A stretch of DNA of 64,000 nucleotides from Bacteroidota bacterium (lineage in GTDB: Bacteria > Bacteroidota > Bacteroidia > Bacteroidales > ML635J-15): contig JAKQEK010000152.1 in NCBI GenBank assembly GCA_029558535.1, forward strand, positions 46,346 through 110,345, written 5' to 3'. The number at the start of each line of letters is the position of its first letter. The first letter of the stretch is position 1. Both the position numbers and the translations under genes were made by a program. The notes under the pieces are model-generated. The model ran no database searches. It was not told the DNA's origin and was given only the letters and a program-made list of their open reading frames with translations. Shown here in pieces: positions 1 through 64,000 of the stretch.

Positions 1-3000
1 AATAATAATATTTTTACGCTAGATGGGTTTGATGTTACTTCTAACCTTTCGCCTCCTTCTGACGTGTCTAGGGCATATCAATATGGCGACATAATTACGT
101 TAGGAGCGTTGTCTGCGGAAGGCGTTAGCGAAGCTTCTTTGTTAAAGCCCAACACACAAAACATAGAAGCGCTGGATTTATCTAACCCTCGCTTGTATTT
201 AAAATATTCTTCCTTTGTGGAATTGATAAGGGGGTCTTTAGAAAATATCATAGTATCATATCCTAGTTCCTTGCGTATTTCTCCGGTGATAGTGGGGTAT
301 TCTTATGGGGATGTGAATGTTATAGACATTTCATATGATTCAATTGAAGATACGACTTCTTTTTTCGTGTTGTCTAATTATTTGGATAATCCCGGAAATA
401 TTGTCTATGTTTCTGGCGTAAATAACATAAATCCTTATAAGGATATTACTTCTTCTTATTTCAATTACTTATTTGAATATCAAGATCAGTATTATGAAAT
501 AAGCCACCTGTTGCCTTCGTCCAAAGTTAAAAACGACAAGATAGGATTGACAGTGAGGGGCAGGCCATTTGCAAGCGCTTCACAAAAACAAATTAGCGGC
601 CATATAACTCCATCGAAAGCCTATTTAACTGAATATCTGTCGCAGTTGTCTTATTTTGAAAGGTATCTGCTAAGGGCAAGTTTTGAAATAGTCGATACGG
701 CGGAAGAAAGCGGAGGGATAGAATATGAATATAAAACTAGTTTTACGCTGCCTAAATCAGATAAGTATAATTATGATTTTGAAAGCGAAAGGTATGAAAA
801 GTTTTTAAGCGGATTGCTGCAAATAGCTTCCAAATATGATGACAAATATTTGAATGTAACATCTCGAAGCCTGATACCTCAATCGTTTCAAGATATATCT
901 ATAACGTCTGGAAATTTCCCCACTTATGGAAAAGCAAACCAGTTGTTAAACGTAATGTCGTCTTATTTTGATTGCATGTATGGCAATATAAATGCATTGA
1001 GATATTATGATCAGGTGAATTTGCGCAATGATAGTTTTGACGACAAAAACAGGGTTGTCCGCTTATCAGAGACGTTAGGGTTAAAAATAATAAACAACGG
1101 GGGCGATCAGGAAGGCTGGCTGGGAGGGCTGAAGCCGTTTGTAAAAAACGTACCTTTTTTGTTGAATTCAAAAGGGGCTCGCAAATCAATATCCACAACG
1201 TTAAATTACTTAAACATACCGGACAGCCTTATAGAGTTTAATGAAAAAATATACAAAGCGAAAAAATTAAATTACGAAGCATTATCGCATTATTATGACG
1301 TTATAGGCGGGCTTTCTTTATCTGGCGTGCCCATCAAACAAAGCGGCGCCCCTGATTTGTCAAAAAATGTAAATGTTTTTCATTCTAAAGGGTATTTTAG
1401 CTCTTTAAAAAATTTGCTGCCTGATATTGAGGATAATTTCATCTCAATGGTTGTTGACAGGCAATACTCCGAAATATTGGCTGACATTAGTTTTAACTTG
1501 AGCGGAGATACGCTGGCATTTTCGTTGCATAATTTAGACTGGTCGGCACTCGCTTGTTATTCATATACTGGCGGCACAATAAACAGCCCATTGCCGGAAA
1601 TATTTTATGACAACTGTGATTGTGCTATACCATTAAACGACCTTTCTTTGCAAGCATGTATGTCTCCGGTGAACCCTTATGATTCATATTGCCCTCCGTT
1701 GATTGTTGACGTAGTTCCAAATTGTGTTGCAATCCTGTTAAGCGGCACAACGTTGTCTGGGGATACAGCTTGCCATTTTAATTTGTCGTTTTATTCTCAA
1801 GGTGGGGTTCAAGACAAGGTTGAACCTGTTGTCCCTTCCCCGACTAATTATATTTCGTTTCCTTATGTTATAGAATCGACATCATGCAATACCGCAGACA
1901 ACGAAGAGCTTTTGTTAGAACATCAAGTAATTTGTGCGCACTATTATAATAATAGTTTTGCTTTGATGTCTGCTGGCGGATATGTGTCGATGATAAGGCT
2001 ATATGATACGATCAGCGGCTTGCCCTTAGATTTAAATTTAACTCCGTCTACAACTCCATATCTCTCCGGGTGCGCGGGCACAGTACTTGAAACAGGCCTT
2101 ATATTTCCAACTGGCACCACTCAAACAGAACTTGGGATCTGGGCGGACAACCTTAAAATAGTAATAGAAAATGCGATATGCGTGGAGTATGGGGGCCTGC
2201 CATTGCCTCCATTGAACAATGTGACTTATTTTATGTCAGTCGATGCGTTTGCAGACGGCTCGTTTAACATTGCATTCAATAACAAGAATGGGCCTGTATC
2301 GCCAGAGTATAATATTGGGATAAATAAAAACAACCCTAGCTTTTCATTCTTTGACGGTGCTTCCTTTTATAATAGCAATTCGTATTTTTTGTCTTTTGAA
2401 AATTTGGGCATTTCTTACACCGGGGATACTGTCTGTGGCAGCTTGTTTATAAACAAAGAAGTTTCTGAAGCAGGTCTGGCAGCAGTTGTTGAAGCTAATT
2501 ACGGAGAAATTTCTTTTAATGTCTCTTCGCCAGTTATAGATACTATTGACAACGGTAGCGTATTAAGCAGTGTTTGTTTAGTAGGAGGCAGCTTGACTGG
2601 CGATACTTTCAGCTACGGGGCTTATTTAGATATAAATGTTTACGGCGGGATCCCCCCATATTCTTTCACTGGGATAACTCAAGGAGAGTTTTTAATGTCA
2701 GGGGAGACTTATTCGTTTTATGTGGGGGATAGTGCATGCAATATCTTGCATGTGACTGGCGATGTGATATGCAACGAAGATTTGTGCTTGGGGAACCAAG
2801 TTTCTGCTAAAACAACACAAGTGGTGGAAATAGTAGAAATAGAAACTGAAGTATCTTGCCCTGCAATTGAAATCACACATACTATGTCTTTAGCAGGCAA
2901 TGGCAACGAAGTGGGGGAGATGACGACGTATGGGTATGATTTGGTTTTCAACAATTTCGAAGAATTGTCCAGCCCGTATTATGAAATAGACATAGAAGCA

Positions 3001-3867
3001 GAATCAAACCTGTTTAGTTTTACTGGCAATACTGAAAGTTTTTCCGAAAGCGTTTCATTTGTGATAAGCTCTTTAAGTGTTAGTTTGACTGCTTATATAC
3101 GCTTATATGATGGAGGGTGCATATATGAGCAAGAGGTAGAAATATTTACGCTAGAGTATGGCCTGGTAGAAGAAGATACCTCTAACGATACGCTTTTAGC
3201 CCCTTCCTATATTGAAATAACAGAACAGGAAGTAATGGTGGATAAGATCGTATATGAAGTAACGCCTAATACCCCTGTTTTAAGCGCAGCATATGCTTGC
3301 AATGAAGACGGCGTTGCTGTGTTAAGCGTAGGTGTATCAGGCGGTACAGCCCCTTATGTGTTTTATGGGGGGTCTGACGGGCAAATTGTAGCTGACGGCA
3401 CAATCATTTCTATATATGCAGAAGATGCGAATGGCTGTGTTTCTAACGCAGTTGAATTGGATATAAATTGTGAGCCCTCGCCTATAGATTGCAATGCTGT
3501 TAATTTGGATGCAAGCTTGGAAACAACTAGCATTGACAGCATCAATGAAACCGCAACGTTGACATTCACTTATAATATAACTGGCCTGGCTTTCGACGAA
3601 TCTGTTGAAGAGGTCAACTTAGTAGCAAGCGGAGTTGGCGCTACGAATAGTTATATATTAGGGTCGCCTGTAATGAAGTCTTTTAGCGGGGCATTCGGGG
3701 CAACTCAAATATACCTAGATTTCACCCCATCCGTTTTGATGGCGGGCACATATAAATTTATAATTGTCATAAAGACTGAAAACTGTACCTATACCGACAT
3801 TTTTGAGATGTCTGTCGATGCATCTATATTGTCTGACGTAGATAACTATACCAATATATTAGAATAA
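1..3867 (+). CDS. Large virion (tail/baseplate) protein, 5' partial
   Basis: The frame is open from base 1 with no stop before the first GTG at 64, so the gene enters from outside the window; about 1,288 residues are visible. The first third is mixed alpha/beta and resembles phage baseplate or tail components. The rest is beta-rich, with repeated short SGxTLSGDT-like segments. Near 3320-3470 it has a GGTAPYVF...DANGC pattern typical of SprB-type Ig-like repeats of Bacteroidota surface proteins, with a weaker copy near 2640-2760 (GGIPPYSF). It sits one base ahead of another virion-like gene in the same direction. Family knowledge: such repeats are adhesive extracellular modules. Inference: an exposed tail or baseplate protein. 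The exact homologue is not recognised. Confidence 0.6.
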   Translation, partial: NNNIFTLDGFDVTSNLSPPSDVSRAYQYGDIITLGALSAEGVSEASLLKPNTQNIEALDLSNPRLYLKYSSFVELIRGSLENIIVSYPSSLRISPVIVGYSYGDVNVIDISYDSIEDTTSFFVLSNYLDNPGNIVYVSGVNNINPYKDITSSYFNYLFEYQDQYYEISHLLPSSKVKNDKIGLTVRGRPFASASQKQISGHITPSKAYLTEYLSQLSYFERYLLRASFEIVDTAEESGGIEYEYKTSFTLPKSDKYNYDFESERYEKFLSGLLQIASKYDDKYLNVTSRSLIPQSFQDISITSGNFPTYGKANQLLNVMSSYFDCMYGNINALRYYDQVNLRNDSFDDKNRVVRLSETLGLKIINNGGDQEGWLGGLKPFVKNVPFLLNSKGARKSISTTLNYLNIPDSLIEFNEKIYKAKKLNYEALSHYYDVIGGLSLSGVPIKQSGAPDLSKNVNVFHSKGYFSSLKNLLPDIEDNFISMVVDRQYSEILADISFNLSGDTLAFSLHNLDWSALACYSYTGGTINSPLPEIFYDNCDCAIPLNDLSLQACMSPVNPYDSYCPPLIVDVVPNCVAILLSGTTLSGDTACHFNLSFYSQGGVQDKVEPVVPSPTNYISFPYVIESTSCNTADNEELLLEHQVICAHYYNNSFALMSAGGYVSMIRLYDTISGLPLDLNLTPSTTPYLSGCAGTVLETGLIFPTGTTQTELGIWADNLKIVIENAICVEYGGLPLPPLNNVTYFMSVDAFADGSFNIAFNNKNGPVSPEYNIGINKNNPSFSFFDGASFYNSNSYFLSFENLGISYTGDTVCGSLFINKEVSEAGLAAVVEANYGEISFNVSSPVIDTIDNGSVLSSVCLVGGSLTGDTFSYGAYLDINVYGGIPPYSFTGITQGEFLMSGETYSFYVGDSACNILHVTGDVICNEDLCLGNQVSAKTTQVVEIVEIETEVSCPAIEITHTMSLAGNGNEVGEMTTYGYDLVFNNFEELSSPYYEIDIEAESNLFSFTGNTESFSESVSFVISSLSVSLTAYIRLYDGGCIYEQEVEIFTLEYGLVEEDTSNDTLLAPSYIEITEQEVMVDKIVYEVTPNTPVLSAAYACNEDGVAVLSVGVSGGTAPYVFYGGSDGQIVADGTIISIYAEDANGCVSNAVELDINCEPSPIDCNAVNLDASLETTSIDSINETATLTFTYNITGLAFDESVEEVNLVASGVGATNSYILGSPVMKSFSGAFGATQIYLDFTPSVLMAGTYKFIIVIKTENCTYTDIFEMSVDASILSDVDNYTNILE

Positions 3868-3868
3868 A

Positions 3869-5884
3869 ATGTTTATAGAAGGATGTACTAACATATTGTC
3901 AGCAAACTACAACCCTAATGCACAGATAAATGACGGGTCTTGCATTTTTATTTCGGGGTGTACTATGCCTTTTGCAGATAATTATAATCCTTTAGCTGTA
4001 GTGGATGACGGGGCATGCTTATGCAGTTCTTATAACCTTTTGTTAGATTTTAGCGGATCGACGGACGGGCACGAAATCATTTTTACTAATAGTGGAGATA
4101 CTTGCGTCGTTACTTTGTCATTCGATTATATCTTGAAAACGACGTGCGAAGATATATTAGGGGTATATGCAGAAGAAGATGAAGCCTTGACTGATATTTT
4201 AAATAGGCTTTCTTTGGAATTTAAACTGTATGAAAATAACGAAGGCACGTATTCAGAATTTTTTGCTAAAAATATATGGAGCTTTGATTTTGCTGTCCAG
4301 CCTTATGATTTGTCATTGGATGGAGATATAAATTTTTGCGAAGCTTTTTTTGACATACTTAGGGCTGAAAACAATATATCCTGCAATGAAGAAATAGAAC
4401 AGCATTTCAATTTATCTAGGAAAAAAGCAGAAATAGTATTGGTTGGCATCGAAAACAAACATTTGCTGTATACGTTGCAGTTTAAAAATTTTAAGATGCC
4501 TCATTGTATCGTAATTGATAACGTAAAACTAACTAAGTTTTGTACGTCGCAGGTAGAAGAGTGCGTTTTAATACCTAAAGAATTTGGCTTTGATCTGGAA
4601 GAAGAAACCGATAACAAAAAAGCTTCTTGTGAAAGCAACGAATTATTGTTAAACAGCAAAAATATTACTTTAAGGGTAAACCCTTATAATTACATCGACA
4701 ATGATATCATATCATATTTCAACAATTATGGATATTTTTTAAAAGAACAAAAACTCTCTAAAATATCTTTAAACAGGATAGAAAACGAATATATAGACGT
4801 AAGGAGCAGGCAAAAATCTTCCGGGCATGTTTACCACGATTTCATATACCAAAATTATTTGGATAGCATGGGCGCTTGCGGCTTGAAGTCTAAAGAACTA
4901 GGATATAGTTATGCGGAGGATATTAATAACTTGATTCCGCCTTATTGGCAATCCTATGTCGAACAGTTGATCCCGGCAACGACAATATGGAATAATGGTA
5001 CTTATTTTTATTCAAATTTATCAATACACCGGAATAAGCACAAGTATAAAAATTATACTTTAGACAATGGGTGCGATGCGCAAGCAGAACTTGGCTTTGA
5101 AATAATAACAGACAGCCTTTGTATAAAGAATTTAAGCTATAAATCAAGGTTTGAGCAGGTTGCTATACTGAATAATATTTGCAGCGAATGCGGTTCTAGC
5201 GGGATTACATATTCCTATTTTGACGATGGCAACAACGAATCGGGCAGGCTGATACAGTATTCTGGCGACAATATGACTGGGATAATCGAAACAGTTAATT
5301 TTAATACAGTAACAGAAGTAGATTGTTCTGAGATAGGCGATTGCATTATTGGGGTTGTAATTGGAGACATAAGCAACAGCGAGACTACAGTTACATTGCC
5401 TTTTTCTACAGTAGGGGTATCTTCATTATCTGAGATTTCGATATATGTAGACGATGTGAAACAAATGGAAGCATATATATCTTTTGATGAAGAGACAGGA
5501 GATGGCGTATTTATCAAAGATATCGGCTTTGGCTTGCATGAGATATTGATAAACGTTTCAAAACAGTGCGGCGCATCAAACGATATTATACAATATGAGC
5601 TATGCGGCGGATATTTCACCAATTTGCCAATGGAGGTAGTTTTTGATGGAAATGCTAACGCAACCGGCACTATAATGGGAGAAATATACGGGATACCTAC
5701 ATCCGAAGGGATAAGCGCGCTGATTTTGACTATCAACAACAAGCCCGCAAGCATAACCAGCTTTGACGGAACCGCTTTCACAGCCGATTTTACCTTACCT
5801 TGGGGGGAAGGGGCTAACAATGTAGTGCTTACAGCCGAAACGAACTGCGGGCTTGCTACTTTAGAAGGTACCATAACAACTTAA
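3869..5884 (+). CDS. Virion-associated protein with DDGSC-type repeats
   Basis: 671 residues. The N-terminus carries two tandem copies of a GCTxxxAxNYNPxAxxDDGSC-like motif (about residues 5-25 and 30-50), a calcium-binding-like extracellular repeat common in Bacteroidota secreted proteins. The middle is mixed alpha/beta with no recognised domain; the C-terminal 200 residues are beta-rich and Ig-like. The ATG lies one base after the upstream stop, and another virion-like gene follows 11 bases downstream, so the three appear co-transcribed. No signal peptide is visible, which fits a virion protein better than a secreted one. Role inferred: tail or baseplate structure, possibly host binding. 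The long antisense frame at 5215-5874 is a shadow. Confidence 0.55.
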   Translation: MFIEGCTNILSANYNPNAQINDGSCIFISGCTMPFADNYNPLAVVDDGACLCSSYNLLLDFSGSTDGHEIIFTNSGDTCVVTLSFDYILKTTCEDILGVYAEEDEALTDILNRLSLEFKLYENNEGTYSEFFAKNIWSFDFAVQPYDLSLDGDINFCEAFFDILRAENNISCNEEIEQHFNLSRKKAEIVLVGIENKHLLYTLQFKNFKMPHCIVIDNVKLTKFCTSQVEECVLIPKEFGFDLEEETDNKKASCESNELLLNSKNITLRVNPYNYIDNDIISYFNNYGYFLKEQKLSKISLNRIENEYIDVRSRQKSSGHVYHDFIYQNYLDSMGACGLKSKELGYSYAEDINNLIPPYWQSYVEQLIPATTIWNNGTYFYSNLSIHRNKHKYKNYTLDNGCDAQAELGFEIITDSLCIKNLSYKSRFEQVAILNNICSECGSSGITYSYFDDGNNESGRLIQYSGDNMTGIIETVNFNTVTEVDCSEIGDCIIGVVIGDISNSETTVTLPFSTVGVSSLSEISIYVDDVKQMEAYISFDEETGDGVFIKDIGFGLHEILINVSKQCGASNDIIQYELCGGYFTNLPMEVVFDGNANATGTIMGEIYGIPTSEGISALILTINNKPASITSFDGTAFTADFTLPWGEGANNVVLTAETNCGLATLEGTITT

Positions 5885-5895
5885 AAAATAAACTA

Positions 5896-8001
5896 ATGAG
5901 CTACATAATAGAAAAAACTTCTCCGCTTTTTTTGACCAAGATAACAGAGGCAGGCAGAAAAGCAATTGCAACAGGAAAATTTAACGTAAAATATTTCGGC
6001 GTCGGCGATTCTGAAGTAGATTATAGCGCTGTCAGCAAAATAAATTTGAAAATTTTAAAACCTAAAGACAGTCAGCCTGATATAAAGACTTTTATTCAAA
6101 AGGGGCTTCAATGTGAAAGCCTGTCGGCAGTTGATCCAGAAGATGTCAACATAGTCAGAGGCAGGCTTAGGAACCAAGCCAAAGAGCGAGGCTTCTTTAA
6201 CGGGCACCATATAGATTTGATGGAATTGAAGGCAACTCCAGATTTCATAAAGTTTTCAGGGACGACATTATTAAGCAAATTCGATGGCACTAAAACATGG
6301 GACATAAGCGGAGACATAAGTGGAGAAGATTTTCTGTTGTTGGAAGATGGAGATATTGTGTTGTTTAAAATAAACAATAGCTATATAGATGAAGTAGACA
6401 GTGCTGTGTCTACTGAAAACCCAGTTCCTTTTGTCTTTTTTTCTATTACAAAACAAGGTGCGCTTCCAGAAATCCTAATGGACAGGTTCCTGCCGTTTTA
6501 TTCTTATTTGCCTGCCAGCAGCGGCGTTACAATCCCATTTTATGTTTTTCCGAAAAAAGAATCGTTTTTAAATTTCTATTCTCCTAGCGGACAGACTATA
6601 AGCTGGAATTCGGAGACATTAGAATTTTATGAACAATGCTTTGATAATGATGTAAATATATGGAACATGAATATCCCCCATTGTAATACGGTGGCTGGGA
6701 CAACGGGGTGCACCAGCGATTATGAAAATTACGGCAGCTACAGCTATGTGGGCACGATGCAGTATTTGGGTTATTGCGAGCCCTGTTTGACAGATGCTTT
6801 AGAAGAGGATTGTGGGGATAGCCTATCAAATCATTATTATGATGCTAAAGATAAAGTGGCAATCTTACACTTCTCTAACTATAACACGAGAAACCAATAT
6901 GGAGAGTATTTGTATGTTGACAATACTGAGGGAAAAACAGTGTTGAAGTTAGATTTGCCAAGCTTAATGTGGCATGGCAGGTGGTTTAATGGGTCAGCTT
7001 TAGGCGATAAGATGGGGATGCGCTTTATCAGCCAAGGGGATGTAAAATATGTTGACGCTTTAAACGAAAACATAAAGTATATAGAATTAACGGAAGACCC
7101 TCAGTTCATTAGCCCGGATAGGGATCCTGTGGTAGTGGGTAAAATATATACAGAATTAAAAATAATTGTAGTAGAACACCCTGAACTGATTGCTGCTATG
7201 TCTTATAAGTCGAACAGGAATTGGACTTTGCCAAGCTTGAAGGGGAAAATGATCTCTCCATTGGGCGGGATCAACAACGGCGTTTTAAAACGCAACAAGC
7301 GATTATATATGACATACCTGCTAAAAGCAGGCAATGGCATAACCAATACGTTGCCGCAGCAACGGTATATGGTATTTGACAACACCAGCAACATAGACAG
7401 GGATATCGAGTTTCAGGTAGAGGATGTTGGCCTGTTGCCATATATGCGCCAAGTAGAAGCAAGTTCATATGATGGGATGGGCTTTTATGCTCACAAATTT
7501 GTGATTTTGTATCAAATAACAGAAATTGGGGAAAGCCCCGTTGCTGCTAATTGGGAGCAAGTCAATTTTACTAATAACGTATTGACTTCTTTGCCGAATT
7601 ATACTATAAATCCAATACAATTAGAGAATCAGATACCATCTGAAAATAATTTTATTTTGTCTAAATACAGGATAGAAAATTACTCTGAGGGGGTTTATTC
7701 AAATGATTTGCTTTGCCTGGGGTGTGGGCAGTCTAACCTCACGATGGGAGACGAAAGATTTTTCTTTGGGAATATTCAAGCTTATATCGGAGCCGATGTT
7801 TATAAGTGGATAATAAACATATTATTGGATAACTCATATGTAAAAACTGAAAATGATACTTATGAAAGCGGAGACTTTTATTTTTCCGAACTAGGTTTTT
7901 ATAACGAGGACAAAGAATTAGTTGTTATTTCTAAACTGTCTCGCCCCATCCGTTTAAGGAATGGGGCAAAGACAGAAATAGAAATAAGCTTAGACTTTTA
8001 G
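5896..8001 (+). CDS. Tail/baseplate-like structural protein
   Basis: 701 residues. The first 50 residues (LTKITEAGRKAIATG, then YFGVGDSEVDY) match a pattern I associate with the start of tail or baseplate structural proteins in large phages, where a short helix precedes a glycine-rich strand and a GDxExDY motif. The remainder is mostly beta, with two CxxC-like spots near residues 275-305. It ends with a hydrophilic strand-rich tail. It follows the other structural genes in the same orientation and overlaps the convergent fibre-like gene by four bases. Role inferred from context and this N-terminal pattern; no enzyme motif is visible. Confidence 0.5.
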   Translation: MSYIIEKTSPLFLTKITEAGRKAIATGKFNVKYFGVGDSEVDYSAVSKINLKILKPKDSQPDIKTFIQKGLQCESLSAVDPEDVNIVRGRLRNQAKERGFFNGHHIDLMELKATPDFIKFSGTTLLSKFDGTKTWDISGDISGEDFLLLEDGDIVLFKINNSYIDEVDSAVSTENPVPFVFFSITKQGALPEILMDRFLPFYSYLPASSGVTIPFYVFPKKESFLNFYSPSGQTISWNSETLEFYEQCFDNDVNIWNMNIPHCNTVAGTTGCTSDYENYGSYSYVGTMQYLGYCEPCLTDALEEDCGDSLSNHYYDAKDKVAILHFSNYNTRNQYGEYLYVDNTEGKTVLKLDLPSLMWHGRWFNGSALGDKMGMRFISQGDVKYVDALNENIKYIELTEDPQFISPDRDPVVVGKIYTELKIIVVEHPELIAAMSYKSNRNWTLPSLKGKMISPLGGINNGVLKRNKRLYMTYLLKAGNGITNTLPQQRYMVFDNTSNIDRDIEFQVEDVGLLPYMRQVEASSYDGMGFYAHKFVILYQITEIGESPVAANWEQVNFTNNVLTSLPNYTINPIQLENQIPSENNFILSKYRIENYSEGVYSNDLLCLGCGQSNLTMGDERFFFGNIQAYIGADVYKWIINILLDNSYVKTENDTYESGDFYFSELGFYNEDKELVVISKLSRPIRLRNGAKTEIEISLDF

Positions 8002-10649
8002 GGCTTATGGCTGACTATTATCCATTGGCTGCCATTACAGACTAATACATATGTTTCCCATGCGGTAGTCATAGTAAGGCTAGGGCCGAGCTCAATTGAA
8101 GAGCTTCCGTCTACAACGTCAATCGTAATGCCGCTTCCTGCTCCGGCGCCTCCCACGTAGATGGTGTAAATCTTGCCTACATATTTTGCGGATGGGGCGG
8201 GGAGGTGTGCGTCAACGTCTGGGACACATTCGATTATGTCATCATAAGGTAAAACATTGCCAGTTGCAGAGTGCGTCCGGAAAGTAGCGCCGTTATTGAG
8301 CTCAAAAGCGGCAGTTGCTAAAGCGCTTGTTCTTTGCCAATTAATTACACGGTCGATTGAATCTTGCGTAGTTGCAGGGCTGCTGACCGGAAATTTATAA
8401 TACCAGCCAGTGGGGTTGTCGTATTCGCGAAACGCGACGCCTGTTGTAGTGTAAATTTCTGTAGCTCCTGCGCCTACTGTCATGATAAGGTCGGTTTCAT
8501 TGAAATATCTAAGGTCGCCATTCCACAGTTCAAGCCTGTCAAAATCCTCTTCTCCTGTCCCATATTCCATTCGGGGCGCGGCATTGTCGGAACTTACATA
8601 GACTTTGCCGACTTCGCTGCCTACTCCGTTCTGTAAGTAGGGCCCCCAAGCCTCAATGCCAATGCCAATGTTCCATCCGCTCCAAGGGTCGCCCATTGCC
8701 GATTCATCAGGGTCAGCATAACCAATGAACCAAGTGGTTCCGTCTATTACAGGGTCAGATAATACATATCTGGCTTCGCCTGATGTAATAGCCCCGTCTA
8801 TCACATACATGTTTCCCGGCAAGTCACCCCACTCCAACACATTATCGTCTGACGCGCCTTCCCATAATATTTGGTAGGCAGCAGGGCCGCCAGTGGGGAA
8901 GGTGTAGGAAGCGGTATCCATTTCAAAAACGATATTTTGGTCTGTAGACAGAGTAATGCCGACGCTGCCTCTAATGTTTATCTGGCTGGTGTCTGCGCCG
9001 TCTATATGGCTGAGGCTGCTAGGCAAGCTGCTGCTGCCGCTGACGACTAGGTCGCCTTGAGCGGAATTGACGGCGCCTATCCTAGTGGTAGAAGTGCTGT
9101 CTATGACAAAAGCATTGTTATTAGCATCTATCGTGACTGGCGCAGAGGGCAGGGCGCTTATAATACCATTACCATCAGCACCACTTGCAGGATCAACCCA
9201 CACTAGTTGATTGTCGTCAGTAGGGCCTTCGCTCAATACTTGATTTGCTCCAGGTGCAGTAGTAGGAAATGTATATGTATAAGAATCTGAGCTAAAAGCC
9301 ACACTTTCGGTACTATTATTTATAACGATCTTTGTTCCGTTTATTACATCGTCTTTATCGCCGAGCGTAATAACCCCTTGGTTGGAGTTATTAAGATGAA
9401 GCTGCATACCAGTTGTAATGCCTTCAGAATCGCCTAGCGACGTAATACCGCTTGTATAGTCAATAGTTAATTTTTCACCCGAATTATAATTAGTTAATTC
9501 ACCTAACTTTATTATTGACTCCCCTTCGTTATGAACAAGCCCCACTCCACTCGAAATTCCATTTATATCACCAAAAGAAAAACTAGAATCTTCAAAGCTC
9601 AGGCTCAAACTCGACCCAGAATTACCCTCTTCTATATCTCCAAGTGTTATTGTCCCATCATTAATGTCGTAGCGTATTATATTAATATATCCATTGCCCA
9701 AGTCGTCAAAATGAAACCCATCTTGATCTAAAAAAACAACATTTCCATTTTCGGAACCTAAACTAGTGCTTCCTTCATCATTATTTAACACTAGTTTATA
9801 TTCGTTAGAATTTCCTTCTGTATCTCCAATCGTAATTAGATGACTTGACAAGTCTATATCAACCCAATTTATTACATCGCCTGCTGAAGATATTCTAAGT
9901 CCAGTAGACGACCCGATTATTAACGGTGCAAAAGAATGAAAAGGATTTGTATTGCCTAAGCTAAACCCAGGATCAATATTGCTGATATTAAGCGTAGCGT
10001 TTGGCGCTTCATCGTCATAATCTCCAATTGATATTCCGTTCTCATTGCCTTTAAATCCGAAATTATTTGGCTTATCGACATTCAATATAAGCATAGTTGC
10101 ATCTATCTTAAAAGAATCTGTTTCTATAAGGAGGCTATTGTCAGATTCTATTTCCACTCTATCATCAGGAAGATCAGAAATAAGCCCGTTCCCATCCCCT
10201 GCCCCGGCTATTTCTTGGTCTATTTTGCCTGTCATGTGCGTCCTTATGCAGGCAAGTAGGTTTTCGCTCAATCCCGGTATATACCGGGGCAGGCTGGCGT
10301 TAGGGGTTTCTTTAAGCAAGGCGCTTATCCCGCTAGGGGGGGAAAGCAATACGGTGTCGATGTCGTATACGTCAGCGTCAAGTATCCCCCCAGCAGAGCT
10401 ATTTATAGTGTCTACTCTTAGCCTTGCGCACGTCACTCCTTCGGAAACATATATTATGTCGCCTACTTCTACGCTGTCCAAAGGGTATTCCCCTGACGTG
10501 TCGTTAAAGAAGCCTACCACCGTATACTCTGGCCCGCTGCCCATAGCAGAAAAGACGTTTAATGTCCCCCCAAAATACGTGCTCACCTGCGCCCCTAATG
10601 CCATTGAAACAAGGCAAGACATCAGGAATATCATATATCTCTTAACCAT
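7998..10649 (-). CDS. Fibre-like repetitive protein with signal peptide
   Basis: 883 residues, transcribed against the neighbouring virion genes. Residues 1-20 form a clear Sec signal peptide (basic start, hydrophobic core, ALGAQ cleavage site). About residues 190-460 hold roughly eight degenerate repeats of some 35 residues built around an ITLGD/SFGD core and an SGxxLxL strand, as in beta-helical fibres. A second repeat, FPTxxPAxxQxLxEGxxDDNxLxW, occurs near residues 465-480 and 590-610. The last 80 residues form a compact glycine-rich beta domain. Family knowledge: beta-helical repeats suit trimeric fibres. Inference: receptor-binding or cell-surface fibre. The signal peptide is unusual for a virion protein, so a surface-displayed moron is the alternative. 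Confidence 0.5.
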   Translation of the reverse strand: MVKRYMIFLMSCLVSMALGAQVSTYFGGTLNVFSAMGSGPEYTVVGFFNDTSGEYPLDSVEVGDIIYVSEGVTCARLRVDTINSSAGGILDADVYDIDTVLLSPPSGISALLKETPNASLPRYIPGLSENLLACIRTHMTGKIDQEIAGAGDGNGLISDLPDDRVEIESDNSLLIETDSFKIDATMLILNVDKPNNFGFKGNENGISIGDYDDEAPNATLNISNIDPGFSLGNTNPFHSFAPLIIGSSTGLRISSAGDVINWVDIDLSSHLITIGDTEGNSNEYKLVLNNDEGSTSLGSENGNVVFLDQDGFHFDDLGNGYINIIRYDINDGTITLGDIEEGNSGSSLSLSFEDSSFSFGDINGISSGVGLVHNEGESIIKLGELTNYNSGEKLTIDYTSGITSLGDSEGITTGMQLHLNNSNQGVITLGDKDDVINGTKIVINNSTESVAFSSDSYTYTFPTTAPGANQVLSEGPTDDNQLVWVDPASGADGNGIISALPSAPVTIDANNNAFVIDSTSTTRIGAVNSAQGDLVVSGSSSLPSSLSHIDGADTSQINIRGSVGITLSTDQNIVFEMDTASYTFPTGGPAAYQILWEGASDDNVLEWGDLPGNMYVIDGAITSGEARYVLSDPVIDGTTWFIGYADPDESAMGDPWSGWNIGIGIEAWGPYLQNGVGSEVGKVYVSSDNAAPRMEYGTGEEDFDRLELWNGDLRYFNETDLIMTVGAGATEIYTTTGVAFREYDNPTGWYYKFPVSSPATTQDSIDRVINWQRTSALATAAFELNNGATFRTHSATGNVLPYDDIIECVPDVDAHLPAPSAKYVGKIYTIYVGGAGAGSGITIDVVDGSSSIELGPSLTMTTAWETYVLVCNGSQWIIVSHKP

Positions 10650-10729
10650 TTTGTTTTAAAATAAATATTGTTTTGTTTTGTTTTATATCAAAAACAAAAA
10701 AATCTTTATATTTTATTTAAATTGTTTAT

Positions 10730-11032
10730 ATGATAAAGTTCATTGTCTTTTGGGTTGCATTGAGAATTGCTGCGATCCCTTGTTCTACGGAAGATATTTA
10801 TAACCCTCATTCGATTGGGCCACCTCCTTATCACAATGCCTGCTTTCAAACATACAGGGATAGTTTTGTGGTGCAGTTTGATGGAAAAGACAAGCTTGAC
10901 GATTTTATGAAAAATGCGCTTTTGCGCAATGATATTGACACTTTAATAGTACGGCAAGTAGACAGTACTGGGGTAAAAGGGCTTGAAAGCGGAAAAATAT
11001 ATTATCTGAACAGGAAAAAACCGCTATTTTAA
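10730..11032 (+). CDS. Small exported protein, function unknown
   Basis: 100 residues. A hydrophobic N-terminus (about residues 2-16) reads as a signal peptide, with a Cys at residue 18 that might be a lipidation site although the lipobox is poor. The rest is soluble, mixed alpha/beta. It is read divergently from the fibre-like gene across an 80-base, very AT-rich gap that holds a TATATTTT box (10707-10714) but no matching TTG at the expected distance. The resolvase gene follows 19 bases downstream. I do not recognise the family. Confidence 0.5.
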   Translation: MIKFIVFWVALRIAAIPCSTEDIYNPHSIGPPPYHNACFQTYRDSFVVQFDGKDKLDDFMKNALLRNDIDTLIVRQVDSTGVKGLESGKIYYLNRKKPLF

Positions 11033-11051
11033 ATAGAATAAGCATTTTTAT

Positions 11052-11843
11052 ATGGATGATTTGATAATGGGACTGGATGTATCGACTTCATGTGTAGGTA
11101 TTTCTATCTTCAATGAGGATGGGGGGCTTTTAGAGCTAACCCATGCGAACCCATCGCATGACTATAAGACGTTGAATCAAATGGAAGACCTCCATTATAA
11201 GGCAGTTATTTTAAAAGATTTTTTTATAGAGAAGAAATGGCACCTCACAAGGATAAAAAAAATTATAATTGAAGAACCTTTAATGGGGGCACAGGGGACA
11301 ACGCATGTAGCTGCGATGTTAAATCAATTTCACGGGCTTTTTTACGCAAAACTAAAAGAGGTTTTCAATGACAGTGTTAAGATTTATTATATAAACGAGT
11401 ATGAAGCAAGGTTGAGCGCATTCCCTGAATTGTCAGCATATGACAACAAAAAACAGAAAAACATATTGTGGAGGACAGTCCCTCAAAAAATAGGGGAAGT
11501 TCGGATAAAAGATTATAGGAAGATGTTGATACTGTTGTTGACAGCACAGCGATACCCTGAAATTTCATGGGGGTTAAATAATAATAAAGCTATAAATGGT
11601 AAAAACTATGACATGGCGGATTCTGTAGCTACAGTGTTAGGGTTCATGCATCAGGCTGCGCTATGGAAGCCAGAGCCTCTTGATCTAAACAAGGGGCTTG
11701 AATTTGTAAAAGCGTATTTTGATTACCTTAAATGGGAAAAGACGATAAAGGGCAATGCCCAAGAGAAAAAATCTTTAAAATGCCACTATCTTACTGACGT
11801 GTTAAAAATCAAAAATTATATCAATATTGATGTTTTTAATTGA
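11052..11843 (+). CDS. RuvC/RNase H-fold Holliday junction resolvase-like protein
   Basis: 263 residues. The start GLDVSTSCVGISIF is the first strand of a RuvC/RNase H fold with catalytic Asp9. IIIEEP (Glu74 or Glu75) supplies the second acidic residue, and YDMADSVA (Asp187, Asp190) the closing pair expected on the C-terminal helix. This four-acid arrangement matches crossover-junction resolvases and related phage RNase H-fold nucleases, which need two metal ions. Length is greater than cellular RuvC (about 170), with an insertion between the second and third sites and a C-terminal extension. Location just before the recombination nucleases supports a role in resolving branched replication intermediates. 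Specific subfamily uncertain. Confidence 0.7.
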   Translation: MDDLIMGLDVSTSCVGISIFNEDGGLLELTHANPSHDYKTLNQMEDLHYKAVILKDFFIEKKWHLTRIKKIIIEEPLMGAQGTTHVAAMLNQFHGLFYAKLKEVFNDSVKIYYINEYEARLSAFPELSAYDNKKQKNILWRTVPQKIGEVRIKDYRKMLILLLTAQRYPEISWGLNNNKAINGKNYDMADSVATVLGFMHQAALWKPEPLDLNKGLEFVKAYFDYLKWEKTIKGNAQEKKSLKCHYLTDVLKIKNYINIDVFN

Positions 11844-11958
11844 AGAGTTGATTTTTATAATAGAAACAATGTTTTTATTCGACAGCAGTATTTAAGGCTG
11901 TGGCTCTTTCCTTCCTTTTTCCTATTACTATCCACATTGATTTTTTTAAGTAAATATT

Positions 11959-11988
11959 TTGTTGTATGCTTAATAAAACATATCTTTG
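11959..11988 (+). promoter_or_regulatory. Bacteroidota-type promoter (TTG-N19-TATCTTTG)
   Basis: TTTTG ends at 11961 and TATCTTTG spans 11981-11988, 19 bases apart, matching the Bacteroidota -33/-7 consensus. It lies in the 165-base gap before the PD-(D/E)XK nuclease and should start transcription near 11992, about 17 bases before that gene. It would drive the nuclease, GMP reductase-like, gp47/gp46-like and sigma genes, which are closely spaced or overlap. The rest of the gap holds only a weak ACAGC/GCTGT hairpin near 11881. Confidence 0.7.
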
Positions 11989-12008
11989 CATGAAAACAAG
12001 ATAATAAT

Positions 12009-13313
12009 TTGGTTGATATAACGCTTTATAAAGAATTGTCGGCTTCGGAAGTCTTCTTAGAGGAAGATAATCATATTTATATTCATAAAAAAACCAACAA
12101 GTTTTATAACTCAGTTACAGGGATAATTTCTTTGTTCGAAGAGGAAGTTGACTATAGTGATATTATTTCAGGTCTGAGGCGGCAATATCAGTCATTTTAT
12201 GACTGGTACTTTAAAATTCAAGAGGGAAGCCCAGCCGGATTTGTATATGCTTTGTCGCGTTATGTCAATTATCGTCAATTTACCGACAAAGAGGTTGCGG
12301 TCTGGCAGGGGAAAGCATATCAGCGCTATATTAGAAAGATAAAGGATTATGGGACAATAGGTGAATTTTTGACAGAATATGATTATTTAGCTGCGGTAAA
12401 CCCAGTCAAAAGAAACAAAAACATCTATTTAGATAGTTCATTAAACATAATGAGCGCAGCTTCGATAGAATCTATGTGGCAAGACATGACTGATATTGCA
12501 AATCGGTATGGCAATTTAGTTCATTTGATTATAGAACGGCATTTGTTGCAAAAACAGGGCTTGTTATTTGAGGATAATTTTCTGCCTTCGATGTCAGGGC
12601 ATTATTTGTGGATTAAATCGCATTTGCCTGTTTTTTATGAAAAATACCCTTACTCAAAGCATTCTTTTGAAGAGTATGAAATAGACTTGTCTTTAAGCCA
12701 TTTAATTGAAGATATTGGTGAAAAATTTGATATGCAGAGGATTGATTTGGGGTTATGCACCGTACCTGAAAAAAGGCTGTTATATAATAATTTGGCTGGC
12801 ACTAAAGACATTGATACACATTTAGATAGTTTTTTTTTCAACACCGGAGATAATAAGACCAACAAAGATTTCACTATCACTTCGCCATACAATAAAAAAA
12901 TGAAGCCTCCCTTTCATTGTTATGACGATTCTCATCTTACTCATTTTGCCATTCAATTGAGCTTGTATTCTTATATGCAGGAAAAAACCTCTGGAAAAGA
13001 GGTTAAAGATATCTATGTGACTTATTATAACAGAAAATATAACGATTTTAAAATATTTGAAATAGAATATAAAAAAAATGAAGCAGAATATTTGTTAACA
13101 TATTATAACGAATGGATAGAAGAACGAAAAAAGCGGTATTTGGGTAGTTCGTTAGGGAATTATATTAAATCGAAAATCAAGGGGGAATGGATGGATCACT
13201 TCGCAAAAAACTTCTATTTCTGCATTGCAGAAAACAAAAATAAGGATAAAAATTTTTTTGTTGAGTATATCAACAATTATGTAGAAAAGCATAAAAATAT
13301 AAAGATATGTTAA
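12009..13313 (+). CDS. PD-(D/E)XK exonuclease-like protein
   Basis: 434 residues from a TTG start; no ATG lies between the promoter and the conserved region, so TTG is accepted with caution. A helix with HLIIERH (about residues 172-178) precedes AGTKDID (Asp267), then GDNKT (Asp281, Lys283) and QLSLYSY (Gln316, Tyr320). This is the H-E-D-DxK-QxxxY order of RecB/Cas4/lambda-type exonucleases. Inference: a phage DNA end-processing or recombination exonuclease. Its stop overlaps the ATG of the next gene by seven bases, implying translational coupling. No iron-sulfur cysteine set is visible, which argues against a true Cas4. Confidence 0.65.
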   Translation: MVDITLYKELSASEVFLEEDNHIYIHKKTNKFYNSVTGIISLFEEEVDYSDIISGLRRQYQSFYDWYFKIQEGSPAGFVYALSRYVNYRQFTDKEVAVWQGKAYQRYIRKIKDYGTIGEFLTEYDYLAAVNPVKRNKNIYLDSSLNIMSAASIESMWQDMTDIANRYGNLVHLIIERHLLQKQGLLFEDNFLPSMSGHYLWIKSHLPVFYEKYPYSKHSFEEYEIDLSLSHLIEDIGEKFDMQRIDLGLCTVPEKRLLYNNLAGTKDIDTHLDSFFFNTGDNKTNKDFTITSPYNKKMKPPFHCYDDSHLTHFAIQLSLYSYMQEKTSGKEVKDIYVTYYNRKYNDFKIFEIEYKKNEAEYLLTYYNEWIEERKKRYLGSSLGNYIKSKIKGEWMDHFAKNFYFCIAENKNKDKNFFVEYINNYVEKHKNIKIC

Positions 13314-14386
13314 CAGCTAAAAAGTTATATGGTTTTGACGACGTAACGATCATACCTGCCAGCATAAGCGATTTAACTTCAAGGAACGAAGTAACAGAGG
13401 ATATTAATCGGTTGTTGTGGGTATCGCCAATGGATAGTGTCGTAGATGAATATAATGCCTATCTTTTTTATGACAGCAGATTAAATGTGTGCTTGGCAAG
13501 GGGGGTGTGGAAAAATTTGGATTTAGAATCTATCCCACCTGTAATAATATCATTGACTTTAGAAGAAGCACAGGGTTATATACATAAATCCAACCCAATG
13601 CTGCGAGCTTTTTTAAATGGCTATTATGACAGGCATGGCAAGTGCAGGGTATTGATAGATGTCGCTAATGGGCATATGGTACAATTGTTCGATCTATGTA
13701 GGGCTTTTAAACGTTTGGAGTATGAATTTGAATTAGGCGTAGGAAATATTGCTAACCCTGCGACGTATTTGGAATATGCTAAAGCAGGCGCGGATTGGGT
13801 TAGAGCTGGGATTGGTACGGGGTCAAGGTGCCACACGTCGTCTAAAACGTCCGTACACTACCCTATGATAAGCCTTTTAGACGAGATGCACAGTTTAAAG
13901 GTTAAGGGGGGGCATGAGGCTAAGATCATAGCGGACGGCGGTTTTAGAGATAGTTCTGACATAGCAAAGGCATTGGCTGCTGGAGCCGACGGGATAATGT
14001 CGGGGGCTATTTTCAACAAAACCATCGAATCTGCCGGGAAAAAGTATGTTATCCCTAAAAAAAATGGCATATCTTTAAATTTAAAAAATTCTGTTGACAA
14101 TGAATTAGCTAGGCACTATCGGGAAGAAGGTTATATTATAGAGGTAGAGTATAGCGGGATGAGTACTATCCGGGCACAAGAAAAATATAATGGAAACAAC
14201 AAAAAATATGAAGAGGGTTTTTCTAAAAGAAACATAGTAGAGTATAATCTTGAAGAATGTTTGCATGAAATAAATTATGCTATCAAAAGCGCGTTTTCTT
14301 ATTGTAATGCTAGGACGTTGAGAGAATTTAAACAAAATGCAGAACTTGCTTTGATCAACAATTTAAACAACCATAACAGGCTATAA
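13307..14386 (+). CDS. GMP reductase-like enzyme (IMPDH/GMPR family)
   Basis: 359 residues, close to the usual GMP reductase length, with no CBS domains. Motifs in order: DVANGH (Asp118), GIGTGSRCHT with catalytic Cys175 and Thr177, KTSVHYP just after it, IIADGGFRDSSDIAKALAAGAD (phosphate-binding loop, about 207-228), YSGMST near 282 and EEG near 302. The Cys-x-Thr plus later Glu pattern and the K-T-x-V-x-Y-P stretch fit GMP reductase (GMP + NADPH to IMP + NH3) better than IMP dehydrogenase. It sits inside a nuclease/recombination operon. Inference: it may shift purine pools from G towards A for an AT-rich genome. The reaction direction is not proven by sequence. Confidence 0.75.
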   Translation: MLTAKKLYGFDDVTIIPASISDLTSRNEVTEDINRLLWVSPMDSVVDEYNAYLFYDSRLNVCLARGVWKNLDLESIPPVIISLTLEEAQGYIHKSNPMLRAFLNGYYDRHGKCRVLIDVANGHMVQLFDLCRAFKRLEYEFELGVGNIANPATYLEYAKAGADWVRAGIGTGSRCHTSSKTSVHYPMISLLDEMHSLKVKGGHEAKIIADGGFRDSSDIAKALAAGADGIMSGAIFNKTIESAGKKYVIPKKNGISLNLKNSVDNELARHYREEGYIIEVEYSGMSTIRAQEKYNGNNKKYEEGFSKRNIVEYNLEECLHEINYAIKSAFSYCNARTLREFKQNAELALINNLNNHNRL

Positions 14387-14387
14387 G

Positions 14388-15197
14388 ATGATAAAAGTTA
14401 TTATACATAGCGCAGATTGGCAATATAACGAATCTTCAGAACATGTCCATAACGCTTTCAACCATGCAGCGAAAGAATACTTCAAAAAAATGGCTGGCTA
14501 TTCTTTAGAGTATGGGCGCGGCGGTTTGTTGCAGGTGATAGCAGGAGATATTTTTGATCGGAAAGAAAATTCTACCATTGGTGAATTCCTGAGAGTGAAA
14601 GATTTTTTGAAAACATGCTGTTCATATTCTGAAACAATCATTGTATTAGGCAACCACGATTATGACATACGGAACAAGCAACGCCCGACTTTGTTAAGGC
14701 TATTAGTAGATAGTTTTGAAATAGACGGCCTGGTGTTTTATGAAAAAAGCGGTGCTTATGAATATAGTGACCAATTCAGGTTCTTTGTTTATTCTCATTT
14801 AGATTCTAGCAAGCGGCCAGACAATTTTGAAGAAAATCTAAAAAAAGATAGGTTGAACATTGGTCTGTATCATAACCCGTTAAGCAATGCTAAAGATTTC
14901 AACCCAAACGTAAAATATAACAAATACCCTACCCCAAGCATATTTGACGGCCTTGATTGTGTCATGATGGGCGATATTCATAAGAGGCAGGTTATAAACC
15001 AAGAAAGAGGGGTTAAAGCGATATATAGCGGATCGCCTTACCAGCGCAATTGGGGGGAAGATGTAAATAATCACGGAATCGTAAAATGGGATATGTCGAA
15101 TTTGTCTTTCGAATTTGTAGATTTAGACAGCCCATACAAGTTGATAAAATTGGAGGTGGATGCTAAAGAACAAAAATATAATATTTTAAATCCATAG
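14388..15197 (+). CDS. Mre11/SbcD-like (gp47-type) recombination nuclease subunit
   Basis: 269 residues. Calcineurin-like phosphoesterase motifs: HSADWQ (His7, Asp10), AGDIFDR (Asp54), VLGNHDY (Asn89, His90, Asp91), GLYHN, MMGDIHK and YSGSPYQRNWGE. These give the two-metal site of the nuclease half of the Mre11-Rad50 complex, which processes DNA ends in recombination-dependent replication. The protein is shorter than the T4 gp47 type (about 340): it stops just as the C-terminal Rad50-contact region would begin. That region appears to continue at the start of the next gene in another frame. The start is one base after the upstream stop. Confidence 0.85.
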   Translation: MIKVIIHSADWQYNESSEHVHNAFNHAAKEYFKKMAGYSLEYGRGGLLQVIAGDIFDRKENSTIGEFLRVKDFLKTCCSYSETIIVLGNHDYDIRNKQRPTLLRLLVDSFEIDGLVFYEKSGAYEYSDQFRFFVYSHLDSSKRPDNFEENLKKDRLNIGLYHNPLSNAKDFNPNVKYNKYPTPSIFDGLDCVMMGDIHKRQVINQERGVKAIYSGSPYQRNWGEDVNNHGIVKWDMSNLSFEFVDLDSPYKLIKLEVDAKEQKYNILNP

Positions 15198-15204
15198 TAA
15201 GGCT

Positions 15205-17820
15205 ATGTTCACTAAAAAAAGCAAAATAAGGTTGTATATGCCAACCCTGCTTCACAAGGCAGATGAAATATCTTTAATCAAAGATTTTAGCTTGAAGCAT
15301 GATATTCCATTCCATAACATCAAAGTGATGTCCAATAACGCCCCCAACATATCTAAAGACTTGGAGGGCAAAATAAGGCAGCAGGAAACCGGAGGCGATG
15401 CTGCCGGGTTATATGCAGGCTACCTCAATGGGAAGGAATATGACGAAGAATTGTTTCAAAAAATTGATGGCGAGGTTTCATTAGAAACAAATTATTCTTT
15501 TGTCGAAAGAAGCAGCTATAAATTAAAATACATATCTGCCTATAATTTGACATCTTATGGGAATATCACATTGAATTTCGAATCATACCATGGTACTATA
15601 GGTATATTTTCAAGTCCGCCTAATTTCGGTGGCAAGTCCAACCTTTATAAGTTGATACAAATACTCTTGTGGGGAAAATATCTTTCGTTAGACGAATATT
15701 CTGTTTTGCCTAAGCTTTTTAACGATTATATCCAAGACGATTATGCCTTTATAGAAGGAAGCCTTGAACTGAATAACCAACATTATTTTATCAGGCGAGA
15801 ATTTAGGAGAGAGGGTAAGAAACGGGTAAAGCAGGACGTATATGTGTATGAGATGTGTGAAGAACAAGCCGCAGAGAAATATGTATATGTTTTTGATAAT
15901 GTCATTAGAGAAATAGAGAAAAAAGCACACAATCCCTCTTTGCCAGATGGGATGTGGGTTAAGATAGTGGATAAAAATCACATGTCAGTTTTTTATGATG
16001 CGATTGGAAAAATAGAAGATTTTATTAAAATTTGTTTATTTAACCAAAATACATTATACAACCTGATACTTACAAAAAAAACAGAAAGGACTAGAAATTT
16101 CTATGCTCTTTTTGGGGGCGAATATTACGAAAAGAAAAAAGAGATAGCAAAAGAAAAATATTTAAAATTCAAAAAAGAATCGCCCCTGTACTCTGTGGAT
16201 TTAGCATCTTTGCAAAACGAAGTTTTAGAAAAGCAGTCCCAACTGAAAAGTTCAAAAGAACAATTGAACTATATTGTCGTTGAGATAGAGATATTGACTA
16301 AAGCTATCGCATTGTTAGAGGGCGAAAAAAACGAAAAATATTCTTCTTTGCTGCCAGTGTCAAAAGATTATGACATAGACAAGAAAACTAAAGAAAAGCT
16401 TGTTATCGAGAACGACATAAGGGAAGCTAAAATATTTATATTGTCGTTAGGCAACCAAATAGAGGCAAACAATCATTTGGATGGAGTAGATATCAAGAAT
16501 ATAAAAGATGAACATGCTGCCCTCATGGAGAAATTAAGCTGCATAACAGAAGACGCAGGCTTAAAAGATGCTATTTTGGTGTTGGAGAGAAAAAAAAGCA
16601 ACTTAAGCGAAGCGTTATCCAACCTAAACAAGCGCCTAGCTGAAATTACTAATAAAAAACTTGAAATCAGAAGGGAGTTTGACAACAACAACAACAAGGT
16701 TTCTTTTTACGAAAAAGAGATGTCCGCTATCCCAGATGATGTTGTGTGCAATAATTGCGGCACATTTGTGACTAGCCACATAGATAGGAGAAATTCAATA
16801 GCAGTTGACATACAGTCATTGAAGGCTAAAAACACGCTTTTAAAAGAAAATGCCGACAAGCTTATAGAAGAAGAAAAGGGTTTTTTATATGAAAAAGACA
16901 AGGCAGATAATGAAATATCAACAATAGAAGGAGAAATCGGAACTTTAAGGTTACAAATGGAAAAAAAGCTACAGTTGGAAAAGACTGAGTTGAATAATAA
17001 AATTCACGAAAATTTAGATTATCAAAATAAATTAGAACAGTTTAATAAGAATAAAGAAATACTGGCTTTGCATGTCAAGTCCATGTCTGAAAAAACAGAA
17101 GCTTTAGACAAGCTGGCTAATGATATTGAATCGTTTGAATTAGCTAATAAAAATGCGATATCTTATAACCACAATATAAAAAGCGAAATTTCTATTTTAG
17201 AAGAAAAGATTAGAGACAAAAACAGCATGCTTTCTTTTCATCTCGAAAAGAGAGGGGGGATAGCTGCTAATATAATTACATTAGAAAAGACTATCGCTGG
17301 GATAAACTCTAAAATATCTTCTTTTGAAGCAGACATAAAGCTAGATAAGGCATATCTGTTTTATATAGAGTCTCACGACATGAACGGGGTCGTCAAATAT
17401 ATGATGGAATCTTATTTGCCGATAATAAATGTCGAACTAAACTCTTTGACCGAACATTTGGGCTTTAAGATTGAAATTTTCTTGGATGCGGATAAGTATA
17501 TCAATTATAATTTCATAAGGGATGGAAAAATGCGAGATTTAAAAAACATATCTGGGTGCGAGGTTTATATTGCTTTGATGGCATTGTATCTGGCGCACAT
17601 AAAATTTTCAAAAATATCTCTACCGAATATTGTTTTATTTGACGAAGTTTTTAATCAGGTAGATGATACAAACATTGAAAATGTTTATGAGATATTAAAA
17701 CTATATGCGGATGTTTTTGATCATGTATTTATAATTTCACATGGAAGGCAATTGGAAAGCCTAGTGGATCATAATATATTTGTTGAAAAAGAAAACAACA
17801 TATCAAGGCTATTAAATTAA
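15205..17820 (+). CDS. Rad50/SbcC-like (gp46-type) ATPase with N-terminal extension
   Basis: 871 residues. The ABC head begins only near residue 105. Its Walker A (PPNFGGKSN, Lys144) has Pro where the first Gly is expected. Long coiled coils flank a zinc hook (VCNNCG, Cys515 and Cys518). The C-terminal head has a signature-like stretch (SGCEVYIALMALYL), Walker B (IVLFDEVFNQVDD) and an ISHG switch. Function: ATP-driven partner of the upstream nuclease. The first 100 residues are not part of a normal Rad50; residues 7-42 look like the missing C-terminal domain of the gp47-type protein, so the boundary between the two genes appears displaced. Confidence 0.85.
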   Translation: MFTKKSKIRLYMPTLLHKADEISLIKDFSLKHDIPFHNIKVMSNNAPNISKDLEGKIRQQETGGDAAGLYAGYLNGKEYDEELFQKIDGEVSLETNYSFVERSSYKLKYISAYNLTSYGNITLNFESYHGTIGIFSSPPNFGGKSNLYKLIQILLWGKYLSLDEYSVLPKLFNDYIQDDYAFIEGSLELNNQHYFIRREFRREGKKRVKQDVYVYEMCEEQAAEKYVYVFDNVIREIEKKAHNPSLPDGMWVKIVDKNHMSVFYDAIGKIEDFIKICLFNQNTLYNLILTKKTERTRNFYALFGGEYYEKKKEIAKEKYLKFKKESPLYSVDLASLQNEVLEKQSQLKSSKEQLNYIVVEIEILTKAIALLEGEKNEKYSSLLPVSKDYDIDKKTKEKLVIENDIREAKIFILSLGNQIEANNHLDGVDIKNIKDEHAALMEKLSCITEDAGLKDAILVLERKKSNLSEALSNLNKRLAEITNKKLEIRREFDNNNNKVSFYEKEMSAIPDDVVCNNCGTFVTSHIDRRNSIAVDIQSLKAKNTLLKENADKLIEEEKGFLYEKDKADNEISTIEGEIGTLRLQMEKKLQLEKTELNNKIHENLDYQNKLEQFNKNKEILALHVKSMSEKTEALDKLANDIESFELANKNAISYNHNIKSEISILEEKIRDKNSMLSFHLEKRGGIAANIITLEKTIAGINSKISSFEADIKLDKAYLFYIESHDMNGVVKYMMESYLPIINVELNSLTEHLGFKIEIFLDADKYINYNFIRDGKMRDLKNISGCEVYIALMALYLAHIKFSKISLPNIVLFDEVFNQVDDTNIENVYEILKLYADVFDHVFIISHGRQLESLVDHNIFVEKENNISRLLN

Positions 17821-17824
17821 ACTT

Positions 17825-18979
17825 ATGTATATGAACGATAATTATCGCAGGCTGTACAAAGAAGTAAAATCGAAGTATGAAAAAGTTTCTCAGCCACAAC
17901 AGTTAAAATACTTAAAAAATTATAAGCGTACTCGAAACAGAGCTATGCTGGAGCAGATTTTATATGCTAACATGCCCATAATAATAGACATTGCTTGTTC
18001 TTTTAACAGAAAAGGGGAAAATAATGAATTGTTGATGGATTTTATTTCAATTGGGTATGAAGAATCAATCAAATGTTTAGACAGGTATAAATTTGGCAAG
18101 GGCAATTGTACTGTAACGTCTTGGATACGGAATAATGTGCGTAATAAAATATGGACTTTTTTGAGAGAATATAAAAAAGTAGTGAAAATAAATACTTCGG
18201 CGTATGATAAGTTTACTGAGGATCGTAAGCTGAGGGATAGGTTTTTTGCTTTAAACGGGTTTTTTCCGACAAAAGGGGATATTATAACAAAGGGAGACGG
18301 CACAACACATAAGTTTAAGGACGAATATGAATTCAGCATCTTCGATGGGCATGGAGATGAGACAGAAGAAGGGTTTTTTAATACTATATCTGATTTTGAC
18401 GAATCTTCGTTCATACCTTTAGATTGTCAGCTAAAAAATAAAATACGGGGGATAGCTGAACAAATATTAACACACAGGGAACATAAGATAATTGATTTAC
18501 ATTACAATAAAAAAATAAAAATGACTGATGTGAATAAATATTTATGTCCAGATAATGAAAAAGAAGTTGAAGCCCTATTAAGGACTGGAAAAAATAAAGT
18601 TAAAATATTGCTTGGCGATAAAAAATATATATATAACTTATACTATTCATTTTTTTTCAATGAAGACATGATAGAAAAGTTTGATAAGGGCCGGCAGTTT
18701 TTTAACGATATGGGCATATGGGACTTTAAGAATATTTATCTCAGTGAAAATCCTGTTTATTTATATTTTAATGAAGGGGATAGAGTAAAAGTTTTTTTGA
18801 ACAACAAAGAGATATTTCCTTCAATAAGAGACGAAAAGAAAGAATATAAAATATTTATAGATAAAAAACAGGGCGTTATTCTAAGCAAGATGCATATATA
18901 TAATATACATACGAGCGCAATTAACAAACTGAGGTCTTATATGTTGACCTACAAAATAAGTTCAAACGAATATGAATAA
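17825..18979 (+). CDS. Diverged sigma-70-family (late-type) sigma factor
   Basis: 384 residues. Residues 40-120 read as sigma region 2: LYANMPIIIDIA, then DFISIGYEESIKCLDRYKF and a TSWIRNNVRNKIW segment. The region 208-260 has a weak region-4-like helix-turn-helix (LTHREHKIIDLHY). Phage late sigma factors of the gp55 type redirect host RNA polymerase and usually sit with recombination genes, as here. The C-terminal 120 residues are a lysine-rich extension with no match I recognise. An alternative ATG lies six bases downstream. It overlaps the next gene by eight bases. Confidence 0.7.
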   Translation: MYMNDNYRRLYKEVKSKYEKVSQPQQLKYLKNYKRTRNRAMLEQILYANMPIIIDIACSFNRKGENNELLMDFISIGYEESIKCLDRYKFGKGNCTVTSWIRNNVRNKIWTFLREYKKVVKINTSAYDKFTEDRKLRDRFFALNGFFPTKGDIITKGDGTTHKFKDEYEFSIFDGHGDETEEGFFNTISDFDESSFIPLDCQLKNKIRGIAEQILTHREHKIIDLHYNKKIKMTDVNKYLCPDNEKEVEALLRTGKNKVKILLGDKKYIYNLYYSFFFNEDMIEKFDKGRQFFNDMGIWDFKNIYLSENPVYLYFNEGDRVKVFLNNKEIFPSIRDEKKEYKIFIDKKQGVILSKMHIYNIHTSAINKLRSYMLTYKISSNEYE

Positions 18980-19247
18980 AATGATAAGCTTTGTTAAGGA
19001 CAAATCTCTTATTATAATACCGGCCTTGTTGTTTATTATTTTAATGTCGCATTGTTCAAAAACAAAATATAAAAATCTTGCTGACAGGTATTTAATCCAG
19101 TCTACTGAAAAAATGGGCGAGTTGAAAACACATATAGATAGCTGTTTGCAAGCACAGAAAATAGATATATTGCTGTTAGAAAAAGAATATGACACTTTTG
19201 ACAGTACGATATTTAGTTTAAAGAAGAGGCTAGATGTATCTCACTGA
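18972..19247 (+). CDS. Small membrane-anchored coiled-coil protein
   Basis: 91 residues. One N-terminal membrane segment (about 12-27, IIIPALLFIILMSHC) is followed by a charged helical region of about 60 residues. This shape, a short inner-membrane anchor with an external helix, is typical of spanin-like phage proteins, but no partner lipoprotein is adjacent. The Cys at 28 lacks a good lipobox. It overlaps both neighbours, so it is translated as part of the sigma-factor operon. Function unknown. Confidence 0.5.
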   Translation: MNKMISFVKDKSLIIIPALLFIILMSHCSKTKYKNLADRYLIQSTEKMGELKTHIDSCLQAQKIDILLLEKEYDTFDSTIFSLKKRLDVSH

Positions 19248-20019
19248 AAAATTTTGGACATATGTTTTAGGGATATTAATAGTCTTTTTTTTAGGCTTGG
19301 CTGGTACTTCGATTGGCCATATTATAACATATTGGCGTATATCGAACGATTGGCTTTATCCAGAGATACTTGCGATTGAAAATGCAATTGGGATAATCAG
19401 TTCAATCCTGCTTAGTTTTCACGAAAGTAGCAGGTTGAGAAATTTAGGTATTTCTATATTTCTTGCCACTTTTTTCGTCGAACTGGCAGGAAACGTATTT
19501 TATTACTATATTACGATAGACCCTCAATCGGATCGTTTTATTGCATTAGCCGCATTAACTCGACCAATCTTTGATCCTAATAACATAGTAGTTAGTTTTA
19601 ATGACAGTTTGCGCAGTTGGACTGCATTTATACAAGGCTTTTGGTTGCCTCTAACTCATGTATGCGTATTTGCGTCAATTGCAATCCTTATTGAAAAACA
19701 ATACAAAAAGAAAAATAGCGTTGAAAATCCTGAAGGCGAAAGTACAGTTAAGAGCGACGACGGCGAAATACAGCCAGATTTGCAAACGCAAGAGGTTGAA
19801 ATTGAGGAAGAGGAAAATACCTTGTCAAGTACAGATGATATAATTGATTTTTTAAACGACGAAAACACTCCTGATAATGAGAAGGTTGAAAAAAAAGAAA
19901 AAACTAAGGACGAGGAGATGGAAGCTGTGTTAAACGATGCCAGTGGAAGTGGGAAAAAGAAAATACTTCCCGTGGAAAAAGCATCATTTTTAAGCAAAAT
20001 ATGGAAACTTAAAAAATAA
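19234..20019 (+). CDS. Four-pass membrane protein with acidic tail
   Basis: 261 residues. Four hydrophobic segments (about residues 8-30, 43-60, 68-88 and 128-150) are followed by a roughly 100-residue Glu/Asp/Lys-rich tail, probably cytoplasmic and disordered, ending in a basic KIWKLKK. It overlaps the preceding small membrane protein by 14 bases, suggesting that the two act together. No family recognised; holin-like or virion-membrane roles are possible but unsupported. Confidence 0.5.
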   Translation: MYLTEKFWTYVLGILIVFFLGLAGTSIGHIITYWRISNDWLYPEILAIENAIGIISSILLSFHESSRLRNLGISIFLATFFVELAGNVFYYYITIDPQSDRFIALAALTRPIFDPNNIVVSFNDSLRSWTAFIQGFWLPLTHVCVFASIAILIEKQYKKKNSVENPEGESTVKSDDGEIQPDLQTQEVEIEEEENTLSSTDDIIDFLNDENTPDNEKVEKKEKTKDEEMEAVLNDASGSGKKKILPVEKASFLSKIWKLKK

Positions 20020-20067
20020 GTTTTTATAACCTTTTAATAATATTTAATATAAAGGAAATCTTAATAA

Positions 20068-20454
20068 ATGTCAGCTACCGATATTATATTACAATCTTTC
20101 AGAAAACATAGAAAGATTATTTATGAAAACGACAACCGTATAAAAATATTGACGAAAGGCGATAATTTTTATGATGAAAATAGCAAAAACCTAGTAGAGA
20201 TAGCAAAGGACATTAGAGTTGTATTTTACGAAATGAAGATAGGAGTAGACGGGTCATTTTTTTGGAGCGGGAATATTGTTGACGATATTAAATGGATATT
20301 TTCAATTGGAGGTGATGGCGACGGCTTTTTTTTAACAATGAATTTACAAGAAATAGACGAAAATTTGCTTGAGGGTCTGAGGCGCATTATAAACTTTTTT
20401 AACGGAAGCTTTAAAAAAGAAGTGGTCGGCAAAATACATAATAATTCTTTTTAA
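20068..20454 (+). CDS. Hypothetical protein
   Basis: 128 residues, soluble, alpha/beta, with no recognised motif. A hydrophobic strand region lies in the centre (about 75-95). The ATG is preceded by an AT-rich 48-base gap containing AAAGGAAATC, a weak ribosome-binding site. The next gene begins one base after its stop, indicating co-transcription with the 532-residue protein. Confidence 0.45.
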   Translation: MSATDIILQSFRKHRKIIYENDNRIKILTKGDNFYDENSKNLVEIAKDIRVVFYEMKIGVDGSFFWSGNIVDDIKWIFSIGGDGDGFFLTMNLQEIDENLLEGLRRIINFFNGSFKKEVVGKIHNNSF

Positions 20455-20455
20455 T

Positions 20456-22054
20456 ATGAAGACAGTAAACGAATGGAATTGGAAGGGGAGGTGGAGCGGA
20501 GAAAATGTGATAAATGTGATACACAGGGGCATTGATTTGCGGAAACAGGTATTGTTAGCCAGAGACAAGAAATTGGAATGGCGATGTACCCCTGATAATG
20601 AAGGGACATGGGATTGTACCGATCCAATTGGAAATTCGGTAAAGAAAACGACGGAAGAATTAAAAAATATGTTTTCTGAAATAAATAACACATATAACCT
20701 CTTTTTATCAACAGACGAAAAAGTGCCTATTATAATACCACATTATAGCAGCAGTGATTTAAAAGTTAAAGAATCTACAATGACAGGCGATTCTTCTGGA
20801 TCGTATCAAATACCTTTGAATTTTAAAGAAAACAACGAAATGAAAAACAGTCTAATAGAAATAACTGAAGCACAATTTGAAAAAATCGTAAAAAACGTCC
20901 TATTGAAGGAGTTCGTATATAGTTCTGCTGCTGCTTCCGCAACTAATGTTAATACTAAAAAGAAACCAACTGGATCTACGGCAGCCAATTCTGTTAAGGC
21001 AGCAGGTAAAAGCATGGAGCCTAACGTAAAGGATGAGCGCCCCCTTCCATTGAAGTCAATCAATGACGGTGGGAAACAAACTGAAGATCAAAGAATAGAA
21101 AGAGAGGCAGGGGGGATGCAAGACTTGGAATACGATTCTTTATCAGAAAAAGCTAAAAAGAATATTGCAGGGCAATTTACTGCTGGCGACAATGCAAGGT
21201 CTGAAGGCAATATTGGCAATGCAGCAGGTGACACTACAGTTGGCAAAGAGATGCTTGATAGGGCGAAAAAAAGGAAACAAAGCAAAGACAAGTCAACGCC
21301 GTCTACTATATCTCTAGGAGGCGACATAGAATTAAATCCGGGTGTGCAAAACAGGAAAAAACTTGGTGTTAGCGAATCTATAGGCAGTGGCCATCCAGAT
21401 CAAGAAACGGCAGATTTGAGTATAATAAATGCCGGGATAAAAAATAAAAACCCAATTCACATAACAGAATTTGAGACAGAATATTTGTATGACTATGATG
21501 ATCAGAATGAGGTATATAAAAAATTCATGTACATAGAAGAGGGAAACAAATGGGATTATAGGTCCGACATATCTCCTGAAATATTGAGAAAGGAATTAAA
21601 CTATATCGTAAAATCAGGCAAATTTAATTATACGCTTGAAGTTAAGGGGGGGGATATTTTGTTAAATTATGATTATGATTTAAACAAGAACCCTTGGGAA
21701 GGCAATGCCATACATGAAAGAATGAAATATAAAAAATATGTACTAAAAAACAATTCCTTTCTTACGGAAGAATTCATAGACGGATATTTAACCAAGCACA
21801 GGAAATTTTTCGAGGGCAAATTATTCTTTATAGAAGATAAACATGGCAACCGCGCAAAAATAAGGTGGGCAGAAAAATATCCTATAGTTGAAGAGATAGT
21901 GGATTTAGCGAGAAAAAATAAATGGTCTTCTTTGCAGGAAAGGCTTTTTAAAAATGAATTCAGCACTTCATTGCAATCTTCTCGGTTAGACGAACATTCA
22001 ATATTCGTTGATATGTTTAAAAGAGCTAAAAAAAATGCTTTAAATGAAAATTGA
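20456..22054 (+). CDS. Putative virion or scaffold-like protein with disordered centre
   Basis: 532 residues. The N-terminal 100 residues and the C-terminal 180 residues look folded; between them about 200 residues are low-complexity (Lys, Ala, Gly, Asp, Ser) and probably disordered. Hydrophilic composition and layout recall scaffold or internal virion proteins, but no family is recognised. Residues encoded at 21320-21343 (GDIELNPG) imitate a viral 2A peptide but lack the final Pro and are not expected to act in bacteria. It overlaps the next gene by 11 bases. Confidence 0.4.
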   Translation: MKTVNEWNWKGRWSGENVINVIHRGIDLRKQVLLARDKKLEWRCTPDNEGTWDCTDPIGNSVKKTTEELKNMFSEINNTYNLFLSTDEKVPIIIPHYSSSDLKVKESTMTGDSSGSYQIPLNFKENNEMKNSLIEITEAQFEKIVKNVLLKEFVYSSAAASATNVNTKKKPTGSTAANSVKAAGKSMEPNVKDERPLPLKSINDGGKQTEDQRIEREAGGMQDLEYDSLSEKAKKNIAGQFTAGDNARSEGNIGNAAGDTTVGKEMLDRAKKRKQSKDKSTPSTISLGGDIELNPGVQNRKKLGVSESIGSGHPDQETADLSIINAGIKNKNPIHITEFETEYLYDYDDQNEVYKKFMYIEEGNKWDYRSDISPEILRKELNYIVKSGKFNYTLEVKGGDILLNYDYDLNKNPWEGNAIHERMKYKKYVLKNNSFLTEEFIDGYLTKHRKFFEGKLFFIEDKHGNRAKIRWAEKYPIVEEIVDLARKNKWSSLQERLFKNEFSTSLQSSRLDEHSIFVDMFKRAKKNALNEN

Positions 22055-22325
22055 CTCATATAACGGCAATACTATACTAAAAATAACTAACGGGGCTTCT
22101 TACTATTATTACCATGTCCCTACAAGTTCAATAATTTCTTTTTCTAGCACATTGCTGCTCAACCTGACGCCCGACTTGTATTATCAGTTGTCTTGTGCAT
22201 CATTTTGTGTCCCTGTACCTCCAATAGACGACGAAGGGTGCTGTGCCTTTGCAATTCTGTCCAACTCAGGCGCATGTTTGTTAGCTAACAATGCAGACTG
22301 TTTAGAACATAATTTAGGGGCATAG
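22044..22325 (+). CDS. Small cysteine-rich protein
   Basis: 93 residues, beta-rich at the start (YYYYHVP, LLLNLTP), with seven Cys in the second half, including adjacent DEGCCAF. No signal peptide or recognised fold. It starts inside the end of the previous gene and ends exactly where the convergent DUF1360-like gene ends. It may be a small virion decoration or accessory protein; this is a guess from position. Confidence 0.4.
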   Translation: MKIDSYNGNTILKITNGASYYYYHVPTSSIISFSSTLLLNLTPDLYYQLSCASFCVPVPPIDDEGCCAFAILSNSGACLLANNADCLEHNLGA

Positions 22326-22700
22326 CTAATCGGCCAGCATATTATCTTTATCAAGCAAATCATATATATGCTTTTTTTGTAGGAAGTCGATTAAGTTATA
22401 AAAACCCCATGATAGCATCGAAGATATTGGCCCATCTAAAAAATACATAAAATAATATATAGCCTTGTTTGAAATCGCTGTGCTCTCAATAAAAGGGAAT
22501 AGATATACGTGAGCAGGAGAAACTCCCAACAAGGCTAAAAAAATCCCTACCCAAAAACCAACACACATTGGGCATGATATTGCCTCTCCAAAAAAGGGGG
22601 ATATTTTCTCTATTAGCGATCTTGTCCTTTCAAATATGTTGCCTTGAGTAATTATTATAGAAATACCTGCTGAGGTGAACAAATAAGCGATTAGAAACAT
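22326..22700 (-). CDS. DUF1360-like membrane protein
   Basis: 124 residues with three or four hydrophobic segments. The motif ISCPMCVGFWVG (about residues 41-52) closely resembles the CPxCxGxW signature of DUF1360 membrane proteins, which are known from bacteria and large phages and whose function is not established. It stands alone on the reverse strand between forward genes. Confidence 0.6.
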   Translation of the reverse strand: MFLIAYLFTSAGISIIITQGNIFERTRSLIEKISPFFGEAISCPMCVGFWVGIFLALLGVSPAHVYLFPFIESTAISNKAIYYFMYFLDGPISSMLSWGFYNLIDFLQKKHIYDLLDKDNMLAD

Positions 22701-22724
22701 TTTTTTATAAAATATATTGTTGTT

Positions 22725-22964
22725 ATGGAAGAAATTAAAAAAAACCTCTCATTTATCCCAAGCGATGAACCACCACATTTGAAAGAAATACAAATAAACA
22801 AAGAAAATTTGTCTGGATATTTGTTAAGCATAAAAGATTCTATAAAAAAAGATGCCCCTTATAAGGTTGTTAAGAAAGAGAAGATACCGCCTATTATAAT
22901 TTTTATTCGAAAGGTAAAATTATCTTTTTTATATTTTCTTTATAAGTTAGGCTTGTATCGTTAA
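22725..22964 (+). CDS. Small hypothetical protein
   Basis: 79 residues: a charged, lysine-rich first half, then a hydrophobic/basic helix near the end (PPIIIFIRKVKLSFLYFLYKLG) that could bind membrane. Start ATG lies 25 bases from the divergent DUF1360-like gene. Its end overlaps the convergent gene by four bases. No family recognised. Confidence 0.4.
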   Translation: MEEIKKNLSFIPSDEPPHLKEIQINKENLSGYLLSIKDSIKKDAPYKVVKKEKIPPIIIFIRKVKLSFLYFLYKLGLYR

Positions 22965-23590
22965 TATGCCGATTTTTTATTATACAAATTGATATATGCT
23001 ATGCCTACGCCGTCCATTATCTTGTTTTTAAATTTTTTTCTGCTGTTTTTGTTTAAACTACCTAAAAACATTGTTTTTAACCCTTCTTTGATTAGCTTGT
23101 TGTATATTGATATTGCATCGGCTTGGGTTTTGAAAACTATTGCTTTTTCGACTTTTAATGAAGAATCTATAATAATTTTGTTGAAAAATATGTAGATTGC
23201 ATAAAAAGCAGGCTTATCTTGTAAAAAATGTAAAATATCTACATATGTCACCATATTTCTATCAGGATAGCAATAGAATTTGTCTTCTTCCCTGTATTTT
23301 CTTGATTCTATTACTAGCCATTTATTTTTATTGCTTGTCGTAGATTTGTCGTTATAAGATAGTTTATTTAAGGCAGGGTTGTTAGTTATTAACAATAATT
23401 CTGTGGTTATTTCAGTTATTCCACTGCGATTTATTGAGCTTTTAGGGATTGTAACTTTTTCCGATTTTTTCATTAGTATTTTAAACCTTTCTTTGCACTT
23501 CTCATAATCCCTAGAGATATAAAGGTTTTTTTTCCTTTTCTTGTTATATGTTTTTACAATCAGGTATTGATATTTTTCTTTTTTTTTCAA
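22961..23590 (-). CDS. Hypothetical basic protein
   Basis: 209 residues, strongly basic, from a TTG start within an A/T-rich tract; the next in-frame ATG is at residue 40, so the start is uncertain. N-terminal strand pattern YQYLIVKTYN, then helices; no catalytic motif seen. Length and sustained amino acid composition argue for a real gene rather than an antisense shadow. Confidence 0.45.
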   Translation of the reverse strand: MKKKEKYQYLIVKTYNKKRKKNLYISRDYEKCKERFKILMKKSEKVTIPKSSINRSGITEITTELLLITNNPALNKLSYNDKSTTSNKNKWLVIESRKYREEDKFYCYPDRNMVTYVDILHFLQDKPAFYAIYIFFNKIIIDSSLKVEKAIVFKTQADAISIYNKLIKEGLKTMFLGSLNKNSRKKFKNKIMDGVGIAYINLYNKKSAY

Positions 23591-23603
23591 AAAAAACGTG
23601 TTT

Positions 23604-23634
23604 TTGTTGTTTTTATAAAAAAATACTATATTTT
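23604..23634 (+). promoter_or_regulatory. Bacteroidota-type promoter (TTG-N20-TATATTTT)
   Basis: TTG at 23604-23606 is followed after exactly 20 bases by TATATTTT at 23627-23634, one mismatch (last base) from TAnnTTTG. The spacing equals that of most other promoters in the window. It would start transcription about 25 bases before the gene at 23662. Confidence 0.5.
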
Positions 23635-23661
23635 AAGAAAATTTTAAACAAACTTAATAAC

Positions 23662-24105
23662 ATGGAAAAAATTAGTGATAATTACAAGGAATTGGTAGAC
23701 ATGAAAATGGTATCCTATGGTTTAGACCGGGCAATATCATATGAAGTATTTAATGATAGCAAATATAAGGTGAAAGATGATTGTCAGATAGGGTATGTTA
23801 TTATAGTACCATCTAAAATCAGAGAAAATACTGATGTGATTGACTGCCTTATATGTTTTAACGAAAGCTACCTTGATATGTTAAGTACAGTTAAAGACAA
23901 GCCTATGTTGGATTTAGCGATTGATAGAGTATTAAATTCCATATTCTTTGATTTTGAGAAAGACGTAGTAAAAAAAGCCACTGAAAATGTCGTCGAATTT
24001 TCGTCTATACTTAAGAAGTATGGAGTTGATTTTGTGATAGAGGAATATAGGCTTGCTATTAATCAGTTTAAGGACGCACTAGCCGATAGCGGGGAACTTT
24101 TTTGA
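23662..24105 (+). CDS. Hypothetical protein
   Basis: 147 residues from the ATG at 23662, chosen over an upstream in-frame ATG at 23548 because the promoter (23604-23634) lies between them and the upstream part looks non-coding. Alpha/beta with a helical C-terminal half; no known motif. A 144-base AT-rich gap without a convincing promoter separates it from the amidase gene. Confidence 0.45.
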   Translation: MEKISDNYKELVDMKMVSYGLDRAISYEVFNDSKYKVKDDCQIGYVIIVPSKIRENTDVIDCLICFNESYLDMLSTVKDKPMLDLAIDRVLNSIFFDFEKDVVKKATENVVEFSSILKKYGVDFVIEEYRLAINQFKDALADSGELF

Positions 24106-24249
24106 GTTTTTCCCATTACTTTCAACAAAAGTGCTTGTTTTTGAGCAGGGGTAAGCTTGGGCTTTTTCACTGCTTGGTTAATGCCTGCATTATATTTTTT
24201 TGTTTTAAGTTTGCATCCACAAGCCATATTATCCTATTTTAATATAAAT

Positions 24250-25119
24250 ATGACGATCAGGTTAAACAAGGAAAAAATTAACGACATACGGAAATTATTA
24301 TCTCTTTTTTATACAAGGATATTGAATTCTCCGATAGTCCACATTGGGTTTTTACTAGCAGGCATAATAAGCTGTTTAGTGTATTCGTATAATTATGAGG
24401 TATTAAAAGTAGAAATACCAGATTATATATACATAAATCAAAAAAATTTATATATTATAGATTCGGGACATGGATTCAACGCTAAAAACAATTGCAAGTG
24501 GAAATCCATTAAAGAGGGGGATTCTTGCTTTTATGAATATGAATTCAATAAGAAAGTGGCAGATCAATTGTGCAAGCTGCTAGATAATGCAGGCATTTTT
24601 TATTTACGTACAGACACCTTATCTGATGAAAGAGATTTGGCTATTTCTGATAGGATAGCCATTGTTAATGCAACTAAGGCTGCGTTAGACGAAGCAGGCT
24701 ACATAAGCGCAGGGAAGTCAGTCGTCCTTTTTTCGATCCATGCTAACGCAGCAAGGAATGAACAGGCCAGTGGATTTGAAGTTTTTACTAACATTGACAA
24801 ATGTAAAAAATATAAAGATCAAGTGTTGTGCGAAAAAGACATGCATATAGTAGCAACACGCTTATCTGATCATTTGAAATTAATGTTCCCTGAAAAAAAA
24901 TTTAGAGGGACTAGCAAATCGGAGTATAAAAAAACTTCGATGGCGAATGATGGGGAAATATCGTTAATAGACAAGACAAATTGTTACGCACTGTTATCTG
25001 AAAACGGGTTTTACACTAACCCTGTTGAAAGAGAAGAGATGAAACAGCCCGAATATCAGTTAAAAATAGCTATGGCACATTACAAAACAATTTGTTCGTT
25101 AGAAAATATCAACCCTTAA
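24250..25119 (+). CDS. N-acetylmuramoyl-L-alanine amidase (Amidase_3), membrane-anchored
   Basis: 289 residues from ATG 24250; a longer frame from TTG 24157 exists, but its extra residues look non-coding. A single N-terminal membrane segment (about 28-47) may act as a signal anchor. Amidase_3 zinc-site motifs follow: DSGHG (His74), YEFNKK with the second ligand Glu near 98, SIHANA (His in the middle) and LSENGF with the catalytic Glu near the end. The enzyme cleaves the amide between MurNAc and the stem peptide of peptidoglycan, a typical endolysin activity. A second wall hydrolase follows 63 bases downstream, so this pair is probably the lysis cassette. Confidence 0.8.
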   Translation: MTIRLNKEKINDIRKLLSLFYTRILNSPIVHIGFLLAGIISCLVYSYNYEVLKVEIPDYIYINQKNLYIIDSGHGFNAKNNCKWKSIKEGDSCFYEYEFNKKVADQLCKLLDNAGIFYLRTDTLSDERDLAISDRIAIVNATKAALDEAGYISAGKSVVLFSIHANAARNEQASGFEVFTNIDKCKKYKDQVLCEKDMHIVATRLSDHLKLMFPEKKFRGTSKSEYKKTSMANDGEISLIDKTNCYALLSENGFYTNPVEREEMKQPEYQLKIAMAHYKTICSLENINP

Positions 25120-25182
25120 ATTAATTTATTTTAACACGTCTCCCCCCCCTTTTTTCTTTAACATCTTTTTAGATAAAAAAAA

Positions 25183-25980
25183 ATGAAAACAATTATTTTA
25201 CGAAAGCGGTTAGCGGGAGTGTTGTGTATTTTAGTAATACACACTTTTTTTATAGCAAGTACGCCTAACGATTGTATTTATATTACTGTTAGTAAGATAG
25301 ATGCATCTTTGTTAAAAAAGGCAATATTTGAATCGAGCGGCATAGATGACATAACCGTTAAAAATATCGCAAAGCCTCCTATTAAGGAATTTACGGAGGT
25401 TAATGCCCCCGTCGATCTCGAAAAGAGATACGACAAACTAGGATATAAGTCTGAGAACGTATATATCAGAAGCGTTATAAATGATTTCATGCCGACGATA
25501 AAAAAATATTGTGAAATATATGATATCCCTGCGTCGGTAATAATGGCGCTTTTCATAAATGAATTTGTTGTGTCAAGCGAAAAAAGGCTGACTGAGTTAG
25601 CCAGCGCCCATCATAACTATGGGTCTTTAAAGAAAAAGAACGATGGCTATCTTTCAGAGGCTATTGTAGACATATTAAATAAGACCACTAATGGGGTTGT
25701 TTATTTTAAGGATGACGATGTTGATAAAAAAACCGGAAAGATAATGCCTTCGGCTTTTTATAAGTTTAAATCTCGTCAGGCAGGGATATATGCTTGCATA
25801 AGCTTTATTTATGACAGGGCAATGTCTGACCACCCTAATTACAAAGGCAAATTTAGCGGGCTAGGCAAAGATGATGTGTATGAATGGGCATACGCGCTAT
25901 ATGATGCAGGGTATGCCAATAAAAAAGGGTATCCTCTGGATAAAAAAATAATACGGATTATCCGTACTTATGACTTATAA
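25183..25980 (+). CDS. Exported glucosaminidase-like peptidoglycan hydrolase
   Basis: 265 residues. A signal peptide (about residues 8-26) is followed by a short linker and a glucosaminidase-type domain: YDIPASVIMALFINEF with candidate catalytic Glu127, AHHNYGSLK (equivalent to the NNxFGIK of the family), and an end GYANKKGYPLDKKIIRIIRTY that matches the usual GYATDPxY...IIExY close. The family hydrolyses the glycan strand of peptidoglycan in the periplasm. Together with the adjacent amidase it would attack both bond types. The next gene starts two bases later. Confidence 0.7.
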   Translation: MKTIILRKRLAGVLCILVIHTFFIASTPNDCIYITVSKIDASLLKKAIFESSGIDDITVKNIAKPPIKEFTEVNAPVDLEKRYDKLGYKSENVYIRSVINDFMPTIKKYCEIYDIPASVIMALFINEFVVSSEKRLTELASAHHNYGSLKKKNDGYLSEAIVDILNKTTNGVVYFKDDDVDKKTGKIMPSAFYKFKSRQAGIYACISFIYDRAMSDHPNYKGKFSGLGKDDVYEWAYALYDAGYANKKGYPLDKKIIRIIRTYDL

Positions 25981-25982
25981 AA

Positions 25983-26606
25983 ATGAAGAAATTTTACGAA
26001 CTAGCAGAAATGCCGCGATTGATGGAAGAGGGCCCCGTTACTTATTTCGGGTGTCCCTTTCATTTAAGAGTAGACGACAGCATAATCCATTATATAGCTG
26101 ACAAGTTGATATGGGATGCACCATATAGGGCTTTATTGTTTACAAATAGCCATTTGTTTACTATGGAGCTATTTGATAAGTTAAAGTCTACTTATGCACA
26201 ATATTCATACGAATATGATTATAGCCCGGAAAATTATTGTTTTGTGGACAAATCTGATGGAGGCGCGCAAAAAAGCGAAGTCCAGCTTTTTAATTTTTCT
26301 GGGAAAAAAGAATTATCTAAAAAAGTTAAAAAAGGATATTACGACAGGGCTTTTTTTCATTTTGTAGATGAAGACATATCCGGCCGTTTATCACAGGTGG
26401 TGGATTTGGCCAAGTCGTTGTCGTTTTTTACGCTAGATAGCGACACTTCGCTGTTTTATCAACTGGGAGAAGAAGGCATGGACAGTTTTTACAGGCTGTA
26501 TGACGATAAGAGCAACAAGAAGATAAACGAATTGGAGGCTGAGGATATAATTGATGCTGAAAAAGAGCGGTTGTGGAAGGGCCTTTTTGAAAAAAATATC
26601 AAGTAG
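25983..26606 (+). CDS. Hypothetical protein
   Basis: 207 residues, soluble, aromatic-rich, no recognised domain. It follows the glucosaminidase by two bases and ends five bases before the promoter of the RNA-repair unit, so it belongs to the lysis transcript. No membrane segment and no catalytic signature found. Confidence 0.45.
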   Translation: MKKFYELAEMPRLMEEGPVTYFGCPFHLRVDDSIIHYIADKLIWDAPYRALLFTNSHLFTMELFDKLKSTYAQYSYEYDYSPENYCFVDKSDGGAQKSEVQLFNFSGKKELSKKVKKGYYDRAFFHFVDEDISGRLSQVVDLAKSLSFFTLDSDTSLFYQLGEEGMDSFYRLYDDKSNKKINELEAEDIIDAEKERLWKGLFEKNIK

Positions 26607-26610
26607 GGGG

Positions 26611-26641
26611 TTGTATGTCTCGTTTATTATGCTTATGTTTG
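26611..26641 (+). promoter_or_regulatory. Bacteroidota-type promoter of RNA-repair unit (TTG-N20-TATGTTTG)
   Basis: TTG at 26611-26613 and TATGTTTG at 26634-26641 with exactly 20 bases between. Transcription should begin near 26645, giving a leader of about 48 bases before the nucleotidyltransferase. The following genes (to 30632) run in one direction with short gaps and no other promoter of this type, so they form one transcription unit. Confidence 0.75.
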
Positions 26642-26692
26642 TATTGCTTAATGTGATCAGACAATAGATTGTTTTAACAAAAAAAGTAAGCA

Positions 26693-27166
26693 ATGACTCT
26701 TAGAGAAATAACAGAATTCCATAGAAAAATCACGGAAAATTATCCGGAGATTGGATTGGCATATACAGGAAGTTTCGGATTGTGCCTTGAGGGCTATCTC
26801 AATCGGCTTCCAAATGATGTGGATATAGTCTTGTCCGAACAGGCGTTTGATCTTCTTAAACAAGAGGGTTCAAATGCAGTATACGGCGATGAAGGGGATC
26901 ATTATTCACTTAATATGTTTGGCGTAAAAATAGATGTTTTTTTAGATAGGGGGTATGATAAGAAAACAATTAGGGTGGTGAACACAAATTTCACCATAGT
27001 AGATGCAAGTGTTACTCTTGAAAAGAAAATGGAGTATATTGAAAAATATATAGGATTATTAAAACAAAGACATTCTTTATCAGAGCAAGCCTTTTGTGCT
27101 TTAAACAAGCACATTGCCGATTTAAATATCGCCAGTAAAGCAAAACGTTCTAATTTACCTTTCTAG
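26693..27166 (+). CDS. Small nucleotidyltransferase-fold protein
   Basis: 157 residues. TGSFGLCLEGYLNRLPNDVD gives the GS motif (Gly26, Ser27) and the paired acids (Asp42, Asp44) of the polymerase-beta-type nucleotidyltransferase fold; KIDVFLD supplies the third acid (Asp81). Such minimal enzymes transfer a nucleoside monophosphate to RNA, protein or small molecules; similar folds occur in tRNA-modifying toxins and in CCA-adding enzymes. It is the first gene after a promoter and upstream of Hen1 and RNA ligase genes, so an RNA 3'-end substrate is plausible. That is inference from context only. Confidence 0.6.
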   Translation: MTLREITEFHRKITENYPEIGLAYTGSFGLCLEGYLNRLPNDVDIVLSEQAFDLLKQEGSNAVYGDEGDHYSLNMFGVKIDVFLDRGYDKKTIRVVNTNFTIVDASVTLEKKMEYIEKYIGLLKQRHSLSEQAFCALNKHIADLNIASKAKRSNLPF

Positions 27167-27216
27167 TCGCCATAAAAAAAAAAAAAACAAAAAAATATAT
27201 AAGAAAACTTTTTATC

Positions 27217-27429
27217 AATGGAAACCGCGTTTCTCAAATTATCTTTGAAGATGGTCGCTCCACCAAAATTGAAGAGCTTGAAATAGACGAAATTGCAATA
27301 GTCGGCTTTCAAAAGGTCGATTTTGTAGATAGCTCAAAAAACACATCCATAATTCAAGGGAAAAACATAATAAGCGGGGCGAAAATAGAAATAAAAGGGG
27401 GAGGGAATTTTCATTTGGGAGATGAATAA
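27217..27429 (+). CDS. Small hypothetical ORF, start uncertain
   Basis: A frame of about 63 codons ends at TAA 27427-27429 and reads like protein (IIFEDGRSTKIEELEID, then ISGAKIEIKGGG). The nearest candidate start is ATG 27217 after a long A tract (27174-27200), but I could not confirm that this ATG is in frame. It sits 29 bases before Hen1 in the RNA-repair unit. Function unknown; a length change in the A tract could also affect expression. Confidence 0.3.
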   Translation, partial: NGNRVSQIIFEDGRSTKIEELEIDEIAIVGFQKVDFVDSSKNTSIIQGKNIISGAKIEIKGGGNFHLGDE

Positions 27430-27458
27430 AAAATTTTTTGTGATTCAATAAATGAACA

Positions 27459-28802
27459 ATGATAAAAATCAAATCAAACAATAAACACCTTTTTTCGATA
27501 TTGCAAGCTAATCCCGGATATTTAGAGGGGGTTTATCCAATGCGTATCAAAAATGGTATTGGGCTAGGGATTGTAGATCATAAAGCAAACGCATATAATA
27601 TCCTGTTTCAGGATACTAAATATTCGTATGCTGAAGATATGTCCAACCAGCTTGACCTGCAATCATTCTGCAATAGCAGGATTCTTTTGGATGTTTTTTC
27701 TGAGTGTATTAATTCTGTGTTTAAGACATGGGATGAGTATGCAAATCAGAAAACCCCATGGCTTGGCACTGGTTGTACTATACGAGATATAGACATTCCA
27801 AGCGAGTCTTCTATCGAATTCAATGCTTATATAGATTCTAATTGGGTTAGGGGCGATGGCGGCGGCCTTTTTGAAAAATATTTTGAAGGCGTCAAATTAC
27901 AGAAAATAGCTGGAAGGGCATACAGGGTTTTTATCAGCGGCAATATGACAATCTACCGCCTTCTTAACCAAGCGGCGTTGATAGCTATGTTTATCGCAGT
28001 TGTTAACCTACAAAAATGGAAGGTAACTGAGCAGCTTATTGAAAAATACATTAGAGTAATGAACAATATTGGCGATTTGCCATATTTCGTTGTATATCTT
28101 TTTAAGGTCAGGTTGCTATATAATGTTGATTGGTTTAATAAATATAAGCCTGATTTGGAGCAAATCGTTGGGGGTAAAGTACACCTCTCTTTTGGAAACA
28201 CGCACGACGTTCGCTTGGATTATATATGTGAGCATATTGACGGGAAGGTATCAGTCTTGGACGTTGGGTGCGGCGAATTTTTGTATGCCAAGCGCATAAT
28301 GAAAAAAATGAAAAGTACAAGTATTTATTATGCGCATGATGTAGAAGATTGGGGCAAAGTTGCTAATGCTGTCAATGACAGGTATAAAGTGGAATTGTGT
28401 TTTTCTACAGACTTGGATGCATTGATTGAAAAAATCAATGGGGCTCCAGTGGACGTGATACTTACAGAAGTAATTGAACACAATAGCCGAGAAGAGGCTA
28501 AAGCGCTCGTATTAAAAATACTAAACACATTAAACATCCGAAAGCTTATCGTCACAACGGTCAACGCCGATTTTAATGCACATTATAATTTAGAAGGTAA
28601 TGTTCGCCATCCCGATCATAAATTTGAAATGCACATGGATCAATTTATGTCTTTTTTTGATGACATTTTAGAAAAAGTTAAAGAAAATTATGATCTAACT
28701 GCGTTTCAATATATCCAGATCGGAGATAGCGTTTCTGGTGAAAGTCCAACACAGGGGGTAATGTATGTCGCCCCTGCATTTTTAGATGAAAAAAAAAAAT
28801 AA
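27459..28802 (+). CDS. hen1: Hen1-type 3'-terminal RNA ribose 2'-O-methyltransferase
   Basis: 447 residues, the usual length of bacterial Hen1. The C-terminal half has the SAM site LDVGCGEF (267-274), the metal motif EVIEH (Glu337, Glu340, His341), VTTVNADFN and RHPDHKFEM (His387), which together define HEN1. The N-terminal half (about 1-230) resembles the Hen1_L ligase-activating domain. Family knowledge: bacterial Hen1 methylates the 2'-OH at the 3' end of a cleaved tRNA before Pnkp seals it, protecting the repaired site from the same ribotoxin. The gene is followed after three bases by a Pnkp-type ligase, its known partner. Occurrence in a phage is notable. Confidence 0.88.
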   Translation: MIKIKSNNKHLFSILQANPGYLEGVYPMRIKNGIGLGIVDHKANAYNILFQDTKYSYAEDMSNQLDLQSFCNSRILLDVFSECINSVFKTWDEYANQKTPWLGTGCTIRDIDIPSESSIEFNAYIDSNWVRGDGGGLFEKYFEGVKLQKIAGRAYRVFISGNMTIYRLLNQAALIAMFIAVVNLQKWKVTEQLIEKYIRVMNNIGDLPYFVVYLFKVRLLYNVDWFNKYKPDLEQIVGGKVHLSFGNTHDVRLDYICEHIDGKVSVLDVGCGEFLYAKRIMKKMKSTSIYYAHDVEDWGKVANAVNDRYKVELCFSTDLDALIEKINGAPVDVILTEVIEHNSREEAKALVLKILNTLNIRKLIVTTVNADFNAHYNLEGNVRHPDHKFEMHMDQFMSFFDDILEKVKENYDLTAFQYIQIGDSVSGESPTQGVMYVAPAFLDEKKK

Positions 28803-28805
28803 ACA

Positions 28806-30017
28806 ATGAGAAAGTTATCATATAAAGACGTGTGGAGAAAAATAGAAAAATCTACTTTTTACCTCACTAAGGTCAAGACCCCACATTTTTCACCTACCAT
28901 ATCGCCAGCGCCTAAAGATGTAGATCTCAATGAAATAGAAAGCATATTTCAAGGCATTTCATATTATTTCAATATCGGGGTTAAAAGAATGATATTGCAG
29001 AAAAAATATATGGGGTCTTATTGCGATATAGAATTACATAAGGATATTTCTAAAAGCAGGTTTTTTTCTCGAAGCGGAAAACTAATTGATTATATAAACA
29101 GGGGCGATTTGCTAAAGGGAGTTGCTGAACTGCATAAAAAGATATTCTTAAATAGCGATTTAAGCTACGTTTTAATTGCTGCGGAACTGATGCCTTGGCC
29201 TGTCATGGGAAGGGGGTTAATCGACCGCGACTTTGAGGCTTATTATGCGTTATATAAAAGTCATATTAATGATATTGAAACTACAGGTATCTATGACAAA
29301 GTTGCTGCCATTAAAGAAACTTCAGGCTTCCAACATTTTTTGGAAGATTGGGAAGTATTAGGCGAAGCCGAATGCAAAAAAAAGTGGCCCCAACACACTG
29401 TAAGGCATTATAAGTGTATCATGGATTTCAACGTCTTGGATTTGAATGAATATAAGGATGGGCTAGACACTTATAGAGACAGGCTCGATTTATATGGTAA
29501 AGACGGCGAACTATATTTCCAGCCTTTTTCGGTTTTAAAATATGGGTATGTGAATGGGACAGAAATCATAGAGGATTCTAACATACGAGGTTTTAGATTT
29601 GTCAACAGCGATGAAAATGCATACGTTGTGTTAGATTTTGAAGAAAATAGTTTTGACGAAAACATATTAAAAGCTTATTCTTTTTTTGAAAAATGCACCT
29701 CAGAAGATGAGGAAGGTATTATGATAAAACCAGATCAGGTGTTCATAGAAGGCTCGCCCCCTGCTTTCAAGATACGCAATAACGAATACTTGACATTGAT
29801 TTACGGGATAAATTTCAAGAAAGATTACGATTATTATCTTAAGAACCGAAACATATATAAAAAGCAGATCGAATCTTCTAAGCAATGGCATATATCACAA
29901 GAATTGTTAAAAATACCATTGCAAACTATATCGCAAGAAAACGAAAATTATTGTAAGCTGGTAGCGTTGAGATTGGAATCCGAACATAGGTGTGTTAATT
30001 TGGATAGCAGGCTTTAA
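28806..30017 (+). CDS. Stand-alone Pnkp-type RNA ligase (adenylyltransferase)
   Basis: 403 residues. All ligase-domain landmarks of bacterial Pnkp are present in order: KYMGS (motif I, nucleophile Lys67), FFSRSG, ELMPWP (127-132), PFSVLKY, EGIMIKP (motif IV/V), NNEYLTLIYG and the C-terminal ALRLESE...DSRL. Cellular Pnkp is a three-domain protein (5' kinase, 2',3' phosphatase, ligase); here the kinase P-loop and the phosphatase metallo-domain are absent and the protein begins directly before the ligase domain. It follows Hen1 by three bases. Family knowledge: Pnkp ligase needs Hen1 to complete sealing. The end-healing steps must come from another gene or from the host. Confidence 0.88.
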   Translation: MRKLSYKDVWRKIEKSTFYLTKVKTPHFSPTISPAPKDVDLNEIESIFQGISYYFNIGVKRMILQKKYMGSYCDIELHKDISKSRFFSRSGKLIDYINRGDLLKGVAELHKKIFLNSDLSYVLIAAELMPWPVMGRGLIDRDFEAYYALYKSHINDIETTGIYDKVAAIKETSGFQHFLEDWEVLGEAECKKKWPQHTVRHYKCIMDFNVLDLNEYKDGLDTYRDRLDLYGKDGELYFQPFSVLKYGYVNGTEIIEDSNIRGFRFVNSDENAYVVLDFEENSFDENILKAYSFFEKCTSEDEEGIMIKPDQVFIEGSPPAFKIRNNEYLTLIYGINFKKDYDYYLKNRNIYKKQIESSKQWHISQELLKIPLQTISQENENYCKLVALRLESEHRCVNLDSRL

Positions 30018-30071
30018 ACTCGCCCTGTTTTGGTCTGCTTCAATAACAAATATCCCGATTAATTATGAAAG

Positions 30072-30632
30072 ATGAAAAAAAATACATCTAATATTTTTAT
30101 AAACCCGGAATTAGTATTGTCAAAAATAGTTGATGAACAACTTTTTTTCCCGAAATATTATGTGGCATTGGGCCCAGAACTGCGAAATGTGCATGCATTG
30201 CTTGCTATGAAAAGTTGTTGGGATTATTTTGAAGCAAGAGAAGAATATGAAAACATAATCCCAATCAAACAACAAATAGACGTTTTTTTTAAAAATTCGG
30301 CACCTCTTTCGTTTTATGCAAATGTCAAGGATATGAGTGAAATGATGTTGGCGCCTAACACAATAAACGAGGCGGAGCTTGTTATAAAAAGCGAAATGAT
30401 AAGGACGGGGAAGGCTTCTGAATACAGCTTTAAACATTTAAATAACATAGATGTAAATATCAACGTGGCGAGGCATTTTTCTTATTTTTATTTACCTGCT
30501 GTTTATAACTTTGTAATGATAAGCGATTTTAAAAATGAAAGTAACCTGCTGAAAGAGTTTTATGGAAACGGGGTAGTAGAACCAGAGCACATGGTTTTTT
30601 CTCTGCTAAAGAATGTTATGTCAACTTTTTGA
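30072..30632 (+). CDS. Hypothetical protein at end of RNA-repair unit
   Basis: 186 residues, mostly helical, no recognised motif. It is the last gene of the unit, 54 bases after the RNA ligase, and converges with the reverse-strand gene at 30638. Position suggests an accessory role in RNA repair, but it contains neither a P-loop nor a phosphoesterase signature, so it is not an obvious replacement for the missing Pnkp domains. Confidence 0.45.
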   Translation: MKKNTSNIFINPELVLSKIVDEQLFFPKYYVALGPELRNVHALLAMKSCWDYFEAREEYENIIPIKQQIDVFFKNSAPLSFYANVKDMSEMMLAPNTINEAELVIKSEMIRTGKASEYSFKHLNNIDVNINVARHFSYFYLPAVYNFVMISDFKNESNLLKEFYGNGVVEPEHMVFSLLKNVMSTF

Positions 30633-30637
30633 CGAAA

Positions 30638-31357
30638 TTAAATTATCCTTAGATTTCTAATAGCAGCGGGTTTGTTGGTTTTCCAATCTAAATCGCTTTC
30701 TCTGTTCAAATCTTTAAGCTTCACATGCCCTATAATTAGATATCTATCTTCTTTCATATCCCAATGGGTTATTGCATGTTCTTTCTCAGGAGAAACATAT
30801 AGGCCTGCGGGAAGTGCTTTATTGCTTCGCACGTAATTTACGACAGATATGCCATGATGTCCGAAGATTTTTACTTCTTTTTCGCCATCGCCTATTAATG
30901 TGGATACAAGTACGCTAGTTTCAGGCGTACTGTCTTCGTTTCCTTCAAAATACTCTATTTTGTCTCTAAAGACAAGCAACCCTATGTCGCCATAAGAACG
31001 GCTGTTTGCAGATACATATAGCAAAAATGGAAAATGATCGTCGCTAAGTTCTTCTTGTCCTAACAAGTCGGACATCAATTTTTCTTTATCATAAAAAAAC
31101 GGCGTCTTTTCGTTTAGTTCTTTTATTTTGTCGTTGACTATATCTGATAATCCTTTTAAATATTCTTCAAAATATTCTTTTTTGTTTTCAACTTGATATT
31201 TAACTCGCCATAGAAAATTGTTGGATGTACTGACAGTTTTATTTTTCAATCCCTTTTTTTCATAAATTATTTTTAAATCTTCAAACGTAATTTGAAAAAA
31301 TGTAGAAGAATGAACAAACCCATTTATAGAGGAAGATTCTAGGATAAAAATTTTCAT
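30638..31357 (-). CDS. Hypothetical protein downstream of prohead protease
   Basis: 239 residues, alpha/beta, no recognised domain. It follows the prohead protease gene by four bases on the reverse strand, so the two are co-transcribed and it may be a capsid-assembly or head protein. FGHHGISVVNYV and HAITHWDM are histidine-rich spots but do not form a motif that I know. Confidence 0.45.
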   Translation of the reverse strand: MKIFILESSSINGFVHSSTFFQITFEDLKIIYEKKGLKNKTVSTSNNFLWRVKYQVENKKEYFEEYLKGLSDIVNDKIKELNEKTPFFYDKEKLMSDLLGQEELSDDHFPFLLYVSANSRSYGDIGLLVFRDKIEYFEGNEDSTPETSVLVSTLIGDGEKEVKIFGHHGISVVNYVRSNKALPAGLYVSPEKEHAITHWDMKEDRYLIIGHVKLKDLNRESDLDWKTNKPAAIRNLRII

Positions 31358-31361
31358 ATGT

Positions 31362-32063
31362 TTACATGTTTATCCCCATAAAATCGGCCAGCTTATTGAA
31401 TTTGGTTGGCTTGGTTTTCATATTTTCCTTGAAATCAGGGGCTTTCTGTATGTTTGGTTCGACTAGCTCTGGGCTCATATATGCCCAAGCGCCAATAGTT
31501 GAGGGCATTTGAACCCAATCCCAACAAATGAGGTCATATTCGGTAACGTATATTTTTTTATCCTTCATTTCCTGTACTTCTCCTACCCCTCTTGAAGATA
31601 TGCCGATCATTATGTCATGTTCAAATATTAAATTGGCTACCATATCAGCCCCGTTGGAAGCTATCCCCATCTGCCTATACCCTCGCGTTATAGGCAGTTT
31701 AACCTTGCCGATAACAGTAGCGCCGTCCCAATAGATATCTTCGATTAGAAGCCCTATTTGTTGGAGAGAAATGTTGGTGCTGTCCTCGTGGTCTACTGTG
31801 CCTACAGCAGACCTTCTTTTTACGTTTTCCATATAGGACTCTACAGCAGGTATTAAAATATCTTTGGCATATATCCTTTTGTTCCTGTTCTCTACCCCGT
31901 ATTTCTGTAATACACAGAAGATGCAGGGGTTGTCTAAAAACGTTTCTGGCTTGGCTTTTGCCTCTTTGATTATTGTTATGTTTTCTTTTATTAAACGGTC
32001 ATAATACCCATCGTTTTCTATTATATATCCGTAACCAGTTTCTCCTTCTTTGATTATTTTCAT
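31362..32063 (-). CDS. Prohead core serine protease (gp21/S80-like)
   Basis: 233 residues from ATG 32063; a TTG three codons upstream is also possible. Motifs: LQKYGVENRNKRIYAKDIL (about 52-70), GTVDHED with the catalytic His, VIGKVKL, GISSRGVGEV with the nucleophile Ser, and CWDWVQMPST. These match the T4 gp21-type prohead proteases, which cut scaffold and capsid precursors inside the prohead. The neighbouring portal and major capsid genes are not in this window. Reverse orientation separates it from the tail genes. Confidence 0.85.
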   Translation of the reverse strand: MKIIKEGETGYGYIIENDGYYDRLIKENITIIKEAKAKPETFLDNPCIFCVLQKYGVENRNKRIYAKDILIPAVESYMENVKRRSAVGTVDHEDSTNISLQQIGLLIEDIYWDGATVIGKVKLPITRGYRQMGIASNGADMVANLIFEHDIMIGISSRGVGEVQEMKDKKIYVTEYDLICWDWVQMPSTIGAWAYMSPELVEPNIQKAPDFKENMKTKPTKFNKLADFMGINM

Positions 32064-32180
32064 CTGAATCAATATTTACATATAAATAGTTGTTGCGCAT
32101 TGAAATATTGAAGGTATCAGGAGTAAGAATATTGACATAATGGCAGGAGGAGGAAAAAATATTTTGATATTGGCATTTAA

Positions 32181-32192
32181 TACTTTAAAGTA
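32181..32192. promoter_or_regulatory. 12-base perfect palindrome, possible operator
   Basis: TACTTTAAAGTA is a perfect dyad in the 188-base gap between the divergent protease and UVR-motif genes. The gap also holds an ATG frame of 31 codons (32140-32235) that I do not regard as a gene. No promoter of the TAnnTTTG type is clear here. Binding by a regulator is speculation. Confidence 0.25.
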
Positions 32193-32251
32193 CATAAAAA
32201 TAGGGAGATTGGAATGTTTTTTGTATATTGCATGAAAAATAAATAAAAAAC

Positions 32252-32725
32252 ATGGGATATTTAAATGACTTATTTAAGCGCTTGGAACTTTTATTTAAGC
32301 ATCTTGAAAGTATGCCAAAAGATGTTGAACCCACCGTTAAGCGGTTTGATACGCCTTGGGGGAGCGTTTACTACCACCACACCGACATTTCATATAGCAG
32401 TCCAAACGGATGGGGGGTTCCTAGTGGCCAATATGTATCTGAAAAAGCATCAATAGAAGCTAAAATTCGAGCGTTAGAAGCTAATTTACAAGTACTAGTG
32501 TCAAAGGAGGATTATGAAAAGGCATCTAAGGTGCGCGACCAATTGAAGGAATTAAAGGAGAACTACAGGCAGTATGAACACAAGCTGGCAGATTTGGAAA
32601 AAATGAAAAAAGAGGCTGTAGAAGCACAAAATTATGAAGATGCTGCAAATTATAAGCGGGAGATAGAGGCGTTGATTCAAAATAACAAGGAGGCGTTGAT
32701 AGGAAATTCAGAAGGCGACGATTAA
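32252..32725 (+). CDS. UVR-motif coiled-coil protein
   Basis: 157 residues. Two UVR-type helical hairpins occur in the second half: SKEDYEKASKVRDQLKELKE and AQNYEDAANYKREIEALI (about 83-145). The same motif joins UvrB to UvrC and occurs in McsA-like adaptors, so a protein-protein contact role is likely. The N-terminal 65 residues are unrelated and rich in Tyr and Pro. A strong terminator lies 13 bases after the stop. Confidence 0.6.
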   Translation: MGYLNDLFKRLELLFKHLESMPKDVEPTVKRFDTPWGSVYYHHTDISYSSPNGWGVPSGQYVSEKASIEAKIRALEANLQVLVSKEDYEKASKVRDQLKELKENYRQYEHKLADLEKMKKEAVEAQNYEDAANYKREIEALIQNNKEALIGNSEGDD

Positions 32726-32737
32726 GTGGATAATCTC

Positions 32738-32792
32738 AAAAACGGCGTTTTCATCACCTCGCTTATTGGACAATGAAAGCGCCGTTTTTTTC
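32738..32792 (+). terminator. Intrinsic terminator after UVR-motif gene
   Basis: A 17-pair stem (32738-32754 with 32773-32789, one G-U pair, core ACGGCG/CGCCGT) with an 18-base loop, followed by T residues. The left arm begins with AAAAA, so it can also terminate the opposite strand, where the decayed methyltransferase fragment ends. Confidence 0.75.
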
Positions 32793-32846
32793 TTGGTTTT
32801 CATAGTAGAATCTCCCATATTTTAGCTTGAAGAGTATAATCTTCTC

Positions 32847-33050
32847 TCATAAACAAATTCTCCTGCCAAACGTTATATCAGCAATTCTTGGCTCTTCATG
32901 AACATGCAAGTTAAAAATTTCTTTGAAGAGATCTTCATTTCCTCCCAAATGGCCTGACATTATTATGTCCAAAGTGGCAATGCCAGATTGTACTTCATTT
33001 GGCATAACCTTGTCTTTTGACTTAAATTTTATAAACCAATTTGTTTGCAT
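32847..33050 (-). pseudogene. Truncated DNA methyltransferase remnant
   Basis: 67 residues. The segment ATLDIIMSGHLGG...FKEIFNLHV...PRIADITFGR reads like the first 60 residues of a phage-type DNA methyltransferase, where the final part (usually ADxTYGxGxFW) is the SAM-binding loop. Here the frame fails right after that loop: the original frame stops within four codons, and a shifted frame (GEFVYER...) continues only 15 codons. The catalytic domain is missing, and a terminator and unrelated genes follow. Family assignment is inferred from this short stretch; a small functional protein is the alternative. Confidence 0.45.
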
Positions 33051-33079
33051 AAAAAACTACTTAAGACAAAAAAAATTGC

Positions 33080-33087
33080 TATATTTG
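33080..33087 (+). promoter_or_regulatory. Possible promoter -7 box (TATATTTG)
   Basis: TATATTTG matches the Bacteroidota -7 consensus and lies 20 bases before the ATG at 33108. No TTG is found 19-21 bases upstream, so it is weaker than the other promoters listed. Confidence 0.4.
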
Positions 33088-33107
33088 AATATACGTAAAT
33101 CCATTAA

Positions 33108-33419
33108 ATGAGTTATCTGTTTACCTTATCTTTAGTAAGAAATAACAAAATACGGGAGGCTTATTTTTTAGATGGTTTTTTTTGCGAAGCGGATTTGCTA
33201 TCTTCTTTGTATAAAAAAACTCAAATAAAAGATTATTTTTACGTTGTTGATATCTTACCCTACATTGGATATGATAAAAAAACTGTAATAGGGATGTCAT
33301 TGGTTAATTATTTATTAGCAAACAACCAATTTCAAATGAGGTGTGGCACTTTTCGAATAGTAGATAAAAAACGAATAAAATATTATTTGAATATCTGCAA
33401 TTTAATACAGAAGCTGTGA
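33108..33419 (+). CDS. Tail-family protein (KYY-NI C-terminus), no LRR
   Basis: 103 residues. No recognised domain, but the C-terminal segment RIKYYLNICNLIQKL shares a hK-Y-Y-x-N-I-x-x-L pattern with five other proteins of this window (ending at 33867, 34569, 39979, 40401 and 42439). It is followed by two more members, so this is a local cluster of paralogues. Function unknown. Confidence 0.5.
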   Translation: MSYLFTLSLVRNNKIREAYFLDGFFCEADLLSSLYKKTQIKDYFYVVDILPYIGYDKKTVIGMSLVNYLLANNQFQMRCGTFRIVDKKRIKYYLNICNLIQKL

Positions 33420-33523
33420 AAATCGAATTTTTCCAATATTTAACTGGGAATACACATATAGAGGCACTAGCTTCTGAAGGCCAGCTTATCGGATTTGGCT
33501 TGAGTGGGCAATTCGCAGTATAG
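33416..33523 (+). CDS. Very small ORF (35 codons), doubtful
   Basis: A GTG start overlaps the previous stop by four bases (GTGA), and 35 codons follow, rich in Gly, Leu and Ala (EGQLIGFGLSGQ). Translational coupling is possible; it may instead be a remnant of a longer gene. No function can be assigned. Confidence 0.2.
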   Translation: MKIEFFQYLTGNTHIEALASEGQLIGFGLSGQFAV

Positions 33524-33546
33524 CTGGGATAAAAAAAACATCTATT

Positions 33547-33867
33547 ATGTATCAACAGATAAAAGTGAATATCAGGTTTAGCCTATCTTTAAAAGACAAT
33601 AGCAGCACCGTTGAAAGTTACGAGTTTTGGAATTTCGGCAACTTTTTTAAATTTTTAATAGCATTTGACGAAATTTTTAAGACTGTTAGCTACGAAATTC
33701 TTCTTATAGGATATAAAAGCATCCAAAAAAGAGACTTTTACGCTTTGTTGGCTGATCCACTTTGTTTAAAAATAACATATTCAAATTGTTTTGATGTAAA
33801 AAAAGATTTTGTTTTAGAAAAAAAAAGTTTAAAATATTATAGGAATATTATTTTTTTGTCCAAATAA
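33547..33867 (+). CDS. Tail-family protein (KYY-NI C-terminus)
   Basis: 106 residues, aromatic-rich (FWNFGNFFKFL near 28-38), no known domain. Ends in SLKYYRNIIFLSK, the shared tail of this family. It lies between a tail-family gene at 33108 and the leucine-rich-repeat member at 33910, all in one direction. Confidence 0.5.
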   Translation: MYQQIKVNIRFSLSLKDNSSTVESYEFWNFGNFFKFLIAFDEIFKTVSYEILLIGYKSIQKRDFYALLADPLCLKITYSNCFDVKKDFVLEKKSLKYYRNIIFLSK

Positions 33868-33909
33868 GTTTTTAATCTAATTAGGGGAGGGGAGGATAAA
33901 TTTATAATA

Positions 33910-34569
33910 ATGCTTTTTGAAGATTGGATTAGTAAGTTTAAGAATAAAAATGATCCTTCTAAACTGAGAAGCTTATATAGCCATACTATTAATTTAGTTA
34001 GTTTAGATGGCATTGAGGAATATTATAACTTGCGTCAACTTTGTGTTAACGATAATGAATTAACTACATTAAAAAATGTAAGTGTTCTTTCTAAATTAGT
34101 ATATTTAAATGTTTCTAATAATAGCTTAACTTCTTTAGAAGGAGTGGAATGTTTGCATAAGCTAACTTATTTAAACATTTCTAATAATAAATTTGATTCA
34201 TTAAAAGAGTTGGCCGGGCTATATGCTTTAAAAAGGTTAATCGTTTCTGGGTGTGGCTTAACCTCTATAGACGTATTTAAAAACATGAAAAAAATAAAGG
34301 GGTTAGATGTTTCTAACAATAATTTAACTTCGTTAGAAGGCATAAAATACTGCCACTGCCTATTAGAGTTGAATATATGCAATAATAATCTACTTTCGTT
34401 GGATGGGATAGAAAATCTAATAAATTTAGAGACGCTATATTGTGACGAAAACACAATCAAGCTACACAATTTAAAAACATTATATAAATTGAAATGCCTT
34501 AATGGGGAAAAGTTTGATTATGCGAAAATAAAGTATTATTATAATATAGTCGCCTTTTTAGGTAAGTAA
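33910..34569 (+). CDS. Leucine-rich-repeat protein of the tail family
   Basis: 219 residues. About seven LRR units of 22-23 residues (LxxLNVSNNSLTSLEGVE pattern) span residues 35-185. The start (FEDWISKFKNKNDPSKL) resembles that of the LRR gene at 63653, and the end (KIKYYYNIVAFLGK) is the shared family tail. The SDS22-like repeats form a curved protein-binding solenoid, so a host or phage protein partner is likely. No signal peptide, so probably intracellular. Confidence 0.7.
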   Translation: MLFEDWISKFKNKNDPSKLRSLYSHTINLVSLDGIEEYYNLRQLCVNDNELTTLKNVSVLSKLVYLNVSNNSLTSLEGVECLHKLTYLNISNNKFDSLKELAGLYALKRLIVSGCGLTSIDVFKNMKKIKGLDVSNNNLTSLEGIKYCHCLLELNICNNNLLSLDGIENLINLETLYCDENTIKLHNLKTLYKLKCLNGEKFDYAKIKYYYNIVAFLGK

Positions 34570-34772
34570 GAGGCATATTTTTATTTGCTTAATAGTCCTT
34601 CTCCTCACATGGAGTTGAAGTTTTTTGAAAAAGGTTGGTTTTAAGATACAACCCTTACTATCAAAAGTCAATTTGATGGAAGATTCGCTAAAATATTGTT
34701 TTTATAATCAAAAAAACTTTTCAATGCGTATGTTTTTTAGTATTTTTGTTGATATCAATAAATAACAAAATA

Positions 34773-36242
34773 ATGGCAATAATCAAGAATGGCCTGTCCG
34801 ACATGAAGAGAAAGGCAGTAGAAGCACAAAATTTTGTTATAGCTGAGGCATCGGAATATTTGAGGACAAATTCTGACGTAGTTATATCCGGGGCTGCTGG
34901 GACTGGAAAGACGACAATCACAAGAAAAATATTAGATAAAATATGTAAGCCGGGAGATAGGGTGTTGGTTTCTTGTTTTTCTCACCAAGGGTTAGGGGTA
35001 GCAAGAACTCATATGGCAAATAGTAACCTCTTTTGTAAATATGCAACTAATGCTTCTGCTGTGCATGCCGTCAGAAAAAGCTTGCCTGACGGCAGAGTGG
35101 TTTTTCTCCCTAAAGATAGGTTTAAGATTGAAAATGGCAAGCGCATTAGGGTTAAACCTCCTATAGAGTTAGCTGATGTAATAATAATGGAGGAGTGTTC
35201 ACAACTTAGTGAACAAATGCTATATATGATAGACCATTTAAGGCGCCCCGACAGCAAAGCAATATTCATGGGGGACATTTGCCAATTGCCTCCGCCAAAC
35301 AGGACAGACGGAGAAAAATATTCGAGAGTATTTGACAAGCATACTTTTGAATTGACGCACCCCTATAGGTATGAAGGGTATGTAGCAGAATGTGCTTCGC
35401 ATATAAGGGCCAACATTTTAAACGGGGTGCACAACAAAAATTTCGATCCTTATTGCTGGCGAGATTTTATCAATAGTGGCAAAGAGTTTGATATAATCGA
35501 CGATCATAAGGTTTTTGATGATATGATGTTAAATGCTTTTAGAAGCGATTGGTATGCGACTAAATATATAGCATATAATAATTGGGCGTATCAGAAAAAA
35601 GGCAAATGGATACGAAATAAAATAAAACCCAATGTGTTTGATTTTGAAGTGGGAGACGACATTATTTCAAAATCTAATTATTATAAGAAAAATACGCTCA
35701 TAATACCAAACAGCTATCAAGGTGTTATTAAAGGCAAAAGGATGATGCGATCTGCTATTATATGGATAAAAAATCTTGGGCACCCTCAATTTTATTGTTT
35801 ACATACAAAAAAGTATGATAATGAAGGGGGATTACAGAAATATTATGCTCAGTTGTTGAATCTGTATGTTGAAGACATAAAAGTAGAAGAATTAAAATAT
35901 TGGTGTCATGATATTGACAACCAAAAGTTTATCCCGACTTTACCTTGCAACCCCAAGCAGTGGGAAGGGATATTGAATAGGCTGAAAAGCAGAGATTCAA
36001 TCCACCCTCTGACTGATTACAACCACAATTGGGAAGCATATCAGGAAGTTGAAGATTTCTTCTGTGATATTCAATATGCTTACGCACTTACTTCACATAC
36101 TGCACAGGGCAGCACTTATAAAGACGTATTTGTAAGCATCAGGAATATTTTCGCTCAAGAAAAAATTAGCAGTTTAGAAATGCTGCAAAGCTTATATGTT
36201 GCTGTAACCAGAGCTACTAATATGGTGTTGGGGCTATATTAA
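34773..36242 (+). CDS. Dda-like superfamily 1 helicase
   Basis: 489 residues from ATG 34773, preferred to ATG 34746 because of its A-rich start context and because the upstream residues are unlike the family. Motifs: GAAGTGKT (Walker A, 40-47), IIMEECSQ (II), GDICQLPPP (III), ALTSHTAQGSTY (V) and YVAVTRA (VI). This is the SF1B arrangement of T4 Dda and RecD, 5'-3' DNA helicases used in phage replication start and recombination. The large insertion between motifs III and V matches the SH3 and pin regions of that family. A possible TATTTTTG box lies at 34741-34748, with only TTT at the -33 position. The 203-base gap before the gene holds nothing else obvious. Confidence 0.85.
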   Translation: MAIIKNGLSDMKRKAVEAQNFVIAEASEYLRTNSDVVISGAAGTGKTTITRKILDKICKPGDRVLVSCFSHQGLGVARTHMANSNLFCKYATNASAVHAVRKSLPDGRVVFLPKDRFKIENGKRIRVKPPIELADVIIMEECSQLSEQMLYMIDHLRRPDSKAIFMGDICQLPPPNRTDGEKYSRVFDKHTFELTHPYRYEGYVAECASHIRANILNGVHNKNFDPYCWRDFINSGKEFDIIDDHKVFDDMMLNAFRSDWYATKYIAYNNWAYQKKGKWIRNKIKPNVFDFEVGDDIISKSNYYKKNTLIIPNSYQGVIKGKRMMRSAIIWIKNLGHPQFYCLHTKKYDNEGGLQKYYAQLLNLYVEDIKVEELKYWCHDIDNQKFIPTLPCNPKQWEGILNRLKSRDSIHPLTDYNHNWEAYQEVEDFFCDIQYAYALTSHTAQGSTYKDVFVSIRNIFAQEKISSLEMLQSLYVAVTRATNMVLGLY

Positions 36243-36279
36243 AAAATACAGGATATTAGATAAAAAATCTATGGACGGG

Positions 36280-36310
36280 TTGTTTTATTCATAAAAATGG
36301 GTTAACTTTG
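36280..36310 (+). promoter_or_regulatory. Bacteroidota-type promoter, leaderless arrangement (TTG-N20-TAACTTTG)
   Basis: TTG at 36280-36282 and TAACTTTG at 36303-36310, 20 bases apart. The first ATG (36316) is only five bases after the -7 box, so the transcript should start at or within a few bases of that codon, implying a leaderless message. Confidence 0.7.
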
Positions 36311-36315
36311 TGCTA

Positions 36316-36498
36316 ATGAATAAGAAAAAAGTTAGTATAGTAAATGATGAGGCTTCTTATGAAGAAGAAGCCCAGCAAATAAAGTTGGCGCTTGAAAGAA
36401 TAAAGGCTGAAAACAGCATATTGAGACGAAGGCTTCAGAGCTTTGCAGAGTTGCCAAAATTGCATGTAGTTATTTCAAAACTAAATAAAGCCAATTGA
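36316..36498 (+). CDS. Small coiled-coil protein
   Basis: 60 residues from ATG 36316; an in-frame GTG at 36310 overlaps the promoter box and is rejected. The centre (about 15-45) is a heptad-like helix (EEEAQQIKLALERIKAENSI), suggesting a dimer. It is probably translated from a near-leaderless message. A 32-residue membrane peptide follows immediately. Function unknown. Confidence 0.5.
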   Translation: MNKKKVSIVNDEASYEEEAQQIKLALERIKAENSILRRRLQSFAELPKLHVVISKLNKAN

Positions 36499-36597
36499 AT
36501 GGGCCGCGAACGACAAATAAAAATAAGCGAACGCATTGTAGGCGTCAGCTTATTTCTAATAATTATCTTACTTTTTATAAGTTTTTTCTTAACATAA
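36499..36597 (+). CDS. Single-pass membrane micropeptide
   Basis: 32 residues: a charged N-terminus (GRERQIKISER) then one hydrophobic helix (about 13-31, LFLIIILLFISFF). The ATG directly abuts the upstream TGA, and the next gene starts four bases after its stop, which supports a real gene in a tight operon. Function unknown. Confidence 0.5.
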   Translation: MGRERQIKISERIVGVSLFLIIILLFISFFLT

Positions 36598-36601
36598 AAA
36601 A

Positions 36602-36922
36602 ATGAATTTTCTATATAAATTGATTATACCGGCATGTTCGCCGTATGTTGTTGAGCTATATAACTTGGCAACTAAAAACCCTGAAAGCATCTTTAAGAAG
36701 CAAATACAGGGAGAGTATTTTAGGCATATAAAATATGTGTCGAGATCAACCAATGCTCCGATAGTACACAAGTTGGAAGAACATCGCTATCCGGGCATAT
36801 CATATCGCCATTTGGTGGTTGCAAATGGCCAGACGAAAGAATTGAAGATATATCCGCTAGATAGGTGGGCAATTAGAAATATATTTTTTGAATACTATGA
36901 TTCTTTTGAAGAAGAGTTATAA
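36602..36922 (+). CDS. Hypothetical protein
   Basis: 106 residues, soluble, basic centre, acidic C-terminus. No domain recognised. It lies between the membrane micropeptide and the MoxR-like ATPase in the same direction with a 25-base gap, so it may be expressed with the ATPase/VWA pair. Confidence 0.45.
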   Translation: MNFLYKLIIPACSPYVVELYNLATKNPESIFKKQIQGEYFRHIKYVSRSTNAPIVHKLEEHRYPGISYRHLVVANGQTKELKIYPLDRWAIRNIFFEYYDSFEEEL

Positions 36923-36947
36923 TCATTAAAATAAATCAAAAAAAAAG

Positions 36948-38171
36948 ATGGATGAGATAACCGAAAATATACCTGCATTCGAAAGCAGTGATTTCTTTTA
37001 TAAAGATTTGACTGAATTCGAACAAATGGTCTGGAGGCTGATGAAGCCAAACAAGGGGGTTGTAAACCTTATGTCCCCTCCGGGCTTTGGAAAAACAGCT
37101 TTTGCCAAAAGCTTTGCTGAAAAAATTGGTAAACTGTTTATCGAACTTCACTTGACTTCATATGAAGAGACGGATATAGCTGGGTATCCTCGCGTCAAGT
37201 TGCATAATGATACGGAGGTTATGCATTATGCGATACCAGAATGGGCAGTACTTGCATACGAGTCAGCGACAGGTACGGTGACATTGATGGATGAAGCCAA
37301 CCGATGTAAGCCTGCTGTAATGAATGCTACATTAAGAATCCTAAACGAAAAAAGGATTGGATATTCATTTAGGTATAAGCCTAATGATTATTTTATCTTG
37401 ACCGGCAACCTTGGCTCTTTCTCCAAAGAAGGAGATGGTGCTGAGGTAAACGCATTTGATAGCGCTATGATGGGGCGCCTTTATCCAATCAATCTGTTAG
37501 ATTATATAGGGATGTGGAACGAACATTGGATTAAAGTAGTGGGCCCCACTATTTGTAAACCTCTTTTGAATTATTTAAAAACTAATCCCCATATGATATA
37601 CCAATATAACGAGGAAAATGGAGAAGAAGCATATCCATCTCACAGGAGCAATACGAACCTATCAGAGCATCTGAGGGCTAATTTAGGCGACGACAAATTC
37701 AATAGCATTCCGCACATCTTATCACTAAAAAACGATTTCCCTATGATTATAGGGCCAGCCGCTGCTTATAAGTTCATTGCCTATCTACATGACATGAACA
37801 AAATAAACGGGATGTCAATAATGGATGGACTAGATACAATATGGGATATTGTTAAAGAATATCCTAAATCTCGTCATCAGGAGTTGTTAGACGACATAAA
37901 AAACAACTTCAAATTCGAAACTATCACGAAAAGGCAGACTGACAACCTTAAGACTTACTTAATGTTTGTGGGAGAAACATTAGGGTTAGACGACGTAGTA
38001 GCTGGGATGTTGGATTTCTTATTCAATTATGACATCCCCGACTATGAAAGAGAAGAGGAAAGAGATCAAGAACATTTAAATAGGCTGAAAGAATATAGGT
38101 TTGTGACACCATATTTTGCAGACTTGATAGAAAAAATGAAGCCAGAGTTACCATTTGAAATAGTAGAATAA
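36948..38171 (+). CDS. MoxR-type AAA+ ATPase
   Basis: 407 residues. Walker A SPPGFGKT (43-50), Walker B VTLMDEANR, sensor-1 region FILTGNLG and arginine-rich stretches fit the MoxR/AAA_5 group of AAA+ chaperone ATPases. MoxR proteins act with a von Willebrand A partner to remodel or metallate target complexes; the next gene, six bases downstream, encodes exactly such a partner. Start ATG chosen after an A-rich stretch typical of this genome. Confidence 0.75.
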   Translation: MDEITENIPAFESSDFFYKDLTEFEQMVWRLMKPNKGVVNLMSPPGFGKTAFAKSFAEKIGKLFIELHLTSYEETDIAGYPRVKLHNDTEVMHYAIPEWAVLAYESATGTVTLMDEANRCKPAVMNATLRILNEKRIGYSFRYKPNDYFILTGNLGSFSKEGDGAEVNAFDSAMMGRLYPINLLDYIGMWNEHWIKVVGPTICKPLLNYLKTNPHMIYQYNEENGEEAYPSHRSNTNLSEHLRANLGDDKFNSIPHILSLKNDFPMIIGPAAAYKFIAYLHDMNKINGMSIMDGLDTIWDIVKEYPKSRHQELLDDIKNNFKFETITKRQTDNLKTYLMFVGETLGLDDVVAGMLDFLFNYDIPDYEREEERDQEHLNRLKEYRFVTPYFADLIEKMKPELPFEIVE

Positions 38172-38177
38172 AATATC

Positions 38178-39407
38178 ATGCTAAATAACTGTCCGGGTGC
38201 ACAGCGTTTAAAGGATATTATAATTCCATTGCTGAATACATATGACTCAAAAAGCAGGGAATACAGCTTTTACGCCTGGTTTTCATTATATATAAATTTT
38301 ACAGCAGATACCAATATACCAACAGGCGGAGTAAGGATATCTAAAAATGGCATGGAACTTAGGTATAACCCTGAGTTTTTGATGTCTTTGCCAGATAAAG
38401 CATTAAAATATTTTTGGCTGCACGAATTATTGCATTTATTGCAAAGGCACAATTATAGGTTAGTAATGCAAAACCATAAAATAGAAACTGCCAATATTGC
38501 AATGGATGTAGTAGTAAACGAACAGCTTAATACACATATCTCGACGGATTTTGCCGACTATAAACACAGTAAGTTAGAATCCGGCATTTTTTTAAAAAAT
38601 ATTGAAGCTGCAATTGGGCAAGTATATGAAGGTCGGTTGATGTATGAGGATGTATACAAATGGCTTATTAATAATGCAGAGGAGGGGTCAGAGTATAGCC
38701 CATCGTCAGGCGCCGGGAGGAATGTCGATAAGGACAATATAGCTTTGCCTGGCCAACACGTTCGGCAATTTGACGTACATTTGAAGGATGAGGTATCTAC
38801 TGAAGAATCATTGCAAATTATTGACAACGTTATTAATACATTGAAAAGCAGGGGTTTGGTTAGTGGGGGGGCAGAAGCCCTAATTAAAAATTTAAGGTCA
38901 AGCAAAAAGGATTATTTGAAAATATTTGCTGTAGCATGTTTGGGTATGCATGGGAATACTGTAGAAAAAACTTACATGCGGCCTAATAAAAAAATAGATG
39001 GCCTTAAAGGAAACAAATCTAGTGGCAGAGAAGTGGCAGTTATCTTAGACACTTCAGGGAGTATGACAGGCAGTTTTGAAATCGCCATTTCTAATTTGTT
39101 TAGGCAGGGGTATATAATACAATTTATACAATGCGATACTGAAGTTAAAAGCCATATTAAAATAAATTCCCCATCTCAGTTTAAACAGATCAAACTAAAA
39201 GGGGGAGGCGGTACGACATTACAGCCTGCCGTTGATTATATCCGGGAAAACAAGAGGCTGAGGGGATTAAACCTAGTCATATTGACGGACGGCTATACTG
39301 ATTGTTTAGATACATCGGGCATAGCTAAAACCCTTATATTGACGGTTGGGGTAGAATGCCGCATTAAAAGGGGAAGAGTAAAACAAGTTGTAATACTACA
39401 AGACTGA
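38178..39407 (+). CDS. VWA-like putative metallopeptidase (DUF2201-type)
   Basis: 409 residues. Near residue 82 WLHELLHLLQRH carries an HExxH zinc motif. The C-terminal third is a VWA domain: VILDTSGSM (MIDAS DxSxS, near 292), GGGGTTLQP and LTDGYTD. This two-domain layout matches DUF2201-type proteins, normally encoded beside a MoxR ATPase, as here. In such pairs the ATPase probably acts on a target recruited by VWA. The substrate in a phage is not known; virion assembly or host protein remodelling are both possible. Confidence 0.75.
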   Translation: MLNNCPGAQRLKDIIIPLLNTYDSKSREYSFYAWFSLYINFTADTNIPTGGVRISKNGMELRYNPEFLMSLPDKALKYFWLHELLHLLQRHNYRLVMQNHKIETANIAMDVVVNEQLNTHISTDFADYKHSKLESGIFLKNIEAAIGQVYEGRLMYEDVYKWLINNAEEGSEYSPSSGAGRNVDKDNIALPGQHVRQFDVHLKDEVSTEESLQIIDNVINTLKSRGLVSGGAEALIKNLRSSKKDYLKIFAVACLGMHGNTVEKTYMRPNKKIDGLKGNKSSGREVAVILDTSGSMTGSFEIAISNLFRQGYIIQFIQCDTEVKSHIKINSPSQFKQIKLKGGGGTTLQPAVDYIRENKRLRGLNLVILTDGYTDCLDTSGIAKTLILTVGVECRIKRGRVKQVVILQD

Positions 39408-39412
39408 AATAA

Positions 39413-39979
39413 ATGTCGGACGAATTATATTCGATTTTACATTATAACATCAGCAACCTTGTTTATACAGACGAGCTTGACTTATCCAATCTTTGGATAT
39501 TTGATATTGATATGGTATTAAGAATGGATAAGTTTCAAGAAAAAATTGGCAAGTTGGATATACGAAATAATGATATCAGATCAATTGCAGGTATCCAAAA
39601 TTGCAAACGCCTGGTATATATTAATATTTCACACAATAATATTAGAACTTTTCGTTCGCTACCGCTTCTTATAGAACAACTATTAATACAGGATAACCTG
39701 ATTAATAAAATTATCTTGCGAAGATATTACGAAAAGTTGCATTATTTAGATATATCAAATAATAATATAAATGATTTAGACTTTCTTAAATTTTGCCCTA
39801 ATTTAAGACACCTGAATATAAACAATAACCCAATAAAAAATATATCTCCTATTTGTAAATTAAAATCATTAGAATGTTTAGAGGTTAATGAAAGAAAATA
39901 TCATAAAGAATGCATTTTAGAAATAAAACAAGGTTTGAAGTATCAAAAAAACATGAAATTTTTAACGACAAATGGTTAG
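39413..39979 (+). CDS. Leucine-rich-repeat protein of the tail family
   Basis: 188 residues with about five irregular LRR units (KLDIRNNDIRSIAGIQ, YLDISNNNINDLDF) and the family tail LKYQKNMKFL at its end. It starts five bases after the VWA gene. Its last 70 bases overlap the following family member in another frame, an unusually long overlap. Confidence 0.65.
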   Translation: MSDELYSILHYNISNLVYTDELDLSNLWIFDIDMVLRMDKFQEKIGKLDIRNNDIRSIAGIQNCKRLVYINISHNNIRTFRSLPLLIEQLLIQDNLINKIILRRYYEKLHYLDISNNNINDLDFLKFCPNLRHLNINNNPIKNISPICKLKSLECLEVNERKYHKECILEIKQGLKYQKNMKFLTTNG

Positions 39980-40401
39980 GAGGAATCCATCCTTATATAG
40001 CAGAATTAAAAAAATATAATATTTTAGATGATTTTTTTGAAACGACTGAAAATCTTACAGGTTCGACGCTCCCTTTAATGTATATTTATAAAAAAAGAGA
40101 TTTTTTGTTTGAACGGTTTATATGTGAGTATATATGCCAATTTAAAAAATTAAGAAGAATCTCTTATTATCCCTTAAAAACCGTTGATTTATCGCCTTTA
40201 TCTGAGTGTGATACAATAGTAGGGATAGAAGTACCTCTTTTTAGTGTAAAAGACTTGTCGTTTGTACTTAAATTAAATAATTTAGCCTATATAGGCGAAT
40301 ATGGGATTGGAGGCGTTTACCGCCACAGTGATGGTACTTTAACTGACTTAAAAAAACGTTTAAAATATAAAAAAAATATATTATTCCTGTCTAATGATTG
40401 A
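39910..40401 (+). CDS. Tail-family protein, start uncertain
   Basis: 163 residues if started at the ATG at 39910 inside the previous gene. The protein-like part begins about 39970 (GGIHPYIAEL), right after an AGGAGG, with no ATG, GTG or TTG there; the next ATG is residue 57. Ends in RLKYKKNILFLSN, the shared tail. Leucine-rich segments occur (LSPLSE, LKLNNLAYI) but no clear LRR. The overlap may reflect a frameshift that separated one gene into two. The stop overlaps the next gene by eight bases. Confidence 0.45.
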   Translation: MHFRNKTRFEVSKKHEIFNDKWLGGIHPYIAELKKYNILDDFFETTENLTGSTLPLMYIYKKRDFLFERFICEYICQFKKLRRISYYPLKTVDLSPLSECDTIVGIEVPLFSVKDLSFVLKLNNLAYIGEYGIGGVYRHSDGTLTDLKKRLKYKKNILFLSND

Positions 40402-41134
40402 AGTATCAATAACTAAAGAACAAATAGAAAGAGCGAAAAATTTGTATGGGTTTTATAACATACCCAACTCCTTTACTAAAGGAGAAAGTCAAATATATGG
40501 GGCTTTAGGGGAAATAATATTTGCAGATTACTATAATTTAAATAAATCTTCACATATTGGCGACAAAGATTATGATTTTTTATATAGGAATAAAAAAATA
40601 GAAATAAAAACGAAAAAAACCTCTAAACGCCCCCTTCCTTATTATTTGTGTTCCATTCCAATAAACTCCCTGTTTCAAAAATGCGACGAATATGTTTTCG
40701 TTCGTATATTAAAAGACATGACAAAAGGTTGGATATGCGGTTGGATTACAAAAAAGAATTTTTTTAATATGGGATTTTATAGCCGAGAGGGAGAAATAGA
40801 CCCTACTTCTAACGATGGTTATACATTTAAAGAAGAGTGTATCAGCGTTGCGATTAACGTACTTAGAGTTGAATATTACGGAGACCTGACTAGCGAGTTT
40901 TTGAGCCAGTATTTTAATATATCTCAAGAAAAACCATTTATAAACAGCGATTATAAGAAATTTAAATGTATAGACGGAGGAGAGTCTACTATTAAAATAA
41001 TTTATGAATTTGAAAAAAATAAGTTGACAGTGCAAGAATTGCAACGAGGGAATATTTTCGATGGGCATATAAATACAAAAAACCAGTTTTTGTATTTATT
41101 TGATAAATTCTTTAGGTTACAGTTAGCTGGCTAG
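40394..41134 (+). CDS. PD-(D/E)XK nuclease-like protein
   Basis: 246 residues. GALGEIIFADYY (Glu40), then KDYDFLYRNKKIEIKTKK with Asp59/Asp61 and EIK (Glu70, Lys72), gives the E-D-ExK core of restriction-endonuclease-fold proteins. The C-terminal 120 residues have no match I recognise. Such stand-alone nucleases in phages degrade host DNA, repair ends or act as homing-type enzymes. It overlaps the tail-family gene upstream by eight bases. Confidence 0.6.
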   Translation: MIEVSITKEQIERAKNLYGFYNIPNSFTKGESQIYGALGEIIFADYYNLNKSSHIGDKDYDFLYRNKKIEIKTKKTSKRPLPYYLCSIPINSLFQKCDEYVFVRILKDMTKGWICGWITKKNFFNMGFYSREGEIDPTSNDGYTFKEECISVAINVLRVEYYGDLTSEFLSQYFNISQEKPFINSDYKKFKCIDGGESTIKIIYEFEKNKLTVQELQRGNIFDGHINTKNQFLYLFDKFFRLQLAG

Positions 41135-41192
41135 TCGAGAATTTCATTAGATAAGTGTATAGTTTGTTTCTTCTATTTATAAGAAAAATAAT

Positions 41193-41921
41193 ATGGGATT
41201 AATAACAACTATAGCGACAATGGTACGTGAATATTTAAAGGAATCTGCAAAAAGCGATGTAATATATAGCAAAGAATCAAAACGCATCTATAATAAGATA
41301 AAAAATAATATTGAAAAAATAATATTTACGCCAACCGATCATTTTGACTTTGTTAAAGATATGGTTGGAAGGGCACATTTTTTAGAAGGGGTTAAATTTA
41401 ATTTAAAACAGCTAAATGAAAATTATGATTTAGATATATTTTTTGTATATAATATTGATAAAAGAAAAGGTACTAATCATCATTTTGATCCAAAGCATAA
41501 TAGGTTAGTTTTTTTTATTCTATCTCAAGGCAATAGTTCATTTGAAGGAGATTCTTATTTGGCCCGCTTACGATTTAAGAGTTGGGTGGGCGAATCAGTT
41601 TTTATTCATGAATTTATTCATTATTTAGACTACAATAGATATGGCGAAAGTTATTCGTTCAAAACGAAAAAAAATATAATCAAATATTACAATTCTCCAG
41701 AAGAATATAATGCTTATTCACACGAAATAATACGAAAAATTTTAGCGAATAAGAATAAATTGACGGGTATTTCTTTTGATGCTTTTTTAGAAAAAAGTTA
41801 CGGATGGGGAGATGAGGAATTTATAAAAAATTTAAATTATGATTATAGAAAAAAATTAGAAAAAAGGTTATATAAAATATTTGTAGAGATAAACACAGTA
41901 CCTCCTTTGAAAAAACATTGA
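41193..41921 (+). CDS. Putative zinc metallopeptidase
   Basis: 242 residues. SVFIHEFIHYLDY contains HEFIH (His139, Glu140, His143), and EEYNAYSHE downstream (Glu171 or Glu178) can provide the third ligand, as in gluzincin-type enzymes. No signal peptide, so it would act inside the host cell. Substrate unknown. It ends the forward accessory cluster and converges with a reverse-strand block at 41953. Confidence 0.6.
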   Translation: MGLITTIATMVREYLKESAKSDVIYSKESKRIYNKIKNNIEKIIFTPTDHFDFVKDMVGRAHFLEGVKFNLKQLNENYDLDIFFVYNIDKRKGTNHHFDPKHNRLVFFILSQGNSSFEGDSYLARLRFKSWVGESVFIHEFIHYLDYNRYGESYSFKTKKNIIKYYNSPEEYNAYSHEIIRKILANKNKLTGISFDAFLEKSYGWGDEEFIKNLNYDYRKKLEKRLYKIFVEINTVPPLKKH

Positions 41922-41952
41922 TGTTGAAAACAACAGATATGGCTATTATATT

Positions 41953-42231
41953 TTAAACGATATCCTGTTTGAATTCTATTAATAACCTACCTATAAACTG
42001 TTCAAATAGAGGTATGCTACAGAATTTTATTAATTCAATCTCTTCTAGTATGTCATATTCGCCTACTGGCATGATACTTAATATCCAATTATGGCCGTCA
42101 GTTTTTCTCACGCTTATATGTTCGTCAAATACCCCAAACTTTTCATAGTCGTATGAGTGTAGCATGAATGCAGAATCATTTATTTTTTTGAATTTCCTGC
42201 TTGTAAAATAACCTTCTGATATTGTTTTCAT
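41953..42231 (-). CDS. Hypothetical protein
   Basis: 92 residues, mixed alpha/beta with no known motif. It overlaps the upstream gene (42228-42449) by four bases (ATGA), so the two are translationally coupled. It is the last gene of a reverse-strand operon running from 43971. Confidence 0.45.
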   Translation of the reverse strand: MKTISEGYFTSRKFKKINDSAFMLHSYDYEKFGVFDEHISVRKTDGHNWILSIMPVGEYDILEEIELIKFCSIPLFEQFIGRLLIEFKQDIV

Positions 42232-42449
42232 CTTCTGATTTTTAAATGGACTTTATTTAATCGAGCCTCAGATTTAGAAATATAATCCTGATATTCGTCA
42301 TAATAAACAGGATATGCTTCTTTTAATACTCTAGGTATTGCTATTGTCGGGCTTTCATAGACAAGACTTCCGTCAGGCAATCGTATTTGCTTCATATGTG
42401 GTTTAACGTCGATTATCTTACCATCTTTTGAAGTGAATTTAACGCTCAT
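42228..42449 (-). CDS. Small hypothetical protein
   Basis: 73 residues: beta-rich start (VKFTSKDGKIIDVKPH) then a helical basic end. No family recognised. It overlaps its upstream neighbour by 11 bases and its downstream neighbour by four, consistent with an operon. Confidence 0.45.
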   Translation of the reverse strand: MSVKFTSKDGKIIDVKPHMKQIRLPDGSLVYESPTIAIPRVLKEAYPVYYDEYQDYISKSEARLNKVHLKIRR

Positions 42450-42891
42450 CCAGCAAAAATTTTATGTTGAGGTAATATTTCAATTTTACTTTGTCATTGT
42501 AAGTATCTAGCAAGAGCAAGCGAGAGCCGTTTTCTACGCTTATCAATAATTGATATAGCAGATTTAAGTGCAAGACGACACCTAAATCTTTTATATTTGA
42601 TGGCGATATGAATTTGCTTTTTAACTTTAATTTATTCAGTCGGCTGAATTGTTTTAAAAGGTGTAGGTTTTTATATTCGCCTTTTTTAGTGTGCGTATCT
42701 AAATCAATAAAAATAATATGGCACCCACTTAGTTCTTCGATGCCGGTTAAATCGCCATTAAAATGTTCATCATTGTATATTTTAAAGGCATATGCGATTT
42801 CTTCTTTATTATTGATTTGTACTATGCCCCACTCGTTGACAATCGGTATTTCATGCTTTTTTCTTTTCTCAAGTATTTGTCCTATATTCAT
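42439..42891 (-). CDS. Tail-family leucine-rich protein
   Basis: 150 residues from ATG 42891, which overlaps the upstream stop; an in-frame ATG 15 codons earlier lies inside the neighbouring gene. The middle is leucine-rich (GIEELSGCHIIFIDL, LHLLKQFSRLNKLKL) and suggests degenerate LRRs. The end, KLKYYLNIKFLLDER, is the shared family tail, here on the reverse strand and in a separate operon. Confidence 0.55.
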   Translation of the reverse strand: MNIGQILEKRKKHEIPIVNEWGIVQINNKEEIAYAFKIYNDEHFNGDLTGIEELSGCHIIFIDLDTHTKKGEYKNLHLLKQFSRLNKLKLKSKFISPSNIKDLGVVLHLNLLYQLLISVENGSRLLLLDTYNDKVKLKYYLNIKFLLDER

Positions 42892-43229
42892 TTTATTTTT
42901 TGTTTGTTGAAAAATGATTTGGGCATGCCAAGACATAGCCCTCTGTAGTAATAATAATCAGAGGATGCATTTTTGCCATATATTTTGTCCCAAGTAGGTT
43001 TTGTCTCCCAATACGCATAAAATATTTTTAACTCGTGTTCATCTGCTTTTTTAGTGGGCGCAGGTTCTTTTGAAGGTTTAATCAGGGGGGGCGTATTTGC
43101 CTCTAAATATATTATTTCAACCCCTTTCCTGATAAAGCTGCCTTTATCGTTCGTTTTTATTTCTTGCCATCTGCCGCTTTCATCGCCATCTACCCACTTA
43201 GCCTTGCCTTCGTTTATTAGAATATCCAT
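42888..43229 (-). CDS. Hypothetical protein
   Basis: 113 residues. The N-terminal 45 residues form a small beta domain (KAKWVDGDESGRWQEIK), followed by a Pro/Lys linker (about 47-62) and an aromatic C-terminal segment (DYYYYRGLCLG). No known family. It overlaps the following tail-family gene by four bases. Confidence 0.45.
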   Translation of the reverse strand: MDILINEGKAKWVDGDESGRWQEIKTNDKGSFIRKGVEIIYLEANTPPLIKPSKEPAPTKKADEHELKIFYAYWETKPTWDKIYGKNASSDYYYYRGLCLGMPKSFFNKQKIK

Positions 43230-43260
43230 ATAGAAAAGTTAATAGCTTATCTGTCGTAAA

Positions 43261-43971
43261 TTATATTGTTATCATTTTAGGAATAAACCCTCCCTGTGTA
43301 CATCCGGGAACCGGCATAAATTGATCGCCTTTTGAATCCGTTACAAACATTTTTGTTAGTTCGGCATACCACGTAGCAGCTCGTTTATTGTCCATTCCGG
43401 CGAGTTCCCTTATTGCGGTTGCCTTTTTAGATTTGACTAGGATGTGATACCCGCCCCTTGTTTCCAATATGTTATAGTATTTGTGCGTTTCGTTGTCTGG
43501 AAATATATGCATAAGCGGCTGCAAGCTTATGTCTTTTGTATCAATGTCAAAATCGAGATAGGTTTTATGCGTACAGCTTTGTTGTATACAAGAAAGTGCC
43601 TCTGAATACAAGTTATAATCCTTCTGTTCGACGATATCCCAACAAGTCCGACCCATTAGTTTCGTCGCTTTTTTCATGCAGCGCGGATTGGGCATGATAT
43701 AGAGCACTAAGCTTTCAGGCGGCAATTCTTCCCCCTTAAATTTCCAATATCCAAGCGGGATTTCTAATTGCCTTATCTTATCAACCATATCTCCCTTGTT
43801 GCTGACAAAAGTTCTAAGAGAAACCCTGTCAGGTATCTTTATACCCTCTCCACAATACTTTTTCCTCGCAAAAAGAGATAGTATGAACTTCTGGTTATCC
43901 TCCAACTCAGGAAGCCATACGATGAAGTCTCTCAATGCTTGTTCGTCATGCACTATTTTATAGCATTGCAT
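43261..43971 (-). CDS. Possible primase-polymerase-like (AEP) protein
   Basis: 236 residues. YLDFDID (Asp140, Asp142, Asp144) followed by RGGYHILVK (His176) recalls the hhDhD and sxH motifs of archaeo-eukaryotic primases, which catalyse nucleotide addition with two metals. A third acidic position is not clear; PVPGCTQGGF near the C-terminus is a distinctive loop. It heads the reverse-strand operon; a CAAATATA box (44019-44026) could be its -7 element, but no CAA lies at the required distance. The assignment is tentative. Confidence 0.35.
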   Translation of the reverse strand: MQCYKIVHDEQALRDFIVWLPELEDNQKFILSLFARKKYCGEGIKIPDRVSLRTFVSNKGDMVDKIRQLEIPLGYWKFKGEELPPESLVLYIMPNPRCMKKATKLMGRTCWDIVEQKDYNLYSEALSCIQQSCTHKTYLDFDIDTKDISLQPLMHIFPDNETHKYYNILETRGGYHILVKSKKATAIRELAGMDNKRAATWYAELTKMFVTDSKGDQFMPVPGCTQGGFIPKMITI

Positions 43972-44073
43972 AGTTTTTCTTTTTTATTAAAATGTACAAA
44001 TAGAGATATTTAGCCATACAAATATAGCAATAATATATTAAAGCAGATAGCGAAGGCCCTCAAATGTTTTTTA

Positions 44074-44265
44074 CTAATTACAAGATGGGATATAAATTTT
44101 GTCCCAAAAGTTTTTCAAATATATTTCATCTCCCGTTTGGTGATAACAATATATTGCTATAGAAGCCCTTAGCCTCAATCCATTTCGAACAGAATTCGCA
44201 ATACGATATATTACATCCTTGTTGTGTGGAGCCACTACAAAGAGAGGGCAAGAGTTGTTATCCAT
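44074..44265 (-). CDS. Small hypothetical protein
   Basis: 63 residues, basic, with a hydrophobic centre (LRASIAIYCYHQTG). Part of a run of small reverse-strand genes with short gaps. No family recognised. The 102 bases between it and the possible primase gene are AT-rich and hold only the weak -7 box noted for that gene. Confidence 0.35.
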   Translation of the reverse strand: MDNNSCPLFVVAPHNKDVIYRIANSVRNGLRLRASIAIYCYHQTGDEIYLKNFWDKIYIPSCN

Positions 44266-44295
44266 GTGGTAGATTTTTAATCTGTTAAAACAATA

Positions 44296-44430
44296 TTATT
44301 TTCCAGTGCACCATTTGTAATGATTTTTAAACGATTCGCTTGGCATGTACTGCTTACACTTATCGCATTTTGTCAACTGAAGCGATAATTCGCTAGGTAC
44401 ATAAAAATAAACTTTGTTGTTTTTTTTCAT
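44296..44430 (-). CDS. Zinc-finger micropeptide
   Basis: 44 residues, too short for usual gene calls. KCDKCKQYMPSESFKNHYKWC has the CxxC...HxxxC spacing of a C2HC zinc finger. Start ATG 44430 follows an AT-rich stretch and the stop is TAA. It lies in line with other small reverse genes. Inference: a small nucleic-acid- or protein-binding factor, perhaps a regulator of host or phage transcription. Confidence 0.5.
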   Translation of the reverse strand: MKKNNKVYFYVPSELSLQLTKCDKCKQYMPSESFKNHYKWCTGK

Positions 44431-44442
44431 TGTGTTAAATTT

Positions 44443-44700
44443 TCAAATTGCTATTCCATTGATTGTGATAATATAGCTGCTTGGCATCCCGGCAAAAGCC
44501 TTTCGCATTTTTTCATTGTAGGAGCCCGATGATATAACTATGATTGCATCCCCTTTTTTAACAATAGTGGCGATACGGTTATTTTTTTTATCGTTTAAAT
44601 TAAAAACGATGTACTTATTTTCATCCTCATACATGAGAACATTATAATGAGGGTTATTTTTAATTTTTTCGCTAATTATAATTTCTTGTAGAAATTTCAT
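44443..44700 (-). CDS. Small hypothetical protein
   Basis: 85 residues, alternating strands and helices (KYIVFNLND, ATIVKKGDAIIVIS). No family recognised. It lies between the zinc-finger micropeptide and the winged-helix gene, in the same direction, with gaps below 20 bases. Confidence 0.4.
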   Translation of the reverse strand: MKFLQEIIISEKIKNNPHYNVLMYEDENKYIVFNLNDKKNNRIATIVKKGDAIIVISSGSYNEKMRKAFAGMPSSYIITINGIAI

Positions 44701-44719
44701 TTCTTTTTTTTTTTGAATA

Positions 44720-44917
44720 TTAGTTTTCTTTAGTATATACGTACACTGTTTTTTTGCCTTTCCCTTCCTTTTTTAATAGCCCCTGTTTTTCTAAAAACAG
44801 TATTTGTTGCATGATCGGCGCCGATTCTTTGTGCCCCATGATTTTGGCTGCGTTATGAGGGCGCAGTTTGCCCATCGTCTTAAACACCTTCAGTACATTG
44901 CGTTGAGTGTCCGTCAT
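44720..44917 (-). CDS. Small winged-helix DNA-binding protein
   Basis: 65 residues. TQRNVLKVFKTMGKLRPHNAAKIMGHKES gives helix 1 and the helix-turn-helix; IMQQILFLEKQGLLKKEGKGKKTVYVY completes the third helix and beta wing. The size and arrangement match minimal winged-helix regulators. It probably controls nearby small genes or early transcription. The 111 bases upstream are AT-rich, with no recognisable promoter. Confidence 0.6.
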   Translation of the reverse strand: MTDTQRNVLKVFKTMGKLRPHNAAKIMGHKESAPIMQQILFLEKQGLLKKEGKGKKTVYVYTKEN

Positions 44918-45028
44918 ATTGTTGGGGGGTTTTTTTATAAATATGTAAAATTTTATTTTTAATATTCATAAAAAATATATGACTTAACAAAACAAGGTTG
45001 TATAAAATATATTAAGTAGCGCAGTACT

Positions 45029-45535
45029 TTAATAGTAACGCTCCAATATTTCTTTTTCTTCAGGCGGCATCGCTTTATACATTAAAACGATATCGTTAAT
45101 ATCGGTTTTAAATAATTTTTCAAGATACGGTATTACTATTGTTTTGTGAAATTTTTCGATACATTTTTTCAAATAATTTATGTCTTTGTGATACACAGTG
45201 TACGTATAGGTGTCCACATTATCTATTTCTGTTGAAGCATCGACTGAAAAAATATTGAGGAAGCCTTCTTTGGCTTCGTACAGTTCGGGTTTAAACCAAA
45301 CTCTGTAAAACCCGGTTTCCCTATTAAACTGGATATAATCTGCTTCATGTTCAATGAAGCGGACGTACCATTTTACCTCGTGCATATAGTGCGCAAAAAA
45401 ATTCATATTTTTTTTAAGATAATCAATTAAGGCATTTGCTTGTGCAAACCCGAAATTAATTTCTTCGCGGTTAAGCACGATTTTAAAACCGCCCCCCTGC
45501 CTCTCTATATTAAAGTTTTTGTTTTTTTGTCTCAT
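45029..45535 (-). CDS. Hypothetical protein
   Basis: 168 residues, aromatic and charged, no known domain. It has its own reverse-strand promoter at 45600-45630 with a leader of about 60 bases. The C-terminal region PPEEKEILERYY is strongly acidic. Function unknown. Confidence 0.5.
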   Translation of the reverse strand: MRQKNKNFNIERQGGGFKIVLNREEINFGFAQANALIDYLKKNMNFFAHYMHEVKWYVRFIEHEADYIQFNRETGFYRVWFKPELYEAKEGFLNIFSVDASTEIDNVDTYTYTVYHKDINYLKKCIEKFHKTIVIPYLEKLFKTDINDIVLMYKAMPPEEKEILERYY

Positions 45536-45599
45536 GATATTGTTATGTAAAACTGTTGGCCGCTTTGATAAGCCTGCGCTAGAATTAATTATTGTACTG

Positions 45600-45630
45600 C
45601 AAACATAAGTTATTACTATTGATAATGCAA
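45600..45630 (-). promoter_or_regulatory. Reverse-strand Bacteroidota-type promoter (TTG-N20-TATGTTTG)
   Basis: On the forward strand CAAACATA at 45600-45607 and CAA at 45628-45630 are 20 bases apart; read on the reverse strand this is TTG, 20 bases, TATGTTTG. It would start the 168-residue gene. A forward promoter lies about 80 bases to its right, so the 228-base gap 45536-45763 is a divergent control region. Confidence 0.7.
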
Positions 45631-45707
45631 ATACAGCGGGGCATTTTTTTGTGATTGTGCCATAAAGGAATATATTTCAATGAATATCGCTTTTCTAAAA
45701 AATTTAT

Positions 45708-45738
45708 TTGCAATTCTCCTTTTATTTGCGTAAGTTTG
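45708..45738 (+). promoter_or_regulatory. Bacteroidota-type promoter (TTG-N20-TAAGTTTG)
   Basis: TTTG ending at 45710 and TAAGTTTG at 45731-45738, 20 bases apart. Start expected near 45742, about 22 bases before the ATG at 45764. Confidence 0.75.
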
Positions 45739-45763
45739 CCTTCAGATAAAAAGCTAAAACAAT

Positions 45764-46009
45764 ATGTATAAAATAAAATCAAAAGAGGGCTTGCTAACGT
45801 GCCAAGATAGGGTAGTAGCCCAAATGATAGGCATCATCTTAAACGAAGTGTCCAGTTGGGCGCTTCCATCAGAAGAGAAAATAATGCTGGAGGAGACTAT
45901 TTCTGAGTTCACCCAGTTTCAGGACGGTCAGTATGAAGTAGACCGCTCTGACCTGATCCTGTTTTACAACAGGCTCGTGGACCTGTATGCCTATGAAATA
46001 GGCTTGTAG
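45764..46009 (+). CDS. Small acidic hypothetical protein
   Basis: 81 residues, largely helical and acidic (SEEKIMLEETISEFTQF), no recognised motif. First gene after a good promoter; a 186-base gap with a hairpin-rich segment follows. Small acidic early proteins of phages often bind host factors, but nothing here identifies a target. Confidence 0.5.
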   Translation: MYKIKSKEGLLTCQDRVVAQMIGIILNEVSSWALPSEEKIMLEETISEFTQFQDGQYEVDRSDLILFYNRLVDLYAYEIGL

Positions 46010-46094
46010 GGCTGCTAATGTAATAAAATCAGTCGAGATGTGTGTATTAAGCTGTTTGGCAATCTTCGCCCTTTGCCTCATAGGAGAAGCGGCG

Positions 46095-46136
46095 GAAAGC
46101 CCATATTCGGTTTCCCGGAGCGGGATCGGGGCTTTC
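46095..46136 (+). other. Structured leader element (nested hairpin)
   Basis: GAAAGCCC (46095-46102) pairs with GGGCTTTC (46129-46136), enclosing TCCCG-GAG-CGGGA (46113-46125). The segment is more GC-rich than its surroundings and ends 59 bases before the next ATG. There is no T-run, so it is not a standard terminator; it may be a structured leader or processing site. The tail of the gap carries AACAACTA direct repeats (near 46165-46180). Confidence 0.4.
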
Positions 46137-46195
46137 ATGCAGATATGGCACGATTTCTTTATAACAACTAAACAACTAAACAATTAGACAAAGAA

Positions 46196-46729
46196 ATGAA
46201 AGATTACATCGAATTTTATGGATGTAGGGTGGCTATTGTGCATGAGGGGGCAGTGTGCCCAATTAATGACAACAATGAAGTCTTCCTCCCACATGGTGCT
46301 TTACATGATATAACAGTGTCGTATCATGGAGAAGATGCAGCCCAATATTGGTTGCGTATAAACGGCAAGTATATAGCTGAAAGCATCAACAAATATGGAG
46401 AGGCTATAGAGTTGCCATTGCGATTGTGCAAAGCGGCAAATGACGTATTGGACATTCATCAGAATTTTCACGGTGAAAGCCGCAGATGGAAATTCATCCC
46501 TACAGATGGGAATGGAGTAAAAATTGAGTTTACGGTTGCGCCTGCAAAGCTGAAACAGGCGGAAGCCCCCTATAAGCAGCAAGAGGTTGGGAATAACAGG
46601 TGTGTAGTTATGAACTCGGAAGAGATAAAAACTCATACTATACCTGTGATAGGGTATAAGATAGAGGTCGATCTCAATCAGGCCTGTACGGCACTAATAG
46701 TTTTAAAAGAAAAAGCCGATCCGAATTGA
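46196..46729 (+). CDS. Hypothetical protein
   Basis: 177 residues, beta-rich, probably two small beta domains joined near residue 115. No catalytic motif, signal peptide or membrane segment. It lies downstream of the structured leader and overlaps the next membrane-protein gene by four bases. Function unknown. Confidence 0.45.
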   Translation: MKDYIEFYGCRVAIVHEGAVCPINDNNEVFLPHGALHDITVSYHGEDAAQYWLRINGKYIAESINKYGEAIELPLRLCKAANDVLDIHQNFHGESRRWKFIPTDGNGVKIEFTVAPAKLKQAEAPYKQQEVGNNRCVVMNSEEIKTHTIPVIGYKIEVDLNQACTALIVLKEKADPN

Positions 46730-46959
46730 TAGTGCTGGTAATTGCAGCCTTATGGGCTTTTAAAAAACAGCTTCCTATTGTCATTAATAACAATAGGAAG
46801 TTATTTCTATTTTTATTGTCATTCGGGGTATTATTGTTATTCGAAATACTTCCGCTGATTGAACTATCCCTTATTATGGCAATTGCTTACTTGATAATGA
46901 TTTTTGTGTCTATTGCCCCCGTACTAGCGAGACTTTGGGTTAGCTTAAAAAATGGGTAG
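46726..46959 (+). CDS. Small membrane protein, possible holin
   Basis: 77 residues from a TTG start coupled to the upstream stop (TTGA). Three hydrophobic segments (about 2-10, 25-43 and 46-70) with a basic loop between the first two. Size and topology are compatible with a phage holin, but no lysis gene is adjacent, so this is only one possibility. A terminator-like hairpin follows at 47054. Confidence 0.4.
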   Translation: MIVLVIAALWAFKKQLPIVINNNRKLFLFLLSFGVLLLFEILPLIELSLIMAIAYLIMIFVSIAPVLARLWVSLKNG

Positions 46960-47053
46960 AATGGCGAGGCAGTTTCGATTTGCATTTGCCGATTAGCCTG
47001 CCAGAAATTTTCGTTATAAGCTAAACAATTGTTTTTTAAGGCTTCTAAAATAT

Positions 47054-47077
47054 CATGCTATATATAAGCATGTTTTA
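47054..47077 (+). terminator. Terminator-like hairpin between convergent genes
   Basis: CATGCT (47054-47059) and AGCATG (47067-47072) pair around a seven-base AT loop, followed by TTTTATTA. It separates the convergent genes ending at 46959 and 47096. The stem is short, so strength is uncertain. Confidence 0.45.
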
Positions 47078-47095
47078 TTAGTTATATGAAATAAA

Positions 47096-47515
47096 TCAAG
47101 CCTTGCCCACCCTATTTGCTAAAGCTATGATTAAGTGGTTAGCTAGTATCATATTCAATATCCTAACTACATACTCAAAATTGTTTATTTCTTTTATCGG
47201 CTTCAATGCGTTAGGCATATTTTTAAATTCTAAAATGTATTCATAAAAATCTTTGCCTAAAACTATAACTAAAGTATCCTTTGAAAACATATTCTTTTTA
47301 ATTTCAACCTCTGACCTGTTTTTATCCATGTCTTCCACTACCTCCAAATAATCGAAATTTAATTTTTTTAACAAGGGGTTTTTTTTGTTTTTTGCTAATA
47401 GCTTTTTTTCATTTAAAAATATTGCCATATGATCGGATATTTCTTTAGCTATTAGCAATATTAAAAATTTTATGTCTTGTGGCGTTTCAATTCCCTCGGC
47501 TATAAAAATACGCAT
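47096..47515 (-). CDS. Hypothetical protein
   Basis: 139 residues, mostly helical, charged; no known motif. It stands alone on the reverse strand between two forward groups. No promoter of the consensus type was found to its right. Confidence 0.45.
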   Translation of the reverse strand: MRIFIAEGIETPQDIKFLILLIAKEISDHMAIFLNEKKLLAKNKKNPLLKKLNFDYLEVVEDMDKNRSEVEIKKNMFSKDTLVIVLGKDFYEYILEFKNMPNALKPIKEINNFEYVVRILNMILANHLIIALANRVGKA

Positions 47516-47599
47516 TGTGTTTTTTATTTATAAATACCGTTATTTTTTTAATGAATATTTGTAAGTATGGCATTTTTTTGAAAAAATGGGAGCAAAAAC

Positions 47600-47630
47600 T
47601 TGTGCGAAGTCGTTAATTATTGTATATTTG
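47600..47630 (+). promoter_or_regulatory. Bacteroidota-type promoter (TTG-N20-TATATTTG)
   Basis: TTG 47600-47602, TATATTTG 47623-47630, 20 bases apart. The first ATG downstream (47659) opens only a 12-codon frame; the next gene starts at 47743, in the same frame as that short ORF but after three stops. Confidence 0.75.
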
Positions 47631-47742
47631 TATGATTTGGTTAACAAAAAAAAAAAAAATGAAAATATACTTTACGGGTTTGGATGGCGTTGGATAGGTA
47701 TCCCCTTATTAAGGGTCAGGCGTTTTCATGTAGACATATACA

Positions 47743-48069
47743 ATGCAAATGAAATTTTTAAAGTTTAAAAAAAACGGGAGGCTTAAAGGCAAATGGCTCT
47801 TAAGGAATGGGGGTATTGAAGAATATCCCATCTCTGTGAGGAAAAAAATAATAAGGGGATATGTAAGAACAAAGTTTCCGTTTCCTAACGTTTGGGTACC
47901 AGCAGGAGACACTTCTTTTGAAGATTGGCTTAACAGCATGGGATATATGTCTTATGGGTGGGATGCCAAATTGAACACTATAATTAGAGGGAGGTCTAAA
48001 AATATTGCTGCATATGTGAAAAAGAAAAGAAAAGAAAAAAATAAAATTTTTTTAAAATTTGGAGTTTAA
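47743..48069 (+). CDS. Basic hypothetical protein
   Basis: 108 residues, strongly basic (KKNGRLKGKW at the start, a poly-Lys/Arg C-terminus), with a central SFEDWLNSMGY motif. Could bind nucleic acid. An in-frame ATG two codons on is an equally good start. The leader of about 110 bases contains a 12-codon ORF starting at 47659. Confidence 0.45.
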   Translation: MQMKFLKFKKNGRLKGKWLLRNGGIEEYPISVRKKIIRGYVRTKFPFPNVWVPAGDTSFEDWLNSMGYMSYGWDAKLNTIIRGRSKNIAAYVKKKRKEKNKIFLKFGV

Positions 48070-48147
48070 TATCACAAGAGCCCCGGATTTGATCTTTATA
48101 ACAAATGAAAACAATTATTTTTTTTCATATTAATTAAACCTTTTAAG

Positions 48148-48237
48148 ATGGATAAATCAAAAAGAGAAATGCTCTACAAGTTATTTTCGAGCAAATGGAA
48201 TTATTATGGGCACGATTTAGATAAGTATTTATTATAA
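48148..48237 (+). CDS. Micropeptide, 29 residues
   Basis: The ATG follows an AT-rich stretch typical of starts here, and the stop lies three bases before the next gene's ATG, supporting a coupled small gene. Sequence is basic and aromatic (SKWNYYGHDLDKYLL). Function unknown. Confidence 0.4.
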   Translation: MDKSKREMLYKLFSSKWNYYGHDLDKYLL

Positions 48238-48240
48238 AAA

Positions 48241-48630
48241 ATGAAAATAAAAATATCCTTTTTAATGTTTTTTTTGTCTACAACCTTATGTTTTGGGCAG
48301 GATACTTTAGCCAATGAAAATATGATAGGTATAGAAAAAACACATTATGATTTTAAGCTACCAGAAGCTGTCCCTAGCGTAATACAAGTAAACGCTAACT
48401 CTCCGTTTTTGCCGGGGCACGGAGATATTGTAATGTGGGGGGGGTCATCCCCAACAGAAAAAGAAGATATAATTGCTCTTCTTAATGGAATATGTGGGAT
48501 AGACAGCTTCATTTTTTTAAATGAACAAACCGGCAGCGAAATTGTGGTATACTACATAACGGACGGGCTTTCTAAAGAATTATACAGGGATTTGATATGT
48601 TCGATATTAGATTTTAGATATAAGTATTGA
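48241..48630 (+). CDS. Small secreted protein
   Basis: 129 residues. Residues 1-20 form a Bacteroidota-style signal peptide ending FGQ. The mature part is alpha/beta with no known motif. It is followed by a membrane protein and a lipoprotein, so the three may form an envelope-directed group, perhaps for lysis or superinfection exclusion. That role is inferred from location signals only. Confidence 0.5.
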   Translation: MKIKISFLMFFLSTTLCFGQDTLANENMIGIEKTHYDFKLPEAVPSVIQVNANSPFLPGHGDIVMWGGSSPTEKEDIIALLNGICGIDSFIFLNEQTGSEIVVYYITDGLSKELYRDLICSILDFRYKY

Positions 48631-48639
48631 TAAAAAATT

Positions 48640-48858
48640 ATGTGGAACATGGACGCGGCATTTCTCGCCAAATTTTTTATATATGCCTCTGCCTTAAATG
48701 GGGTTTTTTCTGCTAATAAATATATCATTGAGGTCGCAGCGATGCTTGTCCCCGATTTTAAGCACAAGAAAACCATATTAAGTGGGGTGGAAATATTAAC
48801 TCTCATTTTTTTTTGGGTTATCCTACTAAAATCATTCAATCGCTTCGATTGGGATTAG
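48640..48858 (+). CDS. Small membrane protein
   Basis: 72 residues with two hydrophobic segments (about 6-24 and 49-64) and a short charged end. It lies nine bases after the secreted protein and upstream of a lipoprotein. A spanin- or holin-type role is possible; nothing specific supports it. Confidence 0.4.
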   Translation: MWNMDAAFLAKFFIYASALNGVFSANKYIIEVAAMLVPDFKHKKTILSGVEILTLIFFWVILLKSFNRFDWD

Positions 48859-48987
48859 CCTTTTTATTAATCGTTTCTTTTGCATAAGAATCTGTCTGGA
48901 GGCAAAGGAAAATCCGGACGTGTCAATCTTTGTTTGAAACTAAAGAAGTTAAATCCAACCTCATTTTCACATATATTTATTATAAAA

Positions 48988-49407
48988 ATGAAAAACATTT
49001 GTTTAGCTTTTTTTTCGCTGTTCATGTTATTTTCTTGCACAGAAACCCCCCCATTTCCGGAACAGTTTTCGCTGAGGTTAGAAAACAGGCCGACTGCTTG
49101 TGGCTACGTCCATATATCTATTGATGTACCAGATAGTTACAATTATAGGTATATTATTACCACAAGGCTAATGAATAGCTATGTAGATCAATGCGACGAA
49201 AGCATAGGAGAGTATGTTGAACACGAGCGCTTCCAAGATCAAAACCCTTTTACCGAGCGCACAGATTTTCATTTTGAGGTGGAATGCCCCGGCATACATG
49301 AAGTATTCATCATTAGGGAATTATTAAGCCCCATTAGGAATACTGTCGTTGCCCCGTCTAAAGGCGCGAACCACTTGTTTGTGCAAGTGGATAGGTGCGC
49401 TGGGTAA
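48988..49407 (+). CDS. Lipoprotein
   Basis: 139 residues from ATG 48988; a longer in-frame start at 48880 is rejected because the signal peptide begins here. MKNICLAFFSLFMLFSC is a signal sequence with a lipobox ending in Cys17, so the protein should be lipid-anchored, in Bacteroidota possibly on the cell surface. The mature part is beta-rich with several Cys. Phage lipoproteins often block re-infection or act as outer spanins; which applies here is not clear. Confidence 0.65.
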   Translation: MKNICLAFFSLFMLFSCTETPPFPEQFSLRLENRPTACGYVHISIDVPDSYNYRYIITTRLMNSYVDQCDESIGEYVEHERFQDQNPFTERTDFHFEVECPGIHEVFIIRELLSPIRNTVVAPSKGANHLFVQVDRCAG

Positions 49408-49438
49408 GAAAAAGGCTTTTTATCAATTTAAATGTACA

Positions 49439-49475
49439 AGGGCATTGCTTTTTAACAGGCAATGCCCTATCTTTG
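49439..49475 (+). promoter_or_regulatory. Hairpin overlapping a promoter (TTG-N20-TATCTTTG)
   Basis: A perfect 10-pair hairpin (49439-49448 with 49459-49468, core GGGCATTGC) has a 10-base loop. The promoter TTG (49445-49447) lies in its left arm and the -7 box TATCTTTG (49468-49475) starts at its last base, 20 bases later. It can thus end the lipoprotein transcript and start the SNF2 gene transcript, with a start near 49479 and a leader of about 27 bases. Confidence 0.75.
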
Positions 49476-49505
49476 TTTAGCAATAACTCCTATAAAAAAG
49501 CAACA

Positions 49506-51569
49506 ATGAATGTAATAGAAAATTATAAGCCTTTTTCATTTCAAGAGAAGTCAATCGAAAAAGGCATTGGAATGCTAGAGAAATATAACGGCCTGTTTGT
49601 TATGGATGAAACCGGATTGGGAAAAACCATTACGGTGGCCACAATATTGAAAAATCTCAACTTGGAAGATAAAAGCCTTTTAATTATAGCACCTAACATA
49701 CATAAGCCTGCATGGGCAAACATAATGGGGCAAGCTGGGATAAAAGCGGTTATATCTGGAAACAGAAAATTTCCGGGCGAAAGCTTTGATTATATCGTTG
49801 TGGATGAGGCCCACAATATTGGGACTCAAAAGGGAAAGACATACAAAGAATTGTTTGTTAAAATTCATTCGAATAACACAAAAGTAATTTTAATATCTGC
49901 AACCCCCTATAACAATAATATTTCTGCATTTTTAGATTTATGTGCATTAATCCCATTTCCTTTTGACACTGCGCCTTACGTTATGTTGCACTATTGGGGG
50001 ATGGCTGCGATGTACTGGGAAAAAGAATACCAAAAATCCTTGCGTTTTGGAGGTATGGGCTTGAGAGAAATAGGCAATAGGGTAAGCCTTGAATATGACT
50101 ATCAGAACGCAATAAAAAACATTTCGACGTTTTTATTTTTATTCGCTATCCGCAATACTAGGTCGGATATTATCGAAAATTATAAAGACGACATTGCAAT
50201 GATGGGACATTTCCCTGTTGTTGTCAAAGGCAGGGTCGAATATAGTACTTCAAGTGAGAGAGAGCACAAAATTTTTAAGACCATCAACATTATCAATGCA
50301 TCTCCATTTGCATGGCAAAATAAAAACGCATATTTTCTTAACAAAGAAGATCAAGTGGAATCCTTGAATGGGATTTACAGGTCCTTTTTGTGTAAAAGGC
50401 TTGAAAGTTCGTTTAGTGCATTTTATAAGTCTTTGGAAAAAGCATATAACAACATCAAAGATATTAGCCCTGAAGATAAAATCATCATTGGCGACAATGA
50501 ATATGCATTAACTCCAGAGTTTATAAAAGATATTGAAAGAGATAAAGCCACCTACAAGAGGTTATTTGAATTATGGGAGGGGGAATCTGACGATGAGAAA
50601 ATTAATAGTGTTTTTAATAATGTGGGAGACAAAACAGTAATATTCACCGAGTACGTGGATACTCTAAACCTGCTTGTCAAGAAAGCAGAAGAATTGAAAA
50701 TCCCCTTTTTGGCTTTTCATAGCCAAACCGACGAAAAAGAATTTGAAAGAATAGAACGAGAGTTTGACGCCAATTTGTGTACAAGCCAACAAAGAAATGA
50801 AATAAGGGTGTTATTATGCACAGATGTCCTTTCTGAGGGGGTTAACCTTCATAGGGCAGACAATGTTATCCATTTTGACAGCAAATGGAATCCTTCCAAG
50901 ATTATACAAAGAGAGGGGCGAGTTAACAGGATACTCAATAAAAGCAAGGTCGGCAGGCATATTTCTGCATTAAGCGTGGATGTACCCCATCCATTGGATG
51001 GCATTTTGGCTTTAAACGAAAAGACATATCGAAAAGAGCGAGATGCTGAACTATTGTTATCTTCGCCTGAAAATCATATGCCTGTCAATGTCAGAACAAT
51101 GTTAAAAACGGGCTATAGCTACAACAGCACTGTGCTGAACAAATTTTATCATGTCTTTTTTTCAAGCGACTTGGGTGATATCGTATTCGAAAAAGATACT
51201 TGGGATATGTTAACTTTAGCAACTTGGCCTGAAGTTTTGGCACAGGTTGGCGAAACATCTTTTGAAGCTGAAACGTTAACCCCATCTGCAAGAAGGCTAT
51301 TCCGCACTGTTGGCTATAAGGGCGGCTTTGTACAACATAATTACATCCATGCTTTTAGCAGGGGCATTGACAGCAAGTATCGAACAACTTATGAGGCCCT
51401 GATGTATAATGTAATGTATTCAAGAGTATTGATCGAACACATGCGAAAGCTTTATGGCGGAAAGCCAGAGGCAAACCCGGCATTCGCATTTATAAATAAA
51501 ATTGTAGAAAACAAGTTTCGGCATAATGGCGCCATCCCTTATGCTGAAATAACAGCATATATCAAATAA
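49506..51569 (+). CDS. SNF2-type (superfamily 2) DNA-dependent ATPase
   Basis: 687 residues from ATG 49506; upstream in-frame starts lie before the promoter and are rejected. Motifs: FQEKSIEKG (Q-motif-like), DETGLGKT (34-41), VVDEAHN (II), LISATPYNNN (III), then the C-terminal helicase half with VLSEGVNLHRADNVIHFDSKWNP (IV-V region) and QREGRVNRI (VI). These are SNF2-like translocases that move on double-stranded DNA and remodel bound proteins; relatives occur in restriction and defence systems and in large phages. Here it heads a unit with ParB-like, zinc-ribbon and methyltransferase genes. Confidence 0.8.
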   Translation: MNVIENYKPFSFQEKSIEKGIGMLEKYNGLFVMDETGLGKTITVATILKNLNLEDKSLLIIAPNIHKPAWANIMGQAGIKAVISGNRKFPGESFDYIVVDEAHNIGTQKGKTYKELFVKIHSNNTKVILISATPYNNNISAFLDLCALIPFPFDTAPYVMLHYWGMAAMYWEKEYQKSLRFGGMGLREIGNRVSLEYDYQNAIKNISTFLFLFAIRNTRSDIIENYKDDIAMMGHFPVVVKGRVEYSTSSEREHKIFKTINIINASPFAWQNKNAYFLNKEDQVESLNGIYRSFLCKRLESSFSAFYKSLEKAYNNIKDISPEDKIIIGDNEYALTPEFIKDIERDKATYKRLFELWEGESDDEKINSVFNNVGDKTVIFTEYVDTLNLLVKKAEELKIPFLAFHSQTDEKEFERIEREFDANLCTSQQRNEIRVLLCTDVLSEGVNLHRADNVIHFDSKWNPSKIIQREGRVNRILNKSKVGRHISALSVDVPHPLDGILALNEKTYRKERDAELLLSSPENHMPVNVRTMLKTGYSYNSTVLNKFYHVFFSSDLGDIVFEKDTWDMLTLATWPEVLAQVGETSFEAETLTPSARRLFRTVGYKGGFVQHNYIHAFSRGIDSKYRTTYEALMYNVMYSRVLIEHMRKLYGGKPEANPAFAFINKIVENKFRHNGAIPYAEITAYIK

Positions 51570-51630
51570 AATTAAAAACAGGCTTGCAATACAGATTTTT
51601 TGTCGTATATTGCATTATAAAAAAAATACA

Positions 51631-52932
51631 ATGCTAAATATACAAAAGAAAATAGAATGGCAGGATAATCTCCTGAATGCCTCCTGTGCTATTTGTACTA
51701 TAAACGCACAAGAATTATCTTCTTACCTTAAAGCGAATTTGCTTAAGCAAAACATAGATATTGGTTCATTCAACCCTGATCTTCAAATAAGTTATATAAG
51801 GGAAAGTGCAATAGAGGAAAGCCCACCTAAAGAAATATATGAGTATCAGAATTTTTTTCTGTTATTTGATAAAGAAAAAGATCAATATTTTCTTTTGGAT
51901 GGATTTAGGCGCTTGCTTTGGTATAACCCTCCAGATGTGGATATTATGGTGAGAATTTATGAAAAGCAAAATTTAACAAACGTTAAAATTTTAAACTTGC
52001 TCCTAGATTTAAACCACTATAAATTTTATGGAGGCAATTACACTGATAGGGGGTTTAGCTTGTGCTTAAAACTGATTTTTGACGTAGATTTAAGAAAAAT
52101 AAAAAACAGCTATAATGGCTATATGTCATATAAAGAAGAACGCATGTCTTATAGTATTAAAGCTGCACATAGAACAGAGGAAAATAAGCTTGTTAAAGGA
52201 AAAATATTGCACCCGGAATTTTTAAACGATTTAAAATTTTTAGAATCCCTTTCTGATTTTGAGTATATGTCTAATGGGCTTGCCGGAAGGCAGCTTTATC
52301 TGTTTAGAGAAAAAACAGATAAAAAAGCTTCTTTCAAAAAATTCTCAGAGTATATAACAAATAACAAGAAAATATTAAGCCCCTTGTTTAAAAAAGTAGA
52401 TGGCAAAGTGTTAGATGGACATATAAAAGGAGATATTAATTCAATATTGGATTTTTATGAAAATGCTTTTAAAATCCAGTTGGGTGAAAATACAATTAAA
52501 ACATATGAAGAACTAAAAGCAGAATGTAAAAACCTTGTAAAGCAATTAACAAAAAATAAAGATTTTCAAAAAATTACAATTCGAGGAGATCATCGCCCTA
52601 TTGAAAATAAAATTTTAAAACTCTATAAAATGGGATATATTCCTGATTTTAAAGCGGTGGTTTTTCCAGCTAAAAATGGGGGAGCGGTTTTAAACCCAGG
52701 TTTATATAATTTTGACGACATTCTTATAAAAGACCATGCATTGCGGGGAGTTAGTATTGATATATACAACAAAGAAAGCCAAGTTTATATTGAACATAAA
52801 AGTGGCTATTATGTTGGCGCCATTAGGCATATAACTACGGCATGGAGTAAATTAATATCAAGAAAAAGAGGCGGGAAAGACGTTGATGTAGTAGTATTTG
52901 CTAATTTTAATAACTTAAAATTAAAAGTATAG
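51631..52932 (+). CDS. ParB/sulfiredoxin-fold-like protein
   Basis: 433 residues from ATG 51631; a longer frame starts at 51610. Residues 70-105 (FLLDGFRRLLWYNPPDVDIMV) match the xDGxxR core of ParB-type N-terminal domains, which bind nucleotide or cut DNA. The rest is basic and unrecognised, ending in a domain with EHKSGYYVGA and a possible D-ExK-like set. A promoter variant (TTG 51584, TATATTGC 51606) precedes it. With its SNF2 and methyltransferase neighbours a DNA-targeting role is plausible. Confidence 0.5.
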   Translation: MLNIQKKIEWQDNLLNASCAICTINAQELSSYLKANLLKQNIDIGSFNPDLQISYIRESAIEESPPKEIYEYQNFFLLFDKEKDQYFLLDGFRRLLWYNPPDVDIMVRIYEKQNLTNVKILNLLLDLNHYKFYGGNYTDRGFSLCLKLIFDVDLRKIKNSYNGYMSYKEERMSYSIKAAHRTEENKLVKGKILHPEFLNDLKFLESLSDFEYMSNGLAGRQLYLFREKTDKKASFKKFSEYITNNKKILSPLFKKVDGKVLDGHIKGDINSILDFYENAFKIQLGENTIKTYEELKAECKNLVKQLTKNKDFQKITIRGDHRPIENKILKLYKMGYIPDFKAVVFPAKNGGAVLNPGLYNFDDILIKDHALRGVSIDIYNKESQVYIEHKSGYYVGAIRHITTAWSKLISRKRGGKDVDVVVFANFNNLKLKV

Positions 52933-52953
52933 TTTTAATTAAAAAGGAGAAGG

Positions 52954-55098
52954 ATGAAAAAATATAGCGAATTGTTGTCAGCTTGGTGCGATACCACATG
53001 CAAAATGTTCGGATGGGATTTTGAAGCTGAGGAGCAGGCATATAGAGAAACTGGGAGTAGGCGAGCGTTTGCTGACGAACAGATAAAGACAGCGGTGCAA
53101 AAGGCGATGGGCGAGGCGTATTTGAACCCAGGCAGGGGCATTGTTGCTTTATACGAATTTTTCACTAATAAAAAAAATAATGGGTGGCTTAAATTTAAGC
53201 ATATTGCTTCAGAAGAACAGTTGACAAAAGAGAACATCGCGTATTTTACTGGCTACCTAGAACATTTGTTAGTATTAAAAGAGATGTATGAAAGCTGGTG
53301 TAATAGCGATTTAAAAGAGGCATTAAATAACTTCTATGGAAAAATAGAGCCGGACGGAGCTTTTAAATTTGATCCGGCAATATTAGTAAGCATAAACGAA
53401 CTTGTAGCTAAAAAGCATTTTAAAGTATATAAATATTTAGATGGGGGCGATGAAATATACGAAGGCGATAAATTTAATCTGAATAATACAATTCCCCTGT
53501 CTACTGACCTAGCATCTTATTTAGCCTTGGCAAAGGGGAGCCAAGAGATAATGGAAAAAACAAAAGGCGGCAATATTTTTGTCACGCTTTTTGGTTGTAT
53601 AGACTCTATAGACCCTTTATATTCTAATTGGGTTTTTACGCTTCATAAAGGAAAGACTATATGGGTTGTTACAGATCAACTCAATTTCGACAACCCCTAT
53701 CAAAAAAAAGCAAGGTTATCGAGGCGAAGCATTTGGGATAGCAGAGAACAGGTTTATGAAAAATGCGATTTGCCTTATGACATATTTCATGATCTTGCAG
53801 AAGAGCGCAATAATACCAAAAGCCTATCTGCTTATGCAAGCAAAGTATTCCCTTTGCAGTCGGATGCCGTATATAAATCATCTTTTAAAGATGGCCCTGA
53901 CGAAATCAACCTTATGGGCGACATAGCTGACATTCTGGAACTGAATGGGATCAAGTTTACTGCAATGGCACCTATTTTTGCAGGATATTCTTACAACGAA
54001 TCGTTGGAGGAAATACAAATAAGGGACAATGGGGTTTTGATCGGGTATTGGAAACGGCCTGAACAGAGGGTTGTGATATTTTCGGCACCTGAAATATTTT
54101 TTAGGAAGTTTGACGAATTACAATATGGGCATAAAATATTTTGCCTCCTTCTAATCGACGAAGTGATAGAGTGGATAAAAACTAGCGGTTTTGACATACC
54201 TCAAGCGATATTAGCAAAAGATTTTATCGAACAAAAAATGATCGAGGGAGGTTCTTTTAACCCCGTAGGCAACAAGACTAAAATGCAATATTGGGGCGAG
54301 GATCAAAAAGCCATATTTTCTGAAATATTAGAAACATTGGAGGATATTACTGGAGAGCCCCAACGGGCTTTAGCACAGCAAAGCTATGGGATGGTAATCA
54401 ATGCTGAACAATACGATGCCAATACTTTGTTGCCGGTGGAAAAACAAAATGGCTTGGCAGAATGGCTTATCCTCAACGATATTGCGGTTAAAATAAAAAG
54501 GGGCGGCTTGCGCAAGTTAGAATCTTTACGGGCAGAAGGCGAAGAATGGCTGCAAAGCACCTTTCAAGAAAATTATAGCGAAATAATACAACGTGCGTTT
54601 ATTGCACATGAATTGTTTTTTACTTATGGAGTTTTCTCTGCTTTTTCGGATGTAAAAGAATATGGCTGCAAATGTGGATATATCATAAATTTTAAAAAGG
54701 AGGATAAATCGGTTTACGATTTTTATGGAAAGGGCATAGGAAAGATAAAGCACAACAAAGACAAGTGTGTTATTTGCGGTAAATATGATGCAAAAAAAGT
54801 CAAAACGATACACATAAGGTATTATAAAGAGTTAATGTGGTTGTTAGGCATGGATAAGAGAGAGTTGCTGCATCCATATTACAGGCAATATCGTGCGCAT
54901 AACATGATCCCTTATATCGGAAATAGCCGGTTGAGCCAGACGCACCCGTTTCTTTCTATAAACGACCCTGCATCGAAGGGAAACCTCAATGGGCTTTATT
55001 TTCATGCCTATGCTTGCGGGCATTGTAAAAATAAACTGTCTAAAAATTCAGTTGAAAGGATTGACATTATCATTGATAATGATTGGCAAATAAAGTAA
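52954..55098 (+). CDS. Large zinc-ribbon protein, function unknown
   Basis: 714 residues. No enzyme motif recognised in the first 550 residues, which are mixed alpha/beta. Near residues 570-610 CKCGY and CVICG form a four-Cys zinc ribbon; a further CGHC sits close to the C-terminus (about 695). The gene has a good purine-rich ribosome site (AAAAAGGAGAAGG), unusual for this genome. It lies between the ParB-like and methyltransferase genes. A DNA-binding or complex-scaffold role is likely but unproven. Confidence 0.5.
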   Translation: MKKYSELLSAWCDTTCKMFGWDFEAEEQAYRETGSRRAFADEQIKTAVQKAMGEAYLNPGRGIVALYEFFTNKKNNGWLKFKHIASEEQLTKENIAYFTGYLEHLLVLKEMYESWCNSDLKEALNNFYGKIEPDGAFKFDPAILVSINELVAKKHFKVYKYLDGGDEIYEGDKFNLNNTIPLSTDLASYLALAKGSQEIMEKTKGGNIFVTLFGCIDSIDPLYSNWVFTLHKGKTIWVVTDQLNFDNPYQKKARLSRRSIWDSREQVYEKCDLPYDIFHDLAEERNNTKSLSAYASKVFPLQSDAVYKSSFKDGPDEINLMGDIADILELNGIKFTAMAPIFAGYSYNESLEEIQIRDNGVLIGYWKRPEQRVVIFSAPEIFFRKFDELQYGHKIFCLLLIDEVIEWIKTSGFDIPQAILAKDFIEQKMIEGGSFNPVGNKTKMQYWGEDQKAIFSEILETLEDITGEPQRALAQQSYGMVINAEQYDANTLLPVEKQNGLAEWLILNDIAVKIKRGGLRKLESLRAEGEEWLQSTFQENYSEIIQRAFIAHELFFTYGVFSAFSDVKEYGCKCGYIINFKKEDKSVYDFYGKGIGKIKHNKDKCVICGKYDAKKVKTIHIRYYKELMWLLGMDKRELLHPYYRQYRAHNMIPYIGNSRLSQTHPFLSINDPASKGNLNGLYFHAYACGHCKNKLSKNSVERIDIIIDNDWQIK

Positions 55099-55106
55099 TT
55101 AAACAT

Positions 55107-55895
55107 ATGGCTAAAATAGCCCTAGACAAATATTACACTCCCTCTGATATTTCCCTACACTGTATTAAAAGGGTGGATCAGCTAATGTTAGATGTAACGG
55201 AATATATAGAGCCAAGCGCAGGAAACGGCAGTTTCAGCAGGCAAATACCCAATTGTATTGCTTATGACATAGAACCTGAGCATGAAACTATCATTAAGCA
55301 AGACTTTTTAGAACTTGATTTGCCGTATAAAAAAGGAAGGTTAGTCATAGGAAACCCTCCTTTTGGAACAAGAAATACACTAAGCTTAAAGTTTTATAAG
55401 AAAGCTTGTCAAATAGGAGATTATGTTGCGTTTATATTACCAATAAGCCAATATGACAATACACAACAAATGTATTATTTTGACTTAATCCACTCTGAAA
55501 TGCTGCCGCCTGCTGAGTACAGCAACATAAAATTACTCTGTTGTTTTAATGTCTATGTGCGCCCTGAGAAAGGAATTAATAGGAAGCCTATTGATTATAA
55601 GTTGAAAGATGTTTTTGTTGGAGAATATAGGCGCGGAGGCACATATAAAAAACCTCCTAATTTTGATTTTGCAATGAATACTTACGGGGCGAGCATTGGC
55701 AAAGAAGTCAAAGAACTAGGCCAATTTTGCCAAGAAAACTACGTGATCATAAAAAACGAGGCATTCAGAGAAGCTATTTTAAAGGTTATGAGGGACACCG
55801 ATTGGAAAAACTTATACCCATTTATTTCTTCGCCTAAAATCCAGACTTGGAAAATATATAAGTATTTAAAAACCCAAATACCTGAATTACAATAA
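55107..55895 (+). CDS. Adenine-N6-type DNA methyltransferase
   Basis: 262 residues from ATG 55107; an upstream TTG start would overlap the previous gene. KYYTP at the start, EPSAGNGSF (SAM loop, about 35-43) and GNPPFG (82-87, catalytic NPPF) are the marks of gamma-class N6-adenine methyltransferases. It is small, with no clear target-recognition domain, as in many phage enzymes. It closes the unit started by the SNF2 ATPase. Likely function: protecting phage DNA from host restriction. Confidence 0.75.
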   Translation: MAKIALDKYYTPSDISLHCIKRVDQLMLDVTEYIEPSAGNGSFSRQIPNCIAYDIEPEHETIIKQDFLELDLPYKKGRLVIGNPPFGTRNTLSLKFYKKACQIGDYVAFILPISQYDNTQQMYYFDLIHSEMLPPAEYSNIKLLCCFNVYVRPEKGINRKPIDYKLKDVFVGEYRRGGTYKKPPNFDFAMNTYGASIGKEVKELGQFCQENYVIIKNEAFREAILKVMRDTDWKNLYPFISSPKIQTWKIYKYLKTQIPELQ

Positions 55896-55968
55896 AAACA
55901 TCGAAGTACTTGACTTTATCGCTTATAACCTTAAATTGCTTATTATTTAAACCTAAAAAATAAAAATA

Positions 55969-56223
55969 ATGATAGACATAGCTGGACATCATTTTAATCC
56001 ACATGAAATTTCGTATGTATCTCCTATTACATCCAATGGGGATTTAAAAAATTTGAGGTTATATTTAACGGTAATCTTAAAGAATGGTAAACAAATTACA
56101 GTATACTTTGATACTAGTAATTATTGCCACAAAGAAGAAGAAATAACAACGGTGCCATTAGAAAATTTAATGGCATATAAAGATTGTCAAATACTTCGAA
56201 ACAAATTTGTCTCGAAAATTTGA
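55969..56223 (+). CDS. Small hypothetical protein
   Basis: 84 residues, beta-rich (LRLYLTVILKNGKQITVYF), no known family. It follows the methyltransferase by 73 bases and is followed by a terminator, so it ends that transcript. Confidence 0.45.
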   Translation: MIDIAGHHFNPHEISYVSPITSNGDLKNLRLYLTVILKNGKQITVYFDTSNYCHKEEEITTVPLENLMAYKDCQILRNKFVSKI

Positions 56224-56266
56224 CTCTCGCCTTCATAAAAATATTTTTTGGTGACGATTTTAAAAG

Positions 56267-56309
56267 AGGAAGTTTTTGCTTCTCCGGCAAGCTTCCTTCT
56301 TTTTTTTTT
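56267..56309 (+). terminator. Intrinsic terminator
   Basis: AGGAAG (56267-56272) pairs with CTTCCT (56292-56297), extended by inner GC pairs, then a run of ten T (56300-56309). It closes the unit that begins at 49479. The remaining 97 bases to the next gene hold no clear promoter. Confidence 0.7.
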
Positions 56310-56406
56310 GGGGGCCTTGCATTATTGGTGCAATACCTTTATCTTTATATCGAGTATAGAGTTAGAACCTATTAAAGCTAAAGCTTAAATTTTTAAAAAA
56401 AAATAT

Positions 56407-57255
56407 ATGATACAGAGCACAACATTTATAGAAGAAGCCCAATCAACTGAAAAGGTTGATTGGCGCTATAACCAGCTTGCCCCTTCAATAAAAGAATATA
56501 TTGAAGGAGTTTTTGCTGAAGTAGAGGTGGCGGCAAAAGAAGAATCAGCAATTTTAGATGCTCTGGCTTGCGTAGTTTTTCCTCGTACACAATTTGCTGA
56601 GGATAAGTACAGGGCAGCTTTTATTGAAGAATTAAAACTTCAAAGAAAGAGCCGGGCTGAAAAGTTGCTAAACCCCGTGGTAAAATACCTTAACCGCATT
56701 TTCGCTTTGGATATATGGGAAAGCAGGGTAGTAGATTCAGTATTGCTTGATAGCGATAGGTGGCACTGTAAATCTGCTTTCTTAGAAAAGTATTATGCCG
56801 CTGGCAACATAAACAATATATATACTGCGGGCAACGAAAAAGTAATTAAGGAATTTAACGACATTGTTAATATAGGGAGAGAGGATAACACCAGATGTTA
56901 TTGTATAGTAAGGAACAAAAAAATAACCTTTCGAGGCATATTGTGGTTTAATAATATATGGAACGACGGAAGGCTGGAATATAGCGGAAAAACACGGATA
57001 CGCAATTTTTTTGCTGGTCTGCTTTGGTTTGACAATAACCTCGTTTGCCAGCCCGATTATAAAATGAACCTTCTGTTAAGCAGTTTTTTTGATGATGCTG
57101 TTATTGAAATACCAAAGTTTGAAAAAATAGATATCGGACTAGAAAAGATAACAAGCTGCCGCGCTTACAAAAACGGCAATGTAGAAGTATCTTTTTCATC
57201 AGATGCTGCAATGCGCCAATTTATCACAGCTTTCGATTTGAAGATTACAGAATGA
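56407..57255 (+). CDS. Hypothetical protein with C-terminal repeat module
   Basis: 282 residues, mostly helical in the first half. The last 35 residues (RAYKNGNVEVSFSSDAAMRQF...) resemble the first 35 residues of the next protein, so a short module is shared between them. The two genes overlap by four bases (ATGA). No known family. Confidence 0.45.
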   Translation: MIQSTTFIEEAQSTEKVDWRYNQLAPSIKEYIEGVFAEVEVAAKEESAILDALACVVFPRTQFAEDKYRAAFIEELKLQRKSRAEKLLNPVVKYLNRIFALDIWESRVVDSVLLDSDRWHCKSAFLEKYYAAGNINNIYTAGNEKVIKEFNDIVNIGREDNTRCYCIVRNKKITFRGILWFNNIWNDGRLEYSGKTRIRNFFAGLLWFDNNLVCQPDYKMNLLLSSFFDDAVIEIPKFEKIDIGLEKITSCRAYKNGNVEVSFSSDAAMRQFITAFDLKITE

Positions 57256-57509
57256 TAGGGAGGGACAGCAAACAAATATACGAGGACGAAGATATTGACA
57301 TTGCTTTTTATAGTGAAAAGGCATATAAAAAATTCGTCATAACGTTTCATATAATAAACCCCCTAAAATTTTTAATTGCGGGTTTTTTCATAGGCATTGC
57401 AGATGTGTTAGCAGTGGCAGTTTTTAAAGCAGAATGGTATTATGGCGCCATATTGCCATTGTTCTTAATGACTGCGCTATTCTCATATAGGAAATATTTA
57501 AACAATTGA
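57252..57509 (+). CDS. Small membrane protein sharing a module with its neighbour
   Basis: 85 residues. The soluble N-terminus (KQIYEDEDIDIAFYSEKAYKKF) matches the C-terminal module of the previous protein; then two hydrophobic segments (about 38-56 and 64-77). Its stop codon lies within the first unit of the 8-base tandem repeat. Function unknown. Confidence 0.45.
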   Translation: MIGRDSKQIYEDEDIDIAFYSEKAYKKFVITFHIINPLKFLIAGFFIGIADVLAVAVFKAEWYYGAILPLFLMTALFSYRKYLNN

Positions 57510-57533
57510 GTGATTGAGTGATTGAGTGATTGA
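57505..57533 (+). repeat. 8-base tandem repeat (ATTGAGTG, 3.6 copies)
   Basis: Three full ATTGAGTG units and five more bases, starting inside the stop codon of the membrane protein and ending 15 bases before the promoter of the methyltransferase-helicase gene. Slippage would change spacing upstream of the promoter but not either protein. Confidence 0.8.
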
Positions 57534-57547
57534 TTTTGTGCTGGCAC

Positions 57548-57578
57548 TTGCATTTGATAGTGTTTAGTTGTATATTTG
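57548..57578 (+). promoter_or_regulatory. Bacteroidota-type promoter (TTG-N20-TATATTTG)
   Basis: TTG 57548-57550 and TATATTTG 57571-57578, 20 bases apart; the start should fall near 57582, giving a leader of about 37 bases. This also sets the true start of the next gene at 57619. Confidence 0.8.
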
Positions 57579-57618
57579 TCAAGCGCCAGGCATTTTTCGT
57601 CACCATATAATATTTGTC

Positions 57619-60432
57619 ATGAAATATGATATAATCCCGGTTAACATTGTGCCCGACCACCGGGCCGATCTGAACAAAGCAATCCTTTCATATGCGAAAG
57701 GGGAGATTCCTGCCTCTTATGATAAAAAGCAGCAAATATTCAACCTATACACTGGAGATGGAGGCTTGCATGGCTTCAAGCCAAGCGATTTTCAGAATTT
57801 TTCAGAATTTATATCGGCAAAGAGAGAGGCAGACATGGGGCAGTTTTTTACCGATCCTTCCGTTGCGAAAGAGATAATAGAAACATTGGGCATCGAAAGC
57901 ACAGCAAAAGTGCTAGACCCAACTTGTGGCAGCGGTGTGTTTTGTAATTTCCTCGAACAGGAAGAAAACTTTACTGGAGTGGAAATATCCCCCGATGTTT
58001 GTTCGGTAGCAGCTTTTTTATATCCAAAAGCCAATATAATCAACAAAAGCATATTAGAGCACAGTTTTGAAGAGAAGTTTGATTATGTTGTGGCGAACCC
58101 TCCCTTCAATTTCAATTTCGATGGGGTAAGAAGCCAACTAAAAATAATAATGGATTCTGCCAAGTGGTTAAAGCCCTATGGTTTTTTGGTGATTATTGTG
58201 CCTTCAAATTATTTAGAAGATGTTTTGTTCTATTCTGGGCATATTGATTTTATTAACAATAGTTTCAGGCATATAGGCACAATAGAAACCTCGCATGCTT
58301 TTAAAGCCTATAACCTCCAATATAAAACAAAGGCTTTGTTTTTTCAACTGGCAGACTGCCCCGAAAGCATAGGCAGCACCGAACGGTTTTCGAACGGCTT
58401 TAGCCTGTCAGCCGACATACAAGGAAAAATAACCGAACTAAAAAGCGAAAGGAAAAAATGGCTTCTGTCAGCCATTTCAAGCATAATAAAAAAGCCTAAC
58501 GATTTTTCTTTTAAGGACGGGAGTGCTTTTTCTGACGACGGCTTTTTGTTCCGCTTGAAAAAATACCTCTATGAAGTAAAGGTTCATGCCCCCGACAAAT
58601 ACGAAAAAGCTTTACAAATATTAGCCGACTTTAAATCACAAAAAAAACCTTCCAACATGGAACAGGAAGAGTGGCAAAAAGTAAAGCTGACCCCAAACAA
58701 AATCCTGTGGCGGATAAAATCCCTCTATAGGAAACATGCTCGAAAGAAAAAAGGGGGGCGGTATTGTACTGAACACCACCCTTTGCAGTTTGTCCCTTTA
58801 GAGGATATAACGCCGTCTGAAGAAATATTGGCGTTTTTAAAATCTTTTTCATTCAACAACGAAAAAGAAAAGGGGCTTTACCTCCTTCCTCACCAGATAA
58901 CCGACTGCTCAAGGCAGTTGATGAAACCGTATGGGGTGCTTAACTGGGAACAAGGGACAGGGAAGACTGTAGGCGCTTATGCGATGATGTCTTACCGAAA
59001 AGTTAAAATAAAGGTGATAGTTGCACCAGCAAAGGTAATTAGAGGCATGTGGAGCAATTTTTTTAATGCGAACGGGGAAAACTATGTAGAAATCCGCAAG
59101 CCTTCTGACATATCTTTAAAAACGCCGATATGGATTGTCTCTTATTCATTTTTAAGCATGAAGCGGAATAGGCCTTTGTTAAAAAAAATGAAAAAGCTGT
59201 TAAGGAGCGCCCGAAACGATTATATGCTTGTTTTGGACGAAATCCACAAGATAAAAAACCCATATTCTCAAGTATTTAAGTCGGTAAAAGCTACTTTTAA
59301 AAACGCTAAATATAAGCTTGGGATGACAGGCACAATCGTTTGGAATTCCGCTTGCGAATTATATGGCGTTTTAGATTTTTTGTATAACAATTCTTTAGTA
59401 GACAATTGCCCTTGCGTCTATAAGCAAACAAAAGACGGCACCTTAAAGGAAGCTTACAACGACAGGCGGGGGCTGAAATTCAATGCCTATTCTGGCTATG
59501 TGCAATTCAAGCGCTGTTTTTCCCCTGAAAAGAAAACTGTGTTTGGCATCAACAAAAAACACCAAGACGTTTATAACTACGAAGCTTTCATAAGGCTGAT
59601 AACGCCTGTTTCGTCAATCCGGGCATTCAAAGAAGTGGCTGGCGACAAATACGTTATAAAGCATATGCTGATAAACCCAGTGCAAGAGGAAAGGGCTTTG
59701 TTTGACAAAATCATTTTTGATAATTTTGAACTAATAAGAGATTACTTTCAGGATACTGGAAATACCAGAAAAGAGGCGGGCTTAAAAATATTGAGAGTCT
59801 TGACATTGCTTTTAAGGGCAGCTTCGCACCCTGAAAGCTTTAAAGAATTCGAAGGGCAAGTTTCCACAAAAATATTGAAGATAAAAAATATCGTTAAAAA
59901 CACAAGCTCTCACGTGGCGATAGGCTGCACTCGGAAAAAAACTGCCGGATATTACCACCAAATGTTTAAAAAATGGTTTCCGGAACGAAAAGCCTTTCTC
60001 ATCACAGGCGAGGTATCTATAGAAAACCGGATTAAAATACTAAAGGAGCTTGAAAGCTCTCCAGGCGCGATATTGGTTTGTACTCAACAGTCGTTAGAAG
60101 AAGGGCTGAACATCGGATTTGTGAACCATGCCATAGTGGAAAGCATGAACTGGAACCTCCCTAAGATGTCACAGTGGTTTTTTAGGTTCATCCGGCTTAA
60201 TTCAGAAGAACAAACAACGGTGTATTTTGTCAATTATGACAAAAGCATTGAAAACAACCTGTTTGCCTTGTTGATGGCAAAAGAAGCTATTGCAAAGATA
60301 GTGAAAATGCAAAACGAGGATATATTTACTGCACAGGGGTTTGATGTTTCTATATTAAACCACATACTAGAACGTGTTAAATGCGATAACGGCAAGATGG
60401 GGGTAAGATGGGGAAATCAAGAATTTCATTGA
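57619..60432 (+). CDS. Adenine methyltransferase-SNF2 helicase fusion
   Basis: 937 residues from ATG 57619; the in-frame ATG at 57568 overlaps the promoter. N-terminal half: GQFFTD (74-79), DPTCGSG (100-106, SAM loop) and ANPPF (catalytic, ending at 163) of an N6-adenine methyltransferase. C-terminal half: GTGKT near 446, LDEIHK near 539, LGMTGT, then QQSLEEGLNIGFVNHAIV and a motif VI region in which the usual QxxxRxxR is changed to QWFFRFIR. Comparable fusions are known in phage antirestriction (P1 DarB) and in bacterial defence. Likely role: modifying or protecting phage DNA while translocating. Exact family not determined. Confidence 0.8.
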   Translation: MKYDIIPVNIVPDHRADLNKAILSYAKGEIPASYDKKQQIFNLYTGDGGLHGFKPSDFQNFSEFISAKREADMGQFFTDPSVAKEIIETLGIESTAKVLDPTCGSGVFCNFLEQEENFTGVEISPDVCSVAAFLYPKANIINKSILEHSFEEKFDYVVANPPFNFNFDGVRSQLKIIMDSAKWLKPYGFLVIIVPSNYLEDVLFYSGHIDFINNSFRHIGTIETSHAFKAYNLQYKTKALFFQLADCPESIGSTERFSNGFSLSADIQGKITELKSERKKWLLSAISSIIKKPNDFSFKDGSAFSDDGFLFRLKKYLYEVKVHAPDKYEKALQILADFKSQKKPSNMEQEEWQKVKLTPNKILWRIKSLYRKHARKKKGGRYCTEHHPLQFVPLEDITPSEEILAFLKSFSFNNEKEKGLYLLPHQITDCSRQLMKPYGVLNWEQGTGKTVGAYAMMSYRKVKIKVIVAPAKVIRGMWSNFFNANGENYVEIRKPSDISLKTPIWIVSYSFLSMKRNRPLLKKMKKLLRSARNDYMLVLDEIHKIKNPYSQVFKSVKATFKNAKYKLGMTGTIVWNSACELYGVLDFLYNNSLVDNCPCVYKQTKDGTLKEAYNDRRGLKFNAYSGYVQFKRCFSPEKKTVFGINKKHQDVYNYEAFIRLITPVSSIRAFKEVAGDKYVIKHMLINPVQEERALFDKIIFDNFELIRDYFQDTGNTRKEAGLKILRVLTLLLRAASHPESFKEFEGQVSTKILKIKNIVKNTSSHVAIGCTRKKTAGYYHQMFKKWFPERKAFLITGEVSIENRIKILKELESSPGAILVCTQQSLEEGLNIGFVNHAIVESMNWNLPKMSQWFFRFIRLNSEEQTTVYFVNYDKSIENNLFALLMAKEAIAKIVKMQNEDIFTAQGFDVSILNHILERVKCDNGKMGVRWGNQEFH

Positions 60433-60450
60433 ATTTCAACCCAGTTAAAG

Positions 60451-60481
60451 TTGGATATATTGAAAAATTTATGTATCTTTG
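60451..60481 (+). promoter_or_regulatory. Bacteroidota-type promoter (TTG-N20-TATCTTTG)
   Basis: TTG 60451-60453 and TATCTTTG 60474-60481, 20 bases apart. Start near 60485, about 40 bases before the gene at 60525, which opens a unit reaching to about 63632. Confidence 0.8.
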
Positions 60482-60524
60482 TTAAAACGCTGAGGTTGCG
60501 AATCATAATTAAAATACTAATAAC

Positions 60525-61178
60525 ATGAATCCGTCAGAAGAAATCACAATAGTTATAAAGTCGGGCAATAAAGAATGGGAGTTAAGCAATACCTATAAGC
60601 CTTATTCCATTTTTAAACTGCGCCCTAAAGAGTTCAAAATACTTTTAAACCATATAAAAACAGAACTCGCTTCTCTTCAAAACGCCTATCAATCTTCAAA
60701 GCGCTTTAAAGTCGATGTTTCAAACTATAAACATCGACTCTGTGAGGAATTGAAAAGAGATGTTCATAACTTTGATTTGAATTATGGGGTGTATTTTGAA
60801 AACAACCCCAAATATTATAATAATATTTTTAAAGCCATAAGAAAGGCGAAAAAAACGCCTCTGTCCGATGTTAAGGATATGCGTACTGAAACTGTAGTCT
60901 GGAAGTGGATAAAAACCTCTTTAGAGCAAAAGCTCATAGGGGAGAAAGACAATAATATATTGTCGGTAGTAATAAATGAAATGCATAAGGATTCTGCTAC
61001 GGCAGATGCATTTTCGAGTGGTTTGACAACAACCAGAGAAGGTTTTTTGTTGATTTCTATAGTTTTTTCTGATGGTACGGTGTATGTTGACGGCGCAAAT
61101 ACTTTTGGATCTACACAAAAAGAAATTGTGGAAAAAGTAATTGCAATCGCTAAAAATGAAACAATTTTAAATCATTGA
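60525..61178 (+). CDS. Hypothetical protein
   Basis: 217 residues, helical N-terminal two thirds, then a beta-hairpin end (GFLLISIVFSDGTVYVDG). No recognised family. It is the first gene after a strong promoter and is followed one base later by the DUF262 gene. Confidence 0.45.
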   Translation: MNPSEEITIVIKSGNKEWELSNTYKPYSIFKLRPKEFKILLNHIKTELASLQNAYQSSKRFKVDVSNYKHRLCEELKRDVHNFDLNYGVYFENNPKYYNNIFKAIRKAKKTPLSDVKDMRTETVVWKWIKTSLEQKLIGEKDNNILSVVINEMHKDSATADAFSSGLTTTREGFLLISIVFSDGTVYVDGANTFGSTQKEIVEKVIAIAKNETILNH

Positions 61179-61179
61179 T

Positions 61180-62013
61180 ATGAAAAACAGAAAAGAACAG
61201 ATGATTGCGGCTGCGATAGCCGCGCCCCTAAAAGTGGGGGATAAGGTCAATGTGAGAAAAAGCGTTTTTAATGCTTATGCCAGAAACCCAAATGATTTAG
61301 AATTGGGAGAGGTAACTGCCATTTTGGAAAATGGTAATGTGATGGTGGTTGAAAAGCAGGGATCACGGCCTGTAGAAGCCAGTGCTTCAGATGTTTCTAA
61401 ATGGACTTACGACATAGGGTTTAACCCATTGATCGTAAACGACAGGATTGATAAACGGGCTTACTCATTATCTACCATCCTGCATTCGCTTGGGTTGGTA
61501 AAAGATAAAAGCGAATATAATATAGGCGGGATACCAGTGGCCGAGCTCAATTGGAACCCGTTTGTGTATGTGGACGGGATAAAAAAATATTATCAGAGGG
61601 ATTTGGTGTGGCCCTTAACATTCAAACAAGCGCTCATTGAGTCTATATACTATAATGTAGACTGCGGCCAGATATTAGTGCGGAAGAGGGGGTGGAAAGA
61701 ACTAGAAGCAATGGCAAAAGCAGGAGAAAAAGAACTTGCATTTAAAGATATTGTGGATGGCAAACAGCGGATGAATGCCATCAATGAATTCATGAACAAC
61801 GAATGGGCGGACTGCAACGGCTATTATTACGGCGAGCTATCAAAATATGCGCAACAAAATTTTAATTCCCATCAATTGTTCGGGTACGGAGAATTGCCCG
61901 AAAATACCCCGGATAGGGCAGTATTGCGCCAGTTCTTGAAAATGAATACACAATTTTTTCCACAATCGCTTGAACATATCGACTACGTAAAGGGATTGTA
62001 TACAAATATTTAA
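61180..62013 (+). CDS. DUF262-type (GmrS/ParB-like N-terminal) protein
   Basis: 277 residues. Residues 17-60 form a small KOW-like beta barrel (VGDKVNVRKS, LELGEVTAIL). YYQRDLVWPLTFKQALIES (Gln139, Arg140) and FKDIVDGKQRMNAINEF (Asp193, Gly194, Gln196, Arg197) are the QR and DGQQR-like motifs of DUF262. In GmrSD-type enzymes this domain hydrolyses NTP and controls a separate nuclease domain, which is absent here. Phage DUF262 proteins alone could regulate or inhibit such host systems, but the role is unproven. Confidence 0.7.
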   Translation: MKNRKEQMIAAAIAAPLKVGDKVNVRKSVFNAYARNPNDLELGEVTAILENGNVMVVEKQGSRPVEASASDVSKWTYDIGFNPLIVNDRIDKRAYSLSTILHSLGLVKDKSEYNIGGIPVAELNWNPFVYVDGIKKYYQRDLVWPLTFKQALIESIYYNVDCGQILVRKRGWKELEAMAKAGEKELAFKDIVDGKQRMNAINEFMNNEWADCNGYYYGELSKYAQQNFNSHQLFGYGELPENTPDRAVLRQFLKMNTQFFPQSLEHIDYVKGLYTNI

Positions 62014-62031
62014 ATGCTTAATAAAAATAAC

Positions 62032-62292
62032 ATGGAAAAGATCACAGTATATAAACTATCAGATGGCACTTTTATTGAAGATGAGCACAAAGCGGTAGAA
62101 CTTCAAAAGCGGTTGGATATTAAAACCGCTTTGTTGAATTTATGTACGCAACAACTACAAGATGTTGTAGATGACGACAGTATATTTGAGGTTGTTGAAA
62201 TATTGTATGACAAACGCAAAGCTTTTATTTCTGCTTTAACTGGAGATAAATTAGTATCAAAAAATGAATATATATTTGATTCAAAGAGGTAA
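62032..62292 (+). CDS. Small hypothetical protein
   Basis: 86 residues from ATG 62032, which has the usual A-rich start context; an in-frame ATG 18 bases earlier abuts the upstream stop. Helical and acidic, no known motif. It overlaps the next gene by 29 bases in another frame. Confidence 0.45.
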   Translation: MEKITVYKLSDGTFIEDEHKAVELQKRLDIKTALLNLCTQQLQDVVDDDSIFEVVEILYDKRKAFISALTGDKLVSKNEYIFDSKR

Positions 62293-62758
62293 GATTCGAT
62301 CTTACGAAGAGGAAACTAAGAAGGGTATTGATAAAATCCTTTCGTTTGATTACATGGGGTATAGTGAATTTGAGTGGGGAGCTCTGCCCGATTCCTTGAA
62401 AAGAATAAGAAAACGCCTGGCGGATTACAACATAAGGGATTATGATATACAAGGTTTAATTGTTACTGCATTTGCTACTGATGAAATACACAGCATATTA
62501 AGCAGTTGGCTCAATAAGCTGAGTAAAGGAAAAGTAATGTTGAAAGCACCATCCTATTTTAAAATAGACCCCATAGGCCAACATACTAGAGATACTGATT
62601 TTTGGTGGAGCATAGATCAAGATTTTTTTGTATGGGTGAAAAATGAAAGTTTTCAAAACAGGTTTCTCAGTGAAATCTCTCACGTCGATAAAAAAGAGGT
62701 TGAAAGGTTTAGCCTGAAAAGATTGAAAAACTTTTTTGTAAACTTTTTTAAAAAATAA
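62264..62758 (+). CDS. Hypothetical protein with FDYMGxSEFEWGALP motif
   Basis: 164 residues. Residues 28-42 (FDYMGYSEFEWGALP) form a distinctive motif that I recall from uncharacterised phage and bacterial proteins, without a known function. The rest is mixed alpha/beta with a basic C-terminus. Its 29-base overlap with the previous gene suggests coupling. Confidence 0.45.
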   Translation: MNIYLIQRGKIRSYEEETKKGIDKILSFDYMGYSEFEWGALPDSLKRIRKRLADYNIRDYDIQGLIVTAFATDEIHSILSSWLNKLSKGKVMLKAPSYFKIDPIGQHTRDTDFWWSIDQDFFVWVKNESFQNRFLSEISHVDKKEVERFSLKRLKNFFVNFFKK

Positions 62759-62912
62759 AAAATGGTGTGTGCCTGTATAATTTGCAGTTGTAAAACAGAA
62801 GCTGATAAGACAAACAGGAATTTTTAGAAGATACAGGATGTATATCCTATGCCCCCCCAACCCTCCTATAGATAAATAAAAAAATAAGCCGAAAGGCAAA
62901 AAATAGTGCAAA

Positions 62913-63632
62913 ATGAAAGTGAATATCGCAATTCTCTGGCCAAATTTGGCTAGAGCATATGAAATAGCGTTAGCGGGAAACCTTCCTATATCTCTGTATT
63001 ACGATAAGGAAAATTACCCTCAAGCTACTGAAGACTTCAAAATCAAAATTGAACCTCAATTAAACGAGGTTGAATTTTCTTTCAACGAGGGCTTGCAAGT
63101 TCAATTGTGCCCTCCAGAAGATGAGGCAGCAGTTTTAAAGCGATTAAGCTTTTTTAAAAAACAGCCTCCAACAATAGAAGGGATAATAGAAAAAAACAAG
63201 GCATTTACATACGAAGTATTGTCGATGTCCTATATGGCAAAACAGTTGTTGGATAAGGCAACTGAAAAGCTTTATTTGTCTGAAGGTCAGTTGATATGGA
63301 TAGGCAGGATTGCAACAACCATATCTCAGATGGGAGGCCATAATGTTATCGACGTGTCTGCAATGGCGGAAGCTATACATTATGTCTGCACACTAAACGA
63401 AGGATTGTTGCCTTTAATGGGGAGGGAGGAGAATGACAAATTAAAAGAAATCATAAATTTTTGTTTCAACAGCTTGCCAGATGATCGGCAGCACGAATTA
63501 GAACTAACCCTGTTAAGCGACAATGTTTTATTTGATAATATCGCAAAAGTGTTTAGGCTAAAGCGGGAGTTAGGCAGCAAAGAAAACGTATTACGATATT
63601 TTGGTCTTTATAATACAAATCAAGTATTATGA
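62913..63632 (+). CDS. Protein with Mg-chelatase C-terminal-like helical domain
   Basis: 239 residues. Residues 95-175 (TYEVLSMSYMAKQLL, KLYLSEGQLIWIGRIATTI, DVSAMAEAIHYV) resemble the C-terminal helical domain of magnesium chelatase I/ComM-type AAA+ proteins, where an LSxR...RIARTIAD...EAI pattern is typical. The AAA+ ATPase domain itself is absent. The N-terminal 90 residues are unrelated. It could modulate a partner ATPase. A 154-base gap upstream holds a 21-codon Cys-rich frame (62762-62827) and a small GCC-GAAA-GGC hairpin. Confidence 0.4.
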   Translation: MKVNIAILWPNLARAYEIALAGNLPISLYYDKENYPQATEDFKIKIEPQLNEVEFSFNEGLQVQLCPPEDEAAVLKRLSFFKKQPPTIEGIIEKNKAFTYEVLSMSYMAKQLLDKATEKLYLSEGQLIWIGRIATTISQMGGHNVIDVSAMAEAIHYVCTLNEGLLPLMGREENDKLKEIINFCFNSLPDDRQHELELTLLSDNVLFDNIAKVFRLKRELGSKENVLRYFGLYNTNQVL

Positions 63633-63652
63633 AATTAGCTTAAGTTTTTAAT

Positions 63653-64000
63653 ATGTGCGAAGTTGGCAAGAACAAGATTTTCTTGCCAAAGGGCTGCCCT
63701 AAAAAAACAGATAAAATATATTTCAAACATCCGCAATATACGGATATGACATTTAAAGAGTGGTTTAACAACAATCATAAAAATGCCGACCCTCTTACTA
63801 TATCAAATATTGATTGTTCTTATAATATGTTAACTTCGTTGCAAGGGCTAGAGGATCTGGTTAATTTAAGGAGGTTATATTGTTCTAATAATCAAATAAC
63901 ATCATTGCAAGGGATAGAGGGATTGGTTAAATTAGAAGCATTATATTGTTCTAATAATCAAATAACATCATTGCAAGGGATAGAGGGATTGGTTAAATTA
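63653..64000 (+). CDS. Leucine-rich-repeat protein, 3' partial
   Basis: 116 visible codons; the gene runs off the right edge. After a 45-residue head (TFKEWFNNNHKNADPL, similar to the head of the LRR protein at 33910), LRR units of 22 residues begin (LYCSNNQITSLQGIEGLVKL). Two successive units are identical in DNA, so the repeat array has expanded recently. Likely a protein-binding solenoid; whether it ends in the shared family tail cannot be seen. Confidence 0.65.
   Translation, partial: MCEVGKNKIFLPKGCPKKTDKIYFKHPQYTDMTFKEWFNNNHKNADPLTISNIDCSYNMLTSLQGLEDLVNLRRLYCSNNQITSLQGIEGLVKLEALYCSNNQITSLQGIEGLVKL
63875..64000 (+). repeat. 66-base direct repeat inside LRR gene
   Basis: Bases 63875-63940 and 63941-64000 (60 of 66 bases visible) are identical, one LRR unit each. 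The preceding unit is diverged. More copies may lie beyond the edge. Confidence 0.85.

Follow-up and report, generated by a model that had tools for sequence, protein, structure and literature searches.

The window, the whole stretch of 64,000 nucleotides analysed here, lies on a 110-kb contig (C55) that carries phage genes, and encodes side by side a Hen1 and an RNA ligase (Rnl) of the Pnkp1-Rnl-Hen1 family, very likely an RNA-repair pair; the two would probably assemble into a heterodimer and, working with a kinase encoded on a second contig (C213), seal and 2'-O-methylate RNA, the likely target being tRNA cut by the host. The family, the near-full length of both proteins, their catalytic residues, their adjacency and the phage genes on the contig can all be read from the sequence, and we infer a counter-defence role for the pair. 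The features discussed below are these:

26693..27166, + strand: candidate Pol-beta-type nucleotidyltransferase, 157 aa (GSFG...DVD...KIDVF, recognised by eye)
27459..28802, + strand: Hen1, 447 aa, adjoining the ligase reading frame
Hen1 residues 1-235: N-terminal ligase-activating domain (PF22032, Hen1_N, E 4e-39)
Hen1 C-terminal domain: 3'-terminal RNA 2'-O-methyltransferase, with SAM motif DVGCGE at 268 and metal-site motifs TEVIEH at 336 and RHPDHKFE at 383
28806..30017, + strand: Rnl, 403 aa, an ATP-dependent RNA ligase encoded on its own (Pnkp1-Rnl-Hen1 type)
30072..30632, + strand: 186-aa protein without assigned function (no family match; AlphaFold pLDDT 37.6, unusable)
31362..32072, - strand: head maturation protease (phrog_207, E 2.4e-25), a phage marker

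An earlier sequence-only reading of this DNA had described adjacent Hen1 and ligase reading frames from a set of motifs, and both frames are present and look intact, three bases apart, with every motif it quoted. The profile comparison it proposed bears this out, since the Hen1_N match (E 4e-39) and that of the ligase to PF16542 (PNKP_ligase, E 9.3e-20) are both over the curated cut-offs. In phmmer searches of the PDB, Hen1 residues 2-435 match 4xrp_C, the Hen1 of the Pnkp1-Rnl-Hen1 complex (E 9.4e-63), and ligase residues 14-403 match 4xrp_B, its Rnl (E 3.4e-84). Two sets of six PDB matches of the ligase consist entirely of Rnl or Pnkp ligase chains, with no Rnl1-family ligase among them. The ligase carries KYMGS at 67, ELMPW at 127, EEGIMIKP at 302 and FKIRN at 321, as well as YLTLIYG and LESE; K67, which we take to be the nucleotidyl lysine of motif I, is invariant along with R89, E127, E303, K322 and R324 in an alignment of 19 sequences (A1). 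Going by the HEN1 literature, the metal site of Hen1 is presumably E337, E340, H341 and H387, and these residues are identical in all 89 aligned Hen1 sequences (89 of 96 phmmer matches, retained for passing E 1e-15 and measuring 380-480 aa).

The sequence-only reading was right that a phage-borne Hen1 accompanies an ATP-dependent ligase, but its assignment of the two to the bacterial Pnkp-Hen1 type did not hold. There is a real likeness, in that PNKP_ligase and Hen1_N domains are present, the ligases are related, and Hen1 combines an activation domain with a methyltransferase, its ligase-activating N-terminus and EXXEH...H metal site being those of bacterial Hen1 of both types. However, bacterial Pnkp-Hen1 unites ligase, kinase and metallophosphatase in a single polypeptide, whereas here the ligase stands alone; a 'Hen1 plus Pnkp' label would require kinase and phosphatase domains, and so a 403-aa ligase reading frame without them does not fit. 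The equivalog models agree, with 57.8 of the 750 bits required by TIGR04075 and 57.3 of the 340 required by TIGR04074, and no kinase was found on the 110-kb contig. In a tree of 54 rows (bacterial rows thinned, P0005 left out) the ligase groups with Bacteroidota Rnl, apart from fused Pnkp, with support of 100/100. Contradicted by the domain layout, the Pnkp-Hen1 type is scarcely credible here.

The characterised Pnkp1-Rnl-Hen1 complex (PMC4411300) is the closer comparison: Hen1 and Rnl are homologous to it over nearly their full length and keep its catalytic residues. One search pattern recovered 72 bacterial loci, and 57 of these carry stand-alone Rnl and Pnkp1 within the locus. The order is hen1-rnl-pnkp1 in 47 of the 57, the bacteria concerned being almost all Bacteroidota, so that hen1-rnl is an arrangement common to phage and bacteria. 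The differences concern the third subunit. No pnkp1 lies beside rnl in the window, and profile searches and a motif scan found no Pnkp1 (T4-type kinase plus HAD phosphatase) anywhere on C55; a kinase-only relative is encoded on another contig, the HAD 3'-phosphatase half was not found, one Rnl contact residue (379) is lost, and the pair is phage-borne.

Rnl 379 is K rather than D in 22 of the 57 Pnkp1-adjacent bacterial Rnl, which had made the contact residues appear non-discriminating, a view abandoned when pairing with Pnkp1 position 29 revealed a charge swap: the two positions carry opposite charges in 56 of 57 bacterial pairs. In the one viral clade where the change at 379 lies, the residue is uncharged in 13 of 14 rows (L in the window's Rnl), and in the C213 kinase position 29 falls in a gap and 33 is N. 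The remaining contacts are not discriminating, and other named contact residues persist, namely K110 and D36 in the C213 kinase and E369 in the window's Rnl, a position with an acidic residue in 56 of 57 bacterial and 9 of 14 viral-clade rows. Rnl-Hen1 may thus have been uncoupled from its kinase, but part of the interface may remain, and any uncoupling is not a clean one. With one Rnl-Pnkp1 contact lost from ligase and kinase alike, the kinase probably acts unattached or in loose association.

The kinase emerged from the bin containing C55 (G000), in which phrog_505 and our Pnkp1 alignment (A2) match kinase positions only, on contigs C209 and C213. The C213 protein is a diverged, kinase-only relative of Pnkp1 of about 160 aa, with no HAD domain and with L in place of the nearly invariant R122; its best PDB match is chain A of 4xrp, which is Pnkp1 (E 4.5e-5; hhalign probability 97.8%), and the one phage protein related to it comes from Arthrobacter phage Atuin. 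Calls of kinase absence use phrog_505 and PF13671, A2 having missed G003 and G004, where phrog_505 matched; since 9 of 14 control genomes are likewise hit by phrog_505, a match to it is not in itself specific. C213 very probably belongs to the same phage as C55. Its tetranucleotide correlation with C55 is 0.957; eight pieces of C55 itself, 33 kb each, give 0.960-0.974 and the 13 other contigs compared give 0.39-0.71, and codon usage correlates at 0.974-0.977. Furthermore, the LRR gene at the end of C55 has its start but lacks a stop, while the LRR gene with which C213 opens in reverse orientation has its stop but lacks a start; the contig ends (last 300 bases) share no 15-mers, making the link an indirect one. 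C213 also encodes a CCA-adding enzyme, a metallophosphoesterase, tRNA-Leu and tRNA-Pro. C209, suspected of being the missing part of the phage for its kinase-domain protein, was ruled out by composition (r 0.48).

In the mechanism that we favour, the Rnl-Hen1 heterodimer would seal RNA breaks with 5'-phosphate and 3'-hydroxyl ends and 2'-O-methylate the 3' end, the likely targets being tRNAs that anticodon nucleases of the host cleave in the course of infection. By extension from the characterised C. gingivalis complex, Rnl would be activated by Hen1, and the two alone would ligate healed ends; Wang et al. (2015) found that Rnl-Hen1 without Pnkp1 does so faster than the hexamer. The 5' ends would likely be phosphorylated by the C213 kinase, from the same phage and encoded at a distance of about 54 kb if C55 and C213 are contiguous. 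Since the HAD phosphatase half was not found, we would guess that 3' phosphates are removed by one of the calcineurin-type phosphoesterases of the phage or by the host. The methyl mark would then protect the mended tRNA from a second cut by nucleases that depend on the 2'-OH, of the PrrC or RloC type, and RNA repaired in the presence of SAM does resist colicin D (Wang et al. 2015). T4 mends cut tRNA without such a mark, so that re-cutting is possible (a contrast drawn in PMC4411300), whereas Hen1 would allow a phage to repair tRNA and immunise it in one step, which could help to account for the survival of large phages in the face of anticodon nucleases.

The same observations permit a more specific evolutionary proposal, which we advance tentatively and with appreciably less confidence: that the viral lineage has freed the sealing half (Rnl-Hen1) from the healing half, with the docking contact erased and the kinase scattered or gone, leaving a free ligase-methylase that mends whatever tRNA ends arrive and adds the 2'-O-methyl mark. 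The charge-swapped contact between Rnl 379 and Pnkp1 29, of which the Rnl residue is uncharged in nearly all rows of the viral clade, makes it possible to ask in concrete terms whether sealing can evolve apart from the kinase. A rival explanation is that healing is unnecessary, if the breaks already bear 5'-phosphate and 3'-hydroxyl ends, as might those made by metal-dependent tRNases like AriB of PARIS, whose cuts produce a 3'-OH and, it is expected, a 5'-phosphate. Whole-record searches of the nearest viral records, L016 (335 kb) and L017 (185 kb), gave no kinase match, as on C55, so that use of a kinase may not extend to the viral clade at large, and both the lost contact and the ligation of healed ends by Rnl-Hen1 alone would suit this idea. 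However, L016 and L017 are possibly fragments, a Pnkp1-like kinase is encoded on C213, and a 2'-O-methyl group should not block two-metal nucleases that attack with water, which would make Hen1 of little use; we regard this explanation as unlikely.

Two other explanations alter the partner or the purpose of the pair. It could dock on a Pnkp1 borrowed from a Bacteroidota host equipped with the complex, an arrangement recommended by the nearest cellular relatives of the pair, which are Bacteroidota operons with Pnkp1, and by the retention of E369. Yet C55 is the only contig in the bin with PF16542 (no other Rnl at threshold), matches to Pnkp1 in the bin cover the kinase part only, and one docking residue is lost, so that borrowing seems quite improbable. 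The pair might instead process or protect the ends of the phage's own RNA (phage tRNAs, small RNAs) rather than repair cuts inflicted by the host. The in vivo substrates of the bacterial complexes were unknown as of 2015, for which a phage with a defined attacker would offer a way to find them, and this phage probably has its own tRNAs and CCA-adding enzyme. But sealing ribotoxin-cut tRNA is the characterised activity of the homologous complex, and phage ligase and kinase sets have been read in print as an answer to tRNA cleavage; we would give a processing role about the same low standing as healing-free sealing.

Phage carriage of a Hen1 and ligase pair is not new: Hen1 with PNKP in phage XacN1 has been in print since 2018, and a 2021 survey of jumbo phages described repair sets of ligase, kinase, phosphatase and nucleotidyltransferase. 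The wider search that the sequence-only reading had suggested recovered such pairs in XacN1, four further phage records and 24 of 26 IMG/VR loci; single-sequence queries against IMG/VR, one with Rnl and one with the C213 kinase, returned no relatives. Xanthomonas phage XacN1 and Stenotrophomonas phages RAS14 and CM1 are likewise large phages with Rnl and Hen1, but these are only about 25-27% identical to the window's pair, and in XacN1 and RAS14 a kinase gene adjoins hen1. Vibrio phages RYC and sm033 also have Rnl and Hen1, although their Hen1 is fused to a T4-type kinase-phosphatase. T4 Pnkp/Rnl1 is comparable as a phage-borne kinase and ligase, but here the ligase is of another family, Hen1 is added and the C213 kinase lacks a HAD domain. 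A putative Pnkp1-Rnl-Hen1 is also described for another kind of non-chromosomal element, the archaeal Borg extrachromosomal elements (PMC11208441).

As for the replicon itself, the phage genes found include a baseplate wedge subunit in addition to the protease. Neither C55 nor C213 has a terminase match, the four PF03237 matches in the bin all being on other contigs, and the phage identity therefore rests on few structural genes. The composition of C55 is unlike the rest of the bin, in which no 16S was found, and 8 kb of window DNA had no match to phage records.

The sequence-only reading had also placed the pair in a single unit with a nucleotidyltransferase and two unknown proteins behind a consensus promoter, and little of this survives. 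Promoter-like sites in the region number 24, not above the 21.8 +/- 5.2 in shuffles; none lies on the + strand at 26607-26692, and a single 9-of-12 match occurs 5' of hen1, at 27326-27353. Membership of the nucleotidyltransferase is not supported: 292 bases separate it from hen1, homologue searches at E <= 0.001 recover nothing beyond its own identical cluster, it has no Pfam match to E 1, no PHROG match to E 0.1 (best NCBIfam E 0.033) and no significant PDB match, and its AlphaFold model (pLDDT 41) is unusable. A triad-like motif, seen by eye, is what would link it to RlaP or another Pol-beta repair nucleotidyltransferase. One of the two unknown proteins is the 186-aa product of 30072..30632, and the second, at 25983-26606, falls just outside the coordinates given for the unit. 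The 186-aa protein has one homologue besides itself, at 60% identity, and its gene sits where Bacteroidota operons usually carry pnkp1, which is an association only; with 54 bases between them, it is possibly co-transcribed with hen1-rnl.

The gene pair at the centre of the predicted repair unit encodes a Hen1 and an RNA ligase separated by 3 bases, and both find their best solved structures within a single complex, the crystallised Pnkp1-Rnl-Hen1 assembly (4xrp):

Window 27459-28802, Hen1, 447 aa; best structure 4xrp chain C (E 9.4e-63, residues 2-435)
Window 28806-30017, Rnl (ligase), 403 aa; best structure 4xrp chain B (E 3.4e-84, residues 14-403)

The motifs quoted in the sequence-only reading are all present in these two frames. 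That reading took the ligase to be of Pnkp type; we assign it to the Rnl type instead, because its match to 4xrp chain B far exceeds that to the ligase domain of Pnkp from the bacterial Pnkp-Hen1 system (E 6.5e-10), because both ORFs score far under the Pnkp-Hen1 equivalog cut-offs, and because a 19-sequence Rnl profile leaves the ranking unchanged (E 4.1e-152 for Rnl vs 2e-33 for the Pnkp ligase). Both proteins appear intact. Rnl K67, R89, E127, E303, K322 and R324 are invariant in a 19-sequence alignment; Hen1 E337, E340, H341 and H387, which we take to be the metal site, are identical in all 89 of 89 aligned rows, and the SAM motif is retained. Neither the consensus promoter nor the proposed link of the unit to a nucleotidyltransferase (26693-27166) survived the analysis. 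After a poly-A tract in the interval between that gene and hen1, a reading frame some 75 codons long (27172-27428) looks coding by eye and lacks a standard start codon.

The window forms the terminal 64 kb of contig C55 (110,345 bases), which carries the following genes:

C55, head maturation protease (phrog_207, E 2.4e-25)
C55, baseplate wedge protein (E 8.3e-14)
C55, DnaB-like helicase
C55, ribonucleotide reductase
C55 19582-20265, PF00149 protein of the GDIHG type (E 6e-17)
Window 14388-15197, PF00149 protein (E 4.7e-7), adjoining an SbcC-like gene and probably its SbcD-like partner

At more than 90% coverage, the best named relatives of the C55 helicase-methylase are Tenacibaculum phages. 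There was no terminase match on C55 or on C213, a second contig of the assembly, and this counts against phage identity; no 16S was found in the assembly.

One pattern scan yielded 72 bacterial loci, with a stand-alone Rnl and a Pnkp1 within the locus in 57 and a fused Pnkp in 15. The exact order hen1-rnl-pnkp1 occurs in 47 of the 57, a set comprising, as named in the records, 56 loci from Bacteroidota and one from a Limnohabitans MAG. In two Taibaiella loci (L057, L104) one Pnkp1 gene follows rnl and an extra Pnkp1-like gene precedes hen1, and in a third (L044) the sole Pnkp1 sits upstream of hen1. The position of pnkp1 in the window is filled by a 186-aa gene without a family match; neither phrog_505 nor AAA_33 finds a kinase on C55, and the HAD phosphatase motif pattern matched none of its ORFs.

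A kinase-domain ORF of the assembly does lie on C213 (33,175 bases). From an inner start at residue 38 the protein has about 160 aa, a length with no room for a phosphatase half; the longer ORF extends upstream into a tRNA-Pro. Its best PDB match is Pnkp1 (4xrp chain A, E 4.5e-5), with T4 polynucleotide kinase behind at 0.018, and hhalign against 12 Pnkp1 sequences gives a probability of 97.8%. The P-loop lysine, the RDD..R motif and R126 are retained, and L replaces R122. Other features of this contig are:

C213, CCA-adding enzyme (PF01743, E 2.3e-23)
C213, metallophosphoesterase (PF00149, E 6.7e-8)
C213, tRNA-Leu and tRNA-Pro

Composition, codon usage and the leucine-rich repeat (LRR) genes at the contig ends make it very probable that C213 and C55 are the same phage. 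Their tetranucleotide correlation is 0.957, against 0.960-0.974 for eight overlapping 33-kb pieces of C55, 0.77-0.95 for single 10-kb pieces, and 0.39-0.71 for 13 other contigs compared; codon usage correlates at 0.974-0.977, compared with 0.81-0.89 for three other contigs. The LRR gene at the end of C55 has a start but lacks a stop, the one with which reversed C213 opens has a stop but lacks a start, and LRR DNA of the two contigs is 73-84% identical. The last 300 bases of the two ends share no 15-mers, an outcome that a break within the repeats would predict. Members of the LRR family occur at window 33910-34569 and 63653-64000 (C55 109998-110345) and at C213 30192-33174. Another phage-like contig, C209 (L014/L015), has homologues of six C55 genes (stretch 32507-44736) in conserved order, and encodes a protein of 298 aa that has a kinase domain at its C-terminal end; the composition of the contig points to a different genome.

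For the C. gingivalis complex, Wang et al. (2015) describe salt bridges of Pnkp1 R29, R33 and K110 with Rnl E369 and D379, in the text consulted without specifying partners, plus D36-K4. Across the 57 bacterial loci, Rnl 379 and Pnkp1 29 are opposite in charge in 56: 34 combine D at 379 with K or R at 29, and 22 combine K with E. The one exception has D and E. The pattern suggests that 379 meets 29, and the charge swap is evidence for the crystal contact outside the crystallised species as well. In the viral clade formed by C55, two viral records (L016, 335 kb; L017, 185 kb) and metagenome homologues (13 tree rows, support 98/90, plus the near-identical P0005, hence 14), 13 of 14 rows carry no charge at Rnl 379, the exception being K in P0012; the loss counts as few events because it is confined to one clade. 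At position 29 the C213 kinase shows a gap and at 33 it has N, but it retains D36 and K110, and the Rnl of the window retains E369, a position acidic in 9 of the 14 rows. One Rnl-Pnkp1 contact thus appears lost, and others may remain. Rnl-Hen1 without Pnkp1 is reported to ligate healed ends faster than the hexamer (Wang et al. 2015).

Rnl is found in 31 further viral records (26 from IMG/VR and five phages; the phage neighbourhood comparison covers those other than CM1). Among the 26, the ligase ORF has at least 600 aa in 21, and a Hen1 match lies within the locus in 24, in L041 inside the ligase ORF itself. This single 884-aa ORF (L041:8465-11119) matches the Hen1 (2e-29) and Rnl (9e-22) profiles and is possibly a Hen1-ligase fusion. 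A kinase gene adjoins hen1 in XacN1 and RAS14, and in Vibrio phages RYC and sm033 and IMG/VR contig L021 Hen1 is fused to a T4-type kinase-phosphatase:

Hen1-kinase-phosphatase single ORFs (709-726 aa), each beside a stand-alone Rnl
L003:10101-12254
L006:9089-11269
L021:11333-13462

Over whole records, phrog_505 matches 19 of 21, a result that is not specific because 9 of 14 control genomes match too. The two without a match, G001 and G002, are the whole records of L016 and L017, where PF13671 likewise finds nothing; they are the window's closest viral relatives and may be fragments. The remaining nine IMG/VR records were searched whole with the kinase alignment A2 alone. L016, with no detected kinase, has a second RNA ligase (L016:5567-6655; PF09414, E 6.4e-8) a short way upstream of hen1.

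By analogy with the homologues, healing of the RNA ends would likely fall to a kinase and to a phosphoesterase, either as free enzymes or supplied by the host; Rnl-Hen1 would then likely seal the ends and methylate the 2'-OH, and so block nucleases dependent on that hydroxyl. AriB, a two-metal tRNase, is described as leaving a 3'-OH, with a 5'-phosphate expected; were the attacker of this kind, sealing would need no healing and the methyl mark would probably give no protection.

Among the matches listed in the open-licence literature, titles and abstract starts pointed to none that deals with a kinase-uncoupled Rnl-Hen1 in a phage. A 2021 jumbo-phage survey treats ligases, kinases, phosphoesterases and nucleotidyltransferases as repair sets, and its RNA-repair section makes no mention of Hen1; a putative Pnkp1-Rnl-Hen1 has been described in Borg elements (PMC11208441). 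XacN1 has been reported as encoding PNKP and a Hen1 homologue, and in our comparison its 'PNKP', ORF197, aligns as a stand-alone Rnl.
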